Source of the DNA: Pseudomonas serboccidentalis
GTDB lineage: Bacteria; Pseudomonadota; Gammaproteobacteria; Pseudomonadales; Pseudomonadaceae
Reading direction: 5' to 3'
NCBI RefSeq assembly: GCF_028830055.1
Contig: NZ_CP101655.1
Span: 1,202,132-1,266,131, forward strand
DNA: 64,000 nucleotides
Shown here piece after piece: positions 1-64,000 of the stretch (position 1 is its first letter; each line of letters opens with the position of its first letter). A program made the translations under genes and the position numbers. The notes beneath the pieces were generated by a model. The model ran no database searches and was not told where the DNA came from. It saw only the letters and a program-made list of their open reading frames with translations.

Positions 1-764
1 CACTTGACCAGTTCGGTGCGGTTACCGCGCAGCAGACCGGCGAAAGCGTATTCGGAAAGGCTGTCCGGCACTGGCGTCACGGCACCGAGGATGGTCGCCG
101 GGTCAGCGCCCAACGCTACAGACACCGGGAACGGCTGGCCCGGGTGCTTCTCGCACCATTCGCGGAAATCGAGAGCGCCGCCACGGTGGCTGAGCCAGCG
201 CATGATCACCTTGTTGCGGCCGATCACTTGCTGACGGTAGATGCCGAGGTTCTGGCGATCCTTGTTCGGGCCTTTGGTGACGGTCAGGCCCCAGGTGATC
301 AGCGGGCCGACGTCGCCGGGCCAGCAGGTCTGCACCGGCAGCATCGCCAGGTCGACATCGTCGCCTTCGATGACCACTTCCTGGCACACCGCGTCTTTGA
401 CGACTTTCGGCGCCATCGAGATGATCTTGCGGAAGATCGGCAGTTTCGACCACGCGTCCTTCAAGCCCTTCGGCGGCTCCGGCTCCTTGAGGAAGGCCAG
501 CAGCTTGCCGATCTCGCGCAGTTCGCTGACCGACTCGGCGCCCATGCCCATGGCCACCCGCTCGGGAGTGCCGAACAGGTTGCCGAGCACCGGAATATCG
601 TAGCCGGTCGGTTTTTCGAACAGCAGCGCCGGGCCCTTGGCCCGCAGTGTGCGATCGCACACCTCGGTCATCTCCAGCACCGGCGAGACGGGAATCTGGA
701 TGCGTTTCAACTCTCCGCGCTGCTCAAGCTGCTGCACGAAATCCCGAAGATCCTTGAATTTCAT
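1..764 (-). CDS. ubiD: UbiD, 3-polyprenyl-4-hydroxybenzoate decarboxylase (partial, 3' end outside window)
   Basis: About 254 N-terminal residues are present; the C-terminal part lies beyond the left edge. The protein begins [15 protein letters not shown] and carries typical UbiD segments such as [18 protein letters not shown] and the prenylated-FMN/metal region around [20 protein letters not shown]. UbiD removes the carboxyl group of polyprenyl-4-hydroxybenzoate in ubiquinone synthesis, using prenyl-FMN made by UbiX. The ATG at 764 is chosen because the N-terminus matches the family. The full protein is normally about 490 residues, so roughly half is seen. Family assignment is firm. Confidence 0.95.
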
Positions 765-833
765 TGACGATGGCACCCTCAAAATAGGCGTACATCCTAC
801 CTGCTATGCTGGCCTGTGGCAGCCTGTCGCTGC

Positions 834-2834
834 TTACTTGGCTGCATTCGTCTGCGCTTTTCCAAGGTTTTCCCGGGCTTGCAGGCCGATAAACAGTGGC
901 TCGAGGATCGGCGCGACAAAGCGCGCACCGACTTCGGACAAGTGATTGTCATCGGTGTACAGCGAATAACCGCCGAGTTCGGCGTGACACAGGCCCTTGT
1001 CATCACACAGCCGCGGCGCCGGATCGACCACCCGCACCGCCGGATCATCCTGCGCCAGCTGCGCGAACAACTGACTGATGAACACCTGACGCTTGTGGTG
1101 CGCCTCGACGTCCAGCCCGACGTCATCCACCGGGCGATCGAGCATCGCCAGACGCGTCAGCCGATACGGCGGACTGAAGGCTTGCAACGGCGCCTCTTTG
1201 ACCAACCACACGCGATGGCCGCCGGCACGCAATTGCACCACCCGGGCATGCAGGCCTTCAGCCAGACGTCGTTCGGCGTCGGCGCGGTCGTAACGGCCAT
1301 CAGGTGTTCTCAAGACGTGACCCAGATCGCCTTTGGCGTCGCCGTACAGGTACAGGCTCCAACGCGCGACCAGCACCACATCGCTGACGGATTGCGCCTT
1401 CAACCCCTGCTCGACCCGCTTGTTGAAGCGCGCACAAACACCGTCATGCTCCAGTCCATCGACCGGAATACAGCCGGGAGAGCTGGCCAGGATCACACTG
1501 ACGCCATGGGCTCTGGCACCGTCATCGAACACCGGGATCAGCGCGGTGGCGTGACTGTCACCCCAGACCATCGCCCGGGTCGGCAGATCCGTCACGCCGT
1601 AATGGCAGAACAGCTTGTCGTCCGGGGTCTTGTCGTCCGCCAGACACGCCATCAGCTCCGGCCGCCACTCGCGGCCCTTGGCGTATTGCAGTGCCTGCTC
1701 GGACAGGCGCCATGGCAGGCCATCGGTCCAGCGCAGGGATTGCCCGGCCAGACCGAGCACCAGAATGCCGCAAAAACCTGCCAGCAATACCTGACGACGC
1801 CCGGCCAGCAAACGCCGCTCACGGAACGGGGTTTCGATGAATTTCCACGACAGATAACCGAGCACCAGCGTCAGCAGGATCAAGCCAGCCGTGTCGAGCG
1901 CGCCCGGCTCATCGACACTGGCGTAGCTGGAAAACACGAACACCGGCCAGTGCCATAGGTACCAGGAATAGGAAATCAGACCGAGGCCGACCATCACCCG
2001 GCTGCTCAACAATTGACCAATCACGGTTTCACGATGACCGTTGGCCAGAATCAACAGCACCACGCCCAGCACCGGCAACAACGCGGTGGCCCCCGGGAAC
2101 GGCGTCGACTTGTCGTAGACGAATACCGCCAGCAGAATCAGCCCCATGCCCAGCAGGCTCAAGGCCTGGGCGGCCAGCGGTTTCAAGCGCCAGGCGTGTT
2201 TCGGCGCAATCGCCAGCATGGCGCCGGCCAGCAACTCCCAGGCGCGCATTGGCAGCAGGAAGAAGGCTTTTTCCGGGTGATGATTGATCGCCCACACACT
2301 CAGCCCGAACGACACCAGCAGCACGCCGAACAGCGTCAGCCGCCAGTGTTTCAACCGGCTCGAGAGCAACGTCAGCAGCAGCGGGAAAACGATGTAGAAC
2401 TGTTCCTCCACTGCCAGCGACCAGGTGTGCAGCAGCGGTTTGAGGTCCGAGGCGACGTCGAAGTAGCCGTCCTGGCGCATGAACAGGATGTTCGAGACGA
2501 ACGTCACCTGATAGCGCACCGAGCGCCCCAGCTCTTCATAATCCTTGGGTGCCAGCAGGAACCAGCCCACCGCCAGTACCGCGATGATCATCGCAAACAG
2601 TGCCGGCAGAATCCGCCGCGCACGCCGCGCCCAGAACTCGACGAAACTGAAACGCCCCGCCTGACGCTGGTTCCAGATGATCGAGGTGATGAGGTAGCCG
2701 GAGATCACGAAGAACACGTCCACGCCGACAAAACCGCCGGTAAACCCCGGAACGCCAAAGTGGAACAGCACCACGGCGATCACTGCGACTGCGCGCAGGC
2801 CGTCGATATCCCTTCGATAAGCGAGTGTGCTCAT
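834..2834 (-). CDS. Acyltransferase-3 family membrane protein with C-terminal SGNH domain (OafB/OatA-like)
   Basis: 666 residues. The N-terminal part (about 1-365) is a ten-helix acyltransferase-3 domain starting RRDIDGLRAVAVIAVVLFHF, with the conserved His at residue 25 and the motif GVDVFFVISGYLIT at 37-50. The C-terminal part (about 370-666) is a periplasmic SGNH hydrolase-like domain with GDSHA at 425-429 (nucleophile Ser427) and DDNH at 628-631. Such two-domain proteins O-acetylate surface sugars such as O-antigen or peptidoglycan, passing acetyl across the membrane and then onto the glycan. It is monocistronic here, between ubiD and rho. The glycan acceptor cannot be read from the sequence. 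Confidence 0.88.
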   Translation of the reverse strand: MSTLAYRRDIDGLRAVAVIAVVLFHFGVPGFTGGFVGVDVFFVISGYLITSIIWNQRQAGRFSFVEFWARRARRILPALFAMIIAVLAVGWFLLAPKDYEELGRSVRYQVTFVSNILFMRQDGYFDVASDLKPLLHTWSLAVEEQFYIVFPLLLTLLSSRLKHWRLTLFGVLLVSFGLSVWAINHHPEKAFFLLPMRAWELLAGAMLAIAPKHAWRLKPLAAQALSLLGMGLILLAVFVYDKSTPFPGATALLPVLGVVLLILANGHRETVIGQLLSSRVMVGLGLISYSWYLWHWPVFVFSSYASVDEPGALDTAGLILLTLVLGYLSWKFIETPFRERRLLAGRRQVLLAGFCGILVLGLAGQSLRWTDGLPWRLSEQALQYAKGREWRPELMACLADDKTPDDKLFCHYGVTDLPTRAMVWGDSHATALIPVFDDGARAHGVSVILASSPGCIPVDGLEHDGVCARFNKRVEQGLKAQSVSDVVLVARWSLYLYGDAKGDLGHVLRTPDGRYDRADAERRLAEGLHARVVQLRAGGHRVWLVKEAPLQAFSPPYRLTRLAMLDRPVDDVGLDVEAHHKRQVFISQLFAQLAQDDPAVRVVDPAPRLCDDKGLCHAELGGYSLYTDDNHLSEVGARFVAPILEPLFIGLQARENLGKAQTNAAK

Positions 2835-2978
2835 AAAATCTTTAATGCCAATCAGGTGGTTGTTTTTATACAGGCCGAGCCTCTGACGCAGAGACGCTCA
2901 CCCATGTTGCTTGTTGTTTTGCCCAGGCACAGACCTTACCAGATCACGAACCTCCCATAATCCGGACAAAATTCAGAC

Positions 2979-3014
2979 AAAAAAATGGCGCCCCGCGAGG
3001 GACGCCATTTTTGT
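2979..3014 (-). terminator. Rho-independent terminator downstream of rho
   Basis: A hairpin with stems ATGGCG and CGCCAT, extended by flanking A/T runs, lies just after the rho stop codon. On the minus strand the stem is followed by a T run. It also faces the acyltransferase start region and separates the two transcripts. Confidence 0.8.
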
Positions 3015-3031
3015 CGGTTCAACCGGCGATG

Positions 3032-4291
<1,260 letters not shown>

Positions 4292-4487
4292 ATAGGAATG
4301 ACGTAATCATTTATGGAGGGGGGAAATTAAGCTTTTGGCTTAATGAGGCCGCGCCGCGGAGAAGGCGACAGGATCGCGAACTTGTTCGAAAAGGAGTGCG
4401 TCGGCGACGGCTAGCAGGGGGCAGTGGAGAAACCAGTGCGGGGCCGAATGTACCACCTGAGTTTCGGAGCGTCTAGCCCTGAATACG

Positions 4488-4520
4488 CAAAAAGCCCCGC
4501 AATTTGCGAGGCTTTTTTTC
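4488..4520 (-). terminator. Terminator between trxA and rho
   Basis: Inverted repeat AAAAAGCC / GGCTTTTT around a CGCAAATTGCG core, immediately downstream of the trxA stop. T runs flank it on both strands. It isolates trxA from rho, which then needs its own promoter in 4292-4487. Confidence 0.8.
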
Positions 4521-4538
4521 GGCGTTTTACAGCGACGC

Positions 4539-4868
4539 TTAGATGTTGGCGTCGAGGAAAGCCGCCAGTTGCGACTTCGACAGGGCGCCGACTTTGGTCG
4601 CTTCAACGTTGCCGTTCTTGAACAGCATCAGCGTCGGGATACCACGCACGCCGTGCTTGGCCGGAGTTTCCTGGTTCTCGTCGATGTTCAGTTTGGCAAT
4701 GGTCAGCTTGCCTTTGTAGGTCTCGGCAATCTCGTCCAGAACCGGAGCGATCATTTTGCAAGGGCCGCACCATTCAGCCCAGTAGTCGACCAGTACAGCG
4801 CCTTCGGCCTTGAGTACGTCGGCTTCGAAGCTGGCGTCGCTAACGTGTTTGATCAGATCGCTGCTCAT
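4539..4868 (-). CDS. trxA: Thioredoxin 1
   Basis: 109 residues, typical for TrxA. The redox-active WCGPC motif is at residues 33-37, and the cis-proline loop GIPTLMLF lies near residue 74. Cytoplasmic thiol-disulfide reductase that donates electrons to ribonucleotide reductase, methionine sulfoxide reductase, PAPS reductase and others after reduction by TrxB. A good ribosome site (GGAGAA) precedes the ATG. Its own terminator follows. Confidence 0.98.
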
Positions 4869-4988
4869 GGAATTCTCCAGGTTGTAAGCAAAAAAACGTG
4901 GCCCATCATATCCGCCCTTCCCTTGTTCAGGAAGCCGCAGTTGATTGAGTCTTGCTATGGCGGCCCATGAGTCTGGGTATAGCTCAAG

Positions 4989-5696
4989 TCACGCCGTGGC
5001 GGGGGCGATGAAGGCGATCCCGGTACGCAGTGCCGCGTTGCGCACGTGCTCCTGCATGGCTTTCTGGGCGGCGGCGGACGCCCGGCGGGCCAGGGCACGG
5101 AGGATCTTGCGGTGTTCCTGCCAGGTTTCCATCGCCCGTTCGGCGCGGATGAACGGTAGCTTCTGGCTTTCCAGAAAGATCTCGGCGCTGGCGGTGAGGA
5201 TGCTGAGCATCGCCTGATTGCCGCTGGCCAGCAGAATGCGCCGGTGGAATTCGAAGTCGAGTTTCGCCGCCGCCTCGAAATCGCCGGCCTTCAACTGCTC
5301 GCGCATCGCCGCGACGTTGTCCTCCAGCGCATCCAGATCGAACGTGCTCAAGGTGACTGCCGCCAAACCGGCCGCAAACCCTTCCAGGGCATAGCGCAGC
5401 TGAAAGATGTCCAGCGGCGAGGCCTGCGCCGCAAACGGCCAGCCCGGCGCATTTTCACCGTGCGCAATCTCCACAGGAGCCTGCACGAACACCCCTTTGC
5501 CCGGCTGGATGCTGACCACGCCCAGCGCACTGAGCGACGACAGCGCCTCACGCAACGACGCCCGACTGACCCCCAACTGCACGGCCAGATCCCGTTGCGA
5601 GGGCAACGCATCGCCCGCACCGAAACCCTGCTCGGTGATCAGTTTGCGAATCGCTTGCAGCGCCACTTCAGGTACGGCGCGAGAGATCGAGTTCAT
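4989..5696 (-). CDS. FadR-subfamily GntR transcriptional regulator
   Basis: 235 residues. The winged helix-turn-helix is at about 10-75 (LPSQRDLAVQLGVSRASLREA), followed by a helical FCD effector domain (about 95-220) typical of the FadR/VanR subfamily. These regulators usually bind an organic acid or amino-acid derivative and repress a neighbouring catabolic or transport operon. The gene is divergent from the ABC transporter at 5953-8800, sharing a 256-bp control region, so that operon is the likely target. The effector is not known. Confidence 0.88.
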   Translation of the reverse strand: MNSISRAVPEVALQAIRKLITEQGFGAGDALPSQRDLAVQLGVSRASLREALSSLSALGVVSIQPGKGVFVQAPVEIAHGENAPGWPFAAQASPLDIFQLRYALEGFAAGLAAVTLSTFDLDALEDNVAAMREQLKAGDFEAAAKLDFEFHRRILLASGNQAMLSILTASAEIFLESQKLPFIRAERAMETWQEHRKILRALARRASAAAQKAMQEHVRNAALRTGIAFIAPATA

Positions 5697-5745
5697 GGTT
5701 TTTCAGACGAGCCAGGCCAAGGTGCGGCTAGTTGTAAAGCTATTC

Positions 5746-5757
5746 GCCGGATCCGGC
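5746..5757. promoter_or_regulatory. Perfect 12-bp palindrome in the shared regulator/transporter control region
   Basis: GCCGGATCCGGC lies about 50 bp upstream of the GntR start codon, within the divergent intergenic region. A dyad here could be an operator of the FadR-type regulator, but GC-rich palindromes of this size also arise by chance and in REP-like DNA. Confidence 0.25.
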
Positions 5758-5952
5758 AAGTCGTGCCCCAGCGGGGTTCGGCGTCCTGCCGCAATGCGCT
5801 ATCGGGGTGCGAAAAACAACCTGACTGTTCAGACCAGTAAGACCGAACGAACACGCAGAATCCGCGGCTTGCGGGGCATTTGGCGCGATGTTGGCATGGC
5901 CCGTGCTCTGTCCGCTTGCAGAAATCACTTCCCGCCGATCCGGAGATTTGCC

Positions 5953-6738
5953 ATGACCCTGCGTTACCGAGCCCTCCTCGCCGCTCTGTTTTCCAGCCTG
6001 TTGCTCAGCCAGATCCCGGCTCACGCCGACGGTCTGGACGACGTGGTCAAACGCGGCACGCTGAAAGTCGCCGTGCCCCAGGACTTCCCGCCGTTCGGCT
6101 CGGTCGGCCCGGACATGAAACCCCGTGGGCTGGACATTGACACGGCGAAACTGCTGGCCGAACAGCTCAAGGTCAAACTCGAACTGACCCCGGTCAACAG
6201 CACCAACCGCATCCCGTTTCTCACCACCGGCAAGGTCGATCTGGTGATCTCCAGCCTCGGCAAGAACCCGGAGCGCGAGAAAGTCATCGACTTTTCCCAC
6301 GCCTACGCGCCGTTCTACCTCGCCGTGTTCGGCCCGCCGGATGCGGCGATCGCCACGCTCGACGACCTCAAGGGCAAAACCATCAGCGTCACCCGTGGCG
6401 CCATCGAAGACATTGAGCTGACCAAGGTCGCCCCCGAAGGCGTGACCATCAAGCGCTTCGAAGACAACAACTCGACCATCGCGGCCTACCTCGCAGGCCA
6501 GGTCGACCTCATCGCCAGCGGCAACGTGGTAATGGTCGCAATCAGCGAGAAGAACCCGAAACGCGTGCCGGCGCTGAAAGTGAAGCTCAAGGATTCACCA
6601 GTCTATGTCGGCGTGAACAAGAACGAGCCGGCGCTGCTGGGTAAGGTCAACGAGATCCTCGCCACCGCCAAGGCTGACGGCGCGCTGGAGAAAAACTCGC
6701 AGACCTGGCTTAAAGAGCCGCTGCCGGCCGATCTCTGA
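5953..6738 (+). CDS. Periplasmic amino-acid-binding protein of a polar amino-acid ABC transporter
   Basis: 261 residues from the ATG at 5953, which is chosen because it starts a classical Sec signal peptide ending ALA-like at SQIPAHA/D; an open frame extends further upstream but has no export signal. The mature part is a type-II solute-binding domain (SBP_bac_3): GTLKVAVPQDFPPFG near residue 35, LDIDTAKLLAEQL, and the hinge VDLVISSLGKNPEREKVIDF. First gene of a four-gene operon (binding protein, two permeases, ATPase). The ligand is probably a polar amino acid or a related small acid; identity unresolved. Confidence 0.93.
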   Translation: MTLRYRALLAALFSSLLLSQIPAHADGLDDVVKRGTLKVAVPQDFPPFGSVGPDMKPRGLDIDTAKLLAEQLKVKLELTPVNSTNRIPFLTTGKVDLVISSLGKNPEREKVIDFSHAYAPFYLAVFGPPDAAIATLDDLKGKTISVTRGAIEDIELTKVAPEGVTIKRFEDNNSTIAAYLAGQVDLIASGNVVMVAISEKNPKRVPALKVKLKDSPVYVGVNKNEPALLGKVNEILATAKADGALEKNSQTWLKEPLPADL

Positions 6739-6760
6739 TCGGTCGCGCGGGAGACAATCG

Positions 6761-7429
6761 ATGGCTTATCAGTTCGATTTCATGCCGGTGGTGCAAAACA
6801 CCGACCTGTTGCTGCGCGGCGCCTTGTTCACCCTGGAACTGACGGCCATTGGCGCATTGTTCGGGGTCGGCGTAGGCATCGTCGGCGCGCTGGTACGGGC
6901 GTGGAACATCCGCCCGTTCTCGGCAATCTTCGGCGTCTACGTCGAGTTGATCCGCAACACGCCGTTTCTGGTGCAACTGTTCTTCATCTTCTTCGGCCTG
7001 CCCTCGCTCGGAGTGCAGATTTCCGAATGGCAGGCGGCGGTGCTGGCGATGGTGATCAACCTGGGGGCGTATTCGACCGAGATCATCCGCGCCGGCATCC
7101 AGGCGATCCCGCGCGGACAACTGGAAGCGGCGGCCGCGCTGGCGATGAGCCGGTTCGAAGCGTTCCGCCATGTGGTGCTGCTGCCGGCGCTGGGCAAGGT
7201 CTGGCCGGCCCTGAGCAGCCAGATCATCATCGTCATGCTCGGGTCGGCGGTGTGTTCGCAGATCGCCACCGAGGAGCTGAGCTTCGCCGCCAACTTCATT
7301 CAGTCGCGCAACTTCCGTGCCTTTGAAACCTATGCGCTGACCACGCTGATCTACCTGTGCATGGCGCTGCTGATCCGGCAATTGCTGAACTGGGTCGGTC
7401 GCCGCTATATCGCGAGGAACAGCCGATGA
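6761..7429 (+). CDS. Polar amino-acid ABC transporter permease (HisMQ family), first subunit
   Basis: 222 residues with about five membrane segments. The family EAA loop is seen as AIPRGQLEAAAALAMSRFEAF, shown here in part (QLEAAAALAMS). The motif YVELIRNTPFLVQLFFIFF is typical of GlnP/HisM proteins. It lies 22 bp after the binding protein and its stop overlaps the start of the next permease (ATGA), so the two permeases are translationally coupled and should form a heterodimer. Confidence 0.93.
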   Translation: MAYQFDFMPVVQNTDLLLRGALFTLELTAIGALFGVGVGIVGALVRAWNIRPFSAIFGVYVELIRNTPFLVQLFFIFFGLPSLGVQISEWQAAVLAMVINLGAYSTEIIRAGIQAIPRGQLEAAAALAMSRFEAFRHVVLLPALGKVWPALSSQIIIVMLGSAVCSQIATEELSFAANFIQSRNFRAFETYALTTLIYLCMALLIRQLLNWVGRRYIARNSR

Positions 7430-8076
7430 GCGACTTCACCTTCTGGGACATCCTGCGCAACCTGCTCACCGGCCTGCAATGGACGCTGGCGCTGTCGCTG
7501 GTGGCCTTCATTGGTGGCGGGATCGTCGGGCTGCTGATTCTGGTCATGCGCATCTCGAAAAATCCCTTGCCGAGCAACATCGCCCGCACCTGGATCGAGC
7601 TGTTCCAGGGCACACCGCTGCTGATGCAGCTGTTTCTGGTGTTCTTCGGTGTGGCGCTGGCCGGGATCGAAATCTCGCCGTGGATGGCGGCGGCGATTGC
7701 CCTGACGCTGTTTACCAGCGCTTATCTGGCGGAGATCTGGCGCGGTTGCGTCGAAGCGATTCCTCACGGTCAGTGGGAAGCCTCTTCAAGCCTGGCGCTG
7801 AATCCGCTGGAGCAACTGCGCTACGTGATCCTGCCACAAGCGCTGCGGATTGCCGTGGCGCCGACCGTGGGCTTCTCGGTGCAAGTGGTCAAAGGCACCG
7901 CCGTGACGTCGATCATCGGCTTCACCGAGCTGACCAAGACCGGCGGCATGCTCGCCAACGCCACCTTCGAACCGTTCATGGTCTACGGCCTCGTCGCCCT
8001 CGGCTACTTCCTGCTTTGCTACCCCTTGTCGCTCAGTGCGCGCTACCTGGAAAGGAGACTGCATGCCTCTGCTTAG
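7426..8076 (+). CDS. Polar amino-acid ABC transporter permease (HisMQ family), second subunit
   Basis: 216 residues from the ATG at 7426, which overlaps the previous stop codon by four bases; an upstream in-frame extension would lie inside the preceding gene and is rejected. It contains ARTWIELFQGTPLLMQLFLV and the EAA region AIPHGQWEASSSLALN. It pairs with the permease at 6761-7429 to form the channel. Its last 14 bp overlap the ATPase gene. Confidence 0.93.
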   Translation: MSDFTFWDILRNLLTGLQWTLALSLVAFIGGGIVGLLILVMRISKNPLPSNIARTWIELFQGTPLLMQLFLVFFGVALAGIEISPWMAAAIALTLFTSAYLAEIWRGCVEAIPHGQWEASSSLALNPLEQLRYVILPQALRIAVAPTVGFSVQVVKGTAVTSIIGFTELTKTGGMLANATFEPFMVYGLVALGYFLLCYPLSLSARYLERRLHASA

Positions 8077-8800
8077 AATTTCCGCCCTGCATAAATACTA
8101 CGGCGATCACCACGTGCTCAAAGGCATCGACCTGAGCGTCGAAGAAGGCCAGGTGGTGGCGATCATCGGCCGCAGCGGCTCGGGCAAATCGACCCTGCTG
8201 CGCACCCTCAACGGCCTGGAGTCGATCAACGACGGGGTGATCGAAGTCGACGGCGAATACCTCGACGCTGCCCGCGCCGACCTGCGCAGTCTGCGGCAGA
8301 AAGTCGGCATGGTGTTCCAGCAGTTCAACCTGTTCCCGCACCTGACGGTGGGCGAAAACGTGATGCTCGCCCCGCAAGTGGTGCAGAAGGTGCCGAAGGC
8401 CAAGGCTGCCGAACTGGCGCGCAAGATGCTCGAACGCGTGGGCCTGGGGGAGAAATTCGATGCGTTCCCGGATCGCCTCTCCGGCGGCCAGCAGCAACGC
8501 GTGGCGATTGCCCGGGCGTTGGCGATGTCGCCGAAAGTGTTGCTGTGCGACGAGATCACCTCGGCGCTGGACCCGGAACTGGTCAACGAAGTGCTGGCCG
8601 TGGTGCGCCAATTGGCCAAGGAAGGCATGACGCTGATCATGGTCACCCATGAGATGCGCTTCGCCCGGGAGGTCGGCGACAAACTGGTGTTCATGCACCA
8701 CGGCAAGGTGCATGAGGTGGGCGATCCGAAGGTGCTGTTTGCCAATCCGCAGACGGCGGAATTGGCGAACTTCATTGGTACGGTTGAAGCGACAGCCTGA
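8063..8800 (+). CDS. Polar amino-acid ABC transporter ATP-binding protein (GlnQ/HisP type)
   Basis: 245 residues from the ATG at 8063, preceded by the ribosome site GAAAGGAGA. Walker A GRSGSGKST is near residue 37, the Q-loop is GMVFQQFNLFPHLTV, the signature LSGGQQQR is near 142 and Walker B VLLCDEITSALDPE follows with an H-loop histidine in MVTHEM. It energises the permease pair; last gene of the operon, followed by a REP palindrome. Confidence 0.95.
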   Translation: MPLLRISALHKYYGDHHVLKGIDLSVEEGQVVAIIGRSGSGKSTLLRTLNGLESINDGVIEVDGEYLDAARADLRSLRQKVGMVFQQFNLFPHLTVGENVMLAPQVVQKVPKAKAAELARKMLERVGLGEKFDAFPDRLSGGQQQRVAIARALAMSPKVLLCDEITSALDPELVNEVLAVVRQLAKEGMTLIMVTHEMRFAREVGDKLVFMHHGKVHEVGDPKVLFANPQTAELANFIGTVEATA

Positions 8801-8826
8801 AAAATCTCTGGGCCAGTGGTGACCTC

Positions 8827-8890
8827 TTCGCGAGCAAGCTCGCTCCCACATTGGAATGCGTTCACCTGTGGGAGCGAGCTTGCTCGCGAA
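8827..8890. repeat. REP-type palindrome pair (GCGAGCAAGCTCGCTCCCA family)
   Basis: TTCGCGAGCAAGCTCGCTC... and its exact inverted copy face each other around a loop of about 16 bp, between the transporter operon and ppx. Related copies occur at 25372, 38813 and 44813. Confidence 0.9.
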
Positions 8891-9007
8891 TGGTCGCGCC
8901 GCAGTCCCAAGACTTTATGCACAGGATCAAGGGTTTGAGTTGTGCGCGTTGGCGTCAGCGTTTGATCGTGGCACGATGTCGGGGTTATCGACCGAGACCC
9001 CCTGACC

Positions 9008-10510
9008 ATGCCGCAATCCAAAGCCAAGAATCTGTCCCTGATCGCCGCAATCGACCTGGGCTCCAACAGCTTCCACATGGTCGTGGCCAAGGCCCAGAAC
9101 GGTGAAATCCGTATTCTGGAACGCCTCGGAGAGAAGGTTCAGCTCGCCGCCGGCATCGACGATGAGCGCCATCTCAACGAAGAATCCATGCAGCGCGGGC
9201 TTGATTGCCTCAAGCGCTTCGCCCAACTGATCAACGGCATGCCACTGGGCGCCGTGCGGATCGTCGGCACCAACGCCCTGCGCGAAGCGCGCAATCGTCT
9301 GGAATTCATCCACCGCGCCGAAGAAATCCTCGGCCACCCGGTGGAAGTCATCTCCGGCCGTGAAGAGGCGCGCCTGATCTACCTGGGCGTTTCGCACACC
9401 CTCGCCGACACCCCGGGCAAGCGTCTGGTGGCCGACATCGGCGGCGGCAGTACCGAATTCATCATTGGCCAGCGCTTCGAGCCGCTGTTGCGCGAAAGCC
9501 TGCAAATGGGCTGCGTCAGCTTCACCCAGCGCTATTTCAAGGACGGCAAGATCACCCCGGCCCGCTACGCCCAGGCCTACACGGCGGCGCGGCTGGAGAT
9601 CATGAGCATCGAGCACGCCCTGCACCGCCTGACCTGGGATGAAGCCATCGGCTCCTCGGGCACCATCCGTGCCATCGGCCTGGCGCTGAAGGCCGGCGGG
9701 CATGGCACCGGCGAAGTCAACGCCGAAGGCCTGGCGTGGCTCAAGCGTCGCCTGTTCAAGCTCGGTGACGTCGACAAGATCGACTTCGAAGGCATCAAGC
9801 CTGACCGTCGAGCGATTTTCCCGGCGGGCCTGGCGATTCTCGAAGCGATCTTCGACGCCCTCGAACTGCAACGCATGGATCACTGCGAAGGCGCGCTGCG
9901 TGAAGGCGTGCTTTATGACCTGCTCGGCCGTCATCACCACGAAGACGTACGCGAACGCACCCTGACCTCGCTGATGGAGCGTTATCACGTCGACCTGGAA
10001 CAAGCGGCGCGGGTCGAGCGCAAGGCGCTGCACGCCTTCGATCAGGTCGCGGCCGACTGGGAACTGGATGACGGTATCTGGCGCGAACTGCTGGGCTGGG
10101 CGGCGAAAGTGCACGAAGTCGGGCTCGACATCGCGCACTACCACTACCACAAGCATGGCGCTTACCTGATCGAACACTCGGACCTCGCCGGGTTCTCCCG
10201 CGAAGACCAGCAGATGCTCGCCCTGCTGGTGCGCGGCCACCGCCGCAACATCCCCAAGGACAAGTTCGCCGAGTTCGGTGACGACGGCAACAAGCTGATC
10301 CGCCTGTGCGTGCTGCTGCGCTTCGCGATCCTGTTCCACCACATCCGTGGCACCCAGGCGATGCCGCAAGTGGTGCTGCACGCCAAGGGCAACAACCTCG
10401 ACGTGGAATTCCCGGAGCACTGGCTGGATGAAAACCAGCTGACTCAGGCGGATTTCGGTCTTGAAGCCGAGTGGCTGACACGGGTTGGTATCGTCCTCAC
10501 CGTGCACTGA
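9008..10510 (+). CDS. ppx: Exopolyphosphatase
   Basis: 500 residues, Ppx/GppA family. The N-terminal phosphate-binding loop is [15 protein letters not shown]; the second actin-like loop is [14 protein letters not shown] near residue 143. The C-terminal half is the helical HD-like region ([17 protein letters not shown]). It processively releases phosphate from the ends of polyphosphate. It converges on ppk, the synthase, with only a REP element and the ppk terminator between, the usual Pseudomonas arrangement. GppA is the alternative, but the context with ppk favours Ppx. Confidence 0.95.
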
Positions 10511-10518
10511 CAGTCCCC

Positions 10519-10585
10519 TGTAGGAGCTGCCGCAGGCTGCGATCTTTTAAAGATCAAAAGATCGCAGCCTTCGGCAGCTCCTACA
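10519..10585. repeat. REP-type palindrome (AGGAGCTGCCGCAGGCTGCG family)
   Basis: TGTAGGAGCTGCCGCAGGCTGCGATCTTTT is followed by its inverted copy, separated by a few bases, between ppx and ppk. Members of the same family lie at 17360, 44067 and (half) 53289. Confidence 0.9.
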
Positions 10586-10604
10586 GGTTGGTAAATGACA
10601 GATA

Positions 10605-10638
10605 CAAAAAGGCGATCCCGAGGGATCGCCTTTTTTAT
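10605..10638 (-). terminator. Terminator of ppk (probably bidirectional with ppx)
   Basis: AAAAAGGCGATCCC GAG GGATCGCCTTTTTT: an 8-10 bp GC stem flanked by A and T runs, immediately downstream of the ppk stop and also in line with the end of ppx. Confidence 0.85.
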
Positions 10639-10650
10639 TGCGCTTGAGGC

Positions 10651-12876
10651 TTAGCTGCTCACCGGCAGAATCGGGCTGCCCAGACGTTCCAGCAACGTCG
10701 CCTGCGCGCTGCGCGGGTTCTGGTTGCCGGTTGGTGTGTTGCGGATGTAACGGCCATCCGACTGCAGGCTCCAGCTGTGGGTGTTGTCGGTCAGGTACAG
10801 CTCCAGCTCTTTCTTGACGCGGGTCAGCAGCTTCTTGCCCTCCACCGGGAAGCAAGTCTCGACGCGCTTGTCGAGGTTGCGCTCCATCCAGTCGGCGCTG
10901 GAAAGGAACATCTGCTCCTCGCCGCCGTTGAGGAAGTAGAACACCCGGGTGTGCTCCAGGAAGCGGCCGATGATCGAGCGCACGTGGATGTTGTGCGAAA
11001 CCCCGGCAATCCCCGGACGCAGGCAGCACATGCCACGCACCACCAGATCGATGCGCACGCCAGACTGGCTGGCCTTGTACAGCGCGCGGATGATCTTCGG
11101 ATCGGTCAGCGAGTTGAACTTGGCGATGATGTGCGCCGGTTTGCCGTCGAGGGCGAACTGGGTTTCCCGGGCAATCATGTCGAGCATGCCCTTCTTCAGG
11201 GTGAATGGCGCATGCAGCAGCTTCTTCATGCGCAGGGTTTTACCCATGCCGATCAACTGGCTGAACAGTTTGCCGACGTCTTCGCACAAGGCGTCGTCGG
11301 AGGTCAGCAGGCTGTAGTCGGTGTACAGACGAGCATTGGCGGCGTGGTAGTTACCGGTGCCGAGGTGTGCGTAACGCACAATCTCGCCGGCCTCGCGACG
11401 CAGGATCAACATCATCTTGGCGTGAGTCTTGAAGCCGACCACGCCGTAAATCACCACCGCACCGGCCGCTTGCAGGCGGCTGGCCAGTTGCAGGTTGGAC
11501 TCTTCGTCGAAGCGTGCACGCAGCTCGATGACCGCGGTCACTTCCTTGCCGTTACGTGCGGCGTCCACCAGCGCATCGACGATCTCGGAGTTGGCGCCGG
11601 AGCGGTACAGGGTCTGGCGCACCGCCAGAACATGCGGGTCTTTCGCCGCCTGACGCAACAGGTCGACCACCGGGGTGAACGACTCGAACGGGTGCAGCAA
11701 CAGGATGTCCTGCTTGCTGACGACGCTGAAAATGTTCTCGCTGTTCTGCAGCAGTTTCGGGATCTGCGGGGTGAACGGCGTGTATTGCAGCTCCGGATGG
11801 CTGTCCAGACCGGTGATGCTGAACAGACGGGTCAGGTTGACCGGGCCGTTGACCTGATACAGCTCGCTCTCGCTCAGGTTGAACTGCTTGAGCAGGTAGT
11901 CCGACAGGTGTTTCGGGCAGGTGTCGGCGACTTCCAGACGCACCGCATCACCATAGCGACGCGAGAACAGCTCGCCACGCAGGGCGCGCGCAAGGTCTTC
12001 GACGTCTTCGGAATCGAGCGACAGGTCGGCGTTTCGGGTCAGGCGGAACTGGTAGCAGCCCTTGACCTTCATGCCCTGGAACAGGTCGTCGGCGTGGGCG
12101 TGGATCATCGACGACAGGAACACATAGTTGTCGCCCGGGCCGCCGACTTCTTCCGGGACCTTGATGATCCGTGGCAGCAGACGCGGTGCGGGGATGATCG
12201 CCAGACCGGAGTCGCGACCGAAGGCGTCGATGCCTTCGAGTTCGACGATGAAGTTCAGGCTCTTGTTCACCAGCAACGGGAACGGGTGCGTTGGGTCGAG
12301 GCCGATCGGGGTGATGATCGGTGCGATTTCGTCGCGGAAATAGCGGCGCACCCAGGTCTTGAGTTTGGTCGTCCAGTAACGGCGACGGATGAAGCGCACC
12401 TGATGCTTTTCCAGCTCCGGCAACAGGATGTCGTTGAGGATCGCGTACTGGCGGTCAACGTGACCGTGCACCAGTTCGCTGATCCGCGCCAGCGCCTGAT
12501 GCGGCTGCAGCCCGTCGGCACCGGCCTGTTCCCGGGCGAAGGTGATCTGTTTCTTCAGGCCGGCGACGCGGATTTCGAAGAATTCGTCGAGGTTGCTGGA
12601 GAAGATCAGCAGGAACTTCAGCCTTTCCAGCAACGGATAGGACTCGTCCAGCGCCTGTTCCAGCACGCGGATGTTGAATTGCAGTTGCGAGAGCTCGCGG
12701 TGGATGTACAGACTGCTGTCATCCAGGCCGGGAATCGCGATCACCGGGGCCGCCGCGGCGGCTTCGACAACCGGCGCGGGTGGCGCAGGCTCCAGTTCCG
12801 GCGGGGTTTCGGTGATTTGTTCCACCACCGGCTGAGCTTCTTTTACTGCAACTTCTGTGAGTCCTTCGGTATTCAT
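10651..12876 (-). CDS. ppk1: Polyphosphate kinase 1
   Basis: 741 residues. After a Glu/Pro/Ala-rich N-terminal extension of about 50 residues, the conserved PPK1 core starts at [15 protein letters not shown], continues through the middle domain (FMGMKVKG-like [19 protein letters not shown]) and ends with two phospholipase-D-like domains holding the autophosphorylated His in [10 protein letters not shown]. It makes polyphosphate from ATP reversibly. The N-terminal extension is longer than in E. coli and seems low-complexity. ppk and ppx face each other, so the enzymes for making and degrading the polymer are adjacent. Confidence 0.97.
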
Positions 12877-12894
12877 CGAATGTTCCTGGGAGGG

Positions 12895-14094
<1,200 letters not shown>

Positions 14095-14116
14095 TCATTT
14101 CGCCAGCACCCAGACA

Positions 14117-14767
14117 ATGCTCCAACAATTTCTGCATGACTTCGGCTACTTTGCCTTGTTTCTCGGCACGTTCTTCGAAGGCGAAACCATCCTGGTGCTC
14201 GCGGGCTTCCTCGCGTTCCGTGGATACATGGATATCAACCTGGTGGTGGTCGTGGCGTTCTTCGGCAGTTATGCCGGCGATCAGCTGTGGTACTTCCTGG
14301 GGCGCAAGCACGGGCGCAAATTGCTGGCGCGCAAACCGCGCTGGCAGATGATGGGCGACCGCGCGCTGGAACACATCCGCAAGCATCCGGATATCTGGGT
14401 CCTGAGCTTCCGCTTCGTTTATGGCCTGCGCACGGTGATGCCGGTGGCGATCGGCCTGTCGGGCTACCCGCCGGGGCGTTATCTGCTGCTGAACGGCATC
14501 GGTGCGGCGATCTGGGCCACGGCCCTGGCAGCCGCCGCCTACCATTTTGGTGCAGTGCTCGAAGGCATGCTCGGCAGCATCAAGAAGTACGAACTGTGGG
14601 TGCTCGGCGCGCTGCTGGTGCTGGGTGTCGGCTTGTGGCTGCGTCGCCGGTTCAAGAATGCGCGACTGGCCAGGCAGGTGTATGCCGACGAGCAAGCCGC
14701 AAAAGCCGCCCATCTGCTTCAAGCAGAACAAGCCAGCCTCGCCGAACCTAAGAAGCCAGCCGAGTAA
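14117..14767 (+). CDS. DedA family membrane protein
   Basis: 216 residues with about five hydrophobic segments. The SNARE-associated/DedA domain shows FFEGETILVLAGFLAFRG (shown in part) near residue 18, GSYAGDQLWYFLGRKHGR and FRFVYGLRTVMPVAIGLSG, all DedA hallmarks. DedA proteins act as lipid flippases or transporters (for example undecaprenyl phosphate) and support membrane homeostasis. The Lys/Ala/Glu-rich tail overlaps the convergent downstream gene by 20 bp. Confidence 0.9.
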   Translation: MLQQFLHDFGYFALFLGTFFEGETILVLAGFLAFRGYMDINLVVVVAFFGSYAGDQLWYFLGRKHGRKLLARKPRWQMMGDRALEHIRKHPDIWVLSFRFVYGLRTVMPVAIGLSGYPPGRYLLLNGIGAAIWATALAAAAYHFGAVLEGMLGSIKKYELWVLGALLVLGVGLWLRRRFKNARLARQVYADEQAAKAAHLLQAEQASLAEPKKPAE

Positions 14768-15983
14768 CGCGCTGGCGACAGCCATACAGCCCGATGCCAC
14801 TGAGCAGGCTGTAACCGAGCAGGCCAGCCCAGGCCAACGGGCTGGCCGGCCATAGCCCGAGCGGTGGCGCCAACCACACCAGCGGCAGATTCGACGCCAG
14901 CCGCAGCAGCTCCACCCTCATCGCCCACGGGCGATTCTCCAGGGCCACGCCCAACACAAACAATCCCCACGCCACGGCGCCCCAGCCCAGCAGCAGCGCG
15001 GTGATCGGCAGATGCTGCGCCTCGCCCATCAGGTAACTGCCCAGCGCGATATAGACGCAGAACTGCAGCGCCACGTACCCCTGTCGACGGCTGTCGAGCG
15101 GCACCTCGAACTTGCGAAAGCGGCTCAGATCCGGCTTGTTCAGCGGGTACTTCGCCGCCACGTCTACCGGTCGCCAACCCGTGCGCATGAACCAGATCCG
15201 CAACTTGTCCCACGGGCTTTCGGCGCGGCGCGCGTCATTCCACAACTGCGCATAGAACTGCACATTGGCCCACAGCGGATTCCAGCTCTCCAGCGGCGTG
15301 GTCACGCCGAAAATCACCGGTTCGTTGTCGTCCTCTTCCTGGAATGTACCGAACAGCCGATCCCAAAGAATGAACACCCCGCCGTAGTTGCGATCCATGT
15401 AGAGAGCGTTCTGTGCATGGTGGGCCCGATGATTGGATGGCGTGACAAAGAACCACTCGAACCAGCCAAGCCTGGGAATGTGCCGGGTGTGGACCCAGAA
15501 CTGATACAGCAGATTCATCGCCGCGACGCTGACGAACACTGGCAGCGGTACCCCGAGCACCGCCATCGGCAGGTAGAAGATCCAGCCCAGCAGAAACCCG
15601 GTACTGGTCTGGCGCAACGCGGTGGAGAGGTTGTATTCCTCGCTCTGGTGATGCACCGAATGCGCGGCCCAGAGGATGTTGCGCTCGTGGCCCATACGAT
15701 GCAGCCAGTAATAGCAGAAGTCATAGAACACAAAGGCCAACACCCAGACCCAAATACTGTCCGCCGGCAGCCTGAGCAGCGCCAGGTGCTCCAGGGCAAA
15801 CGCATAGGTCAGCAGCCCCACACCCTTGGTCAGCAGCCCGGTGGTGGTCGACAACACCCCGGCGCTGAGGCTGTTCACCGAGTCGGCGAGGCGATAGTGG
15901 CTGACCCCGCGCCAGCGGTCGGCGAGCAGTTCGGCGGCGATCAGCACGAAGAAAAACGGCACTGCATACAGAATGAAGTCCAT
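14748..15983 (-). CDS. Sterol desaturase / fatty-acid hydroxylase family membrane protein
   Basis: 411 residues from the ATG at 15983; the open frame reaches 16052 but the additional residues do not look like the family start. The eight-histidine di-iron signature is complete: HRMGH (95-99), HSVHH (108-112), a third His cluster HTRH near 165 and NHRAHH (184-189). Several membrane helices follow. Such enzymes hydroxylate or desaturate lipid chains using O2; the substrate is not predictable. Its 3' end overlaps the convergent DedA gene by 20 bp. Confidence 0.9.
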   Translation of the reverse strand: MDFILYAVPFFFVLIAAELLADRWRGVSHYRLADSVNSLSAGVLSTTTGLLTKGVGLLTYAFALEHLALLRLPADSIWVWVLAFVFYDFCYYWLHRMGHERNILWAAHSVHHQSEEYNLSTALRQTSTGFLLGWIFYLPMAVLGVPLPVFVSVAAMNLLYQFWVHTRHIPRLGWFEWFFVTPSNHRAHHAQNALYMDRNYGGVFILWDRLFGTFQEEDDNEPVIFGVTTPLESWNPLWANVQFYAQLWNDARRAESPWDKLRIWFMRTGWRPVDVAAKYPLNKPDLSRFRKFEVPLDSRRQGYVALQFCVYIALGSYLMGEAQHLPITALLLGWGAVAWGLFVLGVALENRPWAMRVELLRLASNLPLVWLAPPLGLWPASPLAWAGLLGYSLLSGIGLYGCRQRVTRLAS

Positions 15984-16097
15984 GGCGCGCCCCGGTCGGA
16001 TTCTATGGACAGATCCTAGGTGTAGACGCCCAATCCCCCTATGGCAACGCACGACAAATTAGTGGACATTTAGCGCCATGAATCTGGAGAGAAAACC

Positions 16098-16766
16098 ATG
16101 AGCAAAAAAGTTGCAGTGATCCTGTCCGGCAGCGGCGTGTACGACGGCGCCGAGATCCACGAGAGCGTCATCACCCTGCTGCGCCTGGATCAACGCGGCG
16201 CGCAGGTGCAGTGCTTCGCCCCGAACATCGCGCAATTGCATGTGATCAATCACCTGACCGGCGAAGAAATGCCCGAAACGCGCAATGTCCTGGTGGAGTC
16301 GGCGCGCATTGCCCGCGGCAACATCAAGGATCTCCGCGAGGCCGACGTCGAAGATTTCGACGCGCTGATCGTGCCCGGCGGCTTTGGCGCGGCGAAAAAC
16401 CTCTCGAACTTTGCCGTCGAAGGCGCCGGCTGCACGGTGCAGCCTGAAGTGCTGGCCTTGGCGGAAGCGTTTGCCGAAGCGGGCAAACCGGTAGGCCTGA
16501 TGTGCATCTCGCCGGCGCTGGCGGCGAAGATCTACGGCCCGGGCGTGACCTGCACCATCGGCAACGACACCGACACCGCGACCGCCATGAACAAGATGGG
16601 CGCCACCCACGAAGACTGCGCGGTGAGCGACATCATCGAAGACAAGGCACGCAAACTGGTGACCACCCCGGCTTACATGCTGGCGCAGAACATCAGTGAG
16701 GCGGCTTCCGGGATCAACAAGCTGGTCGACCGCGTTCTGGAATTGACCCACGAGAACGATGCCTGA
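16098..16766 (+). CDS. elbB: ElbB, isoprenoid-biosynthesis-associated DJ-1/PfpI-type glyoxalase
   Basis: 222 residues, the typical ElbB length. The protein has SKKVAVILSGSGVYDGAEIHE, the nucleophile elbow PVGLMCISPALAAKIYG near residue 137 with a Cys, and ALIVPGGFGAAKNL, as in E. coli ElbB. The E. coli protein shows weak glyoxalase activity and was linked to lycopene yield; its physiological role is poorly defined. Ribosome site GGAGAG precedes the ATG. It is monocistronic and followed by a REP element. Confidence 0.92.
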   Translation: MSKKVAVILSGSGVYDGAEIHESVITLLRLDQRGAQVQCFAPNIAQLHVINHLTGEEMPETRNVLVESARIARGNIKDLREADVEDFDALIVPGGFGAAKNLSNFAVEGAGCTVQPEVLALAEAFAEAGKPVGLMCISPALAAKIYGPGVTCTIGNDTDTATAMNKMGATHEDCAVSDIIEDKARKLVTTPAYMLAQNISEAASGINKLVDRVLELTHENDA

Positions 16767-16776
16767 CGCGTTCTAA

Positions 16777-16866
16777 TGTAGGAGTGAGCCTGCTCGCGAT
16801 GGCGGCGGTACAGGCAACAGTTTTGTTGAATGTTCTATCGCTATCGCGAGCAGGCTCACTCCTACA
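16777..16866. repeat. REP-type palindrome pair (AGGAGTGAGCCTGCTCGCGAT family)
   Basis: TGTAGGAGTGAGCCTGCTCG and its inverted copy flank a spacer of about 45 bp between elbB and the DUF188 gene. The same family recurs at 39981. Confidence 0.9.
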
Positions 16867-16883
16867 AGGGATCTTTGTTTGTC

Positions 16884-17339
16884 TCAGGGTTTGCGGGTCA
16901 ACCGGGTGAGAATGCGGTCCAGCGCATTGGCAAACGCCTGTTTCTCGCGCTCGCCGAACGGCGCCGGGCCGCCGCTGATCTGGCCCTGCTCGCGCAGGTC
17001 GGTGAACAGATTGCGCACCGCCAGCCGTTCGCCCATGTTCTGCGCGTCGAACTCCTTGCCTCGCGGGTCCAGCGCCGCCACGCCCTTCTTCACCAGACGA
17101 TCGGCCAGCGGGATGTCGCTGCAGATCACCAGTTCCCCCGGCACCGCGTGCTCGACCAGATAATCGTCTGCCGCATCCGGGCCGCTGGGTACCACGATCA
17201 GTTTAACGATCGCCAGCCCCGGCTTGATCTGCGGCTGCCCCGCCACCAGCACCACCTCGAACCTGCGCTTGAGGGCGAACTTCACCACCAGATCCTTGGC
17301 GGCCCGGGGGCAGGCATCGGCATCGATCCATACACGCAT
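16884..17339 (-). CDS. YaiI/YqxD family protein (DUF188)
   Basis: 151 residues. It starts MRVWIDADACPRAAKDLVVK, the signature DADACP being at residues 6-11, and contains GELVICSDIPLADRLVKKG (shown in part), matching the DUF188 PIN-like fold. The acidic residues resemble a PIN nuclease site, but no activity is established for the family. It stands alone between two REP elements. Confidence 0.9.
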   Translation of the reverse strand: MRVWIDADACPRAAKDLVVKFALKRRFEVVLVAGQPQIKPGLAIVKLIVVPSGPDAADDYLVEHAVPGELVICSDIPLADRLVKKGVAALDPRGKEFDAQNMGERLAVRNLFTDLREQGQISGGPAPFGEREKQAFANALDRILTRLTRKP

Positions 17340-17359
17340 CTTGATAACCTCTTAAAAGC

Positions 17360-17437
17360 AAAAGATCGCAGCCTTCGGCAGCTCCTACAGGTATATAACG
17401 CACCCCTGTAGGAGCTGCCGAAGGCTGCGATCTTTTA
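17360..17437. repeat. REP-type palindrome pair (AGGAGCTGCCGAAGGCTGCG family)
   Basis: AAAAGATCGCAGCCTTCGGC and its inverted copy surround a spacer of about 20 bp, between the DUF188 gene start and the end of the iron permease gene. Confidence 0.9.
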
Positions 17438-17449
17438 ACGATAACCCGA

Positions 17450-19348
17450 TCAGGCAGCCGTCACCCGCTTTCTCTCGGCCATCCGGCTACGCCCGTACAA
17501 CACAACAATCGCCAGAATCGCCACCGCCTGCGCCGTCAGCGAATAGGCGTCGGCATGGATGCCCAGCCAGTCGAAGTCGAAGAACGCCACCGGCCGCGTG
17601 CCGAAGATCCCGGCTTCCTGCAACGCCTTCACGCCATGCCCGGCAAACACCACCGACAACGCACACAGCAGACCGGCGTTGATGCTGAAGAACAGCGCCA
17701 GCGGCAGTTTCGCCGAGCCGCGCAGGATCACCCAGGCCAGACCGACCAGCAGCACCAGCGCCGTGGCGCCACCGGCCAGCACCGCGTCATGCCCGGCCGG
17801 GCCTGCCTGCAGCCACAGGGTTTCGTAGAACAGGATCACTTCGAACAGCTCGCGATACACCGAGAAGAACGCCAGGATCGCGAAGCCGAAACGCCCGCCG
17901 CCGCCCACCAGACTCTGCTTGATGTAATCCTGCCAGGCCGCCGCGTGGCGTCGGTCGTGCATCCACACGCCGAGCCACAGCACCATGACACTGGCAAACA
18001 GCGCCGTCGCGCCTTCAAGCAGTTCACGCTGCGAGCCACTGACGTCGATCACATACGCCGCCAGCGCCCAGGTACCGAGACCGGCCACCAGCGCCAGGCC
18101 CCAACCGATGTTGACGCTGCGCACCGCAGACTGCTGGCCAGTGTTACGCAGGAACGCGAGAATCGCCGCCAGCACCAGAATCGCTTCCAGGCCTTCGCGC
18201 AGCAGAATCAGCAGGCCGGAAATGAAACTCAGCGACCAGCTCAGGCCATCGCTGCCGAGCAGTTCGGCGGAGGCTTTCAATTTGCCCTTGGCCGCGTCCA
18301 GACGCTGCTCGGCCTGCGCCACCGGCAGACCGTCCTGCAACGACTGACGGTAGGCCATCAGCGATTTTTCGGTGTCCTTGCGCACGTTGGCATCGACGTT
18401 ATCCAGCGAGCTCTCGACCAGCTCGAAGCCTTCCAGATACGCCGCCACCGACAGGTCATAGGCCTGATCGCGATCACCGTCGCGATACGCAGCCAGGCTC
18501 TTGTCCAGCGTGGCGGCGGTGTAATCGAGCAACTGCGCCGGGCCACGTTTGACCTGCGGCGGCTGCGCGCGCTGGGCACGGAAGGTTGCGGCGACTTGCG
18601 CGCCTTCGGCAACCTGCACTTCGGCCGGGGTCTGGCGGGCCAGATCGGCGATGTTGTAGGTCTTGTCGGACTTGGCCGCTGCCGGGTCGGCACTGAAACC
18701 GGCGATGTAGGTCGCCAGGTCCCAGCGCTGACGGTCGTCCAGTTGATCAGCGAAGGCCGGCATGTCGGTGCCTTCGACGCCCTGACCGAGAGTGCTGTAG
18801 ATCGCGTACAGACTCAGGTGGTCCATCCGTGCGGCATCACGCAGATTGGCCGGGGCCGGCGCCATGCCGAGCCCCGCCGGACCGTCACCGGCCCCCGCTT
18901 CACCGTGGCATACCGAGCAGTTCTGCGCATACAGCGGCGCACCCCGGGTCGGATCCGGCGTAATGATCGGTGCCTGGCTGACTTCATACGCCACCGCCAG
19001 TTTCGCCCCCAGTTGCCGGGCCTGACGGGCGACTTCGGCGCCGTCCTGTTTCGCGCTGATGGCGGCGTGCAGAGCCACGACGCCCTGCTCCAGCGCCGCC
19101 TTCTCCGGCTTGGCCGGCATACCAGCGATCAGGCCTTGCAGCACCTGGGTGAATTCCAGTTGCTCGCGGTATTCGCCGTCGTCGACGACCTTGCCCGCCG
19201 CGACCGTCGGCGGGTAGTCGGCGCTGATGTAATCGAGCAGGTGCAGCGCCTGCGGGGCGCCTTCCACGGTGTCGGCCAGCAGGTTGAAACTGCTCAGGGC
19301 AAACAACGGGAACACCAGCCAGGCCAGGAATCGGGACGAGGCAGTCAT
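17450..19348 (-). CDS. FTR1-family iron permease fused to a cytochrome c domain
   Basis: 632 residues. A signal sequence (1-25) is followed by a cytochrome c domain with the heme motif CSVCH at 144-148 and a Met-containing GTDMPAF ligand loop, then a helical linker (about 240-370) and a seven-helix FTR1/EfeU permease. Two REXXE iron-binding motifs are visible: REGLE near residue 388 and RELFE in the fourth helix region. FTR1 permeases import ferric iron delivered by oxidation of Fe(II); the fused cytochrome may accept the electron from that oxidation, which is inference. No efeO/efeB partners are adjacent. Confidence 0.92.
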   Translation of the reverse strand: MTASSRFLAWLVFPLFALSSFNLLADTVEGAPQALHLLDYISADYPPTVAAGKVVDDGEYREQLEFTQVLQGLIAGMPAKPEKAALEQGVVALHAAISAKQDGAEVARQARQLGAKLAVAYEVSQAPIITPDPTRGAPLYAQNCSVCHGEAGAGDGPAGLGMAPAPANLRDAARMDHLSLYAIYSTLGQGVEGTDMPAFADQLDDRQRWDLATYIAGFSADPAAAKSDKTYNIADLARQTPAEVQVAEGAQVAATFRAQRAQPPQVKRGPAQLLDYTAATLDKSLAAYRDGDRDQAYDLSVAAYLEGFELVESSLDNVDANVRKDTEKSLMAYRQSLQDGLPVAQAEQRLDAAKGKLKASAELLGSDGLSWSLSFISGLLILLREGLEAILVLAAILAFLRNTGQQSAVRSVNIGWGLALVAGLGTWALAAYVIDVSGSQRELLEGATALFASVMVLWLGVWMHDRRHAAAWQDYIKQSLVGGGGRFGFAILAFFSVYRELFEVILFYETLWLQAGPAGHDAVLAGGATALVLLVGLAWVILRGSAKLPLALFFSINAGLLCALSVVFAGHGVKALQEAGIFGTRPVAFFDFDWLGIHADAYSLTAQAVAILAIVVLYGRSRMAERKRVTAA

Positions 19349-19432
19349 GAATGAGTCTCAAATGGAAATGCGAAGTTACATATTGTTCACTTCCAACGCC
19401 TTTCGCTCAAGCTTTGTCGACGTACAACCGCT

Positions 19433-19545
19433 TTAGCGCAATGGCAGCGGCACCTTGCGGGAGTGCTCAGCCATGAAGTCGACAAATACCCGTACCTTCA
19501 GCGCGAATGGCCCGCTGATGCGCAGCACACCACCGGGCTTTCGTG
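19433..19545 (-). pseudogene. Remnant of a LysR-type regulator (C-terminal end only)
   Basis: The minus-strand frame ending at 19433 reads ALKVRVFVDFMAEHSRK before its stop, matching the pattern (LxxKVRxFVDFLAExx) with which most LysR-type regulators end. No helix-turn-helix or effector domain is found upstream, where the next gene and its promoter begin on the other strand. I read it as the tail of a deleted regulator. The stretch is short, so chance similarity is possible. Confidence 0.5.
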
Positions 19546-19605
19546 GGCCCGTCCCACTGCCAGCGCGGGGCAATCCTTGCCCACCCGGCAGCAGCAAAGC
19601 GCCCT

Positions 19606-19611
19606 TATAAT
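19606..19611 (+). promoter_or_regulatory. Candidate -10 element for the first COG3014 lipoprotein gene
   Basis: A perfect TATAAT lies 45 bp before the ATG at 19656. No convincing -35 hexamer sits 16-18 bp upstream. It overlaps the region next to the LysR remnant. Confidence 0.35.
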
Positions 19612-19655
19612 GCGTCACCTCCGTGCTTTTGCCGTTCAAGGAAGAACCCGTCTCC

Positions 19656-21035
19656 ATGCGCCATTGTCTGCCGTTCTGCCTGCTGCTCAGCGTCATCGTG
19701 CAACTGAGCGGGTGCGCCGCCTACCGCAATTACGATCAGGAAATGCAGCAGACCATCGATCAGATGGCGCAGGGCAATCTCAACGAAGCGCTCTATCTGA
19801 TGGAGCTGCACAATCCCTGGGAAGACAAGGATCTGCTGTATTACCTGGAGCGCGGCGCGATTCTCAGCGCCGGCACCAACCTGCCAAAAAGCCAGGAAGC
19901 CTGGCGCAGTGCTGACCGGATGATTTTTCAGCGCGAAGAAGCCGTGCCCTCCGCAGGCATGAAGTTGCTGACCCGTTTCGGCAATGAAATGGGCACCATG
20001 CTGGTCAACGACAAGCTGCAGCGTTACGAAGGCTACGACCACGAAAAAGTCATGCTGACCACCGAGATGGCCCTCAACCAACTGGCAGAAAGCGATTTCG
20101 ACGGGGCCCGCGCCGACATCAAGAAAACCCACGAGCGCGAAACCCTGATCGCCCGCCAGCGCGAAAGGCAATACGAAGAAGCTGAAGAGCAAGCCAAAAG
20201 CCAAGGGATCACGCTGCATTACAAAGATTTGCAGGGCTATCCGGTGACCATCCTCGACGCTCCGCAAGTCATCGCACTGAAGAATGGCTACCAGAGTGCG
20301 TTCAGTCATTATCTGGCTGGCTTCACCTACGAAGCCTTGGGCGAGCGTACGCTCGCGGCACCCGGCTATCGACAGGCGATCGAGTTGCGCCCGGGCCTGC
20401 GGTTTCTCGAAAACGCTCTTCGCAATCTGGACAAACCCGGGCCGGCAGGCGATGAAAGCGAGATTCTGATCGTGGTCCAGGTCGGCTTCGCACCGGCACG
20501 CAGTTCGGTGCAAGTGCCGATCCCGGTGCGGCTGAACGAAAACCTGACGATTATCGCCCCGATTTCGTTCCCGGTGATGGTGCCCGACACTCTCACACCT
20601 CCGGTTCCGAGTGTGCTCGTCGATGGTAAACAATACCCGCTGACGATGATCAACAGCGTCACGGACATGGCCATGCGCACCCTGCGCGATGACATGCCGG
20701 CGATCATCTCCCGTGCCATGTTCCGCGCCAACATGGCCGCCATCAGCCAGGCGCAAAAGAACGAACGCGATCCGTCCAAGGTGTCGCTGGTGGTGACCGA
20801 TCACGATCCTTTCGAAGAGGCTGACACACGAACCTGGCGCACACTGCCGGATAAAACCCTGGTCGCCCGTCTGCGCCTGAAAAAAGGCCTGCACCGCGTG
20901 CGCTTTCCGTATTTTCGTGCAGAAGACGGGTTCACGGTACGCGTCGATCAGAATCACCAAGTGTTCAACCTGCGGGTGTTCATGGGCAAAAACTATTTCG
21001 TGGGTTCCGCACTGGTCCTGCCTGAAACGCCATGA
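19656..21035 (+). CDS. COG3014 family outer-membrane lipoprotein, copy A
   Basis: 459 residues from the ATG at 19656, which begins a lipoprotein signal peptide with lipobox LSGC and lipidated Cys20; AAGGAAG lies upstream. The N-terminal half is helical with TPR-like segments (NLNEALYLMELHN, DLLYYLERGAIL), then KVMLTTEMALNQLAESDFDGAR; the C-terminal half is beta-rich. Function is unknown. Residues after Cys20 (AA) predict outer-membrane sorting. It is a paralogue of the next gene; both precede ycfL and lpoB, pointing to an envelope role. Confidence 0.88.
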   Translation: MRHCLPFCLLLSVIVQLSGCAAYRNYDQEMQQTIDQMAQGNLNEALYLMELHNPWEDKDLLYYLERGAILSAGTNLPKSQEAWRSADRMIFQREEAVPSAGMKLLTRFGNEMGTMLVNDKLQRYEGYDHEKVMLTTEMALNQLAESDFDGARADIKKTHERETLIARQRERQYEEAEEQAKSQGITLHYKDLQGYPVTILDAPQVIALKNGYQSAFSHYLAGFTYEALGERTLAAPGYRQAIELRPGLRFLENALRNLDKPGPAGDESEILIVVQVGFAPARSSVQVPIPVRLNENLTIIAPISFPVMVPDTLTPPVPSVLVDGKQYPLTMINSVTDMAMRTLRDDMPAIISRAMFRANMAAISQAQKNERDPSKVSLVVTDHDPFEEADTRTWRTLPDKTLVARLRLKKGLHRVRFPYFRAEDGFTVRVDQNHQVFNLRVFMGKNYFVGSALVLPETP

Positions 21036-21098
21036 ACGCAGGACGATTGATATGCTTAGAATGGTGGCACCAAACTAACAAGTGCGATTAAAAAGCTA

Positions 21099-21127
21099 TT
21101 ACATGGCCAGCATCGCCCGCTTATAAT
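21099..21127 (+). promoter_or_regulatory. Candidate sigma-70 promoter for COG3014 copy B and following genes
   Basis: TTACAT, 17 bp, then a perfect TATAAT (21122-21127), 148 bp before the start of the second lipoprotein gene. The -10 is strong and the -35 weak. It suggests that copy B and the downstream genes can be transcribed apart from copy A, with a leader of about 140 nt. Confidence 0.5.
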
Positions 21128-21274
21128 GCCGCGCCCGCGCTATCGCGATGCGGCATAAAAGCTCCTCTGGTTATGAGGAATTGGCAGGAGGCCAGCGCCA
21201 CTGCCGATGGGTCATATCAGCCCGACCGGCACAGGTGGCTGCTGCTGTTTCAAGCTCAGGGAAGAAGTACCCCC

Positions 21275-22669
21275 ATGGCATTCCGCGCCCCCACCTTGAT
21301 CGCGCTCAGCGCCGTCACTCTGCTGTCCGGTTGTTCAGCGTTTCGCAACTACGATTCGGAACTGGCCCAGACCAATCAGCAACTGGCTACCGGCAACGTC
21401 GACGCCGCACTGACCCTGCTGGAAAAGAACAACACCGGCCCGGACAAAGACCTGCTCTATTACTTCGAGAAAGGTGAGTTGCTGCGCGCCAAGGGCGACC
21501 TGTCCGGTAGCCAGAACGCCTGGACCAGCGCCGATCAGGTAGTCGGTCAGTGGGAAGACGCGGTCAAGCTCGACTCCGGCAAATACCTGGCCCAGTTCGG
21601 CAGCTTCATCGTCAACGACAAGGTCCGTCGCTACGAAGGCTACGACTATGAAAAAGTCATGCTGACCACGCAGATGGCCCTCAACCTGCTGGCAGTCAAT
21701 GACTTCGACGGCGCCCGCACCGCGATCAAGAGGACGCATGAACGTGAAGCGGTGATCGCCGACCTGCGCGACAAGGAATACCTCAAGAGCGAGGAAGAGG
21801 CCGAGAAAGAAGGGATCAAGACCCAGTACAAGGATCTGCAGGGTTATCCGGTCGCCAGCCTTGATGCGCCGGAAGTGGTCAGCCTGAAAAACAGCTACCA
21901 GAGTGCGTTCAGCCACTACCTGGCCGGCTTCGTCTACGAAGCCCTGGGGGAGAAGGATCTGGCTGCACCAGGTTACCGCAAGGCCGCCGAACTGCGGCCG
22001 AACACCCCGCTGCTGGAACAGGCGCTGGTCAATCTCGACAAGCCGAGCAAGTCCGACGACAGCGATATCCTGATCGTGGTGCAAAGCGGTCTGGCGCCAT
22101 CGCGTGACTCGATCCGCGTACCGCTGCCCTTGCCGATTTCCAACAACGTGGTGATCACCCCGCTGTCGTTCCCGATCATCAAGCCTGACACCTCCACCGC
22201 GCCGTTCGCGCAGATTGGTGTCGATGGCCAGCAAGTCAACCTGACTGCTCTCAACAGCACCACCGCCATGTCGCGCCGCGCCCTGCGCGATGACATGCCG
22301 GGGATCATCGTGCGCACCACCGTGCGCGCAATCACCAAAGGCGTGGCGCAGAAAAAGATCAACGAAACCAATCCGCTGGCCGGTCTGGCCGTGGGTATCT
22401 CTTCAGCTGTGCTGGAAGGTGCCGATACCCGTACGTGGCGTACCCTGCCGGACAACACCCAAGTGGTGCGTCTGCGCTTGAAGAAAGGCGAGTACCAAGT
22501 CAGTCTGCCGAGCGCCGTCGGCGGTTCGGTGGTCAAGGTCACCGTCGATCAGCGTTACCAGGTGATCAGCCTGCGCGCCGTGGGCAACCAGGTGTTCGCT
22601 GCGGGCGTCGCCGCCCACGTCATCCCGAGCGCCGGCGCGACTAACGTCGCCAGCCTCAAACAACCTTAA
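21275..22669 (+). CDS. COG3014 family outer-membrane lipoprotein, copy B
   Basis: 464 residues from the ATG at 21275 (CAGGGAAGAAG upstream). Lipobox LLSGC with Cys20, then SAFRNYDSEL, nearly the same as copy A (AAYRNYDQEM). Many blocks are shared with copy A, for example RRYEGYDYEKVMLTTQMALN and YKDLQGYPV, showing tandem duplication followed by divergence. It lies 15 bp upstream of the ycfL-like gene and so probably forms an operon with it, lpoB and the last gene of the set. Role unknown. Confidence 0.88.
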   Translation: MAFRAPTLIALSAVTLLSGCSAFRNYDSELAQTNQQLATGNVDAALTLLEKNNTGPDKDLLYYFEKGELLRAKGDLSGSQNAWTSADQVVGQWEDAVKLDSGKYLAQFGSFIVNDKVRRYEGYDYEKVMLTTQMALNLLAVNDFDGARTAIKRTHEREAVIADLRDKEYLKSEEEAEKEGIKTQYKDLQGYPVASLDAPEVVSLKNSYQSAFSHYLAGFVYEALGEKDLAAPGYRKAAELRPNTPLLEQALVNLDKPSKSDDSDILIVVQSGLAPSRDSIRVPLPLPISNNVVITPLSFPIIKPDTSTAPFAQIGVDGQQVNLTALNSTTAMSRRALRDDMPGIIVRTTVRAITKGVAQKKINETNPLAGLAVGISSAVLEGADTRTWRTLPDNTQVVRLRLKKGEYQVSLPSAVGGSVVKVTVDQRYQVISLRAVGNQVFAAGVAAHVIPSAGATNVASLKQP

Positions 22670-22684
22670 GAACGGAGTCTTTGC

Positions 22685-23059
22685 ATGCGCTTCAAACTCA
22701 TCGCCGTTGCCGCCCTCGCCGTCCTGGCCAGCGGCTGCGCCACCCCGCCACCGCCGGAGCCGGGCAGCGCCGCGAGCAAGGTCGTGGCCATGGGCCCGCA
22801 GAAACACATCGCGGTCGGCGCCATGCGCGTGGCCCGCGAGAACGGCTTCATGACCGTCAATGTGCAGTTGACCAACACCCTCAACAGCAACAAGACGTTC
22901 TACTACCGCTTCGCCTGGCTCGGTCCGGAAGGTTTCCCGATCGCCGAGGAGGAAGTCTGGAAAAGCCAGATGATGTACGGCGCCCAGACCAGCTTCATCC
23001 AGGGCATCGCCCCGACCCCGAAAGCCGTGGACTTCCGCCTGGAACTCAAGACGCCTTAA
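22685..23059 (+). CDS. YcfL-family lipoprotein
   Basis: 124 residues. Lipobox LASGC with Cys18 after a short signal peptide. The mature domain (GFMTVNVQLTNTLNSNKTF, YYRFAWLGPEGFPI) matches YcfL (DUF1425), the gene that accompanies lpoB in enterobacteria. The fold is immunoglobulin-like; function unknown. The position between COG3014 and lpoB repeats an arrangement found in other gammaproteobacteria. Confidence 0.85.
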   Translation: MRFKLIAVAALAVLASGCATPPPPEPGSAASKVVAMGPQKHIAVGAMRVARENGFMTVNVQLTNTLNSNKTFYYRFAWLGPEGFPIAEEEVWKSQMMYGAQTSFIQGIAPTPKAVDFRLELKTP

Positions 23060-23095
23060 GCCCGCCACCCTATTCCTGTTTTAGAGAGCATTCCC

Positions 23096-23683
23096 ATGTT
23101 TGCACGCTTTTCCTTGATCGCTGTCCTCGCCCTGCTGGCTGCCGGTTGCGCCAACACTTCACCGACTCTGGGCAGCAAGAACATCAGCTACGGCGACACC
23201 AAAGCGGTTGAAACCGTGACCAACGAATTCGGTTCGACCGACCTGCAAATGATCGCCGAGTCGATGACCCGCTCCCTGGCCCAGTCCGGCATCCTGCAGG
23301 GCCGCCCGGTGGTGCAGGTCTACGACGTGAAGAACAAGACCAGCGAGTACATCGACACTCGTGAGATCACCACCAGCATCAAGACCCAGCTGATGAAGTC
23401 TGGCACCGCCCGCTTCGCCAGCGACAACACCGCGATGCAGAGCCAGGTTGATCAGCTCAAGCTGCAAAACCAGAGTGGCCTGTACAAGAAGAGCACCGTG
23501 GCCAAGACCGGAAACATGATCGCCGCCAAATACCGTCTGGAAGGTTCGATCAGCTCGATCGTCAAGCGCAGCAGCGACTACAAGGACGTCTTCTACAAAT
23601 TCAGCCTGCAACTGATCGACGTCGAAAGCGGTCTGGCCGAGTGGATGGACGAAAAAGAGATCCGCAAAACCACGGAGCGTTAA
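23096..23683 (+). CDS. lpoB: Penicillin-binding-protein activator LpoB
   Basis: 195 residues. Signal peptide with lipobox LAAGC (Cys18), then the LpoB domain: TNEFGSTDLQMIAESMTRSL, VVQVYDVKNKTSEYIDTRE and YRLEGSISSIVKRS. In E. coli LpoB reaches from the outer membrane to activate PBP1b. Pseudomonas aeruginosa uses another activator, LpoP, for PBP1b, so the partner of this LpoB-family protein is not settled. It lies 36 bp after the ycfL-like gene and 3 bp before the next gene. Confidence 0.85.
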   Translation: MFARFSLIAVLALLAAGCANTSPTLGSKNISYGDTKAVETVTNEFGSTDLQMIAESMTRSLAQSGILQGRPVVQVYDVKNKTSEYIDTREITTSIKTQLMKSGTARFASDNTAMQSQVDQLKLQNQSGLYKKSTVAKTGNMIAAKYRLEGSISSIVKRSSDYKDVFYKFSLQLIDVESGLAEWMDEKEIRKTTER

Positions 23684-23686
23684 TCA

Positions 23687-24430
23687 ATGCGCGCATGGAT
23701 TGGCATGATGGCCCTGGCTTGCGTGTTCAGCGTGCAAGCGGCCCCGAAAGTCGCGGTGACGGATCTGGCGTATCAGGAACGTGTGGAGCAATACATCCAC
23801 ATCGTTTCGGCGCAGAACAATTACCGCGAGGGTTACTACAGCTCCAGCGGCTCTTCGAGCTATAACGAGCTGGAAGCGACCACCAGCTACATCGAACAGG
23901 GTGAGCTGCGTAAATTCACTGGCGACATCAAGGGTGAAATCCTGCGTACCGGCATGTTCCAGCTGGTGCAGGGCACGCCGTACACCGCGTCGTCCAAAGG
24001 TGACGTCTATGACGTGATCAAACGCATCAAGGCCGGCAACTTCAAGGGCGCCGACTATGTGCTGTTCGGCACCGTGTCGGACATCGACTTCACCCAGGAC
24101 ATGAACGAGCTGGCGCACACCGACAGCTATTCGGCAGTGCTGGGCCTGACGCTGGTGGCGGATTTCAGCCTGATCAACACCAAGACCTACGAGATCACCT
24201 CGGCCTTCACGGCGATGGGTGAGGCGCAGGACACCAAACTGGTGAACGGCCGCGACATCAAGATCTCGCTGAACCGCCCTCGGGTGGTGCGTGAGGTGTC
24301 CAAGGCTCTGGGCGAGGACGTCGCCGGGCAACTGAGCCAACAGCTCGGTGGTGGCGGTTACGAGCAGCCGCGTGAGCCGCAGCAGCGCAACAACCTGCCG
24401 CGTGATACTGCGCCGGTGATTTTGCACTGA
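23687..24430 (+). CDS. Secreted CsgG/LpoB-like protein
   Basis: 247 residues. It has a Sec signal peptide cleaved after SVQA and no lipobox, in contrast to its neighbours. The mature part resembles the CsgG/LpoB fold: KVAVTDLAYQERVEQYI, a region of a fixed-length MFQLVQGTPYTAS, and GADYVLFGTVSDIDFTQD. A Gln/Pro-rich tail ends the protein. It begins 3 bp after lpoB, so the two are surely cotranscribed and may act together at the outer membrane. Exact function unknown. Confidence 0.8.
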   Translation: MRAWIGMMALACVFSVQAAPKVAVTDLAYQERVEQYIHIVSAQNNYREGYYSSSGSSSYNELEATTSYIEQGELRKFTGDIKGEILRTGMFQLVQGTPYTASSKGDVYDVIKRIKAGNFKGADYVLFGTVSDIDFTQDMNELAHTDSYSAVLGLTLVADFSLINTKTYEITSAFTAMGEAQDTKLVNGRDIKISLNRPRVVREVSKALGEDVAGQLSQQLGGGGYEQPREPQQRNNLPRDTAPVILH

Positions 24431-24446
24431 TTTGCGGATGCGTTAC

Positions 24447-24543
24447 CTGTGGCGAGGGAGCTTGCTCCCGCTTGAGTGCGCAGCGCTCACAAGCTTTTTG
24501 GGGCCGCTTCGCAGCCCAGCGGGAGCAAGCTCCCTCGCCACAG
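24447..24543. repeat. REP-type palindrome pair (GTGGCGAGGGAGCTTGCTCCC family)
   Basis: CTGTGGCGAGGGAGCTTGCT and its inverted copy flank about 45 bp downstream of the CsgG-like gene. This is a REP subfamily found once in the window. Confidence 0.9.
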
Positions 24544-24574
24544 TTGGATGTATCCCATATGTATCGTCAGAAAC

Positions 24575-24607
24575 GAAAAAGGCGACCTCATCAGGTCGCC
24601 TTTTTTG
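24575..24607. terminator. Bidirectional terminator between the lipoprotein operon and the LysE gene
   Basis: AAAAAGGCGACCT GATG AGGTCGCCTTTTTT: strong 8-bp GC stem with A and T runs on both sides, positioned at the end of both convergent transcripts. Confidence 0.85.
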
Positions 24608-24619
24608 CGCCCGCAGGCG

Positions 24620-25252
24620 TTACACCACCGCTTTACGCAACGTCGCCATGAACGCCGCCGCACCGATGAACAGCCCGGCAAACGTACGGTTCATGCGCTT
24701 CTGCTGCTTCGGCGTGCGCAACAGGCGCAGCACCTTCGATGCCAGGCCGGTGTAGCCAGCCATGACGATCAGATCAACGCAGATCATGGTCACGCCGATC
24801 ACCAGGTACTGCATCAGCAGCGGTGCATGCGGATTGATGAACTGCGGCAGCACCGCCAGCATGAACACCAGGGCCTTGGGGTTGCTGATGTTCACCAGAA
24901 AGCCACGGAACACCAGTGCCAGCGGCCTGCCGATCGGCCGTACCGCGGCGTCATCGCTCATGTCCATGGGCAGCGCACGCCATTGCTTGACCGCCAGATA
25001 GACTAGGTAGGCCACACCAAACCACTTGATCGCATAGAACGCGGTGGCCGACGCCGTGAGAATCGCGCCAACACCGGCGCCGACAATCGCAATCTGTACC
25101 GCCAGGCCGACTTGCAGGCCCAGCGCGTTCCAGTAGCCGCGCCAGAAACCGTATTGCAAACCGCTGGACATCGACGCAATGGCGCCGGCGCCCGGGGACA
25201 GACTGATCACCCAGCAGGCGGCGAAAAACGCCAGCCATGTTTGTAGCTCCAT
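24620..25252 (-). CDS. LysE/RhtB family amino-acid exporter
   Basis: 210 residues from the ATG at 25252, chosen because MELQTWLAFFAACWVISLSPG is the normal family start; the frame extends 12 codons upstream. Six membrane helices. The conserved SPGAGAIASMSSGLQYG and the NPKALVFMLAVLPQF motif mark the RhtB subgroup, which exports amino acids such as homoserine, threonine or leucine. Substrate not predictable. Divergent from nothing; the upstream region holds a REP element. Confidence 0.92.
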   Translation of the reverse strand: MELQTWLAFFAACWVISLSPGAGAIASMSSGLQYGFWRGYWNALGLQVGLAVQIAIVGAGVGAILTASATAFYAIKWFGVAYLVYLAVKQWRALPMDMSDDAAVRPIGRPLALVFRGFLVNISNPKALVFMLAVLPQFINPHAPLLMQYLVIGVTMICVDLIVMAGYTGLASKVLRLLRTPKQQKRMNRTFAGLFIGAAAFMATLRKAVV

Positions 25253-25371
25253 CGCACACCTCGACTCGGACTGGTACCAAACATCCAAATTAATGTGCTT
25301 TCAGGCGGATGACTATTGTTTTTTTGTAGGACGTTGCGGACGCAACCCCGTATTTGCGGGCCAACGCCCCC

Positions 25372-25465
25372 TTCGCGAGCAGGCTCGCACACAGTTGATC
25401 CTCTGTGGACACAAAATTTGCGAGCACTGAAGATCCATTGTGGGAGCGAGCCTGCTCGCGAAGGC
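25372..25465. repeat. REP-type palindromes between LysE and MscS genes
   Basis: CTTCGCGAGCAGGCTCGCAC and, about 55 bp further, its inverted partner GGGAGCGAGCCTGCTCGCGA. Imperfect inner arms suggest older copies of the family at 8827. Confidence 0.85.
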
Positions 25466-25488
25466 GTCAGATCAGACGCCCGGGAAAT

Positions 25489-26070
25489 CTACTTTTCGAA
25501 ACCGCTGGAAGGAAACACATCGTTGCCGCGCCAGCGCCGCACCGAGCGCTGGAAGAACAGGCTGTTCGGCACTTGCACCATGGCGCTGCCGGTACCCAGT
25601 TCCTCAGCCTCGATCAACGTGGTGTAGAGCAGATTGATCGCCACCACCCGGCCTTTGACGCCAGGTTTGTCGGTGGTGTCCACCAGCTCGACCACATCCC
25701 CCAGACGGAACGGGCCGACGGTGAAGATCAGAATCGCGCAGAGCAGGTTCGACAGCACACTCCACATCGCGAAGAACGCCACCGCCGCCACCGCGACGAA
25801 ACCCGACAGCGCGGTCCACAACACCGTGGCCGAGACCCCGAGGCGCTCCAGCACAAAGATCAGTGCACTGCCCATGATCAGCCAGCGCAGACCGCCACGC
25901 AGCGGCATCAGCAACTGCGGCGGGAACGGGTAGCGATCACCCAGACGGGTCAGGCCTTTGGCGACAAAACGCTGGGTGAGATAACCGGCCAGCAGGATCA
26001 GCAGAATCTGTACGCCGAGCCAGATCGGCTCGACCCACACCGCCGGCAATGGCAGCTTGAACGCGTCCAT
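25489..26070 (-). CDS. Small mechanosensitive ion channel family protein (MscS domain)
   Basis: 193 residues. Two or three N-terminal membrane helices are followed by the pore-lining helix and beta domain of MscS: FVAVAAVAFFAMWSVLSNLL, then FTVGPFRLGDVVEL. It is shorter than E. coli MscS (286) and lacks most of the C-terminal vestibule. Its ATG overlaps the stop of the ABC-F gene by four bases (ATGA), so the two are translationally coupled. Probably an osmotic safety valve, but such minimal members are little studied. Confidence 0.85.
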   Translation of the reverse strand: MDAFKLPLPAVWVEPIWLGVQILLILLAGYLTQRFVAKGLTRLGDRYPFPPQLLMPLRGGLRWLIMGSALIFVLERLGVSATVLWTALSGFVAVAAVAFFAMWSVLSNLLCAILIFTVGPFRLGDVVELVDTTDKPGVKGRVVAINLLYTTLIEAEELGTGSAMVQVPNSLFFQRSVRRWRGNDVFPSSGFEK

Positions 26071-27980
26071 CAGGACAGTGCCTCCAGCTCCGCCTGCATG
26101 CTTTCCAGGGTTTCCAGCGCTTCCATCCAGGCCTCTTCCAGCTCGGCTTCGCGCACCTTCAGTTTGGCCTGTTCGGCCAGCAGATCACGCAGCTCATTCT
26201 TGCGCGCCGGCTCGTAGATGTCGCTGTCACCGAGGCTGGCATCAACCTTGGCCAGTTTCTCGTGGAGCTTGCCCAGCTCGGCTTCGAGCTTGTCGGCTTC
26301 ACGCTTGTGCGGTGCCAGTTGCTGACGCAACGCAGCGGCGGCCTGACGCTGGGCCTTCTTGTCGGTCTTGTCCGGGTTGACCGGGGTGTTGCTGACCGGG
26401 GCGTTGCGCTGACGGTATTCCACCAGCCAGCGGGCGTAGTCTTCGAGGTCGCCATCGAACTCTTCGACCTTGCCGTCAGCGACCAGATAGAAGTTGTCGG
26501 TGGTGCTCTTGAGCAAATGCCGATCGTGAGACACCACCAGGACCGCGCCGCTGAATTCCTGCAGAGCCATGGTCAACGCCAGGCGCATTTCCAGGTCGAG
26601 GTGGTTGGTCGGTTCGTCGAGCAGCAACAGGTTCGGCCGCTCCCAGGCGATCAACGCCAGGGCCAGACGTGCCTTCTCGCCACCGGAGAAATTCAGCACC
26701 GGTTCATCGATACGTGCACCACGGAAGTCGAAACCGCCGAGGAAGTCGCGCAGTGTCTGCTCGCGCTCGGTCGGCGCCAGACGCTGCAGGTGCAGCAGCG
26801 GGCTGGCCTTGGCGTCGAGCGAATCGAGCTGATGCTGGGCGAAGTAGCCGACTACGGTGTTTTCGCCACGGGTCAGGCGCCCGGCCAGCGGCTCAAGCTC
26901 ACCGGCGAGGTTCTTGATCAGGGTCGACTTACCGGCGCCGTTCGGCCCGAGCAGGCCGATCCGCGCACCCGGGGTCAGCTGCAGCTTGACCTTCTCCAGG
27001 ATGGTTTTATCGCCATAACCCAGACGCGCATCGGACAGATCGATCAGCGGGCTGGAGATCTTGGTCGATTCGCGGAACACGAAATCGAACGGCGAATCGA
27101 CGTGGGCCGCCGACAGCTCTTCCATACGCTCCAGCGCCTTGATCCGGCTCTGCGCCTGACGGGCCTTGGTGGCCTGAGCCTTGAAGCGAGCGATGTAGCT
27201 TTCCATGTGCGCCCGTTGCGCCTGCTGCTTCTCGTAAGCCTGTTGCTGCTGGGCCAGACGTTCGGCACGCGCGCGTTCGAACGCGGTGTAGCCGCCCCGG
27301 TACAGGGTCAGTTTGCGCTGATCGACGTGGGCCACGTGATCGACCACTTCATCGAGGAAGTCGCGGTCGTGGGAAATCAGCAGCAAGGTGCCCGGGTAGC
27401 TTTTCAGCCACTCTTCGAGCCAGATGATCGCGTCGAGGTCCAGGTGGTTGGTCGGTTCGTCGAGCAACAACAGGTCCGACGGACACATCAAGGCCTGCGC
27501 CAGGTTCAGACGCATCCGCCAGCCACCGGAGAAATCTCCTACCTGACGATCCATCTGCTCATTAGTGAAACCGAGACCGGCCAGCAACTTGCGCGCACGT
27601 GCATCGGCGGTATAGCCGTCGGCGCTGTCGAGTTCGGCGTGCAGACGCGCCAGAGCCGTGCCATCGTGGGCCGCTTCGGCGGCGGCGAGGTCACGTTGCA
27701 CTTCGCGTAGACGCAGGTCGCCATCGAGCACATAGTCGACCGCCAGGCGTTCGAGCGTGTCGACCTCCTGGCGCATGTGCGCGATCCGCCAGTCGGCCGG
27801 CAGCAGGCAATCGCCCGAGTCCGGGTGCAACTCGCCGCGCAACAAGGCGAACAGGCTGGATTTGCCGGCGCCGTTGGCACCGATGAGGCCGGCTTTGTGG
27901 CCGGCGTGCAGGGTCAGCTCGGCGTCTTCTAGCAGACGTTGCGGGCCACGCTGTAAAGTCAGGTTCTGAAGTCGGATCAT
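26070..27980 (-). CDS. yheS: ABC-F family ATPase (YheS-like)
   Basis: 636 residues with two ABC domains and no membrane segments. Walker A motifs are GANGAGKSS (near 36) and GPNGAGKST (near 347); signatures are FSGGWRMRL and FSGGEKARL; both Walker B motifs read LLLDEPTNHLD. The linker between domains is Lys/Gln-rich and helical, and a C-terminal coiled coil (about 530-636) is predicted. Length and order match E. coli YheS, a ribosome-associated ABC-F factor. ABC-F proteins act at the ribosomal E site; the role of YheS is only partly known. Confidence 0.92.
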   Translation of the reverse strand: MIRLQNLTLQRGPQRLLEDAELTLHAGHKAGLIGANGAGKSSLFALLRGELHPDSGDCLLPADWRIAHMRQEVDTLERLAVDYVLDGDLRLREVQRDLAAAEAAHDGTALARLHAELDSADGYTADARARKLLAGLGFTNEQMDRQVGDFSGGWRMRLNLAQALMCPSDLLLLDEPTNHLDLDAIIWLEEWLKSYPGTLLLISHDRDFLDEVVDHVAHVDQRKLTLYRGGYTAFERARAERLAQQQQAYEKQQAQRAHMESYIARFKAQATKARQAQSRIKALERMEELSAAHVDSPFDFVFRESTKISSPLIDLSDARLGYGDKTILEKVKLQLTPGARIGLLGPNGAGKSTLIKNLAGELEPLAGRLTRGENTVVGYFAQHQLDSLDAKASPLLHLQRLAPTEREQTLRDFLGGFDFRGARIDEPVLNFSGGEKARLALALIAWERPNLLLLDEPTNHLDLEMRLALTMALQEFSGAVLVVSHDRHLLKSTTDNFYLVADGKVEEFDGDLEDYARWLVEYRQRNAPVSNTPVNPDKTDKKAQRQAAAALRQQLAPHKREADKLEAELGKLHEKLAKVDASLGDSDIYEPARKNELRDLLAEQAKLKVREAELEEAWMEALETLESMQAELEALS

Positions 27981-28030
27981 AATGGCGGCGGAGTCTACCA
28001 GCTTCGCTCACAACTGGCGCGAGTAGCACG

Positions 28031-28495
28031 ATGTCCTCTGACCTGTGGAGCTTTTCCCTTGCCACCTACGCCCGACCGGGTGTGGAACATGCCTGCCTGC
28101 AACTGCAAACGGCAGGGGCCAATGTGTGCCTGTTGCTCTGCGGTCTATGGCTGGAACAACGCGAGGTGGCCTGCGACGAACAGCGCGTAGAGCAGCTGAA
28201 AACGCTGGTGGGGCCTTGGGACAGTGAGGTGGTGCAGCCACTGCGTGCGTTGCGCACTCAATGGAAAACCCTGGCCGAGGAAGATCCGGTGCTCAAGGGC
28301 CTGCGTGAACAGATGAAAGCACTGGAGCTGGAAGCCGAACGGCATCTGCTGTGGCAACTGGAACAAGTCGCTCAGGACTGGCCGTTGCAGGATGCATCAG
28401 CCTCGAAAGAATGGCTTGAGTGTCTGGCGGGAACGGCCGCCAGCCCGAACCGCGACGCGCTGCAAGTGCTGCGCGTCGCGGCAACCGGCACTTAG
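28031..28495 (+). CDS. TIGR02444 family protein
   Basis: 154 residues. MSSDLWSFSLATYARPGVEH and ACLQLQTAGANVCLLLCGLW are the TIGR02444 signature. The family is small, proteobacterial and uncharacterised. It is divergent from yheS and its last four bases overlap the convergent algP stop. Confidence 0.85.
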   Translation: MSSDLWSFSLATYARPGVEHACLQLQTAGANVCLLLCGLWLEQREVACDEQRVEQLKTLVGPWDSEVVQPLRALRTQWKTLAEEDPVLKGLREQMKALELEAERHLLWQLEQVAQDWPLQDASASKEWLECLAGTAASPNRDALQVLRVAATGT

Positions 28496-29601
28496 GAAGC
28501 GCTGGTCGGGTTGCTGGTGACGCTCGACGCAGCGGCTGGCGTTGGCGCAGTCGTGGTGGTCGAGGTAGATGCCGGTGCAGCGGCCGGCGCTGGAGCGGCT
28601 GGCTTGGCGACAGGCGCGGTCGCCGGTTTGGCGGCAGCTGGTTTGGCAGCGACCGGTTTTTTCGCGGCAGGTTTGGCAGCCGGTTTCACGGCAGGCTTGG
28701 CGGCTGGCTTGGCGGCTACTGGTTTGGCAGCAGCGGTTGTCGGTTTGGCCGCAGCAGGTTTGGCAGCGACTTTAGCAGCAGGCTTCGCCACTGGTTTGGC
28801 AGCCGGTTTGGCCGCAACCGGTTTGGCCGCAGGCTTGGCTGGTTTTGCCGCAGCAGTCTTGGCCGCAGGTTTGGCAGCCGGTTTTACCGCCACTTTCGCA
28901 GCAGGTTTAGCCGCGGCGGTTTTTGCCGGAGCAGCCTTGCGCGCAGCAGGTTTTGCGGCGGGCTTGGCGGCCGGTTTTGCAGCAGCCGGTTTGGCGGCGG
29001 CAGTACGCGCGGCAGGTTTTGCAGTGCTCGCCGCAGCAGGTTTTTTCACCGCGGTTTTTGCAGCAGGTTTGGCCGCGGCTTTAGCCGGAGCCTTGGCTGC
29101 TGGCCTGGCCGCTGGTTTGGCAGCGGCGGTTTTCGCCGGGGCTTTCGTCGCAGCCGGTTTGGCTGCCGCTTTCTTCGCAGGCGCTGCTGCAGGTTTGGCT
29201 GCGCGGGAGGTCAGCGCCTTGCCGGCGGCCTCTTGCACGCGACCGACACCCTGGGCCAGTTTCAGGCTTTCCTGAGCATCGCGCTTGAGTTGCAGAATGT
29301 AGCTGCGGGTGTCGGACTGACGGTCCTTCAGCGCATCGAGCAGGTCTTCAAGTTCTTTGACGGCAGCCTTGGCCTTGTTCTGTGCCTTGGCTTTACCGGC
29401 AGTGGCTGCGTCCTGCAATTTGGTGCGGGACTTGTGCAGTTTTTCTTGTGCCTTGCCGCGTTGCTTTTCCAGTTTGGCGAGCAGTTTTTCAGCATCAGCC
29501 AAGGCTTGGGAGCAAGCGTTTTCCAAATGCTCGAGCAAGCTGCCCGAGAGTTGTTGGAGTAAGTGCAACGGAGTGTTTACAGGCTTCTTGGTGGCCGACA
29601 T
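28492..29601 (-). CDS. algP: AlgP (AlgR3), histone-H1-like alginate regulator with KPAA repeats
   Basis: 369 residues. The N-terminal third is a coiled-coil-like domain (TPLHLLQQLSGSLLEHLENA, AKAAVKELEDLLDALKDRQ). From about residue 135 the chain is almost wholly Lys/Pro/Ala, with some forty KPAA units, ending in a Thr/Ser/Pro/Ala-rich tail. In P. aeruginosa AlgP binds DNA like eukaryotic H1 and supports algD transcription. The repeats also leave the opposite strand open, which explains the long antisense frames there. Neighbours algQ and algR are other alginate regulators. Confidence 0.93.
   Translation of the reverse strand: MSATKKPVNTPLHLLQQLSGSLLEHLENACSQALADAEKLLAKLEKQRGKAQEKLHKSRTKLQDAATAGKAKAQNKAKAAVKELEDLLDALKDRQSDTRSYILQLKRDAQESLKLAQGVGRVQEAAGKALTSRAAKPAAAPAKKAAAKPAATKAPAKTAAAKPAARPAAKAPAKAAAKPAAKTAVKKPAAASTAKPAARTAAAKPAAAKPAAKPAAKPAARKAAPAKTAAAKPAAKVAVKPAAKPAAKTAAAKPAKPAAKPVAAKPAAKPVAKPAAKVAAKPAAAKPTTAAAKPVAAKPAAKPAVKPAAKPAAKKPVAAKPAAAKPATAPVAKPAAPAPAAAPASTSTTTTAPTPAAASSVTSNPTSAS
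28600..29200. repeat. KPAA-coding tandem repeat tract inside algP
   Basis: About 600 bp of imperfect 12-bp units, of the form GCAGGTTTGGCA on the plus strand, encode KPAA. Such tracts in algP are known to gain and lose units, so length may vary between isolates. Confidence 0.85.
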
Positions 29602-29793
29602 GGTTTACCTCCTGGCTGACGTGAGTGCGGCTCATACTAGACCTCTGCTGCTACCGCCGCTAGGTCATCTTGACAGTAACGAAACCGTTGCGTTGCAACG
29701 AAGTGAAAATGTTCTGCACGAAGACAAAAGCAGTTCACCGTTGCAGACGTTCGCGCTGGCATAATCGCCCGCATCTCAGGACGGAGAGTGCCC

Positions 29794-30459
29794 ATGTCGC
29801 GCTACCTTTTTTTATCCCTCTGCATGATTTTTTCCGCCGCCCACGCCGACGAAAAAACCACCGCGAACGACGCTCATGATCTGGCCTACAGCCTGGGTGC
29901 CAGCCTCGGTGAACGGCTGCGCCAGGAGGTGCCGCAATTGCAGATCCAGGCACTGGTCGAAGGTTTGCAGCAGGCCTACCAAGGCAAGCCACTGGCACTG
30001 AGCGAAGCGCGGATCGAGCAGATCCTGGCCGATCATGAATCGCAAAACGCCGAACATTCAACCCTGCCTTCGAGCGACGCGGCGATGGAAAACGAGCAGC
30101 GTTTTCTTACCACCGAAAAAGCCAGGCCGGGCGTGAAGGAACTGGCCGACGGCATCCTGCTGACCGAGCTGACTCCGGGCAACGGTGCCAAGGCCGGCCC
30201 GGATGGAAAAGTCCAGGTGCTGTATGTCGGTCGTTTGCCGGATGGCACGGTGTTCGATCAGAACACTCAGCCGCAATGGTTCAGCCTCGACAGCGTGATT
30301 GCCGGCTGGCGTACCGCGTTGCAGAACATGCCGGTGGGGGCCAAGTGGCGACTGGTGATTCCATCGGATCAGGCCTACGGCGCCGACGGTGCGGGCGACC
30401 TGATTGCGCCGTTTACGCCGCTGGTGTTTGAAGTCGAGTTGCGCGGCGCAACGAGCTGA
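29794..30459 (+). CDS. Periplasmic FKBP-type peptidyl-prolyl cis-trans isomerase
   Basis: 221 residues from the ATG at 29794; GGAGAG lies five bases before it. A signal peptide ends at SAAHA/DEK. The N-terminal dimerisation domain (HDLAYSLGASLGERLRQEVP) resembles FkpA/Mip, and the FKBP domain follows: VQVLYVGRLPDGTVFDQN, PVGAKWRLVIPSDQAYG. The usual aromatic residues are partly retained (WFSLDSVIAGWRTAL). It helps fold envelope proteins. Divergent from algP, sharing a 190-bp intergenic region. Confidence 0.9.
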   Translation: MSRYLFLSLCMIFSAAHADEKTTANDAHDLAYSLGASLGERLRQEVPQLQIQALVEGLQQAYQGKPLALSEARIEQILADHESQNAEHSTLPSSDAAMENEQRFLTTEKARPGVKELADGILLTELTPGNGAKAGPDGKVQVLYVGRLPDGTVFDQNTQPQWFSLDSVIAGWRTALQNMPVGAKWRLVIPSDQAYGADGAGDLIAPFTPLVFEVELRGATS

Positions 30460-30480
30460 TCGGTCCCGATTCGCGGGCAT

Positions 30481-30518
30481 AAAAAAACGCGGTGCGCTTC
30501 CGGCGCATCGCGTTTTTT
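30481..30518. terminator. Bidirectional terminator between FKBP gene and algQ
   Basis: AAAAAAACGCGGTGCGC ... GCGCATCGCGTTTTTT: a long GC stem with one mismatch and A/T runs on both sides, between convergent genes. Confidence 0.85.
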
Positions 30519-30536
30519 GTGCCTGCGAAAAACCAA

Positions 30537-30995
30537 TCAGGCTTGAGCGGTGTCTTCTTCCTTGTGTGCCGTGTGCAGCACTTCAATCAGGCAGTCTTCC
30601 AGTTCGAAGCGCTCGTGCAGCAGGCCGCCCAGTTCCTTGAACTTCTCGACGACGCATTTGCCCTCGTCGCACAGATCGTTGAACGCCAGCAGTTTCTCGG
30701 TGATGACGTCGATGCGCGGGTAAAGCGTTTCGGCCAGTTCCAGACCGCGCGTGTCACCGAACGCCTTGGCTTCGCCCGTCAGCTGTTCGTAGATTTCGAA
30801 GTGCCCGGCGGAGACGTAATCGACCAGCACACCGCAGAATTCCTGCAAGGGCTTGCGGCTCTCGGACAGCGCCTCAGGTTGCGCACCGAGCTTGTCGTAG
30901 GCGCCGATCAGTTCTTCACGCTCTTGCAACCAGCGGTCGATCAGCAGATGAACTCCACCCCAGCGTTCCTGAGCATTCTGACAACTTTCGAGCAT
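30537..30995 (-). CDS. algQ: AlgQ / Rsd, anti-sigma-70 regulator
   Basis: 152 residues from the ATG at 30995, matching the family start [20 protein letters not shown]. It is all helical with [19 protein letters not shown] and a C-terminal [16 protein letters not shown]. Rsd/AlgQ binds region 4 of RpoD and shifts RNA polymerase towards alternative sigma factors; in P. aeruginosa it affects alginate and siderophore genes. Between algP and dsbB, as in other pseudomonads. Confidence 0.95.
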
Positions 30996-31110
30996 GGCGA
31001 TCTCTCTTCCCTTGTGGGTCATGCTGCTCTACACCCGCGCCCCTCTTTTGGCTTTTATGCTTGGAGGCCGACCGGGCAGAGCGTCATCGAGCAACATAAA
31101 TCCAATGACA

Positions 31111-31136
31111 CGTGCGGGCCAGATTATGCCCGCACG
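31111..31136. repeat. Perfect inverted repeat between dsbB and algQ
   Basis: CGTGCGGGC, eight bases, GCCCGCACG. There is no T run after it on either strand, so it is not a standard terminator. It lies in the leader of algQ (minus strand) downstream of dsbB and could be a regulator site or an attenuating hairpin. Confidence 0.5.
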
Positions 31137-31180
31137 CCTATGGCTTCAAGGTACGCAGGAGATAAAGTTCATACAAGTGT

Positions 31181-31732
31181 TTAATCCCTGACCAGCGTGC
31201 GGTGCGACGCTTCGCCGCTGAGCGGTCGCTGCAGAGCGCTCCAGACCAGCCGCAGCAATTGGTACACCGCAAGGATCGACATCGCGACAAAGAACAGCAG
31301 ACTCCACTCCGGGATACTCAGATCGAACAGCGTCCAGGAGATTTCCGCGCAATCGGCGCTGCCTTTAAACATGCGCACCGTCGCACACAGCCACGGCAGA
31401 TTGCTGAACAGCGCTTCGGAATCGGGGGCACAGTTAGCCATTTGCAACAGCGGATCGCTCTGCAACAACACCTGCCGCCAGGCTGCGGTGGTCCCGCCCA
31501 GGCTGACGCAAAGCGCGATCATCCAGTAGAGCGACAGACCGACACGCCGCGGGCCATGGATCGCCGCCAACCCGCAACAAGCCGTCAGCAACGCCATGAA
31601 GAACCGTTGCGCCAGGCACAGGCTGCAGGGCGTCAGCCCGACTGCGTATTCGAGGTAATAGGAAGCTCCCAGGGCCAGGGCCCCTGCAGTGAAAGCCGTG
31701 AAAAACAAGGAGCGTGAACAGGCCAACGACAT
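31181..31732 (-). CDS. dsbB: Disulfide bond formation protein DsbB (DsbH type)
   Basis: 183 residues with four membrane helices. The first redox pair is in TPCSLCLAQR and the second in the periplasmic loop (NCAPDSEALF ... WLCATV and DCAEIS). DsbB reoxidises DsbA and passes electrons to quinone. P. aeruginosa has two such genes and the one beside algQ is called dsbH. The gene stands alone between hemY and algQ. Confidence 0.92.
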   Translation of the reverse strand: MSLACSRSLFFTAFTAGALALGASYYLEYAVGLTPCSLCLAQRFFMALLTACCGLAAIHGPRRVGLSLYWMIALCVSLGGTTAAWRQVLLQSDPLLQMANCAPDSEALFSNLPWLCATVRMFKGSADCAEISWTLFDLSIPEWSLLFFVAMSILAVYQLLRLVWSALQRPLSGEASHRTLVRD

Positions 31733-31925
31733 GGCTTTTCCGTAACAGTAGAGACAGGCAGTTACGGTAGAGGAAAGCTTGTCAGCCTTTCAAGGCAGGT
31801 CCCTGCCGACAGTTCAACAGGAGTGTAGGGAAAACCCGACAGATGCGAGAGGAATAGGTGTAGTCCGTTGTAGGACTTCGCCCAGGACGCCAAGTAAAGG
31901 TAATTATTCGCTCGCTGGGGGTTAA

Positions 31926-31947
31926 CGAGGGAGCGTCCTCCCTCGTG
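31926..31947 (-). terminator. Hairpin after the hem operon
   Basis: ACGAGGGAG, four bases, CTCCCTCGT, directly after the hemY stop on the minus strand. The T run is weak (TTAACCCCC), so efficiency is uncertain. Confidence 0.5.
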
Positions 31948-31950
31948 ATT

Positions 31951-33189
31951 TCAAGCGTGAACCGGCACCGGCAATGGCGCAGCCAGAAGGCGCTCATCCA
32001 GCAGTCCAAGACCTTCCTGGAACAACTGATTGCTGCGCTCGGTGTCGCCCAGTTGCGCAAGCAGACGTGCCAGCTCTGCGCAGGCTTCCGGATTGCGCTG
32101 CACCCGCAGACTGCTCTCCAGATAATCCCGCGCCTTGCCCCACAGGCTGGCTTGCAGGCATAGACGACCCAAAGTCAGCAACAGGCTCGGGTCACCCGGA
32201 TGCTCCTTGAGCCAGCCTTCGGCGGTCTGCAACTGACGCGCCGGATCGCTGCCGCGCACCAGACCATACAGACGCGCCAGGTGGCTGTCGTACTTGCGCT
32301 TGAGGGCGCTGCGCAGCACTTCCTCGGCTTCGACCTGAGCGCCCAGCTGACGCAGTTGCTCGGCATACGCCAGCACCAGCGCCGGCTCCTGGCGTTGCGC
32401 GGCGCTCAACTGCTCCCAGGCACGACTGAGCGATTGCAAACCGACTTTGCCGTCCTCGTCGCGGTGTGCCGCCAGCGACAGGTTGTTGCCCCAGGCACGA
32501 CGCTCGAGTTCAGCCAGCTCAGCGGCTGGCAGAGCCTTGTCCTTGCGCAGCTCCGGCAACAGGCGGATGACCGCCGACCAGTCACCGCGCTGCTGATGCA
32601 AACGCTGCAACTGACGCAAGGTCTGCACGTTGTGCGGGTGCCGCTCGTGCATCGCCTGCAGCGTCACCAGTGCGCCATCGGTGTCACCGCGATCGGTCTG
32701 CAGTTGCGCGTGACTCAAGGCAATCGCCAGTTCGGCCTGCGGCTGGCGCTCCAGCGCACGTTCGAGCAAGTGATCGCACTCCTCGTACTTGCCCTGTTCG
32801 TTGGCTGCGCGTGCAGCCCCGAGGTAATACAGCAGCGGTTGGCGCTCGGCTTCGGCGGCGCGATACAGATGCCGTTGCGCGCTGGCCCAGCGACCTTCGG
32901 CCAGATCCAGCTGACCGTGTTCGATCGCCACCTGCACCCGACGGCTGCGGTTACGTCGCGACCAGGGATTGACCACGCCACTGGAGGTCATGACCAGTTC
33001 GACCAGCGCCTTGACGCCCCAGATCAGCAGCCACAACACCGCAACCAGCGCCAGCGTGGCCCACAGGCTCGACTCGTAGCGGAAGCTCTTGTAGGCAATC
33101 AACACGTACCCGGAATGCTCGGCTATCGCCAGGCCCAATGCCGCCGTCGCGGCAATCACCAGAAACACGATCACATACAGGCGTTTCAT
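31951..33189 (-). CDS. hemY: HemY, heme-biosynthesis-associated membrane TPR protein
   Basis: 412 residues. Two N-terminal membrane helices (about 4-25 and 42-62) enclose SGYVLIAYKSFRYESSLW; the remainder is TPR-like (LYYLGAARAANEQGKYEECD, LPELRKDKALPAAELAELE). It is last in the hemCDXY order. HemY has no enzymatic assignment in the pathway and may organise the haem enzymes at the inner membrane. This is not the Bacillus protoporphyrinogen oxidase of the same name. Its start overlaps the hemX stop by four bases. Confidence 0.92.
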   Translation of the reverse strand: MKRLYVIVFLVIAATAALGLAIAEHSGYVLIAYKSFRYESSLWATLALVAVLWLLIWGVKALVELVMTSSGVVNPWSRRNRSRRVQVAIEHGQLDLAEGRWASAQRHLYRAAEAERQPLLYYLGAARAANEQGKYEECDHLLERALERQPQAELAIALSHAQLQTDRGDTDGALVTLQAMHERHPHNVQTLRQLQRLHQQRGDWSAVIRLLPELRKDKALPAAELAELERRAWGNNLSLAAHRDEDGKVGLQSLSRAWEQLSAAQRQEPALVLAYAEQLRQLGAQVEAEEVLRSALKRKYDSHLARLYGLVRGSDPARQLQTAEGWLKEHPGDPSLLLTLGRLCLQASLWGKARDYLESSLRVQRNPEACAELARLLAQLGDTERSNQLFQEGLGLLDERLLAAPLPVPVHA

Positions 33190-34328
33190 GGCTTGGTCTC
33201 CTGCGCGGTGTTGGCGGCAGGTTTGGCGAACGGTTTGACCGACTCTTCAGCGTTGACGTTACGTCGCTCCAGATACGCCTGCACCGCACTCAGCGTGCCG
33301 GTCAGATCCGGCGTCTTGACGGTGACCGGTTGCTGGCTCAACTCGGCGACCTGCTCGAGCATGATTCTGCTCTGCGGATTGTCCGGGTTGAAATTGCCCT
33401 TGAGCACGTCCCGCGCTTCGGTCAGTGCCTGGGTGTAGACCGGCGCCTGACCATTGAGCGCAGCCCACTGGGCCTGCTCCAGCGCCAGGCTCAGGGCCAG
33501 CCGCACCTGGCTCAGACTTTGCCCGGCCAGCAGTGGCTTCACATGCTTGTCGGCGTTGAAATCGATACGGATGTAGCGCGACACCTGATCCCACCACTGC
33601 GCCCAGCGGCTGGCGCCATCGCCGTCAGCGGTCAGACCCAGCAGCGATTCGCCGCGATCCTTGTACTCCGGCGCCAGTTCGGTGAGTTCGATGACCTGAT
33701 CGCGCAGCGCGCCAATGCGCAGGAACAGCCCGGTGCGATCCGGCTGCTCAGTGCTGCGCAGGGCGACCAGGGTTTTCGCCACTTGCTCGCGGGCGGCGAA
33801 CGATCCCGGATCATTCTGTTCACGGAGGATTTCGTCAGCCCCCTGTACCAGCGCCTGGGCGCTGCTGATGTCTTGCAAGGCCGACAGACGCAGACTGGCC
33901 AGACGCAGCAGATGTTCGGCCTCGGCCAGGCGCCAGTCCTTGCGGCTGGCGCCGAGGACGGTTTCCAGGCGTTGGTTGAGGCGCTGCTGATCACCCTGCA
34001 GTTGCGTCACCAGACGCTGGCGATCGGCAAGCTCGTCGGCACCCGGCAACTGCGCGAGGCGCTCGGTCAGGCGCTGTTCGTTGAGTTTGAGACTCTGCGC
34101 CTGATCATTCAACGCCTGCACCTGGCCCGACTGTTGTGCGGTGTTGGTCTGCAGGTGACGTACCTGCCAGACACCCCAGCCACCAATCGCCACGCCGGCA
34201 GCGCCGAGCAACAGGGCGACAATGGCCAGTCCGTTGCCTCGGCGCGGCTCTTTGGCCGGCGGTGGAGTTTCAACCTGGGCATCAATCACAGGTTGGACGT
34301 CATCTTTAGGCAAGGCTGTTTCGCTCAC
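33186..34328 (-). CDS. hemX: HemX, inner-membrane protein of the hem operon
   Basis: 380 residues. A cytoplasmic N-terminus, one membrane helix (about 33-55, GLAIVALLLGAAGVAIGGWG) and a long coiled-coil-rich periplasmic part (AQSLKLNEQRLTERLAQL; AEHLLRLASLRLSALQDI). Often annotated as uroporphyrinogen-III methyltransferase, but no methyltransferase domain is present. It lies between hemD (16 bp) and hemY (4-bp overlap), so the genes are coexpressed. Probable scaffold role. Confidence 0.92.
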   Translation of the reverse strand: MSETALPKDDVQPVIDAQVETPPPAKEPRRGNGLAIVALLLGAAGVAIGGWGVWQVRHLQTNTAQQSGQVQALNDQAQSLKLNEQRLTERLAQLPGADELADRQRLVTQLQGDQQRLNQRLETVLGASRKDWRLAEAEHLLRLASLRLSALQDISSAQALVQGADEILREQNDPGSFAAREQVAKTLVALRSTEQPDRTGLFLRIGALRDQVIELTELAPEYKDRGESLLGLTADGDGASRWAQWWDQVSRYIRIDFNADKHVKPLLAGQSLSQVRLALSLALEQAQWAALNGQAPVYTQALTEARDVLKGNFNPDNPQSRIMLEQVAELSQQPVTVKTPDLTGTLSAVQAYLERRNVNAEESVKPFAKPAANTAQETKP

Positions 34329-34344
34329 GTATCCATCCTTTGCA

Positions 34345-35112
34345 TTAGAGAACGGGCACGGGATGCTCCCGTAACGCCGTCAGCAAAGCCGCGGCACTCG
34401 CGCCGCGGCAATCCACAACTGTTTTGGCCCCGGCGGCACGTGCCAGCTCGGCGACCCTTGGGCTTGGAACAAACAACGGCAACTGCGCAATTGCAGGCCA
34501 GGCATCGCCGGCCATTTGGCGCAGGTGCTCGAAACCCTGTCCACTGCTGACCACCAGCCCGTTCAAGCGTTCCGCTGCAATCCGCTGCGCCAGCTCGTGC
34601 GGCGGGTAGGCCGGCAGGTCACGCCGATACAACTCCAGATACTCGACACTAGCACCAAGCTCGCGCAGACGCTCGGCGAGCAGCTCGCGGCCACCCTCCC
34701 CGCGCAGGATCCAGACCTGTGCGCCGGGTCGGGCGCCGGCTTCGCGCAAACGCGGCAATTGCAGCAAGGCTTCACTGTCATCGCCGGTGGCCGGGAAGTG
34801 CACGTCCAGCCCGTGATCGCGAAGAATCTGCGCAGTCGCCGCGCCGACGCTGAACCACGGCATCGACAACGATTGCAGGCCAAAGGCAGCGAGCAGGTCG
34901 ACAGCAATTCGCGCCGCCGGTTTGCTGACCACGATCACGGCGCTGCAGTGCGACAGCTGCCTCATCGCCTGACGTATTTTGTCAGAGACCGGCAGCGGTG
35001 CGATGTCCAGAAGCGGCAGGCAACTGCTGAAAAAACCTTCTCCAGCCAACACCTCGGCCAGCGCCGCACAGTCGTCCGCAGGGCGCGTCAGCAGCAGGCG
35101 CCAGCCGGTCAC
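34345..35112 (-). CDS. hemD: Uroporphyrinogen-III synthase
   Basis: 255 residues. Two alternating alpha/beta domains: [20 protein letters not shown] at the start, [14 protein letters not shown], and the second-domain [19 protein letters not shown] and FTSGQ-like [14 protein letters not shown]. It closes hydroxymethylbilane to uroporphyrinogen III. The ATG overlaps the hemC stop by four bases. Confidence 0.94.
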
Positions 35113-36050
35113 TCGTGACCTGCCTCGCCATAGACCGCTTTGAGAATGTCATCGGCACCCTGGCTGAGCAGGTCTTCAGCGACCTTCACACCCAGCGCTT
35201 CGGCCTCGGCGCGTGGTGCGCGAGCTTCGGCGCTGAGCAGCTTGCCACCGCTCGGCTCGCCGACCAGGCCACGCAGCCACAACTGCTCGCCTTCGAGCAC
35301 GGCGTAGCAGGCGATCGGCACCTGGCAGCCGCCATTCAGATGTTTATTGAGGGCACGTTCAGCACTGACCCGCGCCGCGGTATCGGCGTGATGCAGCGGT
35401 GCGAGCAAGGCATGGATCTGCGTGTCGGCGCTGCGGCATTCGATGCCGACGGCGCCCTGGCCACCGGCCGGCAGGCTGTCGTCGACGCTGATGGCGGAGG
35501 TGATGCGGTCTTCGAAACCGAGACGGATCAGACCGGCCGCCGCAAGAATGATCGCGTCGTACTCGCCGGCATCGAGTTTGGCCAGACGGGTATTGACGTT
35601 GCCGCGCAGGAAACGGATTTCCAGATCCGGGCGACGAGTCAGCAGCTGCGCCTGACGACGCAGGCTGGAGGTGCCGACGATGGCACCGGCGGGCAACGCA
35701 TCAAGGCTGGCGTAGGTGTTGGAAACGAAAGCATCGCGCGGGTCTTCACGCTCGCAAATGCAGAACAGGCCCAGACCTTCGGGGAAGTCCATCGGCACGT
35801 CTTTCATCGAGTGCACGGCGATGTCGGCTTCGTTTTCCAGCAGCGCGGTTTCCAGCTCCTTGACGAACAGACCCTTGCCGCCGATTTTCGACAGCGGCGA
35901 GTCGAGCAGTTTGTCGCCGCGACTGACCATGGGCACCAGCGTCACCAGCAGCCCGGGGTGGGCCGCTTCCAGACGGGCTTTGACGTATTCGGCCTGCCAG
36001 AGGGCCAGCGCACTTTTACGGGTGGCGATGCGGATTTCGCGAGAGGACAT
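35109..36050 (-). CDS. hemC: Porphobilinogen deaminase (hydroxymethylbilane synthase)
   Basis: 313 residues. [20 protein letters not shown], the catalytic Asp region [16 protein letters not shown], the Arg cluster [20 protein letters not shown] and the dipyrromethane-binding Cys in [10 protein letters not shown] (near 243) are all present. It polymerises four porphobilinogens, product of HemB (12895). First gene of hemCDXY. Divergent from nothing; algR lies upstream on the same strand. Confidence 0.97.
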
Positions 36051-36188
36051 GGATCAATCCGTACTGAATAGATACGGCGGATAATAACAGCTCAGCCAAA
36101 TCCACTTTGACTTGAATCAGAAACGGCGTGGCCTCCCTGGCCGGCAATGCCTGGTAAAAAGACGCCAGAACCGCCCGGAATGACCGGG

Positions 36189-36935
36189 TTACAAGCCCTG
36201 CATCATTTTGCGCACACCCGCCACATGCCGGCGGCTGACGATCAAGGCATCGCCGTTCAGGCCTTTGAGGAACAGCTGGAAGTGACCCAGTGGTGTGCGT
36301 TGCAGACGCTCGATGCGGTCACGGGCGACCAGCGCGTTGCGGTGGATGCGCACGAAGCGCTCGCCGAATTCGTCTTCAAGAGCCTTGAGCGGCTCGTCCA
36401 GCAGCACTTCGCCGTTCTCATGGCGCAAGGTCACGTACTTGTGATCGGCAATGAAGTAGACCACCTGATCCAGCGGGATCAGCTCGATGCCTTTGCGGGT
36501 ACGGGCGCTGATATGACTGCGCGGGCCGTTGCCGCTTTCGGCAGCAGGACGGGTCAGGGCCGAGAGTTGGGCCCGGTTGGGACGTTCAGCCCGTTTCAGG
36601 GCGTCATGCAGATGTTCGGTTCGCACGGGTTTCACCACATAGCCCACGGCGCTGGCCTGCAGGGCTTCCACGGCAAATTCATCGGGGCCGGTGCAAAACA
36701 CCACGGCCGGTGGCGTTTCGCGTTCGCACAGACGGGCAGCCACCTGCAGGCCATCGAGGCCTGGCATGCGGACATCGAGCAGCACGATATCCGGCTTGTG
36801 GCTGTCGATCAGCGCCAACGCCTCTTCGCCATTCGTGGCGCTGGGCTCCAGGACTGTGTAACCCTCGAGCTCGCTTACCATTCGGCTTAGGCGCTCGCGA
36901 GCCAGTGGTTCGTCATCAACGATCAGGACATTCAT
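36189..36935 (-). CDS. algR: AlgR, LytTR-type response regulator
   Basis: 248 residues from the ATG at 36935. The receiver domain has MNVLIVDDEPLARERL and phospho-acceptor Asp54 in VLLDVRMPGLDG; the LytTR DNA-binding domain follows (IELIPLDQVVYFIADHKYV, RIHRNALVA). In P. aeruginosa AlgR with the kinase AlgZ (FimS) controls alginate, type IV pili, rhamnolipid and other virulence traits. Here only the C-terminal end of an algZ-like frame precedes it (36932-37072), so AlgR may lack its adjacent kinase. Confidence 0.96.
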   Translation of the reverse strand: MNVLIVDDEPLARERLSRMVSELEGYTVLEPSATNGEEALALIDSHKPDIVLLDVRMPGLDGLQVAARLCERETPPAVVFCTGPDEFAVEALQASAVGYVVKPVRTEHLHDALKRAERPNRAQLSALTRPAAESGNGPRSHISARTRKGIELIPLDQVVYFIADHKYVTLRHENGEVLLDEPLKALEDEFGERFVRIHRNALVARDRIERLQRTPLGHFQLFLKGLNGDALIVSRRHVAGVRKMMQGL

Positions 36936-37072
36936 ATTGCGCTGGATTCCTGCGTGAGTCTCGCACAAGGATAGCGTAGACAGGTGAAGTGACGTCCGTC
37001 ACCGCGATCCACGCTAAGACTAGCCCGAGCGCCAAAAAGTGCCGTACGTCGGCCAGCAATATTTGCCAGTGT
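36932..37072 (-). pseudogene. algZ: C-terminal remnant of algZ (sensor kinase), overlapping algR
   Basis: The minus-strand frame that ends at 36932 reads TLANIAGRRTALFGARASLS, then DGRHFTCLRYPCARLTQE, before a TGA that overlaps the algR ATG (ATGA). This looks like the last 46 residues of the ATPase domain of LytS/AlgZ kinases (NIxxRLxALFG, DGR). Upstream residues lose the similarity, and no G boxes, His box or membrane helices are found before argH. In intact loci, algZ (about 350 residues) sits here and overlaps algR. I interpret it as a deletion remnant. Confidence 0.55.
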
Positions 37073-37407
37073 CCGGGTCGTACTGCTCAAAGCCCGCTGT
37101 TTCCTGCGTTTTTCACGGGGTTTGCCAAAGGACAAATCCACCCACCCCCTCTTCTTATAGTCAGCGTCCGGACCTTTGTGCGATCCGCAGTCGCGCCGAC
37201 CCTTATGTCCAACTGTAGACGCTTGCCGGGCCGATATTGCTCAATCGAAAAATATCCTTGCGCAAATCCCCCGCAGACAGCGCCGACTATGAACGAGCAG
37301 ATGAGAAAAAAACGTATCGACCGGTGTCAGCGACAGGATTGGCAACCCTGTTATTATCCGCTCCAGCGTTTCACGCCTTCTTTCTCCAAGCCGATACGAG
37401 CGAATTC
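37073..37407. other. Intergenic region between algZ remnant and argH
   Basis: 335 bp. No coding frame, terminator or known repeat recognised. It must carry the promoters for argH (plus) and algR (minus), because the usual algZ promoter region is absent. Confidence 0.4.
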
Positions 37408-38802
37408 ATGAGCACTGACAAGACCAATCAGTCCTGGGGCGGCCGCTTCAGTGAACCCGTCGACGCCTTCGTCGCCCGCTTCACCGCCTCCGTCACTTTC
37501 GACCAGCGCCTGTATCGCCACGACATCATGGGCTCGATCGCCCACGCCACCATGCTGGCCAAGGTCGGCGTGCTGACGGATGCCGAGCGCGACAGCATCA
37601 CCGATGGCCTGAAGACCATCCAGAGCGAAATCGAGGCCGGCCAGTTCGACTGGCGCGTCGACCTCGAAGACGTGCACATGAACATCGAAGCGCGCCTGAC
37701 CGACCGCATTGGCATTACCGGCAAGAAACTGCACACCGGGCGCAGCCGCAACGACCAGGTTGCCACCGACATCCGCCTGTGGCTGCGTGACGAGATCGAC
37801 CTGATCCTGGCCGAGATCACCCGCCTGCAAAAAGGCTTGCTGGAGCAGGCCGAGCGCGAAGCCGCGAGCATCATGCCGGGCTTCACGCACTTGCAGACTG
37901 CGCAGCCAGTGACCTTCGGGCATCACATGCTGGCCTGGTTCGAAATGCTCAGCCGCGACTACGAGCGCCTGGTCGACTGCCGCAAGCGCACCAACCGCAT
38001 GCCATTGGGCAGCGCCGCGCTGGCCGGCACCACCTACCCGATCGATCGCGAACACACCGCGCAACTGCTGGGCTTCGACGCCGTGGGTGGTAACTCGCTG
38101 GACAACGTTTCCGATCGCGACTTCGCCATCGAGTTCTGCTCCGCCGCGAGCATCGCGATGATGCACCTGTCGCGCTTCTCCGAAGAGCTGGTGTTGTGGA
38201 CCAGCGCGCAGTTCCAGTTCATCGATCTGCCGGACCGCTTCTGCACCGGCAGCTCGATCATGCCGCAAAAGAAAAACCCCGACGTGCCAGAGCTGGTGCG
38301 CGGCAAGACCGGCCGTGTATTCGGTGCATTGATGGGCCTGCTGACCCTGATGAAGGGCCAGCCGTTGGCCTACAACAAGGACAACCAGGAAGACAAGGAA
38401 CCGCTGTTCGACGCCGCCGACACCCTGCGCGATTCGCTGCGCGCCTTTGCTGACATGATCCCGGCGATCAAGCCGAAGCACGCGATCATGCGTGAAGCGG
38501 CACTGCGTGGTTTCTCCACTGCCACTGACCTGGCGGACTACCTGGTACGCCGTGGCCTGCCGTTCCGTGACTGCCACGAAATCGTTGGCCATGCGGTGAA
38601 GTACGGCGTCGACACTGGCAAGGATCTGGCCGAGATGAGCCTGGAAGAACTGCGCAAGTTCAGCGATCAGATCGAGCAGGACGTGTTCGCCGTGCTGACC
38701 CTGGAAGGTTCGGTGAACGCACGTGACCACATCGGCGGGACTGCGCCAGCGCAGGTCAAGGCTGCCGTGGTACGCGGTCAGGCGCTGCTGGCCAGCCGCT
38801 AA
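37408..38802 (+). CDS. argH: Argininosuccinate lyase
   Basis: 464 residues from the ATG at 37408; the frame is open further upstream but [20 protein letters not shown] is the family start. Signature [15 protein letters not shown] (near 288) holds the catalytic Ser; [14 protein letters not shown] and the TxxQ His region ([16 protein letters not shown]) are intact. Last step of arginine synthesis, yielding arginine and fumarate. The ribosome site is weak. Divergent from algR. Confidence 0.97.
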
Positions 38803-38812
38803 AAGCTAAAAG

Positions 38813-38879
38813 CTTCGCGAGCAAGCTCACTCCCACATTGGAATGCATACCTCTGCAGGAGTGAGCCTGCTCGCGATGG
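38813..38879. repeat. REP-type palindrome pair after argH
   Basis: CTTCGCGAGCAAGCTCACTC and the inverted GGAGTGAGCCTGCTCGCGA around a 20-bp loop. The arms mix two of the window's REP subfamilies. Confidence 0.88.
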
Positions 38880-38902
38880 CCGCTTTTAACCTGCTCAAAA
38901 AC

Positions 38903-39562
38903 TCACTTCTTGGCCGCGATCATCGCCAAAAACGCCGGCATTGCCGCTTCTTTGTCTGCCGCAATCTTCTGCACATGTGGATTCTGTTCAAGCCGTTCCA
39001 GCAGCGCCTTGGCCTTTGGCATTTCAGCCAGCAGATCCAGATCGAACAGCTTCTTGCCGACCGCACACGCCAGCGGCACGCTGTAAAGGAAGTACAGATC
39101 CGCGATACTCAAGCTGTCGCCCGCCACGTACGGGGCGAACTTGCCGTGCCGGCCCAGCGCCGCGAAACCCAGCAGCAGCTCGGCTTTGGTTTTCTCCTTG
39201 ATCGCCTCCGGCACCGGCAAGCCAAAGAACGCCTCGCCATAACAGGCACGGCCCGGCAACTCGATATAGAGCTCGATTTCCTTGGCAATCGCCAGCACCT
39301 GCGCCCGCGCAAACGGATCGCCGGGCAACAGCGGTGTGCCTTTCTGGGTCTGCTCGAGGTATTCGAGAATGATCGCGGTTTCATTGACGAACCCGGCCTC
39401 GACACCCAGCACCGGTACTTTGCCACGCGGGCTGATGGCCAATGACTCCGGGGTCTGCGTCGGGTAGAACGTGACCTCTTCGAACGCCAGGCCTTTTTCC
39501 AGCAACGCCAGTTTGACCATGTTGTAGTAGTTGCTGACAGCGAATCCATAAAGCTTGAACAT
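38903..39562 (-). CDS. Glutathione S-transferase family protein
   Basis: 219 residues from the ATG at 39562 (MFKLYGFAVSNYYNMVKLAL). The thioredoxin-like N-domain has the Ser/Tyr region at 9-14 and the SxxILEYLEQ pattern (ETAIILEYLEQTQ); the C-domain is helical. Conjugates or reduces small substrates with glutathione; specific class not assigned. Confidence 0.9.
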   Translation of the reverse strand: MFKLYGFAVSNYYNMVKLALLEKGLAFEEVTFYPTQTPESLAISPRGKVPVLGVEAGFVNETAIILEYLEQTQKGTPLLPGDPFARAQVLAIAKEIELYIELPGRACYGEAFFGLPVPEAIKEKTKAELLLGFAALGRHGKFAPYVAGDSLSIADLYFLYSVPLACAVGKKLFDLDLLAEMPKAKALLERLEQNPHVQKIAADKEAAMPAFLAMIAAKK

Positions 39563-39685
39563 CACATAGCCTCCAGGCCGTGCGGGGTGGGCAGGCACTG
39601 TTTATAGATCGCCGGACTCGATCCTGCCAGCAGCATCACGCCGCTGAATGCGGGTAAACTGGCGCCTTTCCTTGAGGAGCCTGCC

Positions 39686-39970
39686 ATGAGCGAGCCGACA
39701 GACATCGACAACGACGAAGAAGAGTTCACCGAGGCTACGCTGATCGAAGCCATCGAGAACCAGATCGAAAGCGACAACCCGCCAGCGGCCAAGGCGACCT
39801 TCAACAAGCTGACCCTGGTGGGCGTCGAGCGCGAAGAGATCCTCAATCTGATGGCGCACGTGCTGGCCTACGAGATTGACGCCATGCTCGATGAAGACCG
39901 CGCCTTCGATACCGAATGGTATGAAACCGCGTTGCGTAAGTTGCCTGAGTTGCCACCCGAAAAACAGTAA
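39686..39970 (+). CDS. Small acidic protein, unknown function
   Basis: 94 residues, starting MSEPTDIDNDEEEFTEATLI, with a ribosome site (TTGAGGAG) well placed. No domain recognised; predicted helices (ATFNKLTLVGVEREEILNLM) and a strongly acidic start. It is divergent from the GST gene and ends before a REP element. The coding look (composition, SD, start) is convincing. Confidence 0.8.
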   Translation: MSEPTDIDNDEEEFTEATLIEAIENQIESDNPPAAKATFNKLTLVGVEREEILNLMAHVLAYEIDAMLDEDRAFDTEWYETALRKLPELPPEKQ

Positions 39971-39980
39971 ACCCCGATCC

Positions 39981-40069
39981 TGTAGGAGTGAGCCTGCTCG
40001 CGATTGCGTTCTTTCAGCAAAAAATTAGCTGACTGACACGGCGCAATCGCGAGCAGGCTCACTCCTACA
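39981..40069. repeat. REP-type palindrome pair (AGGAGTGAGCCTGCTCGCGAT family)
   Basis: TGTAGGAGTGAGCCTGCTCG and inverted partner about 45 bp later, the same subfamily as 16777. Confidence 0.9.
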
Positions 40070-40224
40070 ATGTTTGTTACGTATCCGCCGCACCATCTCC
40101 CGGCCCCTGACTACACTGGAATCCGCCTCAAGACAAAATCCCTGATCTGAGCACTGGACACGCCGCAAAAGCGGGTTCACCTTAGGGGCGCTGTCGTCCA
40201 ATTCCTAGAAAGTCTGGAGTCCTT

Positions 40225-40470
40225 ATGTCGCTTACCCCTGAGCTGGTTGCCGAACTGGAAGTCCTCGCACTCTTCAACCTGGACAGTTCCCAGGAAGGTT
40301 TGAAAATTCATCAGACCGCTGCCCCGAAGCACATCGCCGCTGCCCAACGTCTCTTTGAAAAAGAACTCACCGACCAGCCCGATGGCGGGTATCTGACCAG
40401 CCTGGGTCGCGATGCCGCGCAAAATGTGCAAACCGTGCTGACCATTCTGAGAGAGCAGCAAACCGCCTGA
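40225..40470 (+). CDS. TIGR02647 family protein
   Basis: 81 residues. MSLTPELVAELEVLALFNLD and TDQPDGGYLTSLGRDAAQ match the small DNA-protein-related TIGR02647 family, common beside cyaA in pseudomonads; its function is not known. A good ribosome site (GGAG) precedes it. Confidence 0.85.
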   Translation: MSLTPELVAELEVLALFNLDSSQEGLKIHQTAAPKHIAAAQRLFEKELTDQPDGGYLTSLGRDAAQNVQTVLTILREQQTA

Positions 40471-40653
40471 TTCCCCCCGCTTTTGCCCACGGGAACTCCT
40501 GCCACGGGATTTCCGCGGGCCTGCCTCGACCATCGCGATAGAAATCTGACGTCAAAAAACAAATTCAGCTTAAAAGTCCCGCTGCGCAAAGGCTAAACTG
40601 CCTCCCATTCCGAGACCCTCTTCGTCCGAGCCTGCGAGCCGGTTTGAGCTGAA

Positions 40654-43497
40654 ATGACGCGCACCCATGAAATCCGCCCCGACCTGGACGAAGGCATAGA
40701 CCGCAAGGTACTCAGCCAACTGCGTGCGCGTTTTCTCAAACTCAATGAAGGCCGTCTCGGCCGGGCCCTCGAAGGTCTGTCGACGCGCCAGCAAGGCGTA
40801 TTGACCCTGCTGCCGCTGTTCTTCCACGTCAATCATCCGCTGCTGCCAGGTTATGTCTCGAGCAGCACACCGGCCGGCCTGTCCAGCTACGAGCCGGACG
40901 CCAACGCGCTCGCCGAAGCCCAGCGCCTGACCCGATCGTTCTCCTACAAGCCACGCCACGGCAGCAACCCGCCACGGCCGATTCACGGGCTGTTTCTGAT
41001 GGGCAGCCTCGGCACGCTGGCCCAGGCCGATCAGAGCGACATGGACGTGTGGGTCTGCCACGCGCCGGACCTCAGTGAAAACGAGCTAACCGAACTGCGC
41101 AAAAAATGTCAGCTGCTTGAAGCCTGGGCCGCGACTCAGGGCGCCGAGGCGCATTTCTTCCTGATCGATCCGGTGCGTTTCGTCAAAGGCGAACGCGACA
41201 CCCAGCTGAGTTCCGAGAACTGCGGTACCACCCAGCATTACCTGTTGCTCGACGAGTTCTACCGCACCGCGATCTGGCTGGCCGGGCGCACGCCGATCTG
41301 GTGGCTGGTGCCGGTCTACGAGGAAAGTGCCTACGACGTTTACACCGACACGTTGTTGTCCAAGCGTTTCATCCGCGCCGATGAAACCCTCGACCTCGGG
41401 CATCTGGCAACGATTCCGCCAGGCGAGTTCATCGGAGCCGGATTGTGGCAACTGTTCAAAGGCATCGAATCACCGTACAAATCGGTGCTCAAACTGCTGT
41501 TGACCGAGGTCTATGCCAGCGAACACCCGCAGGTGCAGTGCCTGAGCCTGCGCTACAAAAAAGCCGTGTTCGCCAATCAACTGGATCTGGATGAGCTGGA
41601 TCCGTACATGGTCGTGTACCGGCGCATCGAGGAATACCTCACCGCCCGCAACGAACCGGAGCGCCTGGAGCTGGTGCGTCGTGCGCTGTACCTCAAGGTC
41701 AACCGCAAGCTCACCGGCAGCAGCCGCAGCCAGGGCTGGCAGCGTTCGCTGCTGGAGCGGCTGGCCAATGAGTGGCATTGGGATCAGCGCCAACTGGCGC
41801 TGCTTGACAGTCGCAGTCAGTGGAAAGTCCGTCAGGTCAGTGCCGAACGCCGCGCGCTGGTCAACGAGCTCAATTACAGCTATCGCTTCCTGACCCAGTT
41901 CGCCCGCACCGAACAGACCGTCAGCCTGATCAACAAACGCGATCTCAACGTGCTCGGACGACGGTTGTACGCCGCGTTCGAGCGCAAGGCCGACAAGGTC
42001 GAGTTCATCAACCCCGGGATCGCCCCGGACCTGGCCGAAGACACCCTGACCCTGGTGCAGTCGCCGAACAAAAAAGAGCCCGGGCAGACCCACTGGGGCC
42101 TGTACAACGGCAGCCTGACCGCGCTGGAATGGGAACACTTCGCACCGATCAAGCGCAGCCGCGAACTGCTCGAACTGCTGACCTGGTGCCATCGCAACGG
42201 CGTGATCGACAGCAGCACCCGTCTGGCCCTGCATCCGGGCAGCAGCGACCTGAGCGAGTTCGAGCTGTTCAACCTGCTCGGCAGCCTGCAACAGTGCATC
42301 GCCCTGCCTTTGCCCAGCGTCGCCGAGGAGCCGTTACTGCGCGCGGCCGTGCCGAGCGAAGTGCTGATGCTGATCAACGTCGGCGTCGATCCGCTCAAAC
42401 ATCACCGCGACCTGAACATTCTGATGACCACCGAGCGCACCGACTCGCTGAGTTACGCCGGGGTACGCGAAAACCTCGTGCTGACCCTGGATCAGGTCAC
42501 GCTCAACAGCTGGAACGAAGTGCTGGTCAATCGTTTCGACGGCCCCCACGCACTGCTCGACTGCCTGCGCGACTACCTCAACAATCTGCCGCGTGGCCTG
42601 CAGCAACCGTCCTTGAAGGTGCGCTGCTTCTGCCACAACCGCGCGCAGTTCATTGCCCGTCGCGTCGAAGAAATCGTCGAGACCGCGCAAAATCTGCTGC
42701 TCAGCGAGTTGAACCATCGCTACCTGATTCAGGTGCAACAGCACTATCACGTGCTGGAGCTGGTGCCGGGTCAGGTCAACCACGTCGCCCTCGCGACATT
42801 GCCGGCACTGCTGGAATATCTCGGCGAAGAGCAGGCACGTTACAGCCCGCTGCACCTCGATCCGATGGCGCTGGAAGAGCACGATCTGGCATTGATCCTG
42901 CCGATGGGCCAGCCGGAATCGATCCAGGTGTTCTACCGGATCACCGAACAACAGGCCGAACTGTACGTGCTGGATGAGTTCAATGCGCTGTGGCAGCAGC
43001 GCTTGCCCTATCACGACGAGCAAAGCCTTTTAGTCCCGCTGCAACGTTTCCTGCAATCGATCCTGTACCGACGTGAAGCACTGCTACCGATGGACGGCAG
43101 TCCGGCGATCAGCCTCGAGACATTGTATTACCAGTTGTTGCCTTCGGGCCCGGGGCGCGCGCGACGGGTCGAAGCACGGCCCGCGCCGCAAACTCCGGTC
43201 AACAAACCGTTCTACGACGTGCAGGCGATCATCGGCAAAGCTGCGCCCGGCGAGGTGCAGGTCACCCTGTATTGCAATCAACGGGAATTCAGCGAGCTGG
43301 AACATGGCGACCAGCTGTTTCGCGTGGTCGCTCGGGAAATCATCGAGCAACGCCGCGAAACCGAGCGCTATCGCTGCTACATCACCGATCTGGATCTGTC
43401 GGGCCTGCTCGGTGATGGTCAGAGTTCAAGCAATCTGTATCTGCGCTACAAGGCTGACCTGGAGCGCGCCCTGAACGAGGCGCTCGAACAGGTCTGA
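40654..43497 (+). CDS. cyaA: Class I adenylate cyclase
   Basis: 947 residues. The N-terminal catalytic domain has GLFLMGSLGTLAQADQSDMD, whose GS and DxD (SDMDVWVC) match the nucleotidyltransferase fold of class I cyclases. The C-terminal part is the regulatory region seen in enterobacterial CyaA. It makes cAMP for the Vfr/CRP regulator. The start codon has only a weak upstream ribosome site (GAGCTGAA). Its end is 7 bp from the convergent rnk gene. Confidence 0.95.
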   Translation: MTRTHEIRPDLDEGIDRKVLSQLRARFLKLNEGRLGRALEGLSTRQQGVLTLLPLFFHVNHPLLPGYVSSSTPAGLSSYEPDANALAEAQRLTRSFSYKPRHGSNPPRPIHGLFLMGSLGTLAQADQSDMDVWVCHAPDLSENELTELRKKCQLLEAWAATQGAEAHFFLIDPVRFVKGERDTQLSSENCGTTQHYLLLDEFYRTAIWLAGRTPIWWLVPVYEESAYDVYTDTLLSKRFIRADETLDLGHLATIPPGEFIGAGLWQLFKGIESPYKSVLKLLLTEVYASEHPQVQCLSLRYKKAVFANQLDLDELDPYMVVYRRIEEYLTARNEPERLELVRRALYLKVNRKLTGSSRSQGWQRSLLERLANEWHWDQRQLALLDSRSQWKVRQVSAERRALVNELNYSYRFLTQFARTEQTVSLINKRDLNVLGRRLYAAFERKADKVEFINPGIAPDLAEDTLTLVQSPNKKEPGQTHWGLYNGSLTALEWEHFAPIKRSRELLELLTWCHRNGVIDSSTRLALHPGSSDLSEFELFNLLGSLQQCIALPLPSVAEEPLLRAAVPSEVLMLINVGVDPLKHHRDLNILMTTERTDSLSYAGVRENLVLTLDQVTLNSWNEVLVNRFDGPHALLDCLRDYLNNLPRGLQQPSLKVRCFCHNRAQFIARRVEEIVETAQNLLLSELNHRYLIQVQQHYHVLELVPGQVNHVALATLPALLEYLGEEQARYSPLHLDPMALEEHDLALILPMGQPESIQVFYRITEQQAELYVLDEFNALWQQRLPYHDEQSLLVPLQRFLQSILYRREALLPMDGSPAISLETLYYQLLPSGPGRARRVEARPAPQTPVNKPFYDVQAIIGKAAPGEVQVTLYCNQREFSELEHGDQLFRVVAREIIEQRRETERYRCYITDLDLSGLLGDGQSSSNLYLRYKADLERALNEALEQV

Positions 43498-43504
43498 GAG
43501 GGGG

Positions 43505-43915
43505 TTACTCGCGGAAATCACCGCCGTTGGCCGGCTGCGATTCGACTTCCAGCAACGTCAGCTTCAGAGTCTTGCCACCCGGAGCCGGCCAGTCGATGTG
43601 CTGACCGACCTTCAGGCCCAGCAACGCGCTGCCGACCGGTGCCAGGATCGAGATCTTGCCTTCGTCGGCGTTGGCATCCTTGGGATAGACCAGCGTCAGG
43701 TGATAGTCCTTGCCACTGCCTTCTTCGCGGCAATGCACGCGGGAATTCATCGTCACGACATCGGCGGGCACTTCCTCGTGTCCGACCACGGTGTCAGCGC
43801 GATCCAGTTCGGTTTGCAGCGCGATCACGCCCGGCAGCGTGTCATCCAGGCTGTCGATCAGGCGCTCCAGACGTTGCACGTCCAGACGGGTAAGGGTGAT
43901 GGAAGGTGCGGTCAT
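43505..43915 (-). CDS. rnk: Rnk, nucleoside diphosphate kinase regulator
   Basis: 136 residues from the ATG at 43915 (MTAPSITLTRLDVQRLERLI). N-terminal coiled coil of the Rnk type, then a GreA/GreB-like C-terminal domain (STILAPVGSALLGLKVGQHIDWP, partly shown as ILAPVGSALLGLKVGQ). In E. coli it binds RNA polymerase and affects nucleotide pools. It follows cyaA in the conserved order. Confidence 0.92.
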   Translation of the reverse strand: MTAPSITLTRLDVQRLERLIDSLDDTLPGVIALQTELDRADTVVGHEEVPADVVTMNSRVHCREEGSGKDYHLTLVYPKDANADEGKISILAPVGSALLGLKVGQHIDWPAPGGKTLKLTLLEVESQPANGGDFRE

Positions 43916-43944
43916 GATCCGGGCAGACTCCTTTCTTCTGCACA

Positions 43945-43983
43945 CAAAAAAAGCAAAACCCCGCCAAAAAAGGCGGGGTTTTC
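43945..43983 (-). terminator. Terminator upstream of rnk
   Basis: AAAACCCCGCC AAAAA GGCGGGGTTTT, with a longer A/T tract on the minus-strand side (TTTGCTTTTTTT). It would end transcripts from the cyaY/DUF1289 side before rnk. Confidence 0.75.
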
Positions 43984-44066
43984 ACCAAGCCTCGATGGGT
44001 TGAGGCGTGTTCGGACACTATCACAGCTCAAAAAATATACAAGCCACCGCCGGACGACGCGCGATC

Positions 44067-44149
44067 CCTGTAAGAGCTGCCGCAGGCTGCGATCTTTGCT
44101 TTTAAAGGATCAAGATCAAAAGATCGCAGCCTGCGGCAGCGCCTACAGG
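44067..44149. repeat. REP-type palindrome that supplies the stop of the DUF1289 gene
   Basis: CCTGTAAGAGCTGCCGCAGG and its inverted copy, the family of 10519 and 17360. The right arm contains TAG in CCTGTAGG, which serves as the stop codon of the gene at 44143-44364. Confidence 0.88.
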
Positions 44150-44364
44150 GAGGTCGCTCTGCGATTGGCAGCCTGGGCAACAATCACCCGCCGCCGCTCA
44201 TCATCCGCCGAGCGCCACTCGCGAATGTCTTCGACATGCCGCGCGCAGCCGAGGCAGACCTTCTGTTCGTCCAGCCGGCACACACCCGTGCACGGCGACG
44301 GCACCGCCGGGCTGACGTTGCTGTAGAGCGGTTTGGGAGGACGAACAGGAGCGGTGCCAGTCAC
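44143..44364 (-). CDS. DUF1289 domain protein
   Basis: 73 residues from a GTG at 44364, chosen because GAAGG lies 11 bases upstream and the remaining frame upstream lies inside cyaY. It has SPCTGVCRLDEQKVCLGCAR with four cysteines, the DUF1289 motif for a small Fe-S or zinc protein. It starts 4 bp before the cyaY end (44369), so they form an operon. The stop codon lies within a REP element, which may have replaced a longer tail. Confidence 0.8.
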   Translation of the reverse strand: MTGTAPVRPPKPLYSNVSPAVPSPCTGVCRLDEQKVCLGCARHVEDIREWRSADDERRRVIVAQAANRRATSL

Positions 44365-44368
44365 GGAA

Positions 44369-44701
44369 TCACAAACCTTCGAAATCGAATTCGACGCCGG
44401 CCTGCTGCTTGACGATGCGCTCGAGCATTTCGCCCAGTTGCTCTTCGCTCTTGTCGCACATCCAGCGCTCACTTTCTTCGTCGTAGTCGAAGTGGAAACC
44501 ACCGGACACCGCCGCCAGCCACAGCTGACGAAGCGGCTCCTGGCGGCTGAAGATCAGTTGCGAGCCATTTTCGAACTTGACGGTCAAGACACCTGCCGAG
44601 CTCTCCAGGTCAATATCCAGGTCGCTGTCATCAAAGATATCTTCCAGCGTCTGCTGGGTAGCATCGACCAGATCGTGGAAACGGGCTTCGGACAAACTCA
44701 T
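44369..44701 (-). CDS. cyaY: CyaY, bacterial frataxin
   Basis: 110 residues from the ATG at 44701; the frame stays open far upstream but that part is antisense to dapF and lysA. MSLSEARFHDLVDATQQTLE and an acidic ridge DIFDDSDLDIDLE, then FSRQEPLRQLWLAA and the WMCDKSEEQL region. It binds iron and tunes Fe-S cluster assembly on IscS. Divergent from lppL-lysA. Confidence 0.95.
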   Translation of the reverse strand: MSLSEARFHDLVDATQQTLEDIFDDSDLDIDLESSAGVLTVKFENGSQLIFSRQEPLRQLWLAAVSGGFHFDYDEESERWMCDKSEEQLGEMLERIVKQQAGVEFDFEGL

Positions 44702-44812
44702 TGCGGCAACCTCAAAAAATGTCTGATCAGGCTCAAGCGCCGAAAGATACGGACGCTTCCGGCCGATTGCAAAGATTAACGACCAAGCACCGTTTCCCAT
44801 CCAGCACTGGCC

Positions 44813-44905
44813 CCTGTGGAGCGAGCTTGCTCGCCAAAGCGGTGTGTCGGCCAGCAAACATATCGAATGTACCGGCCTCTTCGCGAGCAAGCTCGCTCCC
44901 ACAGG
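44813..44905. repeat. REP-type palindrome pair
   Basis: CCTGTGGAGCGAGCTTGCTC and its inverted partner TTCGCGAGCAAGCTCGCTCC about 30 bp later. Confidence 0.88.
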
Positions 44906-44985
44906 AATTACCTGTATCCAACCGGTATCCAGAGAGCCCCGCCGGACGGGAGCCCCCTCGCATAGGCAAGCTGCCGGGTGGCCGG

Positions 44986-44991
44986 TATACT
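44986..44991 (+). promoter_or_regulatory. Candidate -10 element for the lppL-lysA-dapF operon
   Basis: TATACT, 34 bp before the lppL ATG, preceded by CCGG. A matching -35 is not clear. Confidence 0.4.
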
Positions 44992-45025
44992 CCGGCGCAA
45001 TTAACGCATTTTCAAGGATTTCGCC

Positions 45026-45199
45026 ATGAAGCGCCTGATCTCTTCCCTTGCTGCGCTCGTCGCGGTTGCCTGCCTCGTTTCGGCCTGTGGTCAAAAAGGC
45101 CCGCTGTACCTGCCGGATGACGATCAGGACCCGGCCGAACAAGCCCAGTCTTCGCAAAAGCAGCCGTCCAAAGCACACAAGCACGACGTTTACCAATAA
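45026..45199 (+). CDS. lppL: LppL, small lipoprotein (LptM/YifL family)
   Basis: 57 residues. [22 protein letters not shown]: the lipobox VSAC gives lipidated Cys21, followed by [15 protein letters not shown], the GQxGPLYxP motif of LptM/YifL. In E. coli LptM helps oxidative assembly of the LptD translocon. It lies just ahead of lysA, 9 bp apart, as in other pseudomonads. AAGGA precedes the ATG. Confidence 0.93.
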
Positions 45200-45208
45200 G
45201 GGATCGCC

Positions 45209-46456
45209 ATGGACGCTTTTAACTACCGTGGCGGGGAGCTGTTCGCGGAAGGTGTGGCGCTGTCCGCCATCGCCGACCGCTTCGGCACGCCCACCTACGT
45301 TTACTCGCGCGCACACATCGAAGCCCAGTATCTGGCCTACGCCGACGCATTGGCCGGCATGCCGCACCTGGTCTGCTACGCGGTAAAGGCCAACTCCAAC
45401 CTCGGCGTGCTGAATGTCCTGGCCCGTCTCGGTGCCGGTTTCGACATCGTTTCCCGTGGTGAGCTGGAGCGTGTGCTGGCCGCTGGCGGCAGCCCCGACA
45501 AGATCGTGTTCTCCGGCGTCGGCAAGACCCGTGACGACATGCGTCGCGCCCTGGAAGTCGGCGTGCACTGCTTCAACGTCGAATCCACCGACGAGCTCGA
45601 GCGCCTGCAAGTGGTCGCCGCCGAGCTGGGCGTTCGCGCCCCGATCTCGCTGCGCGTGAACCCGGACGTCGATGCCGGCACCCACCCGTACATTTCCACC
45701 GGTCTCAAAGAGAACAAGTTCGGTATCGCCATTGCCGACGCCGAAGACGTGTACGTGCGTGCCGCGCATCTGCCGAACCTGGAAGTGGTCGGCGTCGATT
45801 GCCACATCGGTTCGCAACTGACCACCCTGCCACCGTTCCTCGATGCCCTCGACCGCCTGCTGGATCTGGTCGACCGCCTCGGCGATTGCGGCATTCACCT
45901 GCGCCACATCGATCTCGGTGGTGGCCTGGGCGTGCGTTATCGCGATGAAGAGCCGCCACTGGCCGGCGATTACATCAAGGCTGTGCGCGAACGCCTGAAC
46001 GGTCGTGATCTGGCGCTGGTGTTCGAACCGGGCCGCTTCATTGTCGCCAACGCCGGCGTACTGCTGACCCAGGTTGAGTACCTCAAGCACACTGAACACA
46101 AGGATTTCGCCATCGTCGATGCGGCGATGAACGATTTGATCCGCCCGGCCTTGTATCAGGCCTGGATGGACGTCACCGCAGTCAAACCGCGTGACACCGC
46201 CGCGCGTCAATACGACGTGGTCGGCCCGATCTGCGAAACCGGTGACTTCCTTGCCAAGGACCGTGAACTGGCGCTGGAAGAAGGCGACCTGCTGGCCGTG
46301 CATTCGGCGGGTGCCTACGGCTTCGTCATGAGTTCCAACTACAACACCCGTGGCCGTGCCGCTGAAGTGTTGGTAGACGGTGATCAGGTTTTTGAAGTGC
46401 GTCGCCGCGAAACCGTGGCCGAGCTGTTTGCCGGCGAAAGCCTGCTGCCGGAGTAA
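45209..46456 (+). CDS. lysA: Diaminopimelate decarboxylase
   Basis: 415 residues. PLP lysine in HLVCYAVKANSNLGVL (near residue 60), the glycine loop LGGGLGVRY and the FEPGRFIVANAG motif; the C-terminal CGD-like PICETGDFLAKDREL is present. It converts meso-diaminopimelate to lysine. In an operon with dapF, which makes its substrate. Confidence 0.97.
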   Translation: MDAFNYRGGELFAEGVALSAIADRFGTPTYVYSRAHIEAQYLAYADALAGMPHLVCYAVKANSNLGVLNVLARLGAGFDIVSRGELERVLAAGGSPDKIVFSGVGKTRDDMRRALEVGVHCFNVESTDELERLQVVAAELGVRAPISLRVNPDVDAGTHPYISTGLKENKFGIAIADAEDVYVRAAHLPNLEVVGVDCHIGSQLTTLPPFLDALDRLLDLVDRLGDCGIHLRHIDLGGGLGVRYRDEEPPLAGDYIKAVRERLNGRDLALVFEPGRFIVANAGVLLTQVEYLKHTEHKDFAIVDAAMNDLIRPALYQAWMDVTAVKPRDTAARQYDVVGPICETGDFLAKDRELALEEGDLLAVHSAGAYGFVMSSNYNTRGRAAEVLVDGDQVFEVRRRETVAELFAGESLLPE

Positions 46457-46459
46457 CCC

Positions 46460-47290
46460 ATGCTGCTGCGTTTTACCAAAATGCACGGCCTGGGCAATGA
46501 CTTCATGGTTCTCGACCTGGTCAGCCAGCACGCGCATATTCAGCCCAAGCACGCCAAGCAATGGGGCGACCGGCACACCGGTATCGGTTTCGACCAGTTG
46601 CTGATCGTCGAAGCGCCGAGCAACCCGGACGTGGATTTCCGTTACCGGATCTTCAACTCCGATGGCTCGGAAGTGGAACAGTGCGGCAACGGTGCGCGCT
46701 GCTTCGCCCGCTTCGTGCTCGACAAGCGCCTGACCGCCAAGCGCAAGATTCGCGTCGAGACCAAGGGCGGCATCATCGAGCTGGACGTGCGTAACGACGG
46801 CCAGATCGGCGTCAACATGGGCGCGCCGCGCCTGGTGCCGGCGGACATTCCGTTCGAAGCGCCAGCGCAAGCCTCCAGCTATCAGCTGGAAGTCGACGGC
46901 ACGACGGTCGAACTGGCCGCCGTGTCGATGGGCAACCCCCATGCGGTGCTGCGCGTGCAGGACATCAACAACGCACCGGTGCATGAACTGGGGCCGAAAA
47001 TCGAACACCATCCGCGCTTCCCGGCGCGGGTCAATGTCGGTTTCATCCAGGTCATCGACCGCAACCGCGCGCAATTGCGCGTCTGGGAACGCGGAGCCGG
47101 GGAAACCCAGGCCTGCGGCACCGGCGCCTGCGCTGCGGCTGTCGCGGCAATCAGTCAGGGGTGGATGGATTCGCCGCTGTTGATCGACCTGCCCGGCGGG
47201 CGTCTGTCCATTGAATGGGCAGGCCCTGGCCAACCGGTGCTGATGACCGGTCCGGCAGTGCGTGTATACGAAGGACAAGTGCGTCTTTGA
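46460..47290 (+). CDS. dapF: Diaminopimelate epimerase
   Basis: 276 residues. Both catalytic cysteines are visible: EQCGNGARC (near 73) and QACGTGACA (near 217). [20 protein letters not shown] is the standard start. It turns LL- into meso-diaminopimelate for lysine and peptidoglycan. Starts 3 bp after lysA. Confidence 0.97.
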
Positions 47291-47303
47291 GTGAGCAGAA
47301 GCC

Positions 47304-48029
47304 ATGACCGATAAGCCTCAGGTACCCGCCCGACAGTCCGACGAATCAGCGTCCGAGAGCCTGGAGGCGGCAGCGGTTGCCGCGTACCTGGAGGCTCATC
47401 CGGACTTTTTCGTCGAGCACGAAGAACTGCTGCCCGCCATGCGCATTCCCCACCGACGCGGTGACACCGTGTCGCTGGTCGAACGGCAGATGACCATCCT
47501 GCGCGACCGTAACATCGAGATGCGCCACCGCCTCTCGCAGTTGATGGACGTGGCCCGCGACAACGATCGCCTGTTCGACAAGACCCGCCGCCTGATCCTG
47601 TCCCTGATGGACGCTGCCAGCCTCGAAGACGTGGTGATCAGCGTCGAAGACAGCCTGCGCCAGGACTTCCAGGTGCCTTTTGTCAGCCTGATCCTGCTCG
47701 GCGACAACCCGGCCCCGGTCGGCCGCTGGGTGACTCACGCCGATGCACAAACCGCGATCGGCGGCCTGCTCACCGAAGGCAAAAGCGTCAGCGGCACCCT
47801 GCGTGAACATGAGCTGGACTTCCTGTTCGGCGAAGAGCAGCGCAAGCAGATCGGCTCCACCGCCGTGGTCGCCGTCAGCCATCAAGGCATCCACGGCATT
47901 CTGGCGATCGCCAGCCGCGATCCGCAGCACTACAAGAGCTCGGTCGGCACGCTGTTCCTGAGCTACATCGCCGAAGTCATGGGCCGCGTGCTGCCACGGG
48001 TCAACAGCTCCCTGCGCTCGGTACGCTGA
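47304..48029 (+). CDS. DUF484 family protein (GAF-like)
   Basis: 241 residues. [20 protein letters not shown] and [18 protein letters not shown] are the DUF484 hallmarks; the C-terminal GAF-like domain ends with [18 protein letters not shown]. It always lies between dapF and xerC; function not known. It is 13 bp after dapF and 2 bp before xerC. Confidence 0.92.
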
Positions 48030-48031
48030 GC

Positions 48032-48931
48032 ATGGAACGGCAACTGGACGCTTACTGCGAACACCTGCGCAGTGAGCGACAGGTGTCGCCGCACACCCTG
48101 TCGGCCTACCGCCGCGACCTCGATAAAGTCCTCGGCTGGTGCGTCAAACAGAACATCGGCAGTTGGGCCGCGCTGGACATCCAGCGCCTGCGCAGCCTGA
48201 TCGCCCGCCTGCATGCACAGGGCCAGTCTTCGCGCAGCCTCGCCCGATTGCTCTCGGCGGTGCGCGGACTCTATCACTACCTCAATCGCGAAGGCCTGTG
48301 CGACCACGATCCGGCCACCGGGCTGGCCCCGCCGAAGGGCGAACGTCGCCTGCCGAAAACCCTCGACACCGACCGCGCACTGCAACTGCTTGAAGGTGCG
48401 GTCGAGGACGACTTTCTGGCACGGCGTGATCAGGCGATTCTTGAGCTGTTCTATTCCTCCGGCCTGCGCCTGTCCGAACTGACCGGGCTCAACCTCGATC
48501 AACTCGATCTGGCCGACGGCATGGTCCAGGTGCTCGGCAAGGGCAGCAAGACCCGCCTGCTGCCAGTCGGCAAAAAAGCCCGTGAAGCACTGGAACAGTG
48601 GCTGCCATTGCGGGCCATGACCAACCCGGCGGACGACGCCGTGTTTGTCAGCCAGCAAGGTCGACGCCTCGGCCCACGGGCGATTCAGGTCCGGGTCAAA
48701 CTGGCCGGCGAGCGCGAGCTGGGGCAGAACCTGCACCCACACATGCTGCGGCACTCCTTCGCCAGCCACTTGCTGGAATCCTCGCAGGACCTGCGCGCGG
48801 TGCAGGAACTGCTCGGCCACTCGGACATCAAGACCACGCAGATCTACACCCACCTGGACTTCCAGCACCTGGCGGCGGTCTACGACAGCGCCCATCCACG
48901 GGCCAAACGCAGCAAAGGCGATGATTCATGA
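48032..48931 (+). CDS. xerC: Site-specific tyrosine recombinase XerC
   Basis: 299 residues. N-terminal SAM-like core-binding domain ([20 protein letters not shown]), then the catalytic domain with the active-site set: Arg in [39 protein letters not shown] (Tyr nucleophile). With XerD it resolves chromosome dimers at dif. Overlaps the HAD gene by four bases. Confidence 0.97.
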
Positions 48932-49635
48932 ACATCCAGTTGATCACCTTCGACCTCGACGACACCCTGTGGGACACCGCCCCGGTGATCGTCGGTGCCG
49001 AAGCGGTATTGCGCGAATGGCTGAGCGAACACGCACCGAACCTGGGCGCGGTGCCGGTGGAGCATCTGTGGGCGATTCGCGAGCGCGTACTGGCCAGCGA
49101 GCCGGGGCTCAAGCACCGCATCAGCGCGTTGCGCCGGCGCGTACTGTTCCATGCGCTGGAAGAAGCCGGGTACGCCCACGGCGAAGCCTCGGATATGGCC
49201 GACAAGAGCTTTGAAGTATTCCTGCATGCACGGCATCAGATCACGGTATTTCCCGAGGTCGAACCGACCCTGGAAATCCTCGCCAACCACTACGCCCTCG
49301 GCGTGGTCACCAATGGCAACGCCGACGTGCGCCGGCTGGGGCTGGCGGATTATTTCAAGTTTGCGTTATGCGCCGAGGATATCGGCATCGCCAAACCGGA
49401 TGCGCGGCTGTTCCACGAGGCCCTGCAGCGCGGTGGCGTGAGCGCTGACGTGGCAGTGCACATTGGTGATCATCCGGGCGATGACATCGCCGGGGCACAG
49501 CAGGCGGGCATGCGCGCGATCTGGTTCAACCCGGCGGGCAAGGCCTGGGAAGCCGAGCGTCAGCCGGATGCCGAGATCCGCAGCCTGACCGATCTGCCGG
49601 CAGTGCTGGCGCGCTGGAATGCCACCTCCAACTAA
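48928..49635 (+). CDS. HAD-superfamily hydrolase
   Basis: 235 residues. HAD motif [11 protein letters not shown] (8-17), motif [10 protein letters not shown] and motif [18 protein letters not shown] ... [13 protein letters not shown]. Small cap (subclass I). Probable phosphatase; related to the pseudomonad/E. coli proteins that follow xerC (YigB-like, which hydrolyses FMN in flavin synthesis). The specific substrate is inference. Confidence 0.9.
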
Positions 49636-49644
49636 CACCGTTCC

Positions 49645-49738
49645 CTTGTAGGCCTTCGCCTGCTCGCGATAGCGGTGTATCAGTCAACATAGATGTATCT
49701 GACACTCCGCTATCGCGAGCAGGCGAAGGCCTACAGGG
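49645..49738. repeat. REP-type palindrome pair (GTAGGCCTTCGCCTGCTCGCG family)
   Basis: TTGTAGGCCTTCGCCTGCTC and its inverted copy around a 30-bp loop, after the xerC-HAD operon. This subfamily occurs once in the window. Confidence 0.88.
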
Positions 49739-49772
49739 GATCGCGTGCACCCGAATGTTTATTCCATGCATG

Positions 49773-49803
49773 AAAAAGCCCGCAGCGACGGCGGGCTTTT
49801 TCA
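49773..49803. terminator. Terminator of sutA, possibly bidirectional
   Basis: AAAAAGCCCGC AGCGAC GGCGGGCTTTTT: strong stem with A and T runs, in line with the end of sutA. Confidence 0.82.
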
Positions 49804-49821
49804 GCAAGCAAGTGGCACGCC

Positions 49822-50148
49822 TCAGATAGGGCGGCTGCCGTACTTGTTGTCCGGCTTCTTGGGCGGATCGGCGACCACGTTGGCCTCCACTTCCTGCACC
49901 TTGCCGCCGCGCGCAAGGAACTCTTCCATGGCCTTGGCCAGGGCGTCGCGCTCCTTGTTCTTGGCTTCGATGCTCGGCAATTCGTCTACCGACACCGCAG
50001 CCTTGGCTTTGCCTTTGGCAGCCGGGGCCGGCGTATCGTCACCGCCATCGTCGTCAGCAACGTCTTCCGCTGCTGCTTCCAGGCCTTCCTCGGCCTCGTC
50101 TTCGTCGCCTACTTCGAGGTCGTCGTTTTCCAGATCATCGTCGCTCAT
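49822..50148 (-). CDS. sutA: SutA, RNA-polymerase-binding growth-arrest regulator
   Basis: 108 residues. An intrinsically disordered acidic N-terminus (Glu/Asp-rich, residues 1-45), a helix region ELPSIEAKNKERDALAKAM and a short C-terminus (KKPDNKYGSRPI). In P. aeruginosa SutA binds RNA polymerase and promotes transcription in slow-growing cells. The gene order (after xerC-HAD) fits. Confidence 0.9.
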   Translation of the reverse strand: MSDDDLENDDLEVGDEDEAEEGLEAAAEDVADDDGGDDTPAPAAKGKAKAAVSVDELPSIEAKNKERDALAKAMEEFLARGGKVQEVEANVVADPPKKPDNKYGSRPI

Positions 50149-50249
50149 GTTCTACCTCATGACTTGCGAAAAGCAGATTAGTTATAGACCAGCTTTGGCG
50201 ACTGTCGAAAGTCGCCGGAAAAAATCGGTAACCGCTGGTGACCAACGGT

Positions 50250-50675
50250 TTACGCCCCTTCACCGTGCAAGGTGGCGAGGACTTTACGGGCACCGCCATG
50301 ATCACGGTGCTCGCCCAGATAAACACCTTGCCAGGTTCCCAGTGCCAGGCGACCTGCCGAAACCGGCAGACTGATCTGGCAGCCAAGCACGCTGGCCTTG
50401 AAGTGCGCCGGGAGGTCGTCCAGGCCTTCGTCGTTATGCTCATAGCCGTCTGTTCCTTGTGGGATCAGACGATTGAAAAATCGTTCGAAGTCGCGACGGA
50501 CCGCCGGATCGGCGTTCTCGTTGATGGTCAACGACGCCGAGGTATGCTGCAGCCACAAATGCAACAGACCGACCCGGCACGCCTTGAGTTCAGGCAGGCC
50601 GGCGAGTAACTCGTCCGTTACCAGATGAAAGCCCCGGGGCCGTGCCCGCAGGGTTATCAGAGTCTGTTGCCACAT
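50250..50675 (-). CDS. yjbQ: YjbQ family protein
   Basis: 141 residues from the ATG at 50675 ([20 protein letters not shown]); upstream in-frame codons lack similarity. [20 protein letters not shown] and the C-terminal [15 protein letters not shown] are the UPF0047 signatures. Members show thiamin-phosphate synthase-like secondary activity in E. coli; the true role is unclear. Confidence 0.88.
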
Positions 50676-50845
50676 ACAGTTCTCCGCACGTTCGGGGCGC
50701 ATTCTAGCGCGCTCTGGGAAAAAACAAAGGCCCTAATATTCCTGCAATGATGTAAGCCATTGGCCGCAGAAAAACGCCCGTCGCAAACACGACCATAGCC
50801 GTACGAAAAATCCTTTCAGCCTTCCCTTCAATGACAAATTCCAGA

Positions 50846-50879
50846 CAAAAAAATGCCCGGCAAGCCGGGCAAGTTTTTT
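50846..50879 (-). terminator. Terminator of amtB
   Basis: AAAAAATGCCCGGC AA GCCGGGCAAGTTTTTT, directly downstream of the amtB stop on the minus strand. Confidence 0.83.
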
Positions 50880-50890
50880 GCTGCGCGTAC

Positions 50891-52228
50891 TTACAGGTTG
50901 TAGCCGCGTTCGTTGTGTTGTGCCAGATCCAGGCCAACCGATTCTTCTTCCTCGGTCACACGCAGACCCATCACGGCATCCAGGACCTTGAGGATGATGA
51001 AGGTGACGATCGCGGTGTAGATCACCGTGAAGCCGACGCCTTTGCACTGAATCCATACTTGCGCGGCAATGTCGGTCACGGTGCCGAAACCACCCAGCGA
51101 CGGTGCAGCGAAAACACCGGTGAGAATCGCGCCGAGGATACCGCCGATACCGTGCACGCCGAACGCGTCCAGGGAGTCGTCATAACCGAGTTTGCGTTTC
51201 AGGGTGGTGGCGCAGAAGAAGCACACCACGCCCGCCGCCAGACCGATCACCAGCGCGCCCATCGGGCCTACGGTGCCAGCAGCCGGAGTGATCGCCACCA
51301 GACCGGCAACCACGCCCGAGGCAATGCCCAGCGCGCTTGGCTTGCCGTGAGTGATCCACTCGGCAAACATCCAGCCCAGGGCTGCCGCAGCGGTCGCGAT
51401 CTGGGTGACCAGCATCGCCATGCCGGCAGTGCCGTTGGCGGCTGCGGCGGAACCGGCGTTGAAGCCGAACCAGCCAACCCACAGCATCGCTGCGCCCATC
51501 AGGGTGTAGCCGAGGTTGTGCGGAGCCATTGGGGTGGTCGGGAAGCCTTTGCGCTTGCCCAGCACCAGGCACGCTACCAGACCGGCGATACCGGCGTTGA
51601 TGTGCACCACGGTGCCGCCGGCGAAGTCGAGTACGCCCCAGTCCCACAGCAGACCGCCGTTACCGGACCAGACCATGTGCGCGATCGGTGCATAGACGAG
51701 GGTGAACCACACGCCCATGAAGACCAGCATCGCGGAGAACTTCATCCGCTCAGCGAACGCACCGACGATCAGCGCCGGGGTGATGATCGCGAAGGTCATC
51801 TGGAAGGTGACGAACACCGCCTCAGGGAACAACGCCGCCGGACCGGTCAGGCTTGCCGGAGTGACACCGGCCAGAAATGCCTTGCCCATGCCGCCGAAGA
51901 ACGAGTTGAAATTGACGACGCCCTGCTCCATGCCGGTAGTGTCGAACGCAATGCTGTAGCCATAAATGACCCACAGGATGCTGATCAGACCGGTAATGGC
52001 GAAGCACTGCATCATCACGGAAAGAATGTTTTTCGAGCGAACCATGCCGCCGTAGAACAGCGCCAGACCCGGGATGGTCATGAACAGCACGAGGGCTGTC
52101 GAGGTGAGCATCCAGGCAGTGTCGCCGGAATTGAGGACTGGGGCCGCCACTTCGTCTGCCGCCATGGCAAGGCTGGGCATTACGATGGACAACAGGGCTC
52201 CTAGCCCTGCGAATTTACGCAGAGTCAT
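50891..52228 (-). CDS. amtB: Ammonium transporter AmtB
   Basis: 445 residues from the ATG at 52228 (MTLRKFAGLGALLS); extra upstream frame is glnK-amtB intergenic. A cleavable signal peptide (SLAMA/ADE) precedes eleven membrane helices. Conserved features: FYGGMVRSKN, the twin-His pore region and DFAGGTVVHINAGIAGL. It takes up ammonium as NH3/H+. Cotranscribed with glnK (37 bp apart), whose product plugs it in nitrogen excess. Confidence 0.96.
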   Translation of the reverse strand: MTLRKFAGLGALLSIVMPSLAMAADEVAAPVLNSGDTAWMLTSTALVLFMTIPGLALFYGGMVRSKNILSVMMQCFAITGLISILWVIYGYSIAFDTTGMEQGVVNFNSFFGGMGKAFLAGVTPASLTGPAALFPEAVFVTFQMTFAIITPALIVGAFAERMKFSAMLVFMGVWFTLVYAPIAHMVWSGNGGLLWDWGVLDFAGGTVVHINAGIAGLVACLVLGKRKGFPTTPMAPHNLGYTLMGAAMLWVGWFGFNAGSAAAANGTAGMAMLVTQIATAAAALGWMFAEWITHGKPSALGIASGVVAGLVAITPAAGTVGPMGALVIGLAAGVVCFFCATTLKRKLGYDDSLDAFGVHGIGGILGAILTGVFAAPSLGGFGTVTDIAAQVWIQCKGVGFTVIYTAIVTFIILKVLDAVMGLRVTEEEESVGLDLAQHNERGYNL

Positions 52229-52265
52229 ATTGTTTTCTCCTGGGGCGTTGGGTTTGTGGCGGCGC

Positions 52266-53017
<752 letters not shown>

Positions 53018-53278
53018 ATGCTCGCCCCCAAAGACTTCCTCGACGCCCTGAGCGGCACCGCTTCCCGCCTGTTCAGCGGCGACACCCCGCTGCCGAAAGC
53101 CGAAATCGAAAGCCAGTTCAAGATGCTGCTGCAGAGTGCCTTCAGCAAACTCGATCTGGTGAGCCGTGAAGAGTTTGATAGTCAGATGGTCGTCCTGGCC
53201 CGCACCCGCGCCCGCCTCGAGAGCCTCGAAGCCAAAGTCGCCGAAATGGAAGCCAAGCTGACACCGCCCGCTGAATAA
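53018..53278 (+). CDS. ubiK: UbiK (YqiC), ubiquinone biosynthesis accessory factor
   Basis: 86 residues. MLAPKDFLDALSGTASRLFS is the typical start; LVSREEFDSQMVVLARTRAR is followed by a coiled coil (RLESLEAKVAEMEAKL). In E. coli it forms a complex with UbiJ and binds ubiquinone intermediates. Position between glnK and comM is conserved. Confidence 0.93.
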   Translation: MLAPKDFLDALSGTASRLFSGDTPLPKAEIESQFKMLLQSAFSKLDLVSREEFDSQMVVLARTRARLESLEAKVAEMEAKLTPPAE

Positions 53279-53288
53279 CCCCGCAACT

Positions 53289-53321
53289 CCCTGTAGGAGC
53301 TGCCGAAGGCTGCGATCTTTT
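53289..53321. repeat. Single REP arm (AGGAGCTGCCGAAGGCTGCG family)
   Basis: CCTGTAGGAGCTGCCGAAGG continues into GATCTTTTG, the arm found paired at 17360 and 10519, but no inverted partner follows within 200 bp. Confidence 0.8.
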
Positions 53322-53552
53322 GATATCCAGCCCCTCAATCCTCTCGGCAACGTCCTACAACTTGCAGCACCACCGTCCGATTACGTCGAAAAGCCCCGGC
53401 TCCCAAGCTCACCCGATGCTGAATGTTCAGCACCGGGTTTGGCGACCTGGACAGCTTAAGGCGCACGACATTGTGGTGACTGGGTACCCGCAAAAAACGC
53501 GCACATGGCACATTGGTGGGGCAGATACCACGAGCACCCTCCAATCAGAAAT

Positions 53553-53582
53553 AAAAAAGGCGTCCGATGGACGCCTTTTAAG
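53553..53582 (+). terminator. Terminator 275 bp downstream of ubiK
   Basis: AAAAAAGGCGTCC GAT GGACGCCTTTT with a second T run at 53586. It could end the ubiK transcript or an independent small RNA. Confidence 0.75.
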
Positions 53583-53925
53583 TATTTTTTGAGGAGTAGT
53601 CGCAGCGATTCTTTAGCTCCCGGCTTTACGGCCTTGGGTTCAGAATCCGACAGGCTAGCCCGTCGTCACTACTTCAGAGAAAACAGCTTTCTCTGCTGCC
53701 AAAAATGCGGGGGAGCTTCTGCTGGTGCCCAGTCCCGACGAATGCGCAGTTGCAGTCCTCGAACGCGAGGATCCGTCAAGAGTCAACGCTCCAACTCAGG
53801 TACGCAGTGACACCCCAGCGGGTCTTGATATGTCTTGTAAACCTCTATTCCAGCAATGAAACCCGGCTCAACTACCCTTCAAAAACCCGCAGGAAGCGGC
53901 CCCCGATTCAGCTCAAGGAACGACC

Positions 53926-55419
53926 ATGTCCCTCTCCATCGTCCACAGCCGCGCCCAAATCGGCGTAGAGGCTCCCGCTGTCACCGTAGAAGTCCATCTG
54001 GCCAACGGTCTGCCGTCGCTGACCATGGTCGGCCTGCCCGAAGCGGCGGTGAAAGAAAGCAAGGACCGGGTGCGCAGCGCGATCATCAATTCCGGGCTGC
54101 AGTTTCCGGCGCGGCGGATTACCTTGAATCTGGCGCCGGCGGACTTGCCCAAGGATGGCGGGCGGTTTGATCTGGCGATCGCCTTGGGAATTCTGTCGGC
54201 GAGTGTGCAGGTGCCGTGTCTGACGCTGGACGATGTGGAATGCCTCGGTGAGCTGGCGTTGTCCGGCGCGGTGCGACCGGTGCGTGGCGTGTTGCCGGCG
54301 GCACTGGCGGCGCGCAAGGCCGGACGGGCACTGGTGGTGCCGCGGGCGAATGCCGAAGAGGCGTGTCTGGCCTCGGGTTTGAAGGTGTTTGCGGTGGATC
54401 ATCTGCTGGAAGCGGTGGCGCACTTCAACGGGCATACGCCGGTCGAGCCTTATGTGTCGGACGGGCTGATCCACGCCACTAAACCATATCCCGACCTCAA
54501 TGAAGTGCAGGGGCAGATGGCTGCGAAACGGGCGCTGTTGATTGCGGCGGCGGGCGCGCACAACCTGTTGTTCAGTGGGCCACCGGGAACCGGCAAGACC
54601 TTGTTGGCGAGTCGTTTGCCGGGGCTGCTGCCGCCGCTGTCCGAATGCGAAGCGCTGGAAGTGGCGGCGATTCAATCGGTCGCCAGTGGCGTGCCGCTGA
54701 CCCATTGGCCGCAACGTCCGTTTCGCCAGCCGCATCACTCGGCATCGGGGCCGGCGCTGGTCGGTGGCAGCTCGAAACCGCAACCCGGCGAGATCACCCT
54801 GGCCCACCATGGCGTGCTGTTTCTCGATGAGCTGCCGGAGTTCGATCGCAAGGTGCTTGAGGTTCTGCGCGAGCCTCTGGAGTCCGGACATATCGTGATC
54901 GCCCGGGCCAAGGATCGGGTGCGATTTCCAGCACGGTTTCAGTTGGTGGCGGCAATGAATCCGTGCCCCTGTGGATATCTCGGCGAACCGAGTGGCAAGT
55001 GTTCGTGTACGCCGGACATGGTGCAGCGTTATCGCAACAAGTTGTCGGGGCCCCTATTGGACCGGATCGACTTACACCTGACGGTAGCGCGGGAGGCAAC
55101 AGCGCTGAACCCTGCGGTAAAGCCAGGAGAAGACAGCGCCAGTGCGGCCGCGTTGGTAGCCGAGACCCGGGAGCGCCAGCAAAAACGTCAGGGTTGTGCC
55201 AATGCGTTTCTCGATCTGCCGGGGCTGAAACGGCACTGCAGGTTATCCACAGTCGATGAGAAATGGCTGGAGTCAGCCTGTGAACGACTGACCTTGTCGC
55301 TACGCTCGGCGCATCGACTTCTAAAGGTCGCCCGGACGTTGGCCGATCTGGGACAGGAAAAAGAGATCAGGCGCGAGCATCTGGCAGAGGCGTTGCAATA
55401 TCGGCCGGCAACACAATGA
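53926..55419 (+). CDS. comM: YifB/ComM family Mg-chelatase-like AAA+ ATPase
   Basis: 497 residues. N-terminal ChlI/Lon-like domain (MSLSIVHSRAQIGVEAPAVT), a Walker A GPPGTGKTLLASRL near residue 217, Walker B VLFLDELPEF and a C-terminal Mg-chelatase domain with a Cys-rich insert (MNPCPCGYLG, KCSC). ComM is a hexameric helicase that drives branch migration during natural transformation. ubiK-comM order conserved. The ribosome site (CAAGGAACGACC) is good. Confidence 0.93.
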   Translation: MSLSIVHSRAQIGVEAPAVTVEVHLANGLPSLTMVGLPEAAVKESKDRVRSAIINSGLQFPARRITLNLAPADLPKDGGRFDLAIALGILSASVQVPCLTLDDVECLGELALSGAVRPVRGVLPAALAARKAGRALVVPRANAEEACLASGLKVFAVDHLLEAVAHFNGHTPVEPYVSDGLIHATKPYPDLNEVQGQMAAKRALLIAAAGAHNLLFSGPPGTGKTLLASRLPGLLPPLSECEALEVAAIQSVASGVPLTHWPQRPFRQPHHSASGPALVGGSSKPQPGEITLAHHGVLFLDELPEFDRKVLEVLREPLESGHIVIARAKDRVRFPARFQLVAAMNPCPCGYLGEPSGKCSCTPDMVQRYRNKLSGPLLDRIDLHLTVAREATALNPAVKPGEDSASAAALVAETRERQQKRQGCANAFLDLPGLKRHCRLSTVDEKWLESACERLTLSLRSAHRLLKVARTLADLGQEKEIRREHLAEALQYRPATQ

Positions 55420-55779
55420 AAATGACAGCGCAACTCGCAAACGGACTGCCCCGAAAAATAAACATCCAAGCACTGATGGCCATTGGCCGAGATGTGATAT
55501 AACGGCGACGCTCTTTTTTACTCGTTATCCGTCTATCGTCAAGACATAGAGCATTTTTCAACGCGGAAATGGAGGCGGGACATCATGGACAAGATTTCTA
55601 TTGCTCACCGGGCAAAGTCGTTCAATCAACCCGTGCCATCATGATTCAAGCCAAACCTGGCTTGTGTGCGTGTGTCTGGTTGTTAATTTAAATCCAGACA
55701 ACTACAAAAGCCCTTGTCAGCGTTATTACGTTGTTTGACATCGGCCTTATTCAACAAACTTTAAAAGCACAACTTCATC
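55420..55779. other. AT-rich leader of the phosphoramidate-type cluster
   Basis: 360 bp between comM and the first gene of the cluster. It is visibly richer in A/T than the backbone (for example TTTAATTT, TTTAAAAG). Apart from the promoter candidate at 55735-55765 no element was recognised; no terminator is evident behind comM. Confidence 0.5.
55735..55765 (+). promoter_or_regulatory. Candidate promoter of the phosphoramidate-type cluster
   Basis: TTGACA (perfect -35) at 55735 and TTTAAA at 55760 with 19 bp between. The spacing is slightly long and the -10 imperfect, so this is a tentative call. It ends about 15 bp before the ATG at 55780, which leaves a very short leader; a promoter further upstream is equally possible. 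Confidence 0.3.
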
Positions 55780-56952
55780 ATGAAAAATGTTTACTTGCTC
55801 AGCAACGTGGCGGATGGTGGCAAAACATATCTCGAGTATCTGATTCCAGCGCTCAACTCGCTTCGACAAAAGTATAATTGTGTCGTACTTAATACTGATC
55901 GTACCGGCTTAAGCAGAGAGGAAGTCGAAGCCGTCCTCGATTTCCCGGTAAAGCAGATTGGCAATGACTTCATTGCAAGCCTGAAATCGCAGGTTGTCAT
56001 TTCAAATGACGCCTATGCCGGACGTCTGCTGGACCATTCAAATTTTGGCATCTTCATCAGTCACGGCAATGTCGGGATGCCGGCCAAAGACAAGTATTAC
56101 TACGCTGAGCTGACCTCTTACTGGGATGCAATCATCTCTTCATCCAGGTCGGGCTTTGATTTGATTACCGCCGGACTGCAGGCATACCGTCGCGACAGAA
56201 AGGCCCTGAAAACAATGTTGATCGATGGACTGGCCTTGCGTTCGGACATGCGCAACACCAGTCCCGTGGCTACGCTGCCCGTCAAGATTCCCGGTATCTT
56301 CGAATCATCACCGCCATCGAAAAAAACTTCGGACGACTATGTCGTAGGGCTTCTGCCGACCCAACTGGGTATCTGCCCGAACGGGGCAACACTGTATGAA
56401 AACCTGCAGACCGTCATCAATGCAGTCAAATCGCAAATTCCCCACGCAACCTTCATCTTGCGTCCGTACATGGCCGAACTTTCCCATCCGACCGTGAAAG
56501 CGTTGTGCGAAGAACTGTCTGCCTATGACTGGATAACCATCGACAAGGCAGGAACCAGCAGCACGGTTTTCTACACACAATGCGACACGGTCATCACCGA
56601 CGCATCCACCGGTGGTGTGTCGTTCATGCTCAACACCTGCAAGCTGCCGATTTATTACGTGCCCTTTACCGAAGAGAGCAATCTCACGGTCGACGCCTGG
56701 CTAAAGCAAATGGACACCCTGTTGCCAATTGCCAGAAGCAGCAATGAACTCAAAGACATGGCATCCGGGTTCAGCCTGCTGGCACGAGAAGACAGTTACT
56801 ACATATACAACAAGTTCTACCAGGCACAATACAGCGACTTGCCCCTGCCTCAGGAAGTGTTCCACGACTTGATTGAATATCGGCACGAGTCGAAGTACTG
56901 CCCGCTGTCGATTGACTCTTTCGGGGACATTAACGAACGGGACAAACATTAA
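55780..56952 (+). CDS. CDP-glycerol glycerophosphotransferase-like (TagB/TagF-type) GT-B protein
   Basis: 390 residues, no membrane segment. The C-terminal domain has TDASTGGVSFMLNTCKLP (273-290), like the TDYSS-DY motif of TagB/TagF, and GLLPTQLGICPNG (190-202). The N-domain has IFISHGNVGMPAKDKYY, cf. the HGTPLK motif. Such enzymes transfer glycerol phosphate or sugar units from CDP-activated donors. As the first gene of the cluster it may carry the phosphoramidyl transfer or extend the acceptor glycan; inference. No good ribosome site is seen. Codon and base use are more A/T-rich than the downstream genes. Confidence 0.7.
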   Translation: MKNVYLLSNVADGGKTYLEYLIPALNSLRQKYNCVVLNTDRTGLSREEVEAVLDFPVKQIGNDFIASLKSQVVISNDAYAGRLLDHSNFGIFISHGNVGMPAKDKYYYAELTSYWDAIISSSRSGFDLITAGLQAYRRDRKALKTMLIDGLALRSDMRNTSPVATLPVKIPGIFESSPPSKKTSDDYVVGLLPTQLGICPNGATLYENLQTVINAVKSQIPHATFILRPYMAELSHPTVKALCEELSAYDWITIDKAGTSSTVFYTQCDTVITDASTGGVSFMLNTCKLPIYYVPFTEESNLTVDAWLKQMDTLLPIARSSNELKDMASGFSLLAREDSYYIYNKFYQAQYSDLPLPQEVFHDLIEYRHESKYCPLSIDSFGDINERDKH

Positions 56953-57025
56953 AATAAAGCACGCCTGACCTCATGCGAGAAAACAGCCTGCCGATACACT
57001 CGATTCGAACACAAGTCAGAACGCT

Positions 57026-57568
57026 ATGAAATGTGAAGCTGGTGGACAGGTAATCTGGATTACGGGCCTTTCAGGAGCGGGCAAGTCAACGCTGGCCCGT
57101 GAATTCGTCACCCGACTCCGCACTGCAGGACAATCGGTGGTCATGCTCGATGGTGATGAGTTGCGCGAGGTATTCGGCGCAGCCGCCGCCAACTCACAAA
57201 ACCATGGCCGTGAAGGACGACTGGCGCTGGCGCTGCAATATGCCCACTTGTGCCGAATGATCGCCGCGCAAGGCCAGACCGTGGTGATCGCAACGATATC
57301 GCTGTTTCACGAAGTCCATGCCTGGAACCGCGCCCACCTGCCCGGCTATTTCGAAGTTTATTTGAAGGTCCCGGTCGAGGAGTTGCGTCGCCGAGACCCG
57401 AAGGGAATCTACCGACGATTCGATGCCGGGGAACTGCACAACGTTGCCGGGCTTGATCTGACCGTTGATGAACCGCAAGCGGCAGACTGGCTTGTAGAGT
57501 TCGACCCTCAGCGCTCCAGGCAAAGTCTGGCAGAAGATTTGATCAATAAAATTTATAGAAGGAACTGA
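57026..57568 (+). CDS. APS-kinase-like P-loop kinase; candidate cytidine-diphosphoramidate kinase (Cj1415-like)
   Basis: 180 residues. P-loop GLSGAGKST at 14-22 and DGDELREVFG (near 42-51) place it in the CysC/APS-kinase fold. The segment that in CysC is FISPHRAERQMVRE reads TISLFHEVHAWNRAH here, and DPKGIYRRFDAGELHNVAG resembles CysC RDPKGLY. The C. jejuni homologue Cj1415, once annotated APS kinase, phosphorylates CDP-amidate at the 3' hydroxyl. I therefore favour CDP-amidate kinase over sulfate assimilation. It lies 73 bp after the transferase gene and 2 bp before the methyltransferase. Confidence 0.8.
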   Translation: MKCEAGGQVIWITGLSGAGKSTLAREFVTRLRTAGQSVVMLDGDELREVFGAAAANSQNHGREGRLALALQYAHLCRMIAAQGQTVVIATISLFHEVHAWNRAHLPGYFEVYLKVPVEELRRRDPKGIYRRFDAGELHNVAGLDLTVDEPQAADWLVEFDPQRSRQSLAEDLINKIYRRN

Positions 57569-57570
57569 GT

Positions 57571-58320
57571 ATGAAAACCGAATGGGACTACACCACCCTG
57601 GCCGATGCCTATTTGAAGCGCCCTGACTACGCCGATGCCGCCATTGACGCCATGCTCTCGATCGCTGGCGCCGAGCAAGGCGACAAGTTCTGCGACGTCG
57701 GCGCGGGTGTTGCACACTTGACGCTGATGCTGGCCGCCCGTGGCCTGGATGTCACTGCGGTAGAACCCAACGATGCGATGCGCGCCAACGGCATCAAACG
57801 CACCGCCGAGCTGGCCAATGTCAAATGGCACGAAGGCACCGGCGAAGTGACCGGGCAGGCCGCGCAGACATTCGACATGGTCACGTTCGGCAGCTCCTTC
57901 AATGTCTGCGACCGTCAGCAGGCGCTCAAGGAAACCGCGCGCATTCTCAAGCCCCGTGGCTGGTTTGCCTGCATGTGGAACCACCGCAATCTGGAAGATC
58001 CGATTCAGGCGCGCATCGAAACCATCATAAAAGAGCGCGTCGCCGGCTATGGCTACGGCACCCGTCGTGAAGATCAGACGGCCGTGATCGATGCCAGTCA
58101 GCTGTTCGGCCCGGTCGTACACCTGGATGCGCGGGTCATCCACGAGCAATCCATCGCAGAGTGCCTGGAAGCCTGGCGCTCCCACGCCACGCTGGAGCGC
58201 CAGGCGGGCGCGAAATTTCACGAAGTCATCAGCGCCATCGATGATTACCTGCAAAGCCTGCAGACGCCGTCGATCCAGATCCCGTACTCGACGAATATCT
58301 GGGTCGCTCAGCTGAGATAA
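57571..58320 (+). CDS. SAM-dependent methyltransferase of the phosphoramidate-type cluster
   Basis: 249 residues. Class I fold: motif I CDVGAGVAHLTLML (41-54), acidic end of beta 2 at Glu65 (AVEPNDAM), and MVTFGSSFNVCDRQQAL as motif II/III. AAGGAACTGAGT gives a good ribosome site. By position it is the counterpart of Cj1419/Cj1420, which methylate the phosphoramidate in Campylobacter; only one methyltransferase is present here. Substrate is inference. Confidence 0.8.
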   Translation: MKTEWDYTTLADAYLKRPDYADAAIDAMLSIAGAEQGDKFCDVGAGVAHLTLMLAARGLDVTAVEPNDAMRANGIKRTAELANVKWHEGTGEVTGQAAQTFDMVTFGSSFNVCDRQQALKETARILKPRGWFACMWNHRNLEDPIQARIETIIKERVAGYGYGTRREDQTAVIDASQLFGPVVHLDARVIHEQSIAECLEAWRSHATLERQAGAKFHEVISAIDDYLQSLQTPSIQIPYSTNIWVAQLR

Positions 58321-58326
58321 CGCCTG

Positions 58327-60642
58327 ATGGCCCTGCATTTCTCTACCAAGGCCGGCACCTTGTCGCGCCTGCAAGGGCGGCTCGTGTCTGCGCGCATTGC
58401 GCCGCTGCTCGCGTTCACCGTGGAGCAGTGGCACGCGGATCGGCGCGCCTGCATTCAGGATATCCGGGGCCGGCTGCCTGCCCCCTCCTGGATCGTGCGC
58501 TCCAGCTGTGGCCGCGAAGACAGCGCCCAGGCTTCCTTCGCCGGCGCCTTTCTCTCGGTGCCGAATATCGAGGAAGCAGGGCTAGAGTCGGCGGTTGAAC
58601 AGGTCATCGCCAGTTATGGCGAGGCGCACCTGAGCGATGAGGTGCTGATTCAGCCCATGCTCGGCAACGTGATTCGTTCCGGCGTGGCGTTTTCCCACGA
58701 CCCGAATACCTGCGCGCCGTACCGTGTGGTGAACTGGTCGGAAGGTGACGACACCGCATCGGTCACCGGCGGCATGGGTGGACGGCTCTGGCAGCAGGCG
58801 GCGCACAGCCCCGCTTCACCGCCTGCGGCCCTCTCACCGATCATTGCTTTGCTTGAGGATCTGCTGGAACTGTTCGGCGGTAACCCCGTCGACTGCGAGT
58901 TCGCGGTGACGCGCGAAGCCGAAGGAGAGACCTTGTGGCTGTTGCAGGCTCGACCGTTGATTCTGCCTGCACCGGCAGAGTCCGAAGCCGCGCAGGCTGC
59001 CCGCCTGCAAAGTATCGAGCGCAAAGTCGCGCGCGGCATGCGCCCGCATCCTTTCCTGATCGGCCAGCGCACAGTCTACGGCGTGATGCCCGACTGGAAC
59101 CCGGCAGAGATCATCGGTATTCGCCCCAAACCACTGGCGCTGTCGCTGTATCGCGATCTGGTGACCGACTCCATCTGGGCTTACCAACGCCACAACTATG
59201 GCTACCGCAACTTGCGCAGCTTCCCGCTGATGCCGCATTTTTTCGGTTTGCCGTATATCGATGTGCGCCTGTCGTTCAACTCCTTCATTCCGGCTGACCT
59301 TGATGAGGGACTGGCCGGACGGCTGGTCGACTACTACATCGATCGCTTGCTGGCGGAGCCGACCCTGCATGACAAGGTGGAGTTCGAGATCGTTTTCTCT
59401 TGCTACACCCTAGACCTTTCGCAACAACTGGAGCGCCTGGCCAGTGCTGGCTTCTCCGGACACGAACTGGAGGCCATCAGCTCCAGTCTGCGCAAACTGA
59501 CCAACCGCATCGTGCATCCCAAGGATGGTTTGTGGCGCAGCGACGCCAACAAACTCGACGTGCTCAATGCCCGCCGCGAAGAGCTGCTGACATCCAACGC
59601 CGATCCGCTGGAACGCATCTACTGGCTGCTGGAAGATGCAAAACGCTACGGCACCCTACCCTTCGCCGGCCTGGCCCGGGCGGGTTTCGTTGCGGTGCAG
59701 ATGCTCAGGTCACTGGTCAGCGTGGGTGTGTTCTCGCAGGCCGACTACGACGCGTTCATGGCCGGTGTCTCAACCGTCAGCGGTCAGTTGGCCCGTGATC
59801 GCGCGACGCTCGACAAGACAACCTTCCTGGCACGCTACGGGCACCTGCGTCCGGGCACCTACGACATTCTGTCGCCACGCTATGACGAAGCACCGGAACT
59901 CTATTTCGACTGGGACCAGCGGCCAGCGGCCCCCGAGCCACTGCAACCGTTTTCGCTGACGCTGCCGCAGATGCGCGAGATCGTGAAACTGCTCGAAGCC
60001 CATGGCCTGCAACCGGATCCGGTGGGGCTGCTGGACTTTCTGCAAAACGGTATCGAGTTGCGCGAGCTGGCCAAGTTTCATTTCACTCGCAACCTCTCGG
60101 ATGCCCTGGCGCTGATCGCGCAAGTCGGCGCCGAGTACGGCATCGACCGCGAAGAGCTGGCCTATTGTGATATCAGCGCCTTCCAGGAATTGCACGTTGC
60201 CGCCGCCGATCCAAAAGACGTGCTGCTGCGCAGTATCGAACAAGGCAAGGCGCGCTACGCTGAAACGCTGAAGGTTTCCCTGCCGCCCGTGATCACCTGC
60301 CCGGAAGACGTCTGGAGCTTCGAGTGGCCGGAAACGGCGCCCAACTTCATCACGCAAAAACGTGTGACGGCACCCGTGGTGCAATGCGATGACCGGGAAA
60401 AACTGGCCGGGGCGATTGTCTGCATACCCAACGCGGATCCAGGCTTCGACTGGTTGTTTGCTTACCCGATTGCCGGGCTGATTACCGCATGGGGCGGAGC
60501 CAATTCGCACATGGCGATTCGGGCCGGTGAACTCGGCCTGCCGGCCGTCATTGGCGCTGGAGAAGTGCTTTACCGGCGCTGGTCGACGGCGGATATCCTG
60601 CATCTGGATTGCCCGGGCCGCAGGGTGGAGATGATGACATGA
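58327..60642 (+). CDS. PEP-synthase-like phosphotransferase; candidate L-glutamine kinase (Cj1418-like)
   Basis: 771 residues. N-terminal ATP-grasp (PPDK-N) domain: VRSSCGREDSAQASFAGAF (57-75), and LLQARPL (205-211). Middle region (about 245-640) with WNPAEIIGIRPKPLAL (near 255) and YGYRNLRSFPLM. C-terminal swivelling phosphohistidine domain: GGANSHMAIRAGELGLPAV (723-741) with His728. The PEP/pyruvate-binding barrel is absent, as in Cj1418, which phosphorylates the amide N of glutamine through phosphohistidine. It begins 6 bp after the methyltransferase and its stop overlaps the next start (ATGA). Confidence 0.82.
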   Translation: MALHFSTKAGTLSRLQGRLVSARIAPLLAFTVEQWHADRRACIQDIRGRLPAPSWIVRSSCGREDSAQASFAGAFLSVPNIEEAGLESAVEQVIASYGEAHLSDEVLIQPMLGNVIRSGVAFSHDPNTCAPYRVVNWSEGDDTASVTGGMGGRLWQQAAHSPASPPAALSPIIALLEDLLELFGGNPVDCEFAVTREAEGETLWLLQARPLILPAPAESEAAQAARLQSIERKVARGMRPHPFLIGQRTVYGVMPDWNPAEIIGIRPKPLALSLYRDLVTDSIWAYQRHNYGYRNLRSFPLMPHFFGLPYIDVRLSFNSFIPADLDEGLAGRLVDYYIDRLLAEPTLHDKVEFEIVFSCYTLDLSQQLERLASAGFSGHELEAISSSLRKLTNRIVHPKDGLWRSDANKLDVLNARREELLTSNADPLERIYWLLEDAKRYGTLPFAGLARAGFVAVQMLRSLVSVGVFSQADYDAFMAGVSTVSGQLARDRATLDKTTFLARYGHLRPGTYDILSPRYDEAPELYFDWDQRPAAPEPLQPFSLTLPQMREIVKLLEAHGLQPDPVGLLDFLQNGIELRELAKFHFTRNLSDALALIAQVGAEYGIDREELAYCDISAFQELHVAAADPKDVLLRSIEQGKARYAETLKVSLPPVITCPEDVWSFEWPETAPNFITQKRVTAPVVQCDDREKLAGAIVCIPNADPGFDWLFAYPIAGLITAWGGANSHMAIRAGELGLPAVIGAGEVLYRRWSTADILHLDCPGRRVEMMT

Positions 60643-61268
60643 GGCGAGTCGCTGTCAGCCAGCGAGTGGACCTGCATCCGGAGCGCGGCGAAAGCCGCGA
60701 CGCCCTGGATCAGCGCCTGATCGGCTTTCTGCTGGCGGCGGGGTTCATCCCCTTGCCGGTGCCCAACGGATTGGTCGATGCCAGCCTCGATCGCTGGCTG
60801 GCCGCAATATCGCCTCAGGCATTGCTGTTGTCCGGTGGCAACGACATCGGCCAGTGCCTGGCCCGCGATCACACGGAGACGCGCCTGCTCGATCACGCAC
60901 GCTCCCGCAATCTGCCAGTACTGGGCATCTGCCGCGGCATGCAGATGCTGGGGCATTGGGCAGGTAGCGAACTGAAAGCGGTCAGCGGGCACGTGCGCAC
61001 CCGGCATCGCTTGTCCGGCCAGATCGTCGCCGAGGTGAACAGCTACCACCACCAGTCTCTCGCCAGTTGCCCGCAGGACTTTGAAGTCCTGGCGCGCAGC
61101 GAAGACGGCGAAATCGAAGCGATCCGGCATCGTTCTATGCCTTGGGAAGGCTGGATGTGGCACCCGGAACGCGAGACGAATTTCGCGGCCCATGATGTTC
61201 AGCGTATACGCCAGTTGTTCGGCGAAACCGATTCCACTCAAACAACTCAAGGGACAGACGTTTCGTGA
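60639..61268 (+). CDS. Class I glutamine amidotransferase-like hydrolase; candidate gamma-glutamyl-CDP-amidate hydrolase (Cj1417-like)
   Basis: 209 residues from the ATG at 60639, overlapping the previous stop (ATGA). Nucleophile Cys98 in VLGICRGMQMLGHW, His175 and Glu177 in WHPERE complete the class I triad; SGGNDI (65-70) forms the oxyanion region. Related to PuuD-like gamma-glutamyl hydrolases. In C. jejuni, Cj1417 removes glutamate from gamma-glutamyl-CDP-amidate to leave CDP-amidate. The stop overlaps the nucleotidyltransferase GTG start. Confidence 0.82.
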   Translation: MRRVAVSQRVDLHPERGESRDALDQRLIGFLLAAGFIPLPVPNGLVDASLDRWLAAISPQALLLSGGNDIGQCLARDHTETRLLDHARSRNLPVLGICRGMQMLGHWAGSELKAVSGHVRTRHRLSGQIVAEVNSYHHQSLASCPQDFEVLARSEDGEIEAIRHRSMPWEGWMWHPERETNFAAHDVQRIRQLFGETDSTQTTQGTDVS

Positions 61269-61978
61269 AAGCCATTATTCTGGCTGCCGGACGTGGCAGC
61301 CGCATGAAAAGCCTCACCGATGAACGCCCAAAGTGTCTGGTCGAATTGCGCGGCAAACCCTTGCTCGAATGGCAACTGCAATCGCTGCGTGCAGCAGGCA
61401 TCAGTGAAATTGCGGTGGTAACCGGCTACAAACGCGAATTGTTGGCCGACCGGGGCCTGACCGAATTTCATAACCCTCGTTGGGCAGACACCAACATGGT
61501 GTCGTCACTGGCCTGCGCCGAAGTCTGGCTTGAGGGCCAGCCGTGCATCGTCAGTTATTCGGATATTTTTTACAGCCCGGACGCCGTCAGGTCGTTGATG
61601 ACCAGCCAAGCGTCGTTGGCCGTCACCTACGACCCCAACTGGCTGGAGTTGTGGACCCAACGTTTTGGCGACCCACTGCTGGATGCCGAAACGTTCCGGC
61701 TCAATAGCGACGACACGCTGGCCGAAATCGGCAACAAACCGCAATCGGTGGAGGAAGTCGAGGGCCAGTACATGGGGTTGCTGCGCTTCACGCCCGCAGG
61801 TTGGGCAGAAGTCGTGCGGCTACGCGGCGAATTAACCTCAAGCCAGTGCGACAAGATGCACATGACCAATACCCTGCAGCGTGTCATCGACGCCGACCGG
61901 GTAGCGATCGAGGCCGTTGCCTATTCAGGAGAATGGGGAGAGGTCGACTCCAGCGAAGACCTCTCCGCGTACCAGTAA
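61265..61978 (+). CDS. Sugar/choline-type nucleotidyltransferase; candidate CTP:phosphoglutamine cytidylyltransferase (Cj1416-like)
   Basis: 237 residues from a GTG at 61265 that overlaps the previous stop by four bases. MKAIILAAGRGSRMKSLTDE with Lys23 (RPKCL) is the nucleotide-binding signature; VSYSDIFYS (Asp100) and the terminal GEVDSSEDL (acidic) give metal ligands. NMVSSLACAE (77-86) is typical of LicC/Cj1416-type enzymes acting on phosphoryl donors. Role inferred: CTP plus L-glutamine phosphate to gamma-glutamyl-CDP-amidate. Last gene of the cluster, 13 bp before the convergent chemoreceptor gene. Confidence 0.82.
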   Translation: MKAIILAAGRGSRMKSLTDERPKCLVELRGKPLLEWQLQSLRAAGISEIAVVTGYKRELLADRGLTEFHNPRWADTNMVSSLACAEVWLEGQPCIVSYSDIFYSPDAVRSLMTSQASLAVTYDPNWLELWTQRFGDPLLDAETFRLNSDDTLAEIGNKPQSVEEVEGQYMGLLRFTPAGWAEVVRLRGELTSSQCDKMHMTNTLQRVIDADRVAIEAVAYSGEWGEVDSSEDLSAYQ

Positions 61979-61991
61979 CCGGCACGCCGCA

Positions 61992-63968
61992 TCAGCGAAA
62001 CCGATCAACCTCGGAGCGCAGATCGGCCGCCAGCTTCTCCAGTTCCTTGGCGGTGACCGCCAGGTTGGAAACCACTTCGCGCTGCTCACTGTTGGCCAGC
62101 GCAATGCTCTGCAGATTGCTGCTGAGCAACGTCGCGGTGCTGCTCTGCTCCTGCGTCGCCGTGGTAATCGCCGCAAACTGCTGCCCTGCCGAACGGCTCT
62201 GTTCGTCGATCCGTGCCAGCGCCGAAGCAACGTTGGCGTTGCGCGACAGGCCTTCCTGCATCAGCACGTTGCCCTGCTCCATGGTGCTGATGGCATTGCC
62301 GGTTTCCTGCTGGATGCTGTGGATCATCCCGGAGATTTCGTCAGTCGCCTGACGGGTGCGCGAAGCGAGGTTGCGCACTTCGTCAGCCACCACCGCAAAG
62401 CCACGACCCTGCTCACCGGCCCGCGCCGCTTCGATGGCTGCATTGAGTGCCAGCAGGTTGGTCTGTTCGGCAATCGAAGTGATCACGCTGACGATGCCGC
62501 CGATTTCCTGCGAGCGCTGACCCAGGGTATTGATCACGGTAGCCGTGGTGTTCAGTGCGCCAGCAATTTGCTCCAGCGAGGAAGAAGCCTCTTCCATCGA
62601 GGTGCGGCCAATCTGGGTCTGCTGGGCATTTTCCTGGGCCAGACGCTGGGTGTTGCCCATGTTATCGGCGATATTCAGCGAGGTGGCGCTGAACTCTTCC
62701 ACTGCGCCGGCCATGCTGGTGATTTCCCCGGACTGCTGCTCCATGCCTTCGTACGCGCCACCGGACAAACCGGACAGCGCCTGCGCCCGGCGGTTGACCT
62801 CTTCGGAGGCGCGGCGGATGTGCTCGACCATGGTCGACAGCGCTTGGCTCATCTGGTTGAACGCGCGGGACAGCTGACCGATTTCGTCGTTGCTCGACAC
62901 GTTCAGACGCACGCTCAGATCACCGGCGCCCAGGGCTTCGGCCTGGCGCACCAGATCACTCAGGGGCGCCAGTTTGCTGCGCAGCAACCACACCACCGAA
63001 CCCACGGCCAGCAGCATCGCCAGCAGACTGCCGATCGCCAGTTGCGTGCCGACGCTCCAGGTCACCGCGCGAATCTCGGCTTTAGGCATGCTTGCCACTA
63101 CCGCCCAAGGGCCACCGTCGAATGGCACCGAAACGCTGTAGAAATCTTCGTTCTTGTCGCTCCAGAACTGGCCTTTGCCTGGGGTTTTGGCCAGGCCGCC
63201 GATCACCGTAACCGCCTGTTCCAACGCCTGTACACCCGCTGGTGCCACCAGCCATTTGTTCTGCTCATCGAGCAGCGCCAGAGAACCGGTCTGACCGATG
63301 CGGAAGCGCTTGAGGTTGTCGAACTGGGCGTTCTGCGCGTCGGTGTAGTCGAAACCGACGAACAACACCGCAATCACCTTGCCGCTGCTGTCGCGCACCG
63401 GGGTGTATTGGGTCATGTAGGAACGATCGAACAGCAAGGCGCGACCGACATAGCTCTGTCCCGCCATCAACTTCGCATAGGCCGGGTGCGCATGATCGAG
63501 CAAGGTGCCGATGGCACGCGTACCGTCCTGTTTGGTCAGCGAGGTGCTGACCCGCACGAAATCTTCGCCGCTGCGTACGAACAGCGTGGCGACGCCGGCC
63601 GTCATCTGCTTGAACTCGTCGACTTCCTTGAAGTTGTTGTTCAGGACTTCGCTGCCCAGGTGCAGGCCCGGGGTCTGGGTACCTGCCACAGACACCGGCT
63701 GATCCGGATGAATGCTCAGGCCCGCGCTGAAGCGCTTCTCGAACAACCCGCTCAGACGCTGGGTGCTCTCGCGCAGCGTGCCGTGGAAGGTGCTCAACTG
63801 GTCGGCCAGCAGCCGCGCTTCACTGGCGAGGTGCTCTTCACGGGTGGCGAGATTGGCGGTATCCAGCGAACGCAGGGCGAACACCGTACTGCCACTGATG
63901 ACAATCGCCAGTATCACAGCAAGGGCAAAGCCCAGCTGCGAGGCGATCCGGGCACGAGGTTGAGACAT
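61992..63968 (-). CDS. Methyl-accepting chemotaxis protein with Cache sensor
   Basis: 658 residues. First membrane helix at about 12-33 ([20 protein letters not shown]), a periplasmic Cache-type domain (about 40-305; [20 protein letters not shown]), second helix (about 311-330, [16 protein letters not shown]), HAMP and a full signalling domain with the hairpin [19 protein letters not shown]. No C-terminal pentapeptide for CheR binding. Ligand not predictable. The stop lies 13 bp from the cluster's last gene, convergent, with no obvious terminator between. Confidence 0.93.
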
Positions 63969-64000
63969 GGACAGCTCCTGGCCGAGCCACTGGATCCTCC

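Follow-up and report, generated by a model that had tools for sequence, protein, structure and literature searches.

A candidate phosphoramidate-biosynthesis cassette inserted between comM and a chemoreceptor gene of Pseudomonas serboccidentalis, with relatives in five bacterial phyla

The analyzed window, a 64,000-nucleotide stretch of the Pseudomonas serboccidentalis contig NZ_CP101655.1, contains six co-directional open reading frames (g1-g6, 55780-61978; Table 1), which lie exactly where a previous sequence-only reading had placed them. As that reading also stated, four of the joins are overlaps or gaps of less than 10 bp, i.e., g2-g3 (2 bp), g3-g4 (6 bp), g4-g5 (ATGA overlap), and g5-g6 (GTGA overlap, with the GTG start of g6 on the stop codon of g5); g1 and g2 are separated by 73 bp. 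The start codon of g5 is most likely ATG 60639 (209 aa; overlapping the g4 stop), not the mechanically assigned TTG 60609. The GC content around the leader preceding g1 is 0.48-0.51, compared with approximately 0.60 across most of the flanking DNA, and a promoter scan of this leader found no consensus sigma-70 promoter. Pfam matches were obtained for g2 (APS_kinase), g3 (Methyltransf_11), g5 (Peptidase_C26/GATase), and g6 (NTP_transf_3), as well as for g4.

Table 1. Features of the cassette and its flanks (positions within the window).
Feature	Position	Strand	Predicted product or description (basis)
comM/yifB	53926..55419	+	Mg-chelatase family; conserved chromosomal left flank (PF01078)
A+T-rich leader	55420..55779	.	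Separates comM from g1; marks the 5' boundary of the insertion
g1	55780..56952	+	Transferase with GT-B fold, divergently related to CDP-glycerol glycerophosphotransferases (PF04464 type); proposed to transfer phosphoramidate
g2	57026..57568	+	CDP-amidate-kinase-type P-loop kinase (PRK05541/NF004041 subfamily, label "adenylyl-sulfate kinase")
g3	57571..58320	+	SAM-dependent methyltransferase; proposed phosphoramidate O-methylation (PF08241)
g4	58327..60642	+	Glutamine-kinase-type dikinase (NF004508, Pfam, fold, H728)
g5	60639..61268	+	Class I glutamine-amidotransferase-type hydrolase, gamma-glutamyl-CDP-amidate hydrolase family (NF045546)
g6	61265..61978	+	MobA/LicC-type nucleotidyltransferase; proposed CTP:phosphoglutamine cytidylyltransferase (PF12804)
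Methyl-accepting chemotaxis protein	61992..63968	-	Conserved chromosomal right flank (PF00015, PF17201)

The g4 protein consists of an N-terminal ATP-binding, a middle, and a C-terminal phosphohistidine domain. Its only Pfam domains are PPDK_N (PF01326) and PEP-utilizers (PF00391), with no PEP-binding domain found by Pfam, which distinguishes it from PEP synthase dikinases. It scored 1012 bits with NF004508 (cut-off 501), and H728, corresponding to the phosphohistidine position, is at least 98% conserved among 108 sequences; many positions of the middle domain are conserved as well. The closest solved relative, by both sequence and fold, is rifampin phosphotransferase, another enzyme making AMP and phosphate from ATP, and among the fold matches it alone aligns with the g4 model (pLDDT 86.0) over the whole length, whereas the PEP synthase structure 2ols does so over 200 residues only. 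A PEP synthase identity was rejected, as g4 obtained 22 bits with TIGR01418 (cut-off 739.75) versus 1215 for the genome's own enzyme (2299782).

For g5, the top model among 18,950 NCBIfam models was NF045546, gamma-glutamyl-CDP-amidate hydrolase (99.4 bits), which was also the best model for all nine other g5 proteins tested. Its curated cut-off of 250 was missed by g5 and passed in none of the 398 Pseudomonadota genomes; g5 is thus assigned to the same family and not called an equivalog. The putative catalytic residues Cys96, His173, and Glu175 (numbered from codon 60645, 207 aa) show at least 98% conservation across 104 sequences. The candidate function of PuuD, a gamma-glutamyl-GABA hydrolase, was dismissed with 34.5 bits for NF008471 (cut-off 266), and elsewhere the genome has a complete Peptidase_C26 gene, which by its family is of the PuuD type. 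The best solved relative of g6 is LicC, a CTP:phosphocholine cytidylyltransferase. No function-specific model exists for g6, and it was placed by its LicC-type family and conserved motifs (GxGxR, K23, D100, and D228, at least 98% conserved among 102 sequences).

The g2 kinase scored 229 bits with NF004041 (cut-off 127) and 100.5 bits with TIGR00455, which is below the APS-kinase threshold of 138.7. All three genuine APS kinases encoded elsewhere in the genome show the reverse pattern, passing TIGR00455 and not NF004041, and each of the seven kinases tested from other cassettes was above the PRK05541 cut-off and below that for APS kinases. An APS kinase of sulfate assimilation was rejected on these scores, and g2 is, judged by its sequence, a distinct kinase, predicted to be of the CDP-amidate-kinase type.

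The sequence-only reading had described g1 as CDP-glycerol-type. This did not hold directly in Pfam, where g1 gave no match and stayed below the PF04464 cut-off, but it was supported by profile-profile comparison (hhalign), in which PF04464-type relatives scored 97.6% (E 4.5e-12) and none of five decoy families exceeded 0.4%. The fold search returned GT-B proteins including TagF/TarL, which were not ranked above the others, UDP-GlcNAc 2-epimerases being equally high; the link of g1 to PF04464 therefore rests on the profile-profile comparison. The g1 profile found no relative among sequences of solved structures, giving three chance-level matches. With the TagF/TarL CDP-polyol transferases g1 is predicted to share the GT-B fold and the type of donor, a CDP-activated phosphoryl group, although, unlike them, it misses the PF04464 cut-off. 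The g1 family is Pseudomonas-centred, and in one related locus (L017) the g1 frame is split into two pieces.

The cassette is not peculiar to this strain, as it occurs in other Pseudomonas and in other phyla too. In 80 related loci, g5 was in place in 74, g6 in 73, g3 in 67 (close upstream of g4), and g2 in 66; all of g2-g6 were present in 55, and these complete loci span Pseudomonadota, Verrucomicrobiota, Nitrospirota, Bacteroidota, and Cyanobacteriota. Of the 74 loci in which g5 shares the strand of g4, 59 show the same 4-base overlap of the two genes, and this, together with the number of complete loci, argues for a grouping beyond chance. Moreover, in one locus (L079) g2 and g4 are naturally fused. 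In two loci (L035 and L057) g4 adjoins a sulfotransferase-like gene, and none of g2, g3, g5, and g6 was found there. For the neighbouring genes the longest ORF was taken, a rule by which genes lying under antisense ORFs are missed; presence was therefore counted by tblastn, and counts per slot are minimum values. The loci used to build the neighbour profiles were also those annotated with them, several of the 80 loci are contig ends (e.g., L027, L036, L060, L074, and L081), and the tree used in the analysis was a quick one.

Among 398 Pseudomonadota genomes, the g4 model was above its cut-off in 15. The g5 model (E up to 1e-20) was found in 14, all of them within these 15, and the kinase model was above its cut-off in 17, including 10 of the g4 genomes. 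The resulting P values for co-occurrence with g4, 7e-25 for g5 and 2e-12 for the kinase, carry no correction for the relatedness of genomes. The seven kinase-positive genomes lacking g4 all scored 127-137 bits, and five of the 15 g4 genomes had no kinase above the cut-off. The g4 and g5 matches lay on separate contigs in two of the 14 genomes (G438 and G497) and 6 kb apart in one (G399).

In the window, the cassette is a stand-alone insertion between its two chromosomal flanks. Of 398 Pseudomonas genomes, 36, among them that of the window, have a g4 match at E up to 1e-100, and in 14 of 36 Pseudomonas genomes examined comM and the chemoreceptor gene lie within 1.7 kb of each other with the cassette absent. 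Fourteen Pseudomonas versions from other genomes share just 38-44% identity with g4. Relatives of g4 were also detected in 15 plasmid records (33-54% identity; 14 cover at least 80% of g4), none of which is close to the window type. There was no sign of a phage-borne element, a pattern scan of viral contigs, sensitive to close relatives only, giving no match. One unannotated 9.5 kb record named 'Bacteriophage sp.' has a match of 32.6% identity.

The C. jejuni MeOPN capsule pathway (Cj1415-Cj1422) has in common with the cassette four kinds of biosynthetic enzymes, a methyltransferase, and a transferase, the likeness between Cj1415-Cj1418 and the cassette proteins being set through models and names only. 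Cj1418 is the glutamine kinase, as the literature on the pathway also implies, and the suffix c in Cj names is taken to denote the complement strand. Following the gene names given in excerpts of PMC11202532 (Cj1421-Cj1415), the two systems share the order transferase, methyltransferase, glutamine kinase, hydrolase, and cytidylyltransferase. They differ in that the C. jejuni kinase is at the 3' end and that of the cassette follows the transferase, in the number of methyltransferases (two and one, respectively), and in context, the C. jejuni genes belonging to a capsule cluster whereas the cassette stands alone between comM and the chemoreceptor gene.

The phosphoramidate-biosynthesis interpretation proposed in the sequence-only reading thus largely holds: the PEP synthase, PuuD, and APS kinase alternatives failed on model scores, and they fail also because PEP synthase, Peptidase_C26, and APS kinase genes lie separately in the genome. 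From the observed gene content, operon form, subfamily placement, catalytic residues, gene order, and mobility we infer, with a probability of about 0.86, a self-contained, horizontally moving cassette whose products would make phosphoramidate and transfer it to a surface glycan. Homology with the C. jejuni pathway suggests the following chemistry: g4 would phosphorylate the amide nitrogen of glutamine, g6 would combine phosphoglutamine with CTP to gamma-glutamyl-CDP-amidate, g5 would remove glutamate to leave CDP-amidate, and g2 would add a 3'-phosphate, giving 3'-phospho-CDP-amidate. The g3 enzyme would carry out O-methylation before or after transfer (the order of steps is a guess), and g1 would use the proposed donor to pass the (methyl) phosphoramidate to a glycan hydroxyl, releasing 3',5'-CDP (pCp), which a CysQ-type nucleotidase could clear.

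At least 10 of the 80 cassettes contain a gene for a CysQ-like 3',5'-bisphosphate nucleotidase. For such genes between g5 and g6, TIGR01331 was the best NCBIfam model in nine of nine tested, with its cut-off passed by two. In many loci, the gene in front of the cassette is either PF04464 (CDP-glycerol-transferase)-like or sulfotransferase-like, and part of the latter have sulfotransferase-type nucleotide-binding motifs. The CysQ-like gene and the two types of front genes suggest a PAPS-like scheme with 3'-phospho-CDP-(O-methyl)amidate as the donor and 3',5'-CDP as the by-product. The PAPS sulfation system shares with g2 the fold of the kinase adding the 3'-phosphate, and with relatives of the cassette the CysQ-like nucleotidase and sulfotransferase-like transferases. 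It differs in having its own kinase subfamily and PAPS, not the 3'-phospho-CDP-amidate proposed here, as the donor; the window copy moreover has a GT-B transferase and no CysQ-like gene, so that host PF00459 genes (at 5501599 and 2982474) would have to serve.

The strongest rival, still an unlikely one, assumes that CDP-amidate is made as proposed but ends up in a secreted small molecule or lipid instead of a glycan decoration. Pseudomonads make many small secreted compounds, and the window copy stands alone beside comM and the chemoreceptor gene, and ten other window ORFs that were scanned are mostly housekeeping genes. The GT-B fold of g1, however, is typical of sugar or polyol-phosphate transfer, and Pfam detected no exporter gene in the cassette. 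Glycan genes, furthermore, are found close to related cassettes (epimerase, DegT aminotransferase, WxcM-like protein, and glycosyltransferase), and of eight other Pseudomonas regions examined, four have FlgL-type/FlgK genes next to the cassette.

Considerably less probable is the use by g4-g6 of an amide or amine other than glutamine, which would yield a different CDP-activated N-phosphoryl group. The divergence of the Pseudomonas g4 versions means that specificity within the family may vary, g5 stays under its hydrolase cut-off, and related COG1213 cytidylyltransferases accept several phosphorylated substrates according to excerpts of PMC12275187; on the other hand, a gamma-glutamyl-hydrolase-type g5 comes after g4 in nearly all loci, which fits a glutamyl group in need of removal, and the middle domain of g4 is conserved at many positions. 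We consider slightly less probable still that g2 is a true APS kinase acting in sulfation (PAPS, sulfotransferase, CysQ) alongside a separate g4-g6 pathway. Membership of g2 in the APS-kinase family and the sulfotransferase-family and CysQ-like neighbours in relatives would fit this; the scores of g2 and the seven cassette kinases, opposite to those of the genome's APS kinases, the kinase-g4 fusion, the presence of g1 in the slot of a sulfotransferase in the window, and the lack of an ATP sulfurylase in the cassette speak against it. Finally, a chance grouping of ordinary PEP synthase, PuuD, and sugar-nucleotide genes, favoured by superfamily membership only, is refuted by the complete loci, the co-occurrence, the fusion, and the separate genuine paralogues in the genome.

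Beyond the cassette itself, the proposed phosphoramidate transfer may be a general, sulfation-like system, for which we see about even odds: g2-g6 would form a portable module, spread horizontally across phyla, that makes 3'-phospho-CDP-(O-methyl)amidate as a general P-N donor; interchangeable transferases of two unrelated folds (PF04464-like, as g1, and sulfotransferase-like) would use it, a dedicated CysQ-like nucleotidase would destroy the released 3',5'-CDP, and the decorated glycans (flagellar in some Pseudomonas) would be common but overlooked. A literature search, with most subscription papers outside its scope, found no description of a phosphoramidate pathway in Pseudomonas. In excerpts of PMC11167607 and PMC10595159 phosphoramidate appears only in reference titles, and a 2022 review (PMC9561416) still calls glutamine kinase C. 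jejuni-specific.

Among known biological molecules, P-N bonds are rare, and the phosphoramidate group is known mainly from the Campylobacter capsule. According to PMC3907429, its O-methyl peaks in Campylobacter fall at about 3.6-3.8 ppm in 1H-31P HSQC spectra, and a phosphoramidate without the methyl group has been reported from the LPS of Shewanella and Xanthomonas strains. Based on sequence comparisons, the same kind of pathway can now be placed in pseudomonads, other Pseudomonadota, and four further phyla, and a probable Pseudomonas transferase named. A PAPS-like donor, with a by-product cleared by a CysQ-like enzyme, offers a testable answer to the question of why the pathway 3'-phosphorylates its nucleotide, and some of the genes that now carry the label 'PEP-utilizing enzyme' or 'adenylyl-sulfate kinase' (NF004041) are suggested to be misnamed. 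As a phage recognising the C. jejuni modification is indicated by the title of a reference, our guess is that the cassette may shape the phage sensitivity of other bacteria.

Six co-directional reading frames (g1-g6) were called between positions 55780 and 61978, confirming that the six-gene cluster proposed in the sequence-only reading is real. Gaps of 73, 2 and 6 bp separate g1 from g2, g2 from g3 and g3 from g4, and the g4-g5 and g5-g6 joins are ATGA and GTGA overlaps, respectively; hence, beyond the g1-g2 gap, the four joins are as tight as had been claimed. The interpretation of this set as a predicted phosphoramidate (P-N) cassette is well supported, because the protein families, gene order, co-occurrence and conserved residues agree (see the table of features). 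Pfam matches were obtained for 7 of 10 other long ORFs scanned in the window, i.e., a polyphosphate kinase, ALAD, an ABC ATPase, an argininosuccinate-lyase-type lyase, an adenylate cyclase, a frame bearing a frataxin domain and an acyltransferase-SGNH protein, and the surroundings of the cassette therefore look like a housekeeping-type region. The last of these proteins is possibly a second glycan-decorating enzyme within the window.

Features of the window cassette and of related loci
Feature	Coordinates	Strand	Length	Remarks
comM				left neighbour
g1, transferase		+	390 aa	no Pfam match
g2, kinase		+	180 aa	APS_kinase
g3, methyltransferase		+	249 aa	Methyltransf_11
g4, glutamine-kinase type		+	771 aa	PPDK_N + PEP-utilizers
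g5, hydrolase type	ATG at 60639	+	209 aa	Peptidase_C26/GATase
g6, cytidylyltransferase type		+	237 aa	NTP_transf_3
Chemoreceptor gene		opposite to cassette		right neighbour
Acyltransferase with SGNH domain	834-2834	-		far end of window; PF01757, PF19040
L035, Magnetococcales	7136-11310			g4 homologue, 74% identity, directly behind sulfotransferase-like protein
L057, Magnetococcales	6869-11304			as L035
L079, uncultured Magnetospirillum	5213-8077			g2 and g4 in one protein
L214 (genome G361)	8001-12905			divergent g4-g5-g6 set
L049, Pseudomonas sp. CFII64	6768-11837			second cassette
L049, neighbouring gene	5253-6461			presumed integrase
Plasmid g4 relatives, examples	NZ_CP039644.1:316684-319005; NZ_CP140104.1:120667-122979			
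'Bacteriophage sp.' record	MT837632.1:676-2988			g4 relative, 33% identity

Taking Cj1418 to be the glutamine kinase, the C. jejuni genes run on the complement strand as transferase, methyltransferases, glutamine kinase, hydrolase, cytidylyltransferase and kinase. The window order (transferase, kinase, methyltransferase, glutamine kinase, hydrolase, cytidylyltransferase) is alike except for the position of the kinase, and it contains one methyltransferase fewer. The published gene table names Cj1415c as cytidine diphosphoramidate kinase, Cj1416c as CTP:phosphoglutamine cytidylyltransferase, Cj1417c as gamma-glutamyl-CDP-amidate hydrolase, Cj1419c and Cj1420c as methyltransferases and Cj1421c as a possible sugar transferase (PMC11202532). 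Elsewhere, 13 of 30 Campylobacter strains are reported to have orthologues of cj1416-1418, and phosphoramidate without O-methyl is mentioned for the LPS of Xanthomonas campestris and Shewanella (PMC3907429); the modification is stated to have been identified, as of 2019, in Campylobacter only (PMC6429109), and the glutamine kinase is termed C. jejuni-specific (PMC9561416).

Homologue alignments, in which near-identical copies were retained, showed conservation of at least 98% for H728 of g4, lying within GGANSH (108 sequences), C96, H173 and E175 of g5 (104), G19, K20 and D42-G43-D44 of g2 (86), and G9, G11, R13, K23, D100 and D228 of g6 (102). We assign catalytic roles to these residues from family knowledge.

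The species-genome scan with g4 yielded 103 relatives, the best 80 of which were kept as loci. Within these 80, g5 was in place behind g4 in 74, g6 in 73, g3 ahead of g4 in 67 and g2 in 66, while g2-g6 were complete in 55 (47 Pseudomonadota, 3 Verrucomicrobiota, 2 Nitrospirota, 2 Bacteroidota and 1 Cyanobacteriota). Some incomplete loci are contig ends (e.g., L060 and L081). At L035 and L057, g2, g3, g5 and g6 were all not found within 20 kb; here g4 may have been put to a different use, or the remaining genes may be located elsewhere. The sulfotransferase-like protein of L035 carries TPR repeats. Two kinds of g3 were distinguished, with at least 50% identity to the window protein in 49 of 67 loci and lower identity (mostly 30-39%) in 18. 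L079 represents a natural fusion.

Among 398 Pseudomonadota genomes, the g4 model (NF004508) scored over its cut-off in 15, and the g5 model (NF045546, E up to 1e-20) matched 14, every one belonging to those 15; the co-occurrence P values are uncorrected for genome relatedness. The kinase model (NF004041) exceeded its cut-off in 17 genomes, including 10 of the 15, and the other seven scored merely 127-137 bits. In G438 and G497, g4 and g5 were matched on separate contigs; in G399 their matches are 6 kb apart. NF004041 is labelled adenylyl-sulfate kinase, and its top-scoring members in these genomes all come from genomes with a glutamine-kinase-type protein; NF004508 is still named 'hypothetical protein'. 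Both labels are likely annotation gaps. A protein search with g4 scored 7997 sequences, 6877 of them homologues at E up to 1e-3, and its listing covered the best 120.

Immediately 5' of the cassette, the gene was assigned to the g1 family in 17 of the 80 loci and to the PF04464 type in four further ones (L031 by Pfam; L039, L040 and L048 through a local profile seeded with a family containing PF04464 matches). In eight loci (L021, L026, L033, L035, L042, L057, L066 and L067) this slot holds a sulfotransferase-family gene, recognized through Pfam or through local profiles seeded with Pfam-matching proteins; L044 gave a match under the Pfam cut-off and L076 a weak profile match. A sulfotransferase-like gene follows g6 in four more (L058, L061, L082 and L085). 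In the remaining loci the upstream ORF was not called or was of another type; the ten such genes scanned include radical-SAM, cytochrome, hexapeptide and nucleotidyltransferase proteins, and three had no Pfam match. Of 19 sulfotransferase-like proteins inspected by motif patterns, some from outside the slot, 11 carry an R[DH]P...S-type motif, which we take to be that of the sulfotransferase 3'-phosphate-binding site, 10 an SG-type motif at the domain start, and four neither pattern. Moreover, an additional gene of the inositol-phosphatase superfamily was found between g5 and g6 in at least 10 of the 80 loci (Pfam match for one); the best NCBIfam model was the CysQ 3'(2'),5'-bisphosphate nucleotidase in 9/9 tested, two over the cut-off. 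Such a gene would be a requirement of a donor with a 3'-phosphate, which would leave 3',5'-CDP as its by-product. No CysQ-like gene is present in the window cassette, and two PF00459 genes are located elsewhere in the genome.

In 398 surveyed Pseudomonas genomes, including that of the window, g4 was found (E up to 1e-100) in 36, with identities to the window protein of 84-100% (16), 59-60% (6) and 38-44% (14); g5 and g6 were matched beside g4 in all 30 of them that were given as loci, and in the additionally fetched L215. The window g4 shares 82% identity with one copy from Dechloromonas, 81% with one from Rhodobacteraceae, 75% with one from Verrucomicrobiales and 70% with one from Bacteroidetes, but 69% with that of Pseudomonas sp. 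CAN1 (L050) and at most 60% with other divergent Pseudomonas versions. In a quick tree (SH-aLRT support only, many open forks), Pseudomonas sequences fall in four separate places: the window clade (26 rows), L050, a clade next to Chitinibacteraceae and another, distant one. Plasmids, among them those of Azospirillum, Vibrio alfacsensis, Cupriavidus taiwanensis and Agrobacterium vitis, also carry full-length g4 relatives. A g4 relative is further encoded in MT837632.1, an unannotated 9.5 kb record from human faeces that may be a mislabelled bacterial contig. In L110-L114 (Pseudomonas, 39-41% identity to g4) the open frames, followed by g5 and g6, reach about 1020-1080 aa, so an N-terminal extension is possible; in L110 the NF004508 match starts at residue 292.

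In a flank survey of 36 Pseudomonas genomes, with distances derived from coordinates, the cassette lay between comM and the chemoreceptor gene, spaced about 6.5 kb from each other, in 10; the two genes were at most 1.7 kb apart in 14, at other distances in four, and on different contigs or far apart in four; the chemoreceptor match was not found in four. Four of the 14 short-interval genomes (G172, G262, G108 and G301) carry the cassette at another place. A g1 relative directly precedes the cassette in 16 of 18 named Pseudomonas loci, and g1 therefore mostly moves together with it. Other Pseudomonas (e.g., G005 and G304) have intervals of 5-19 kb without a window-type cassette, thus the comM-chemoreceptor interval may be an insertion hotspot. 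The L214 set (g4 identity 39%) lies directly beside comM, nearly at the chromosomal place of the window cassette, and is probably an independent insertion. The second cassette of L049 is partly decayed, with only short g2 and g6 matches and no g5 match.

The neighbourhoods of related cassettes include genes for an epimerase, a DegT aminotransferase and a WxcM-like protein, as well as for large glycosyltransferases. In four of eight other Pseudomonas regions fetched (L208-L211), g4 immediately follows a gene whose product has an N-terminal flagellin domain, presumably FlgL by its place, and flgK is next outward (Pfam-supported in L208 and L211). The FlgL/flgK surroundings are the usual site of the flagellin glycosylation island. 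A PF04464 protein, a WxcM-like protein and a glycosyltransferase follow the L211 cassette. These neighbours suggest flagellar glycans as one acceptor in the L208-L211 strains.

The core chemistry predicted from sequence is that of the known pathway, and what is new is the other transferase, the other genomic setting and the wide horizontal spread; the putative PAPS-like logic of the cassette is visible solely through the comparison of loci.
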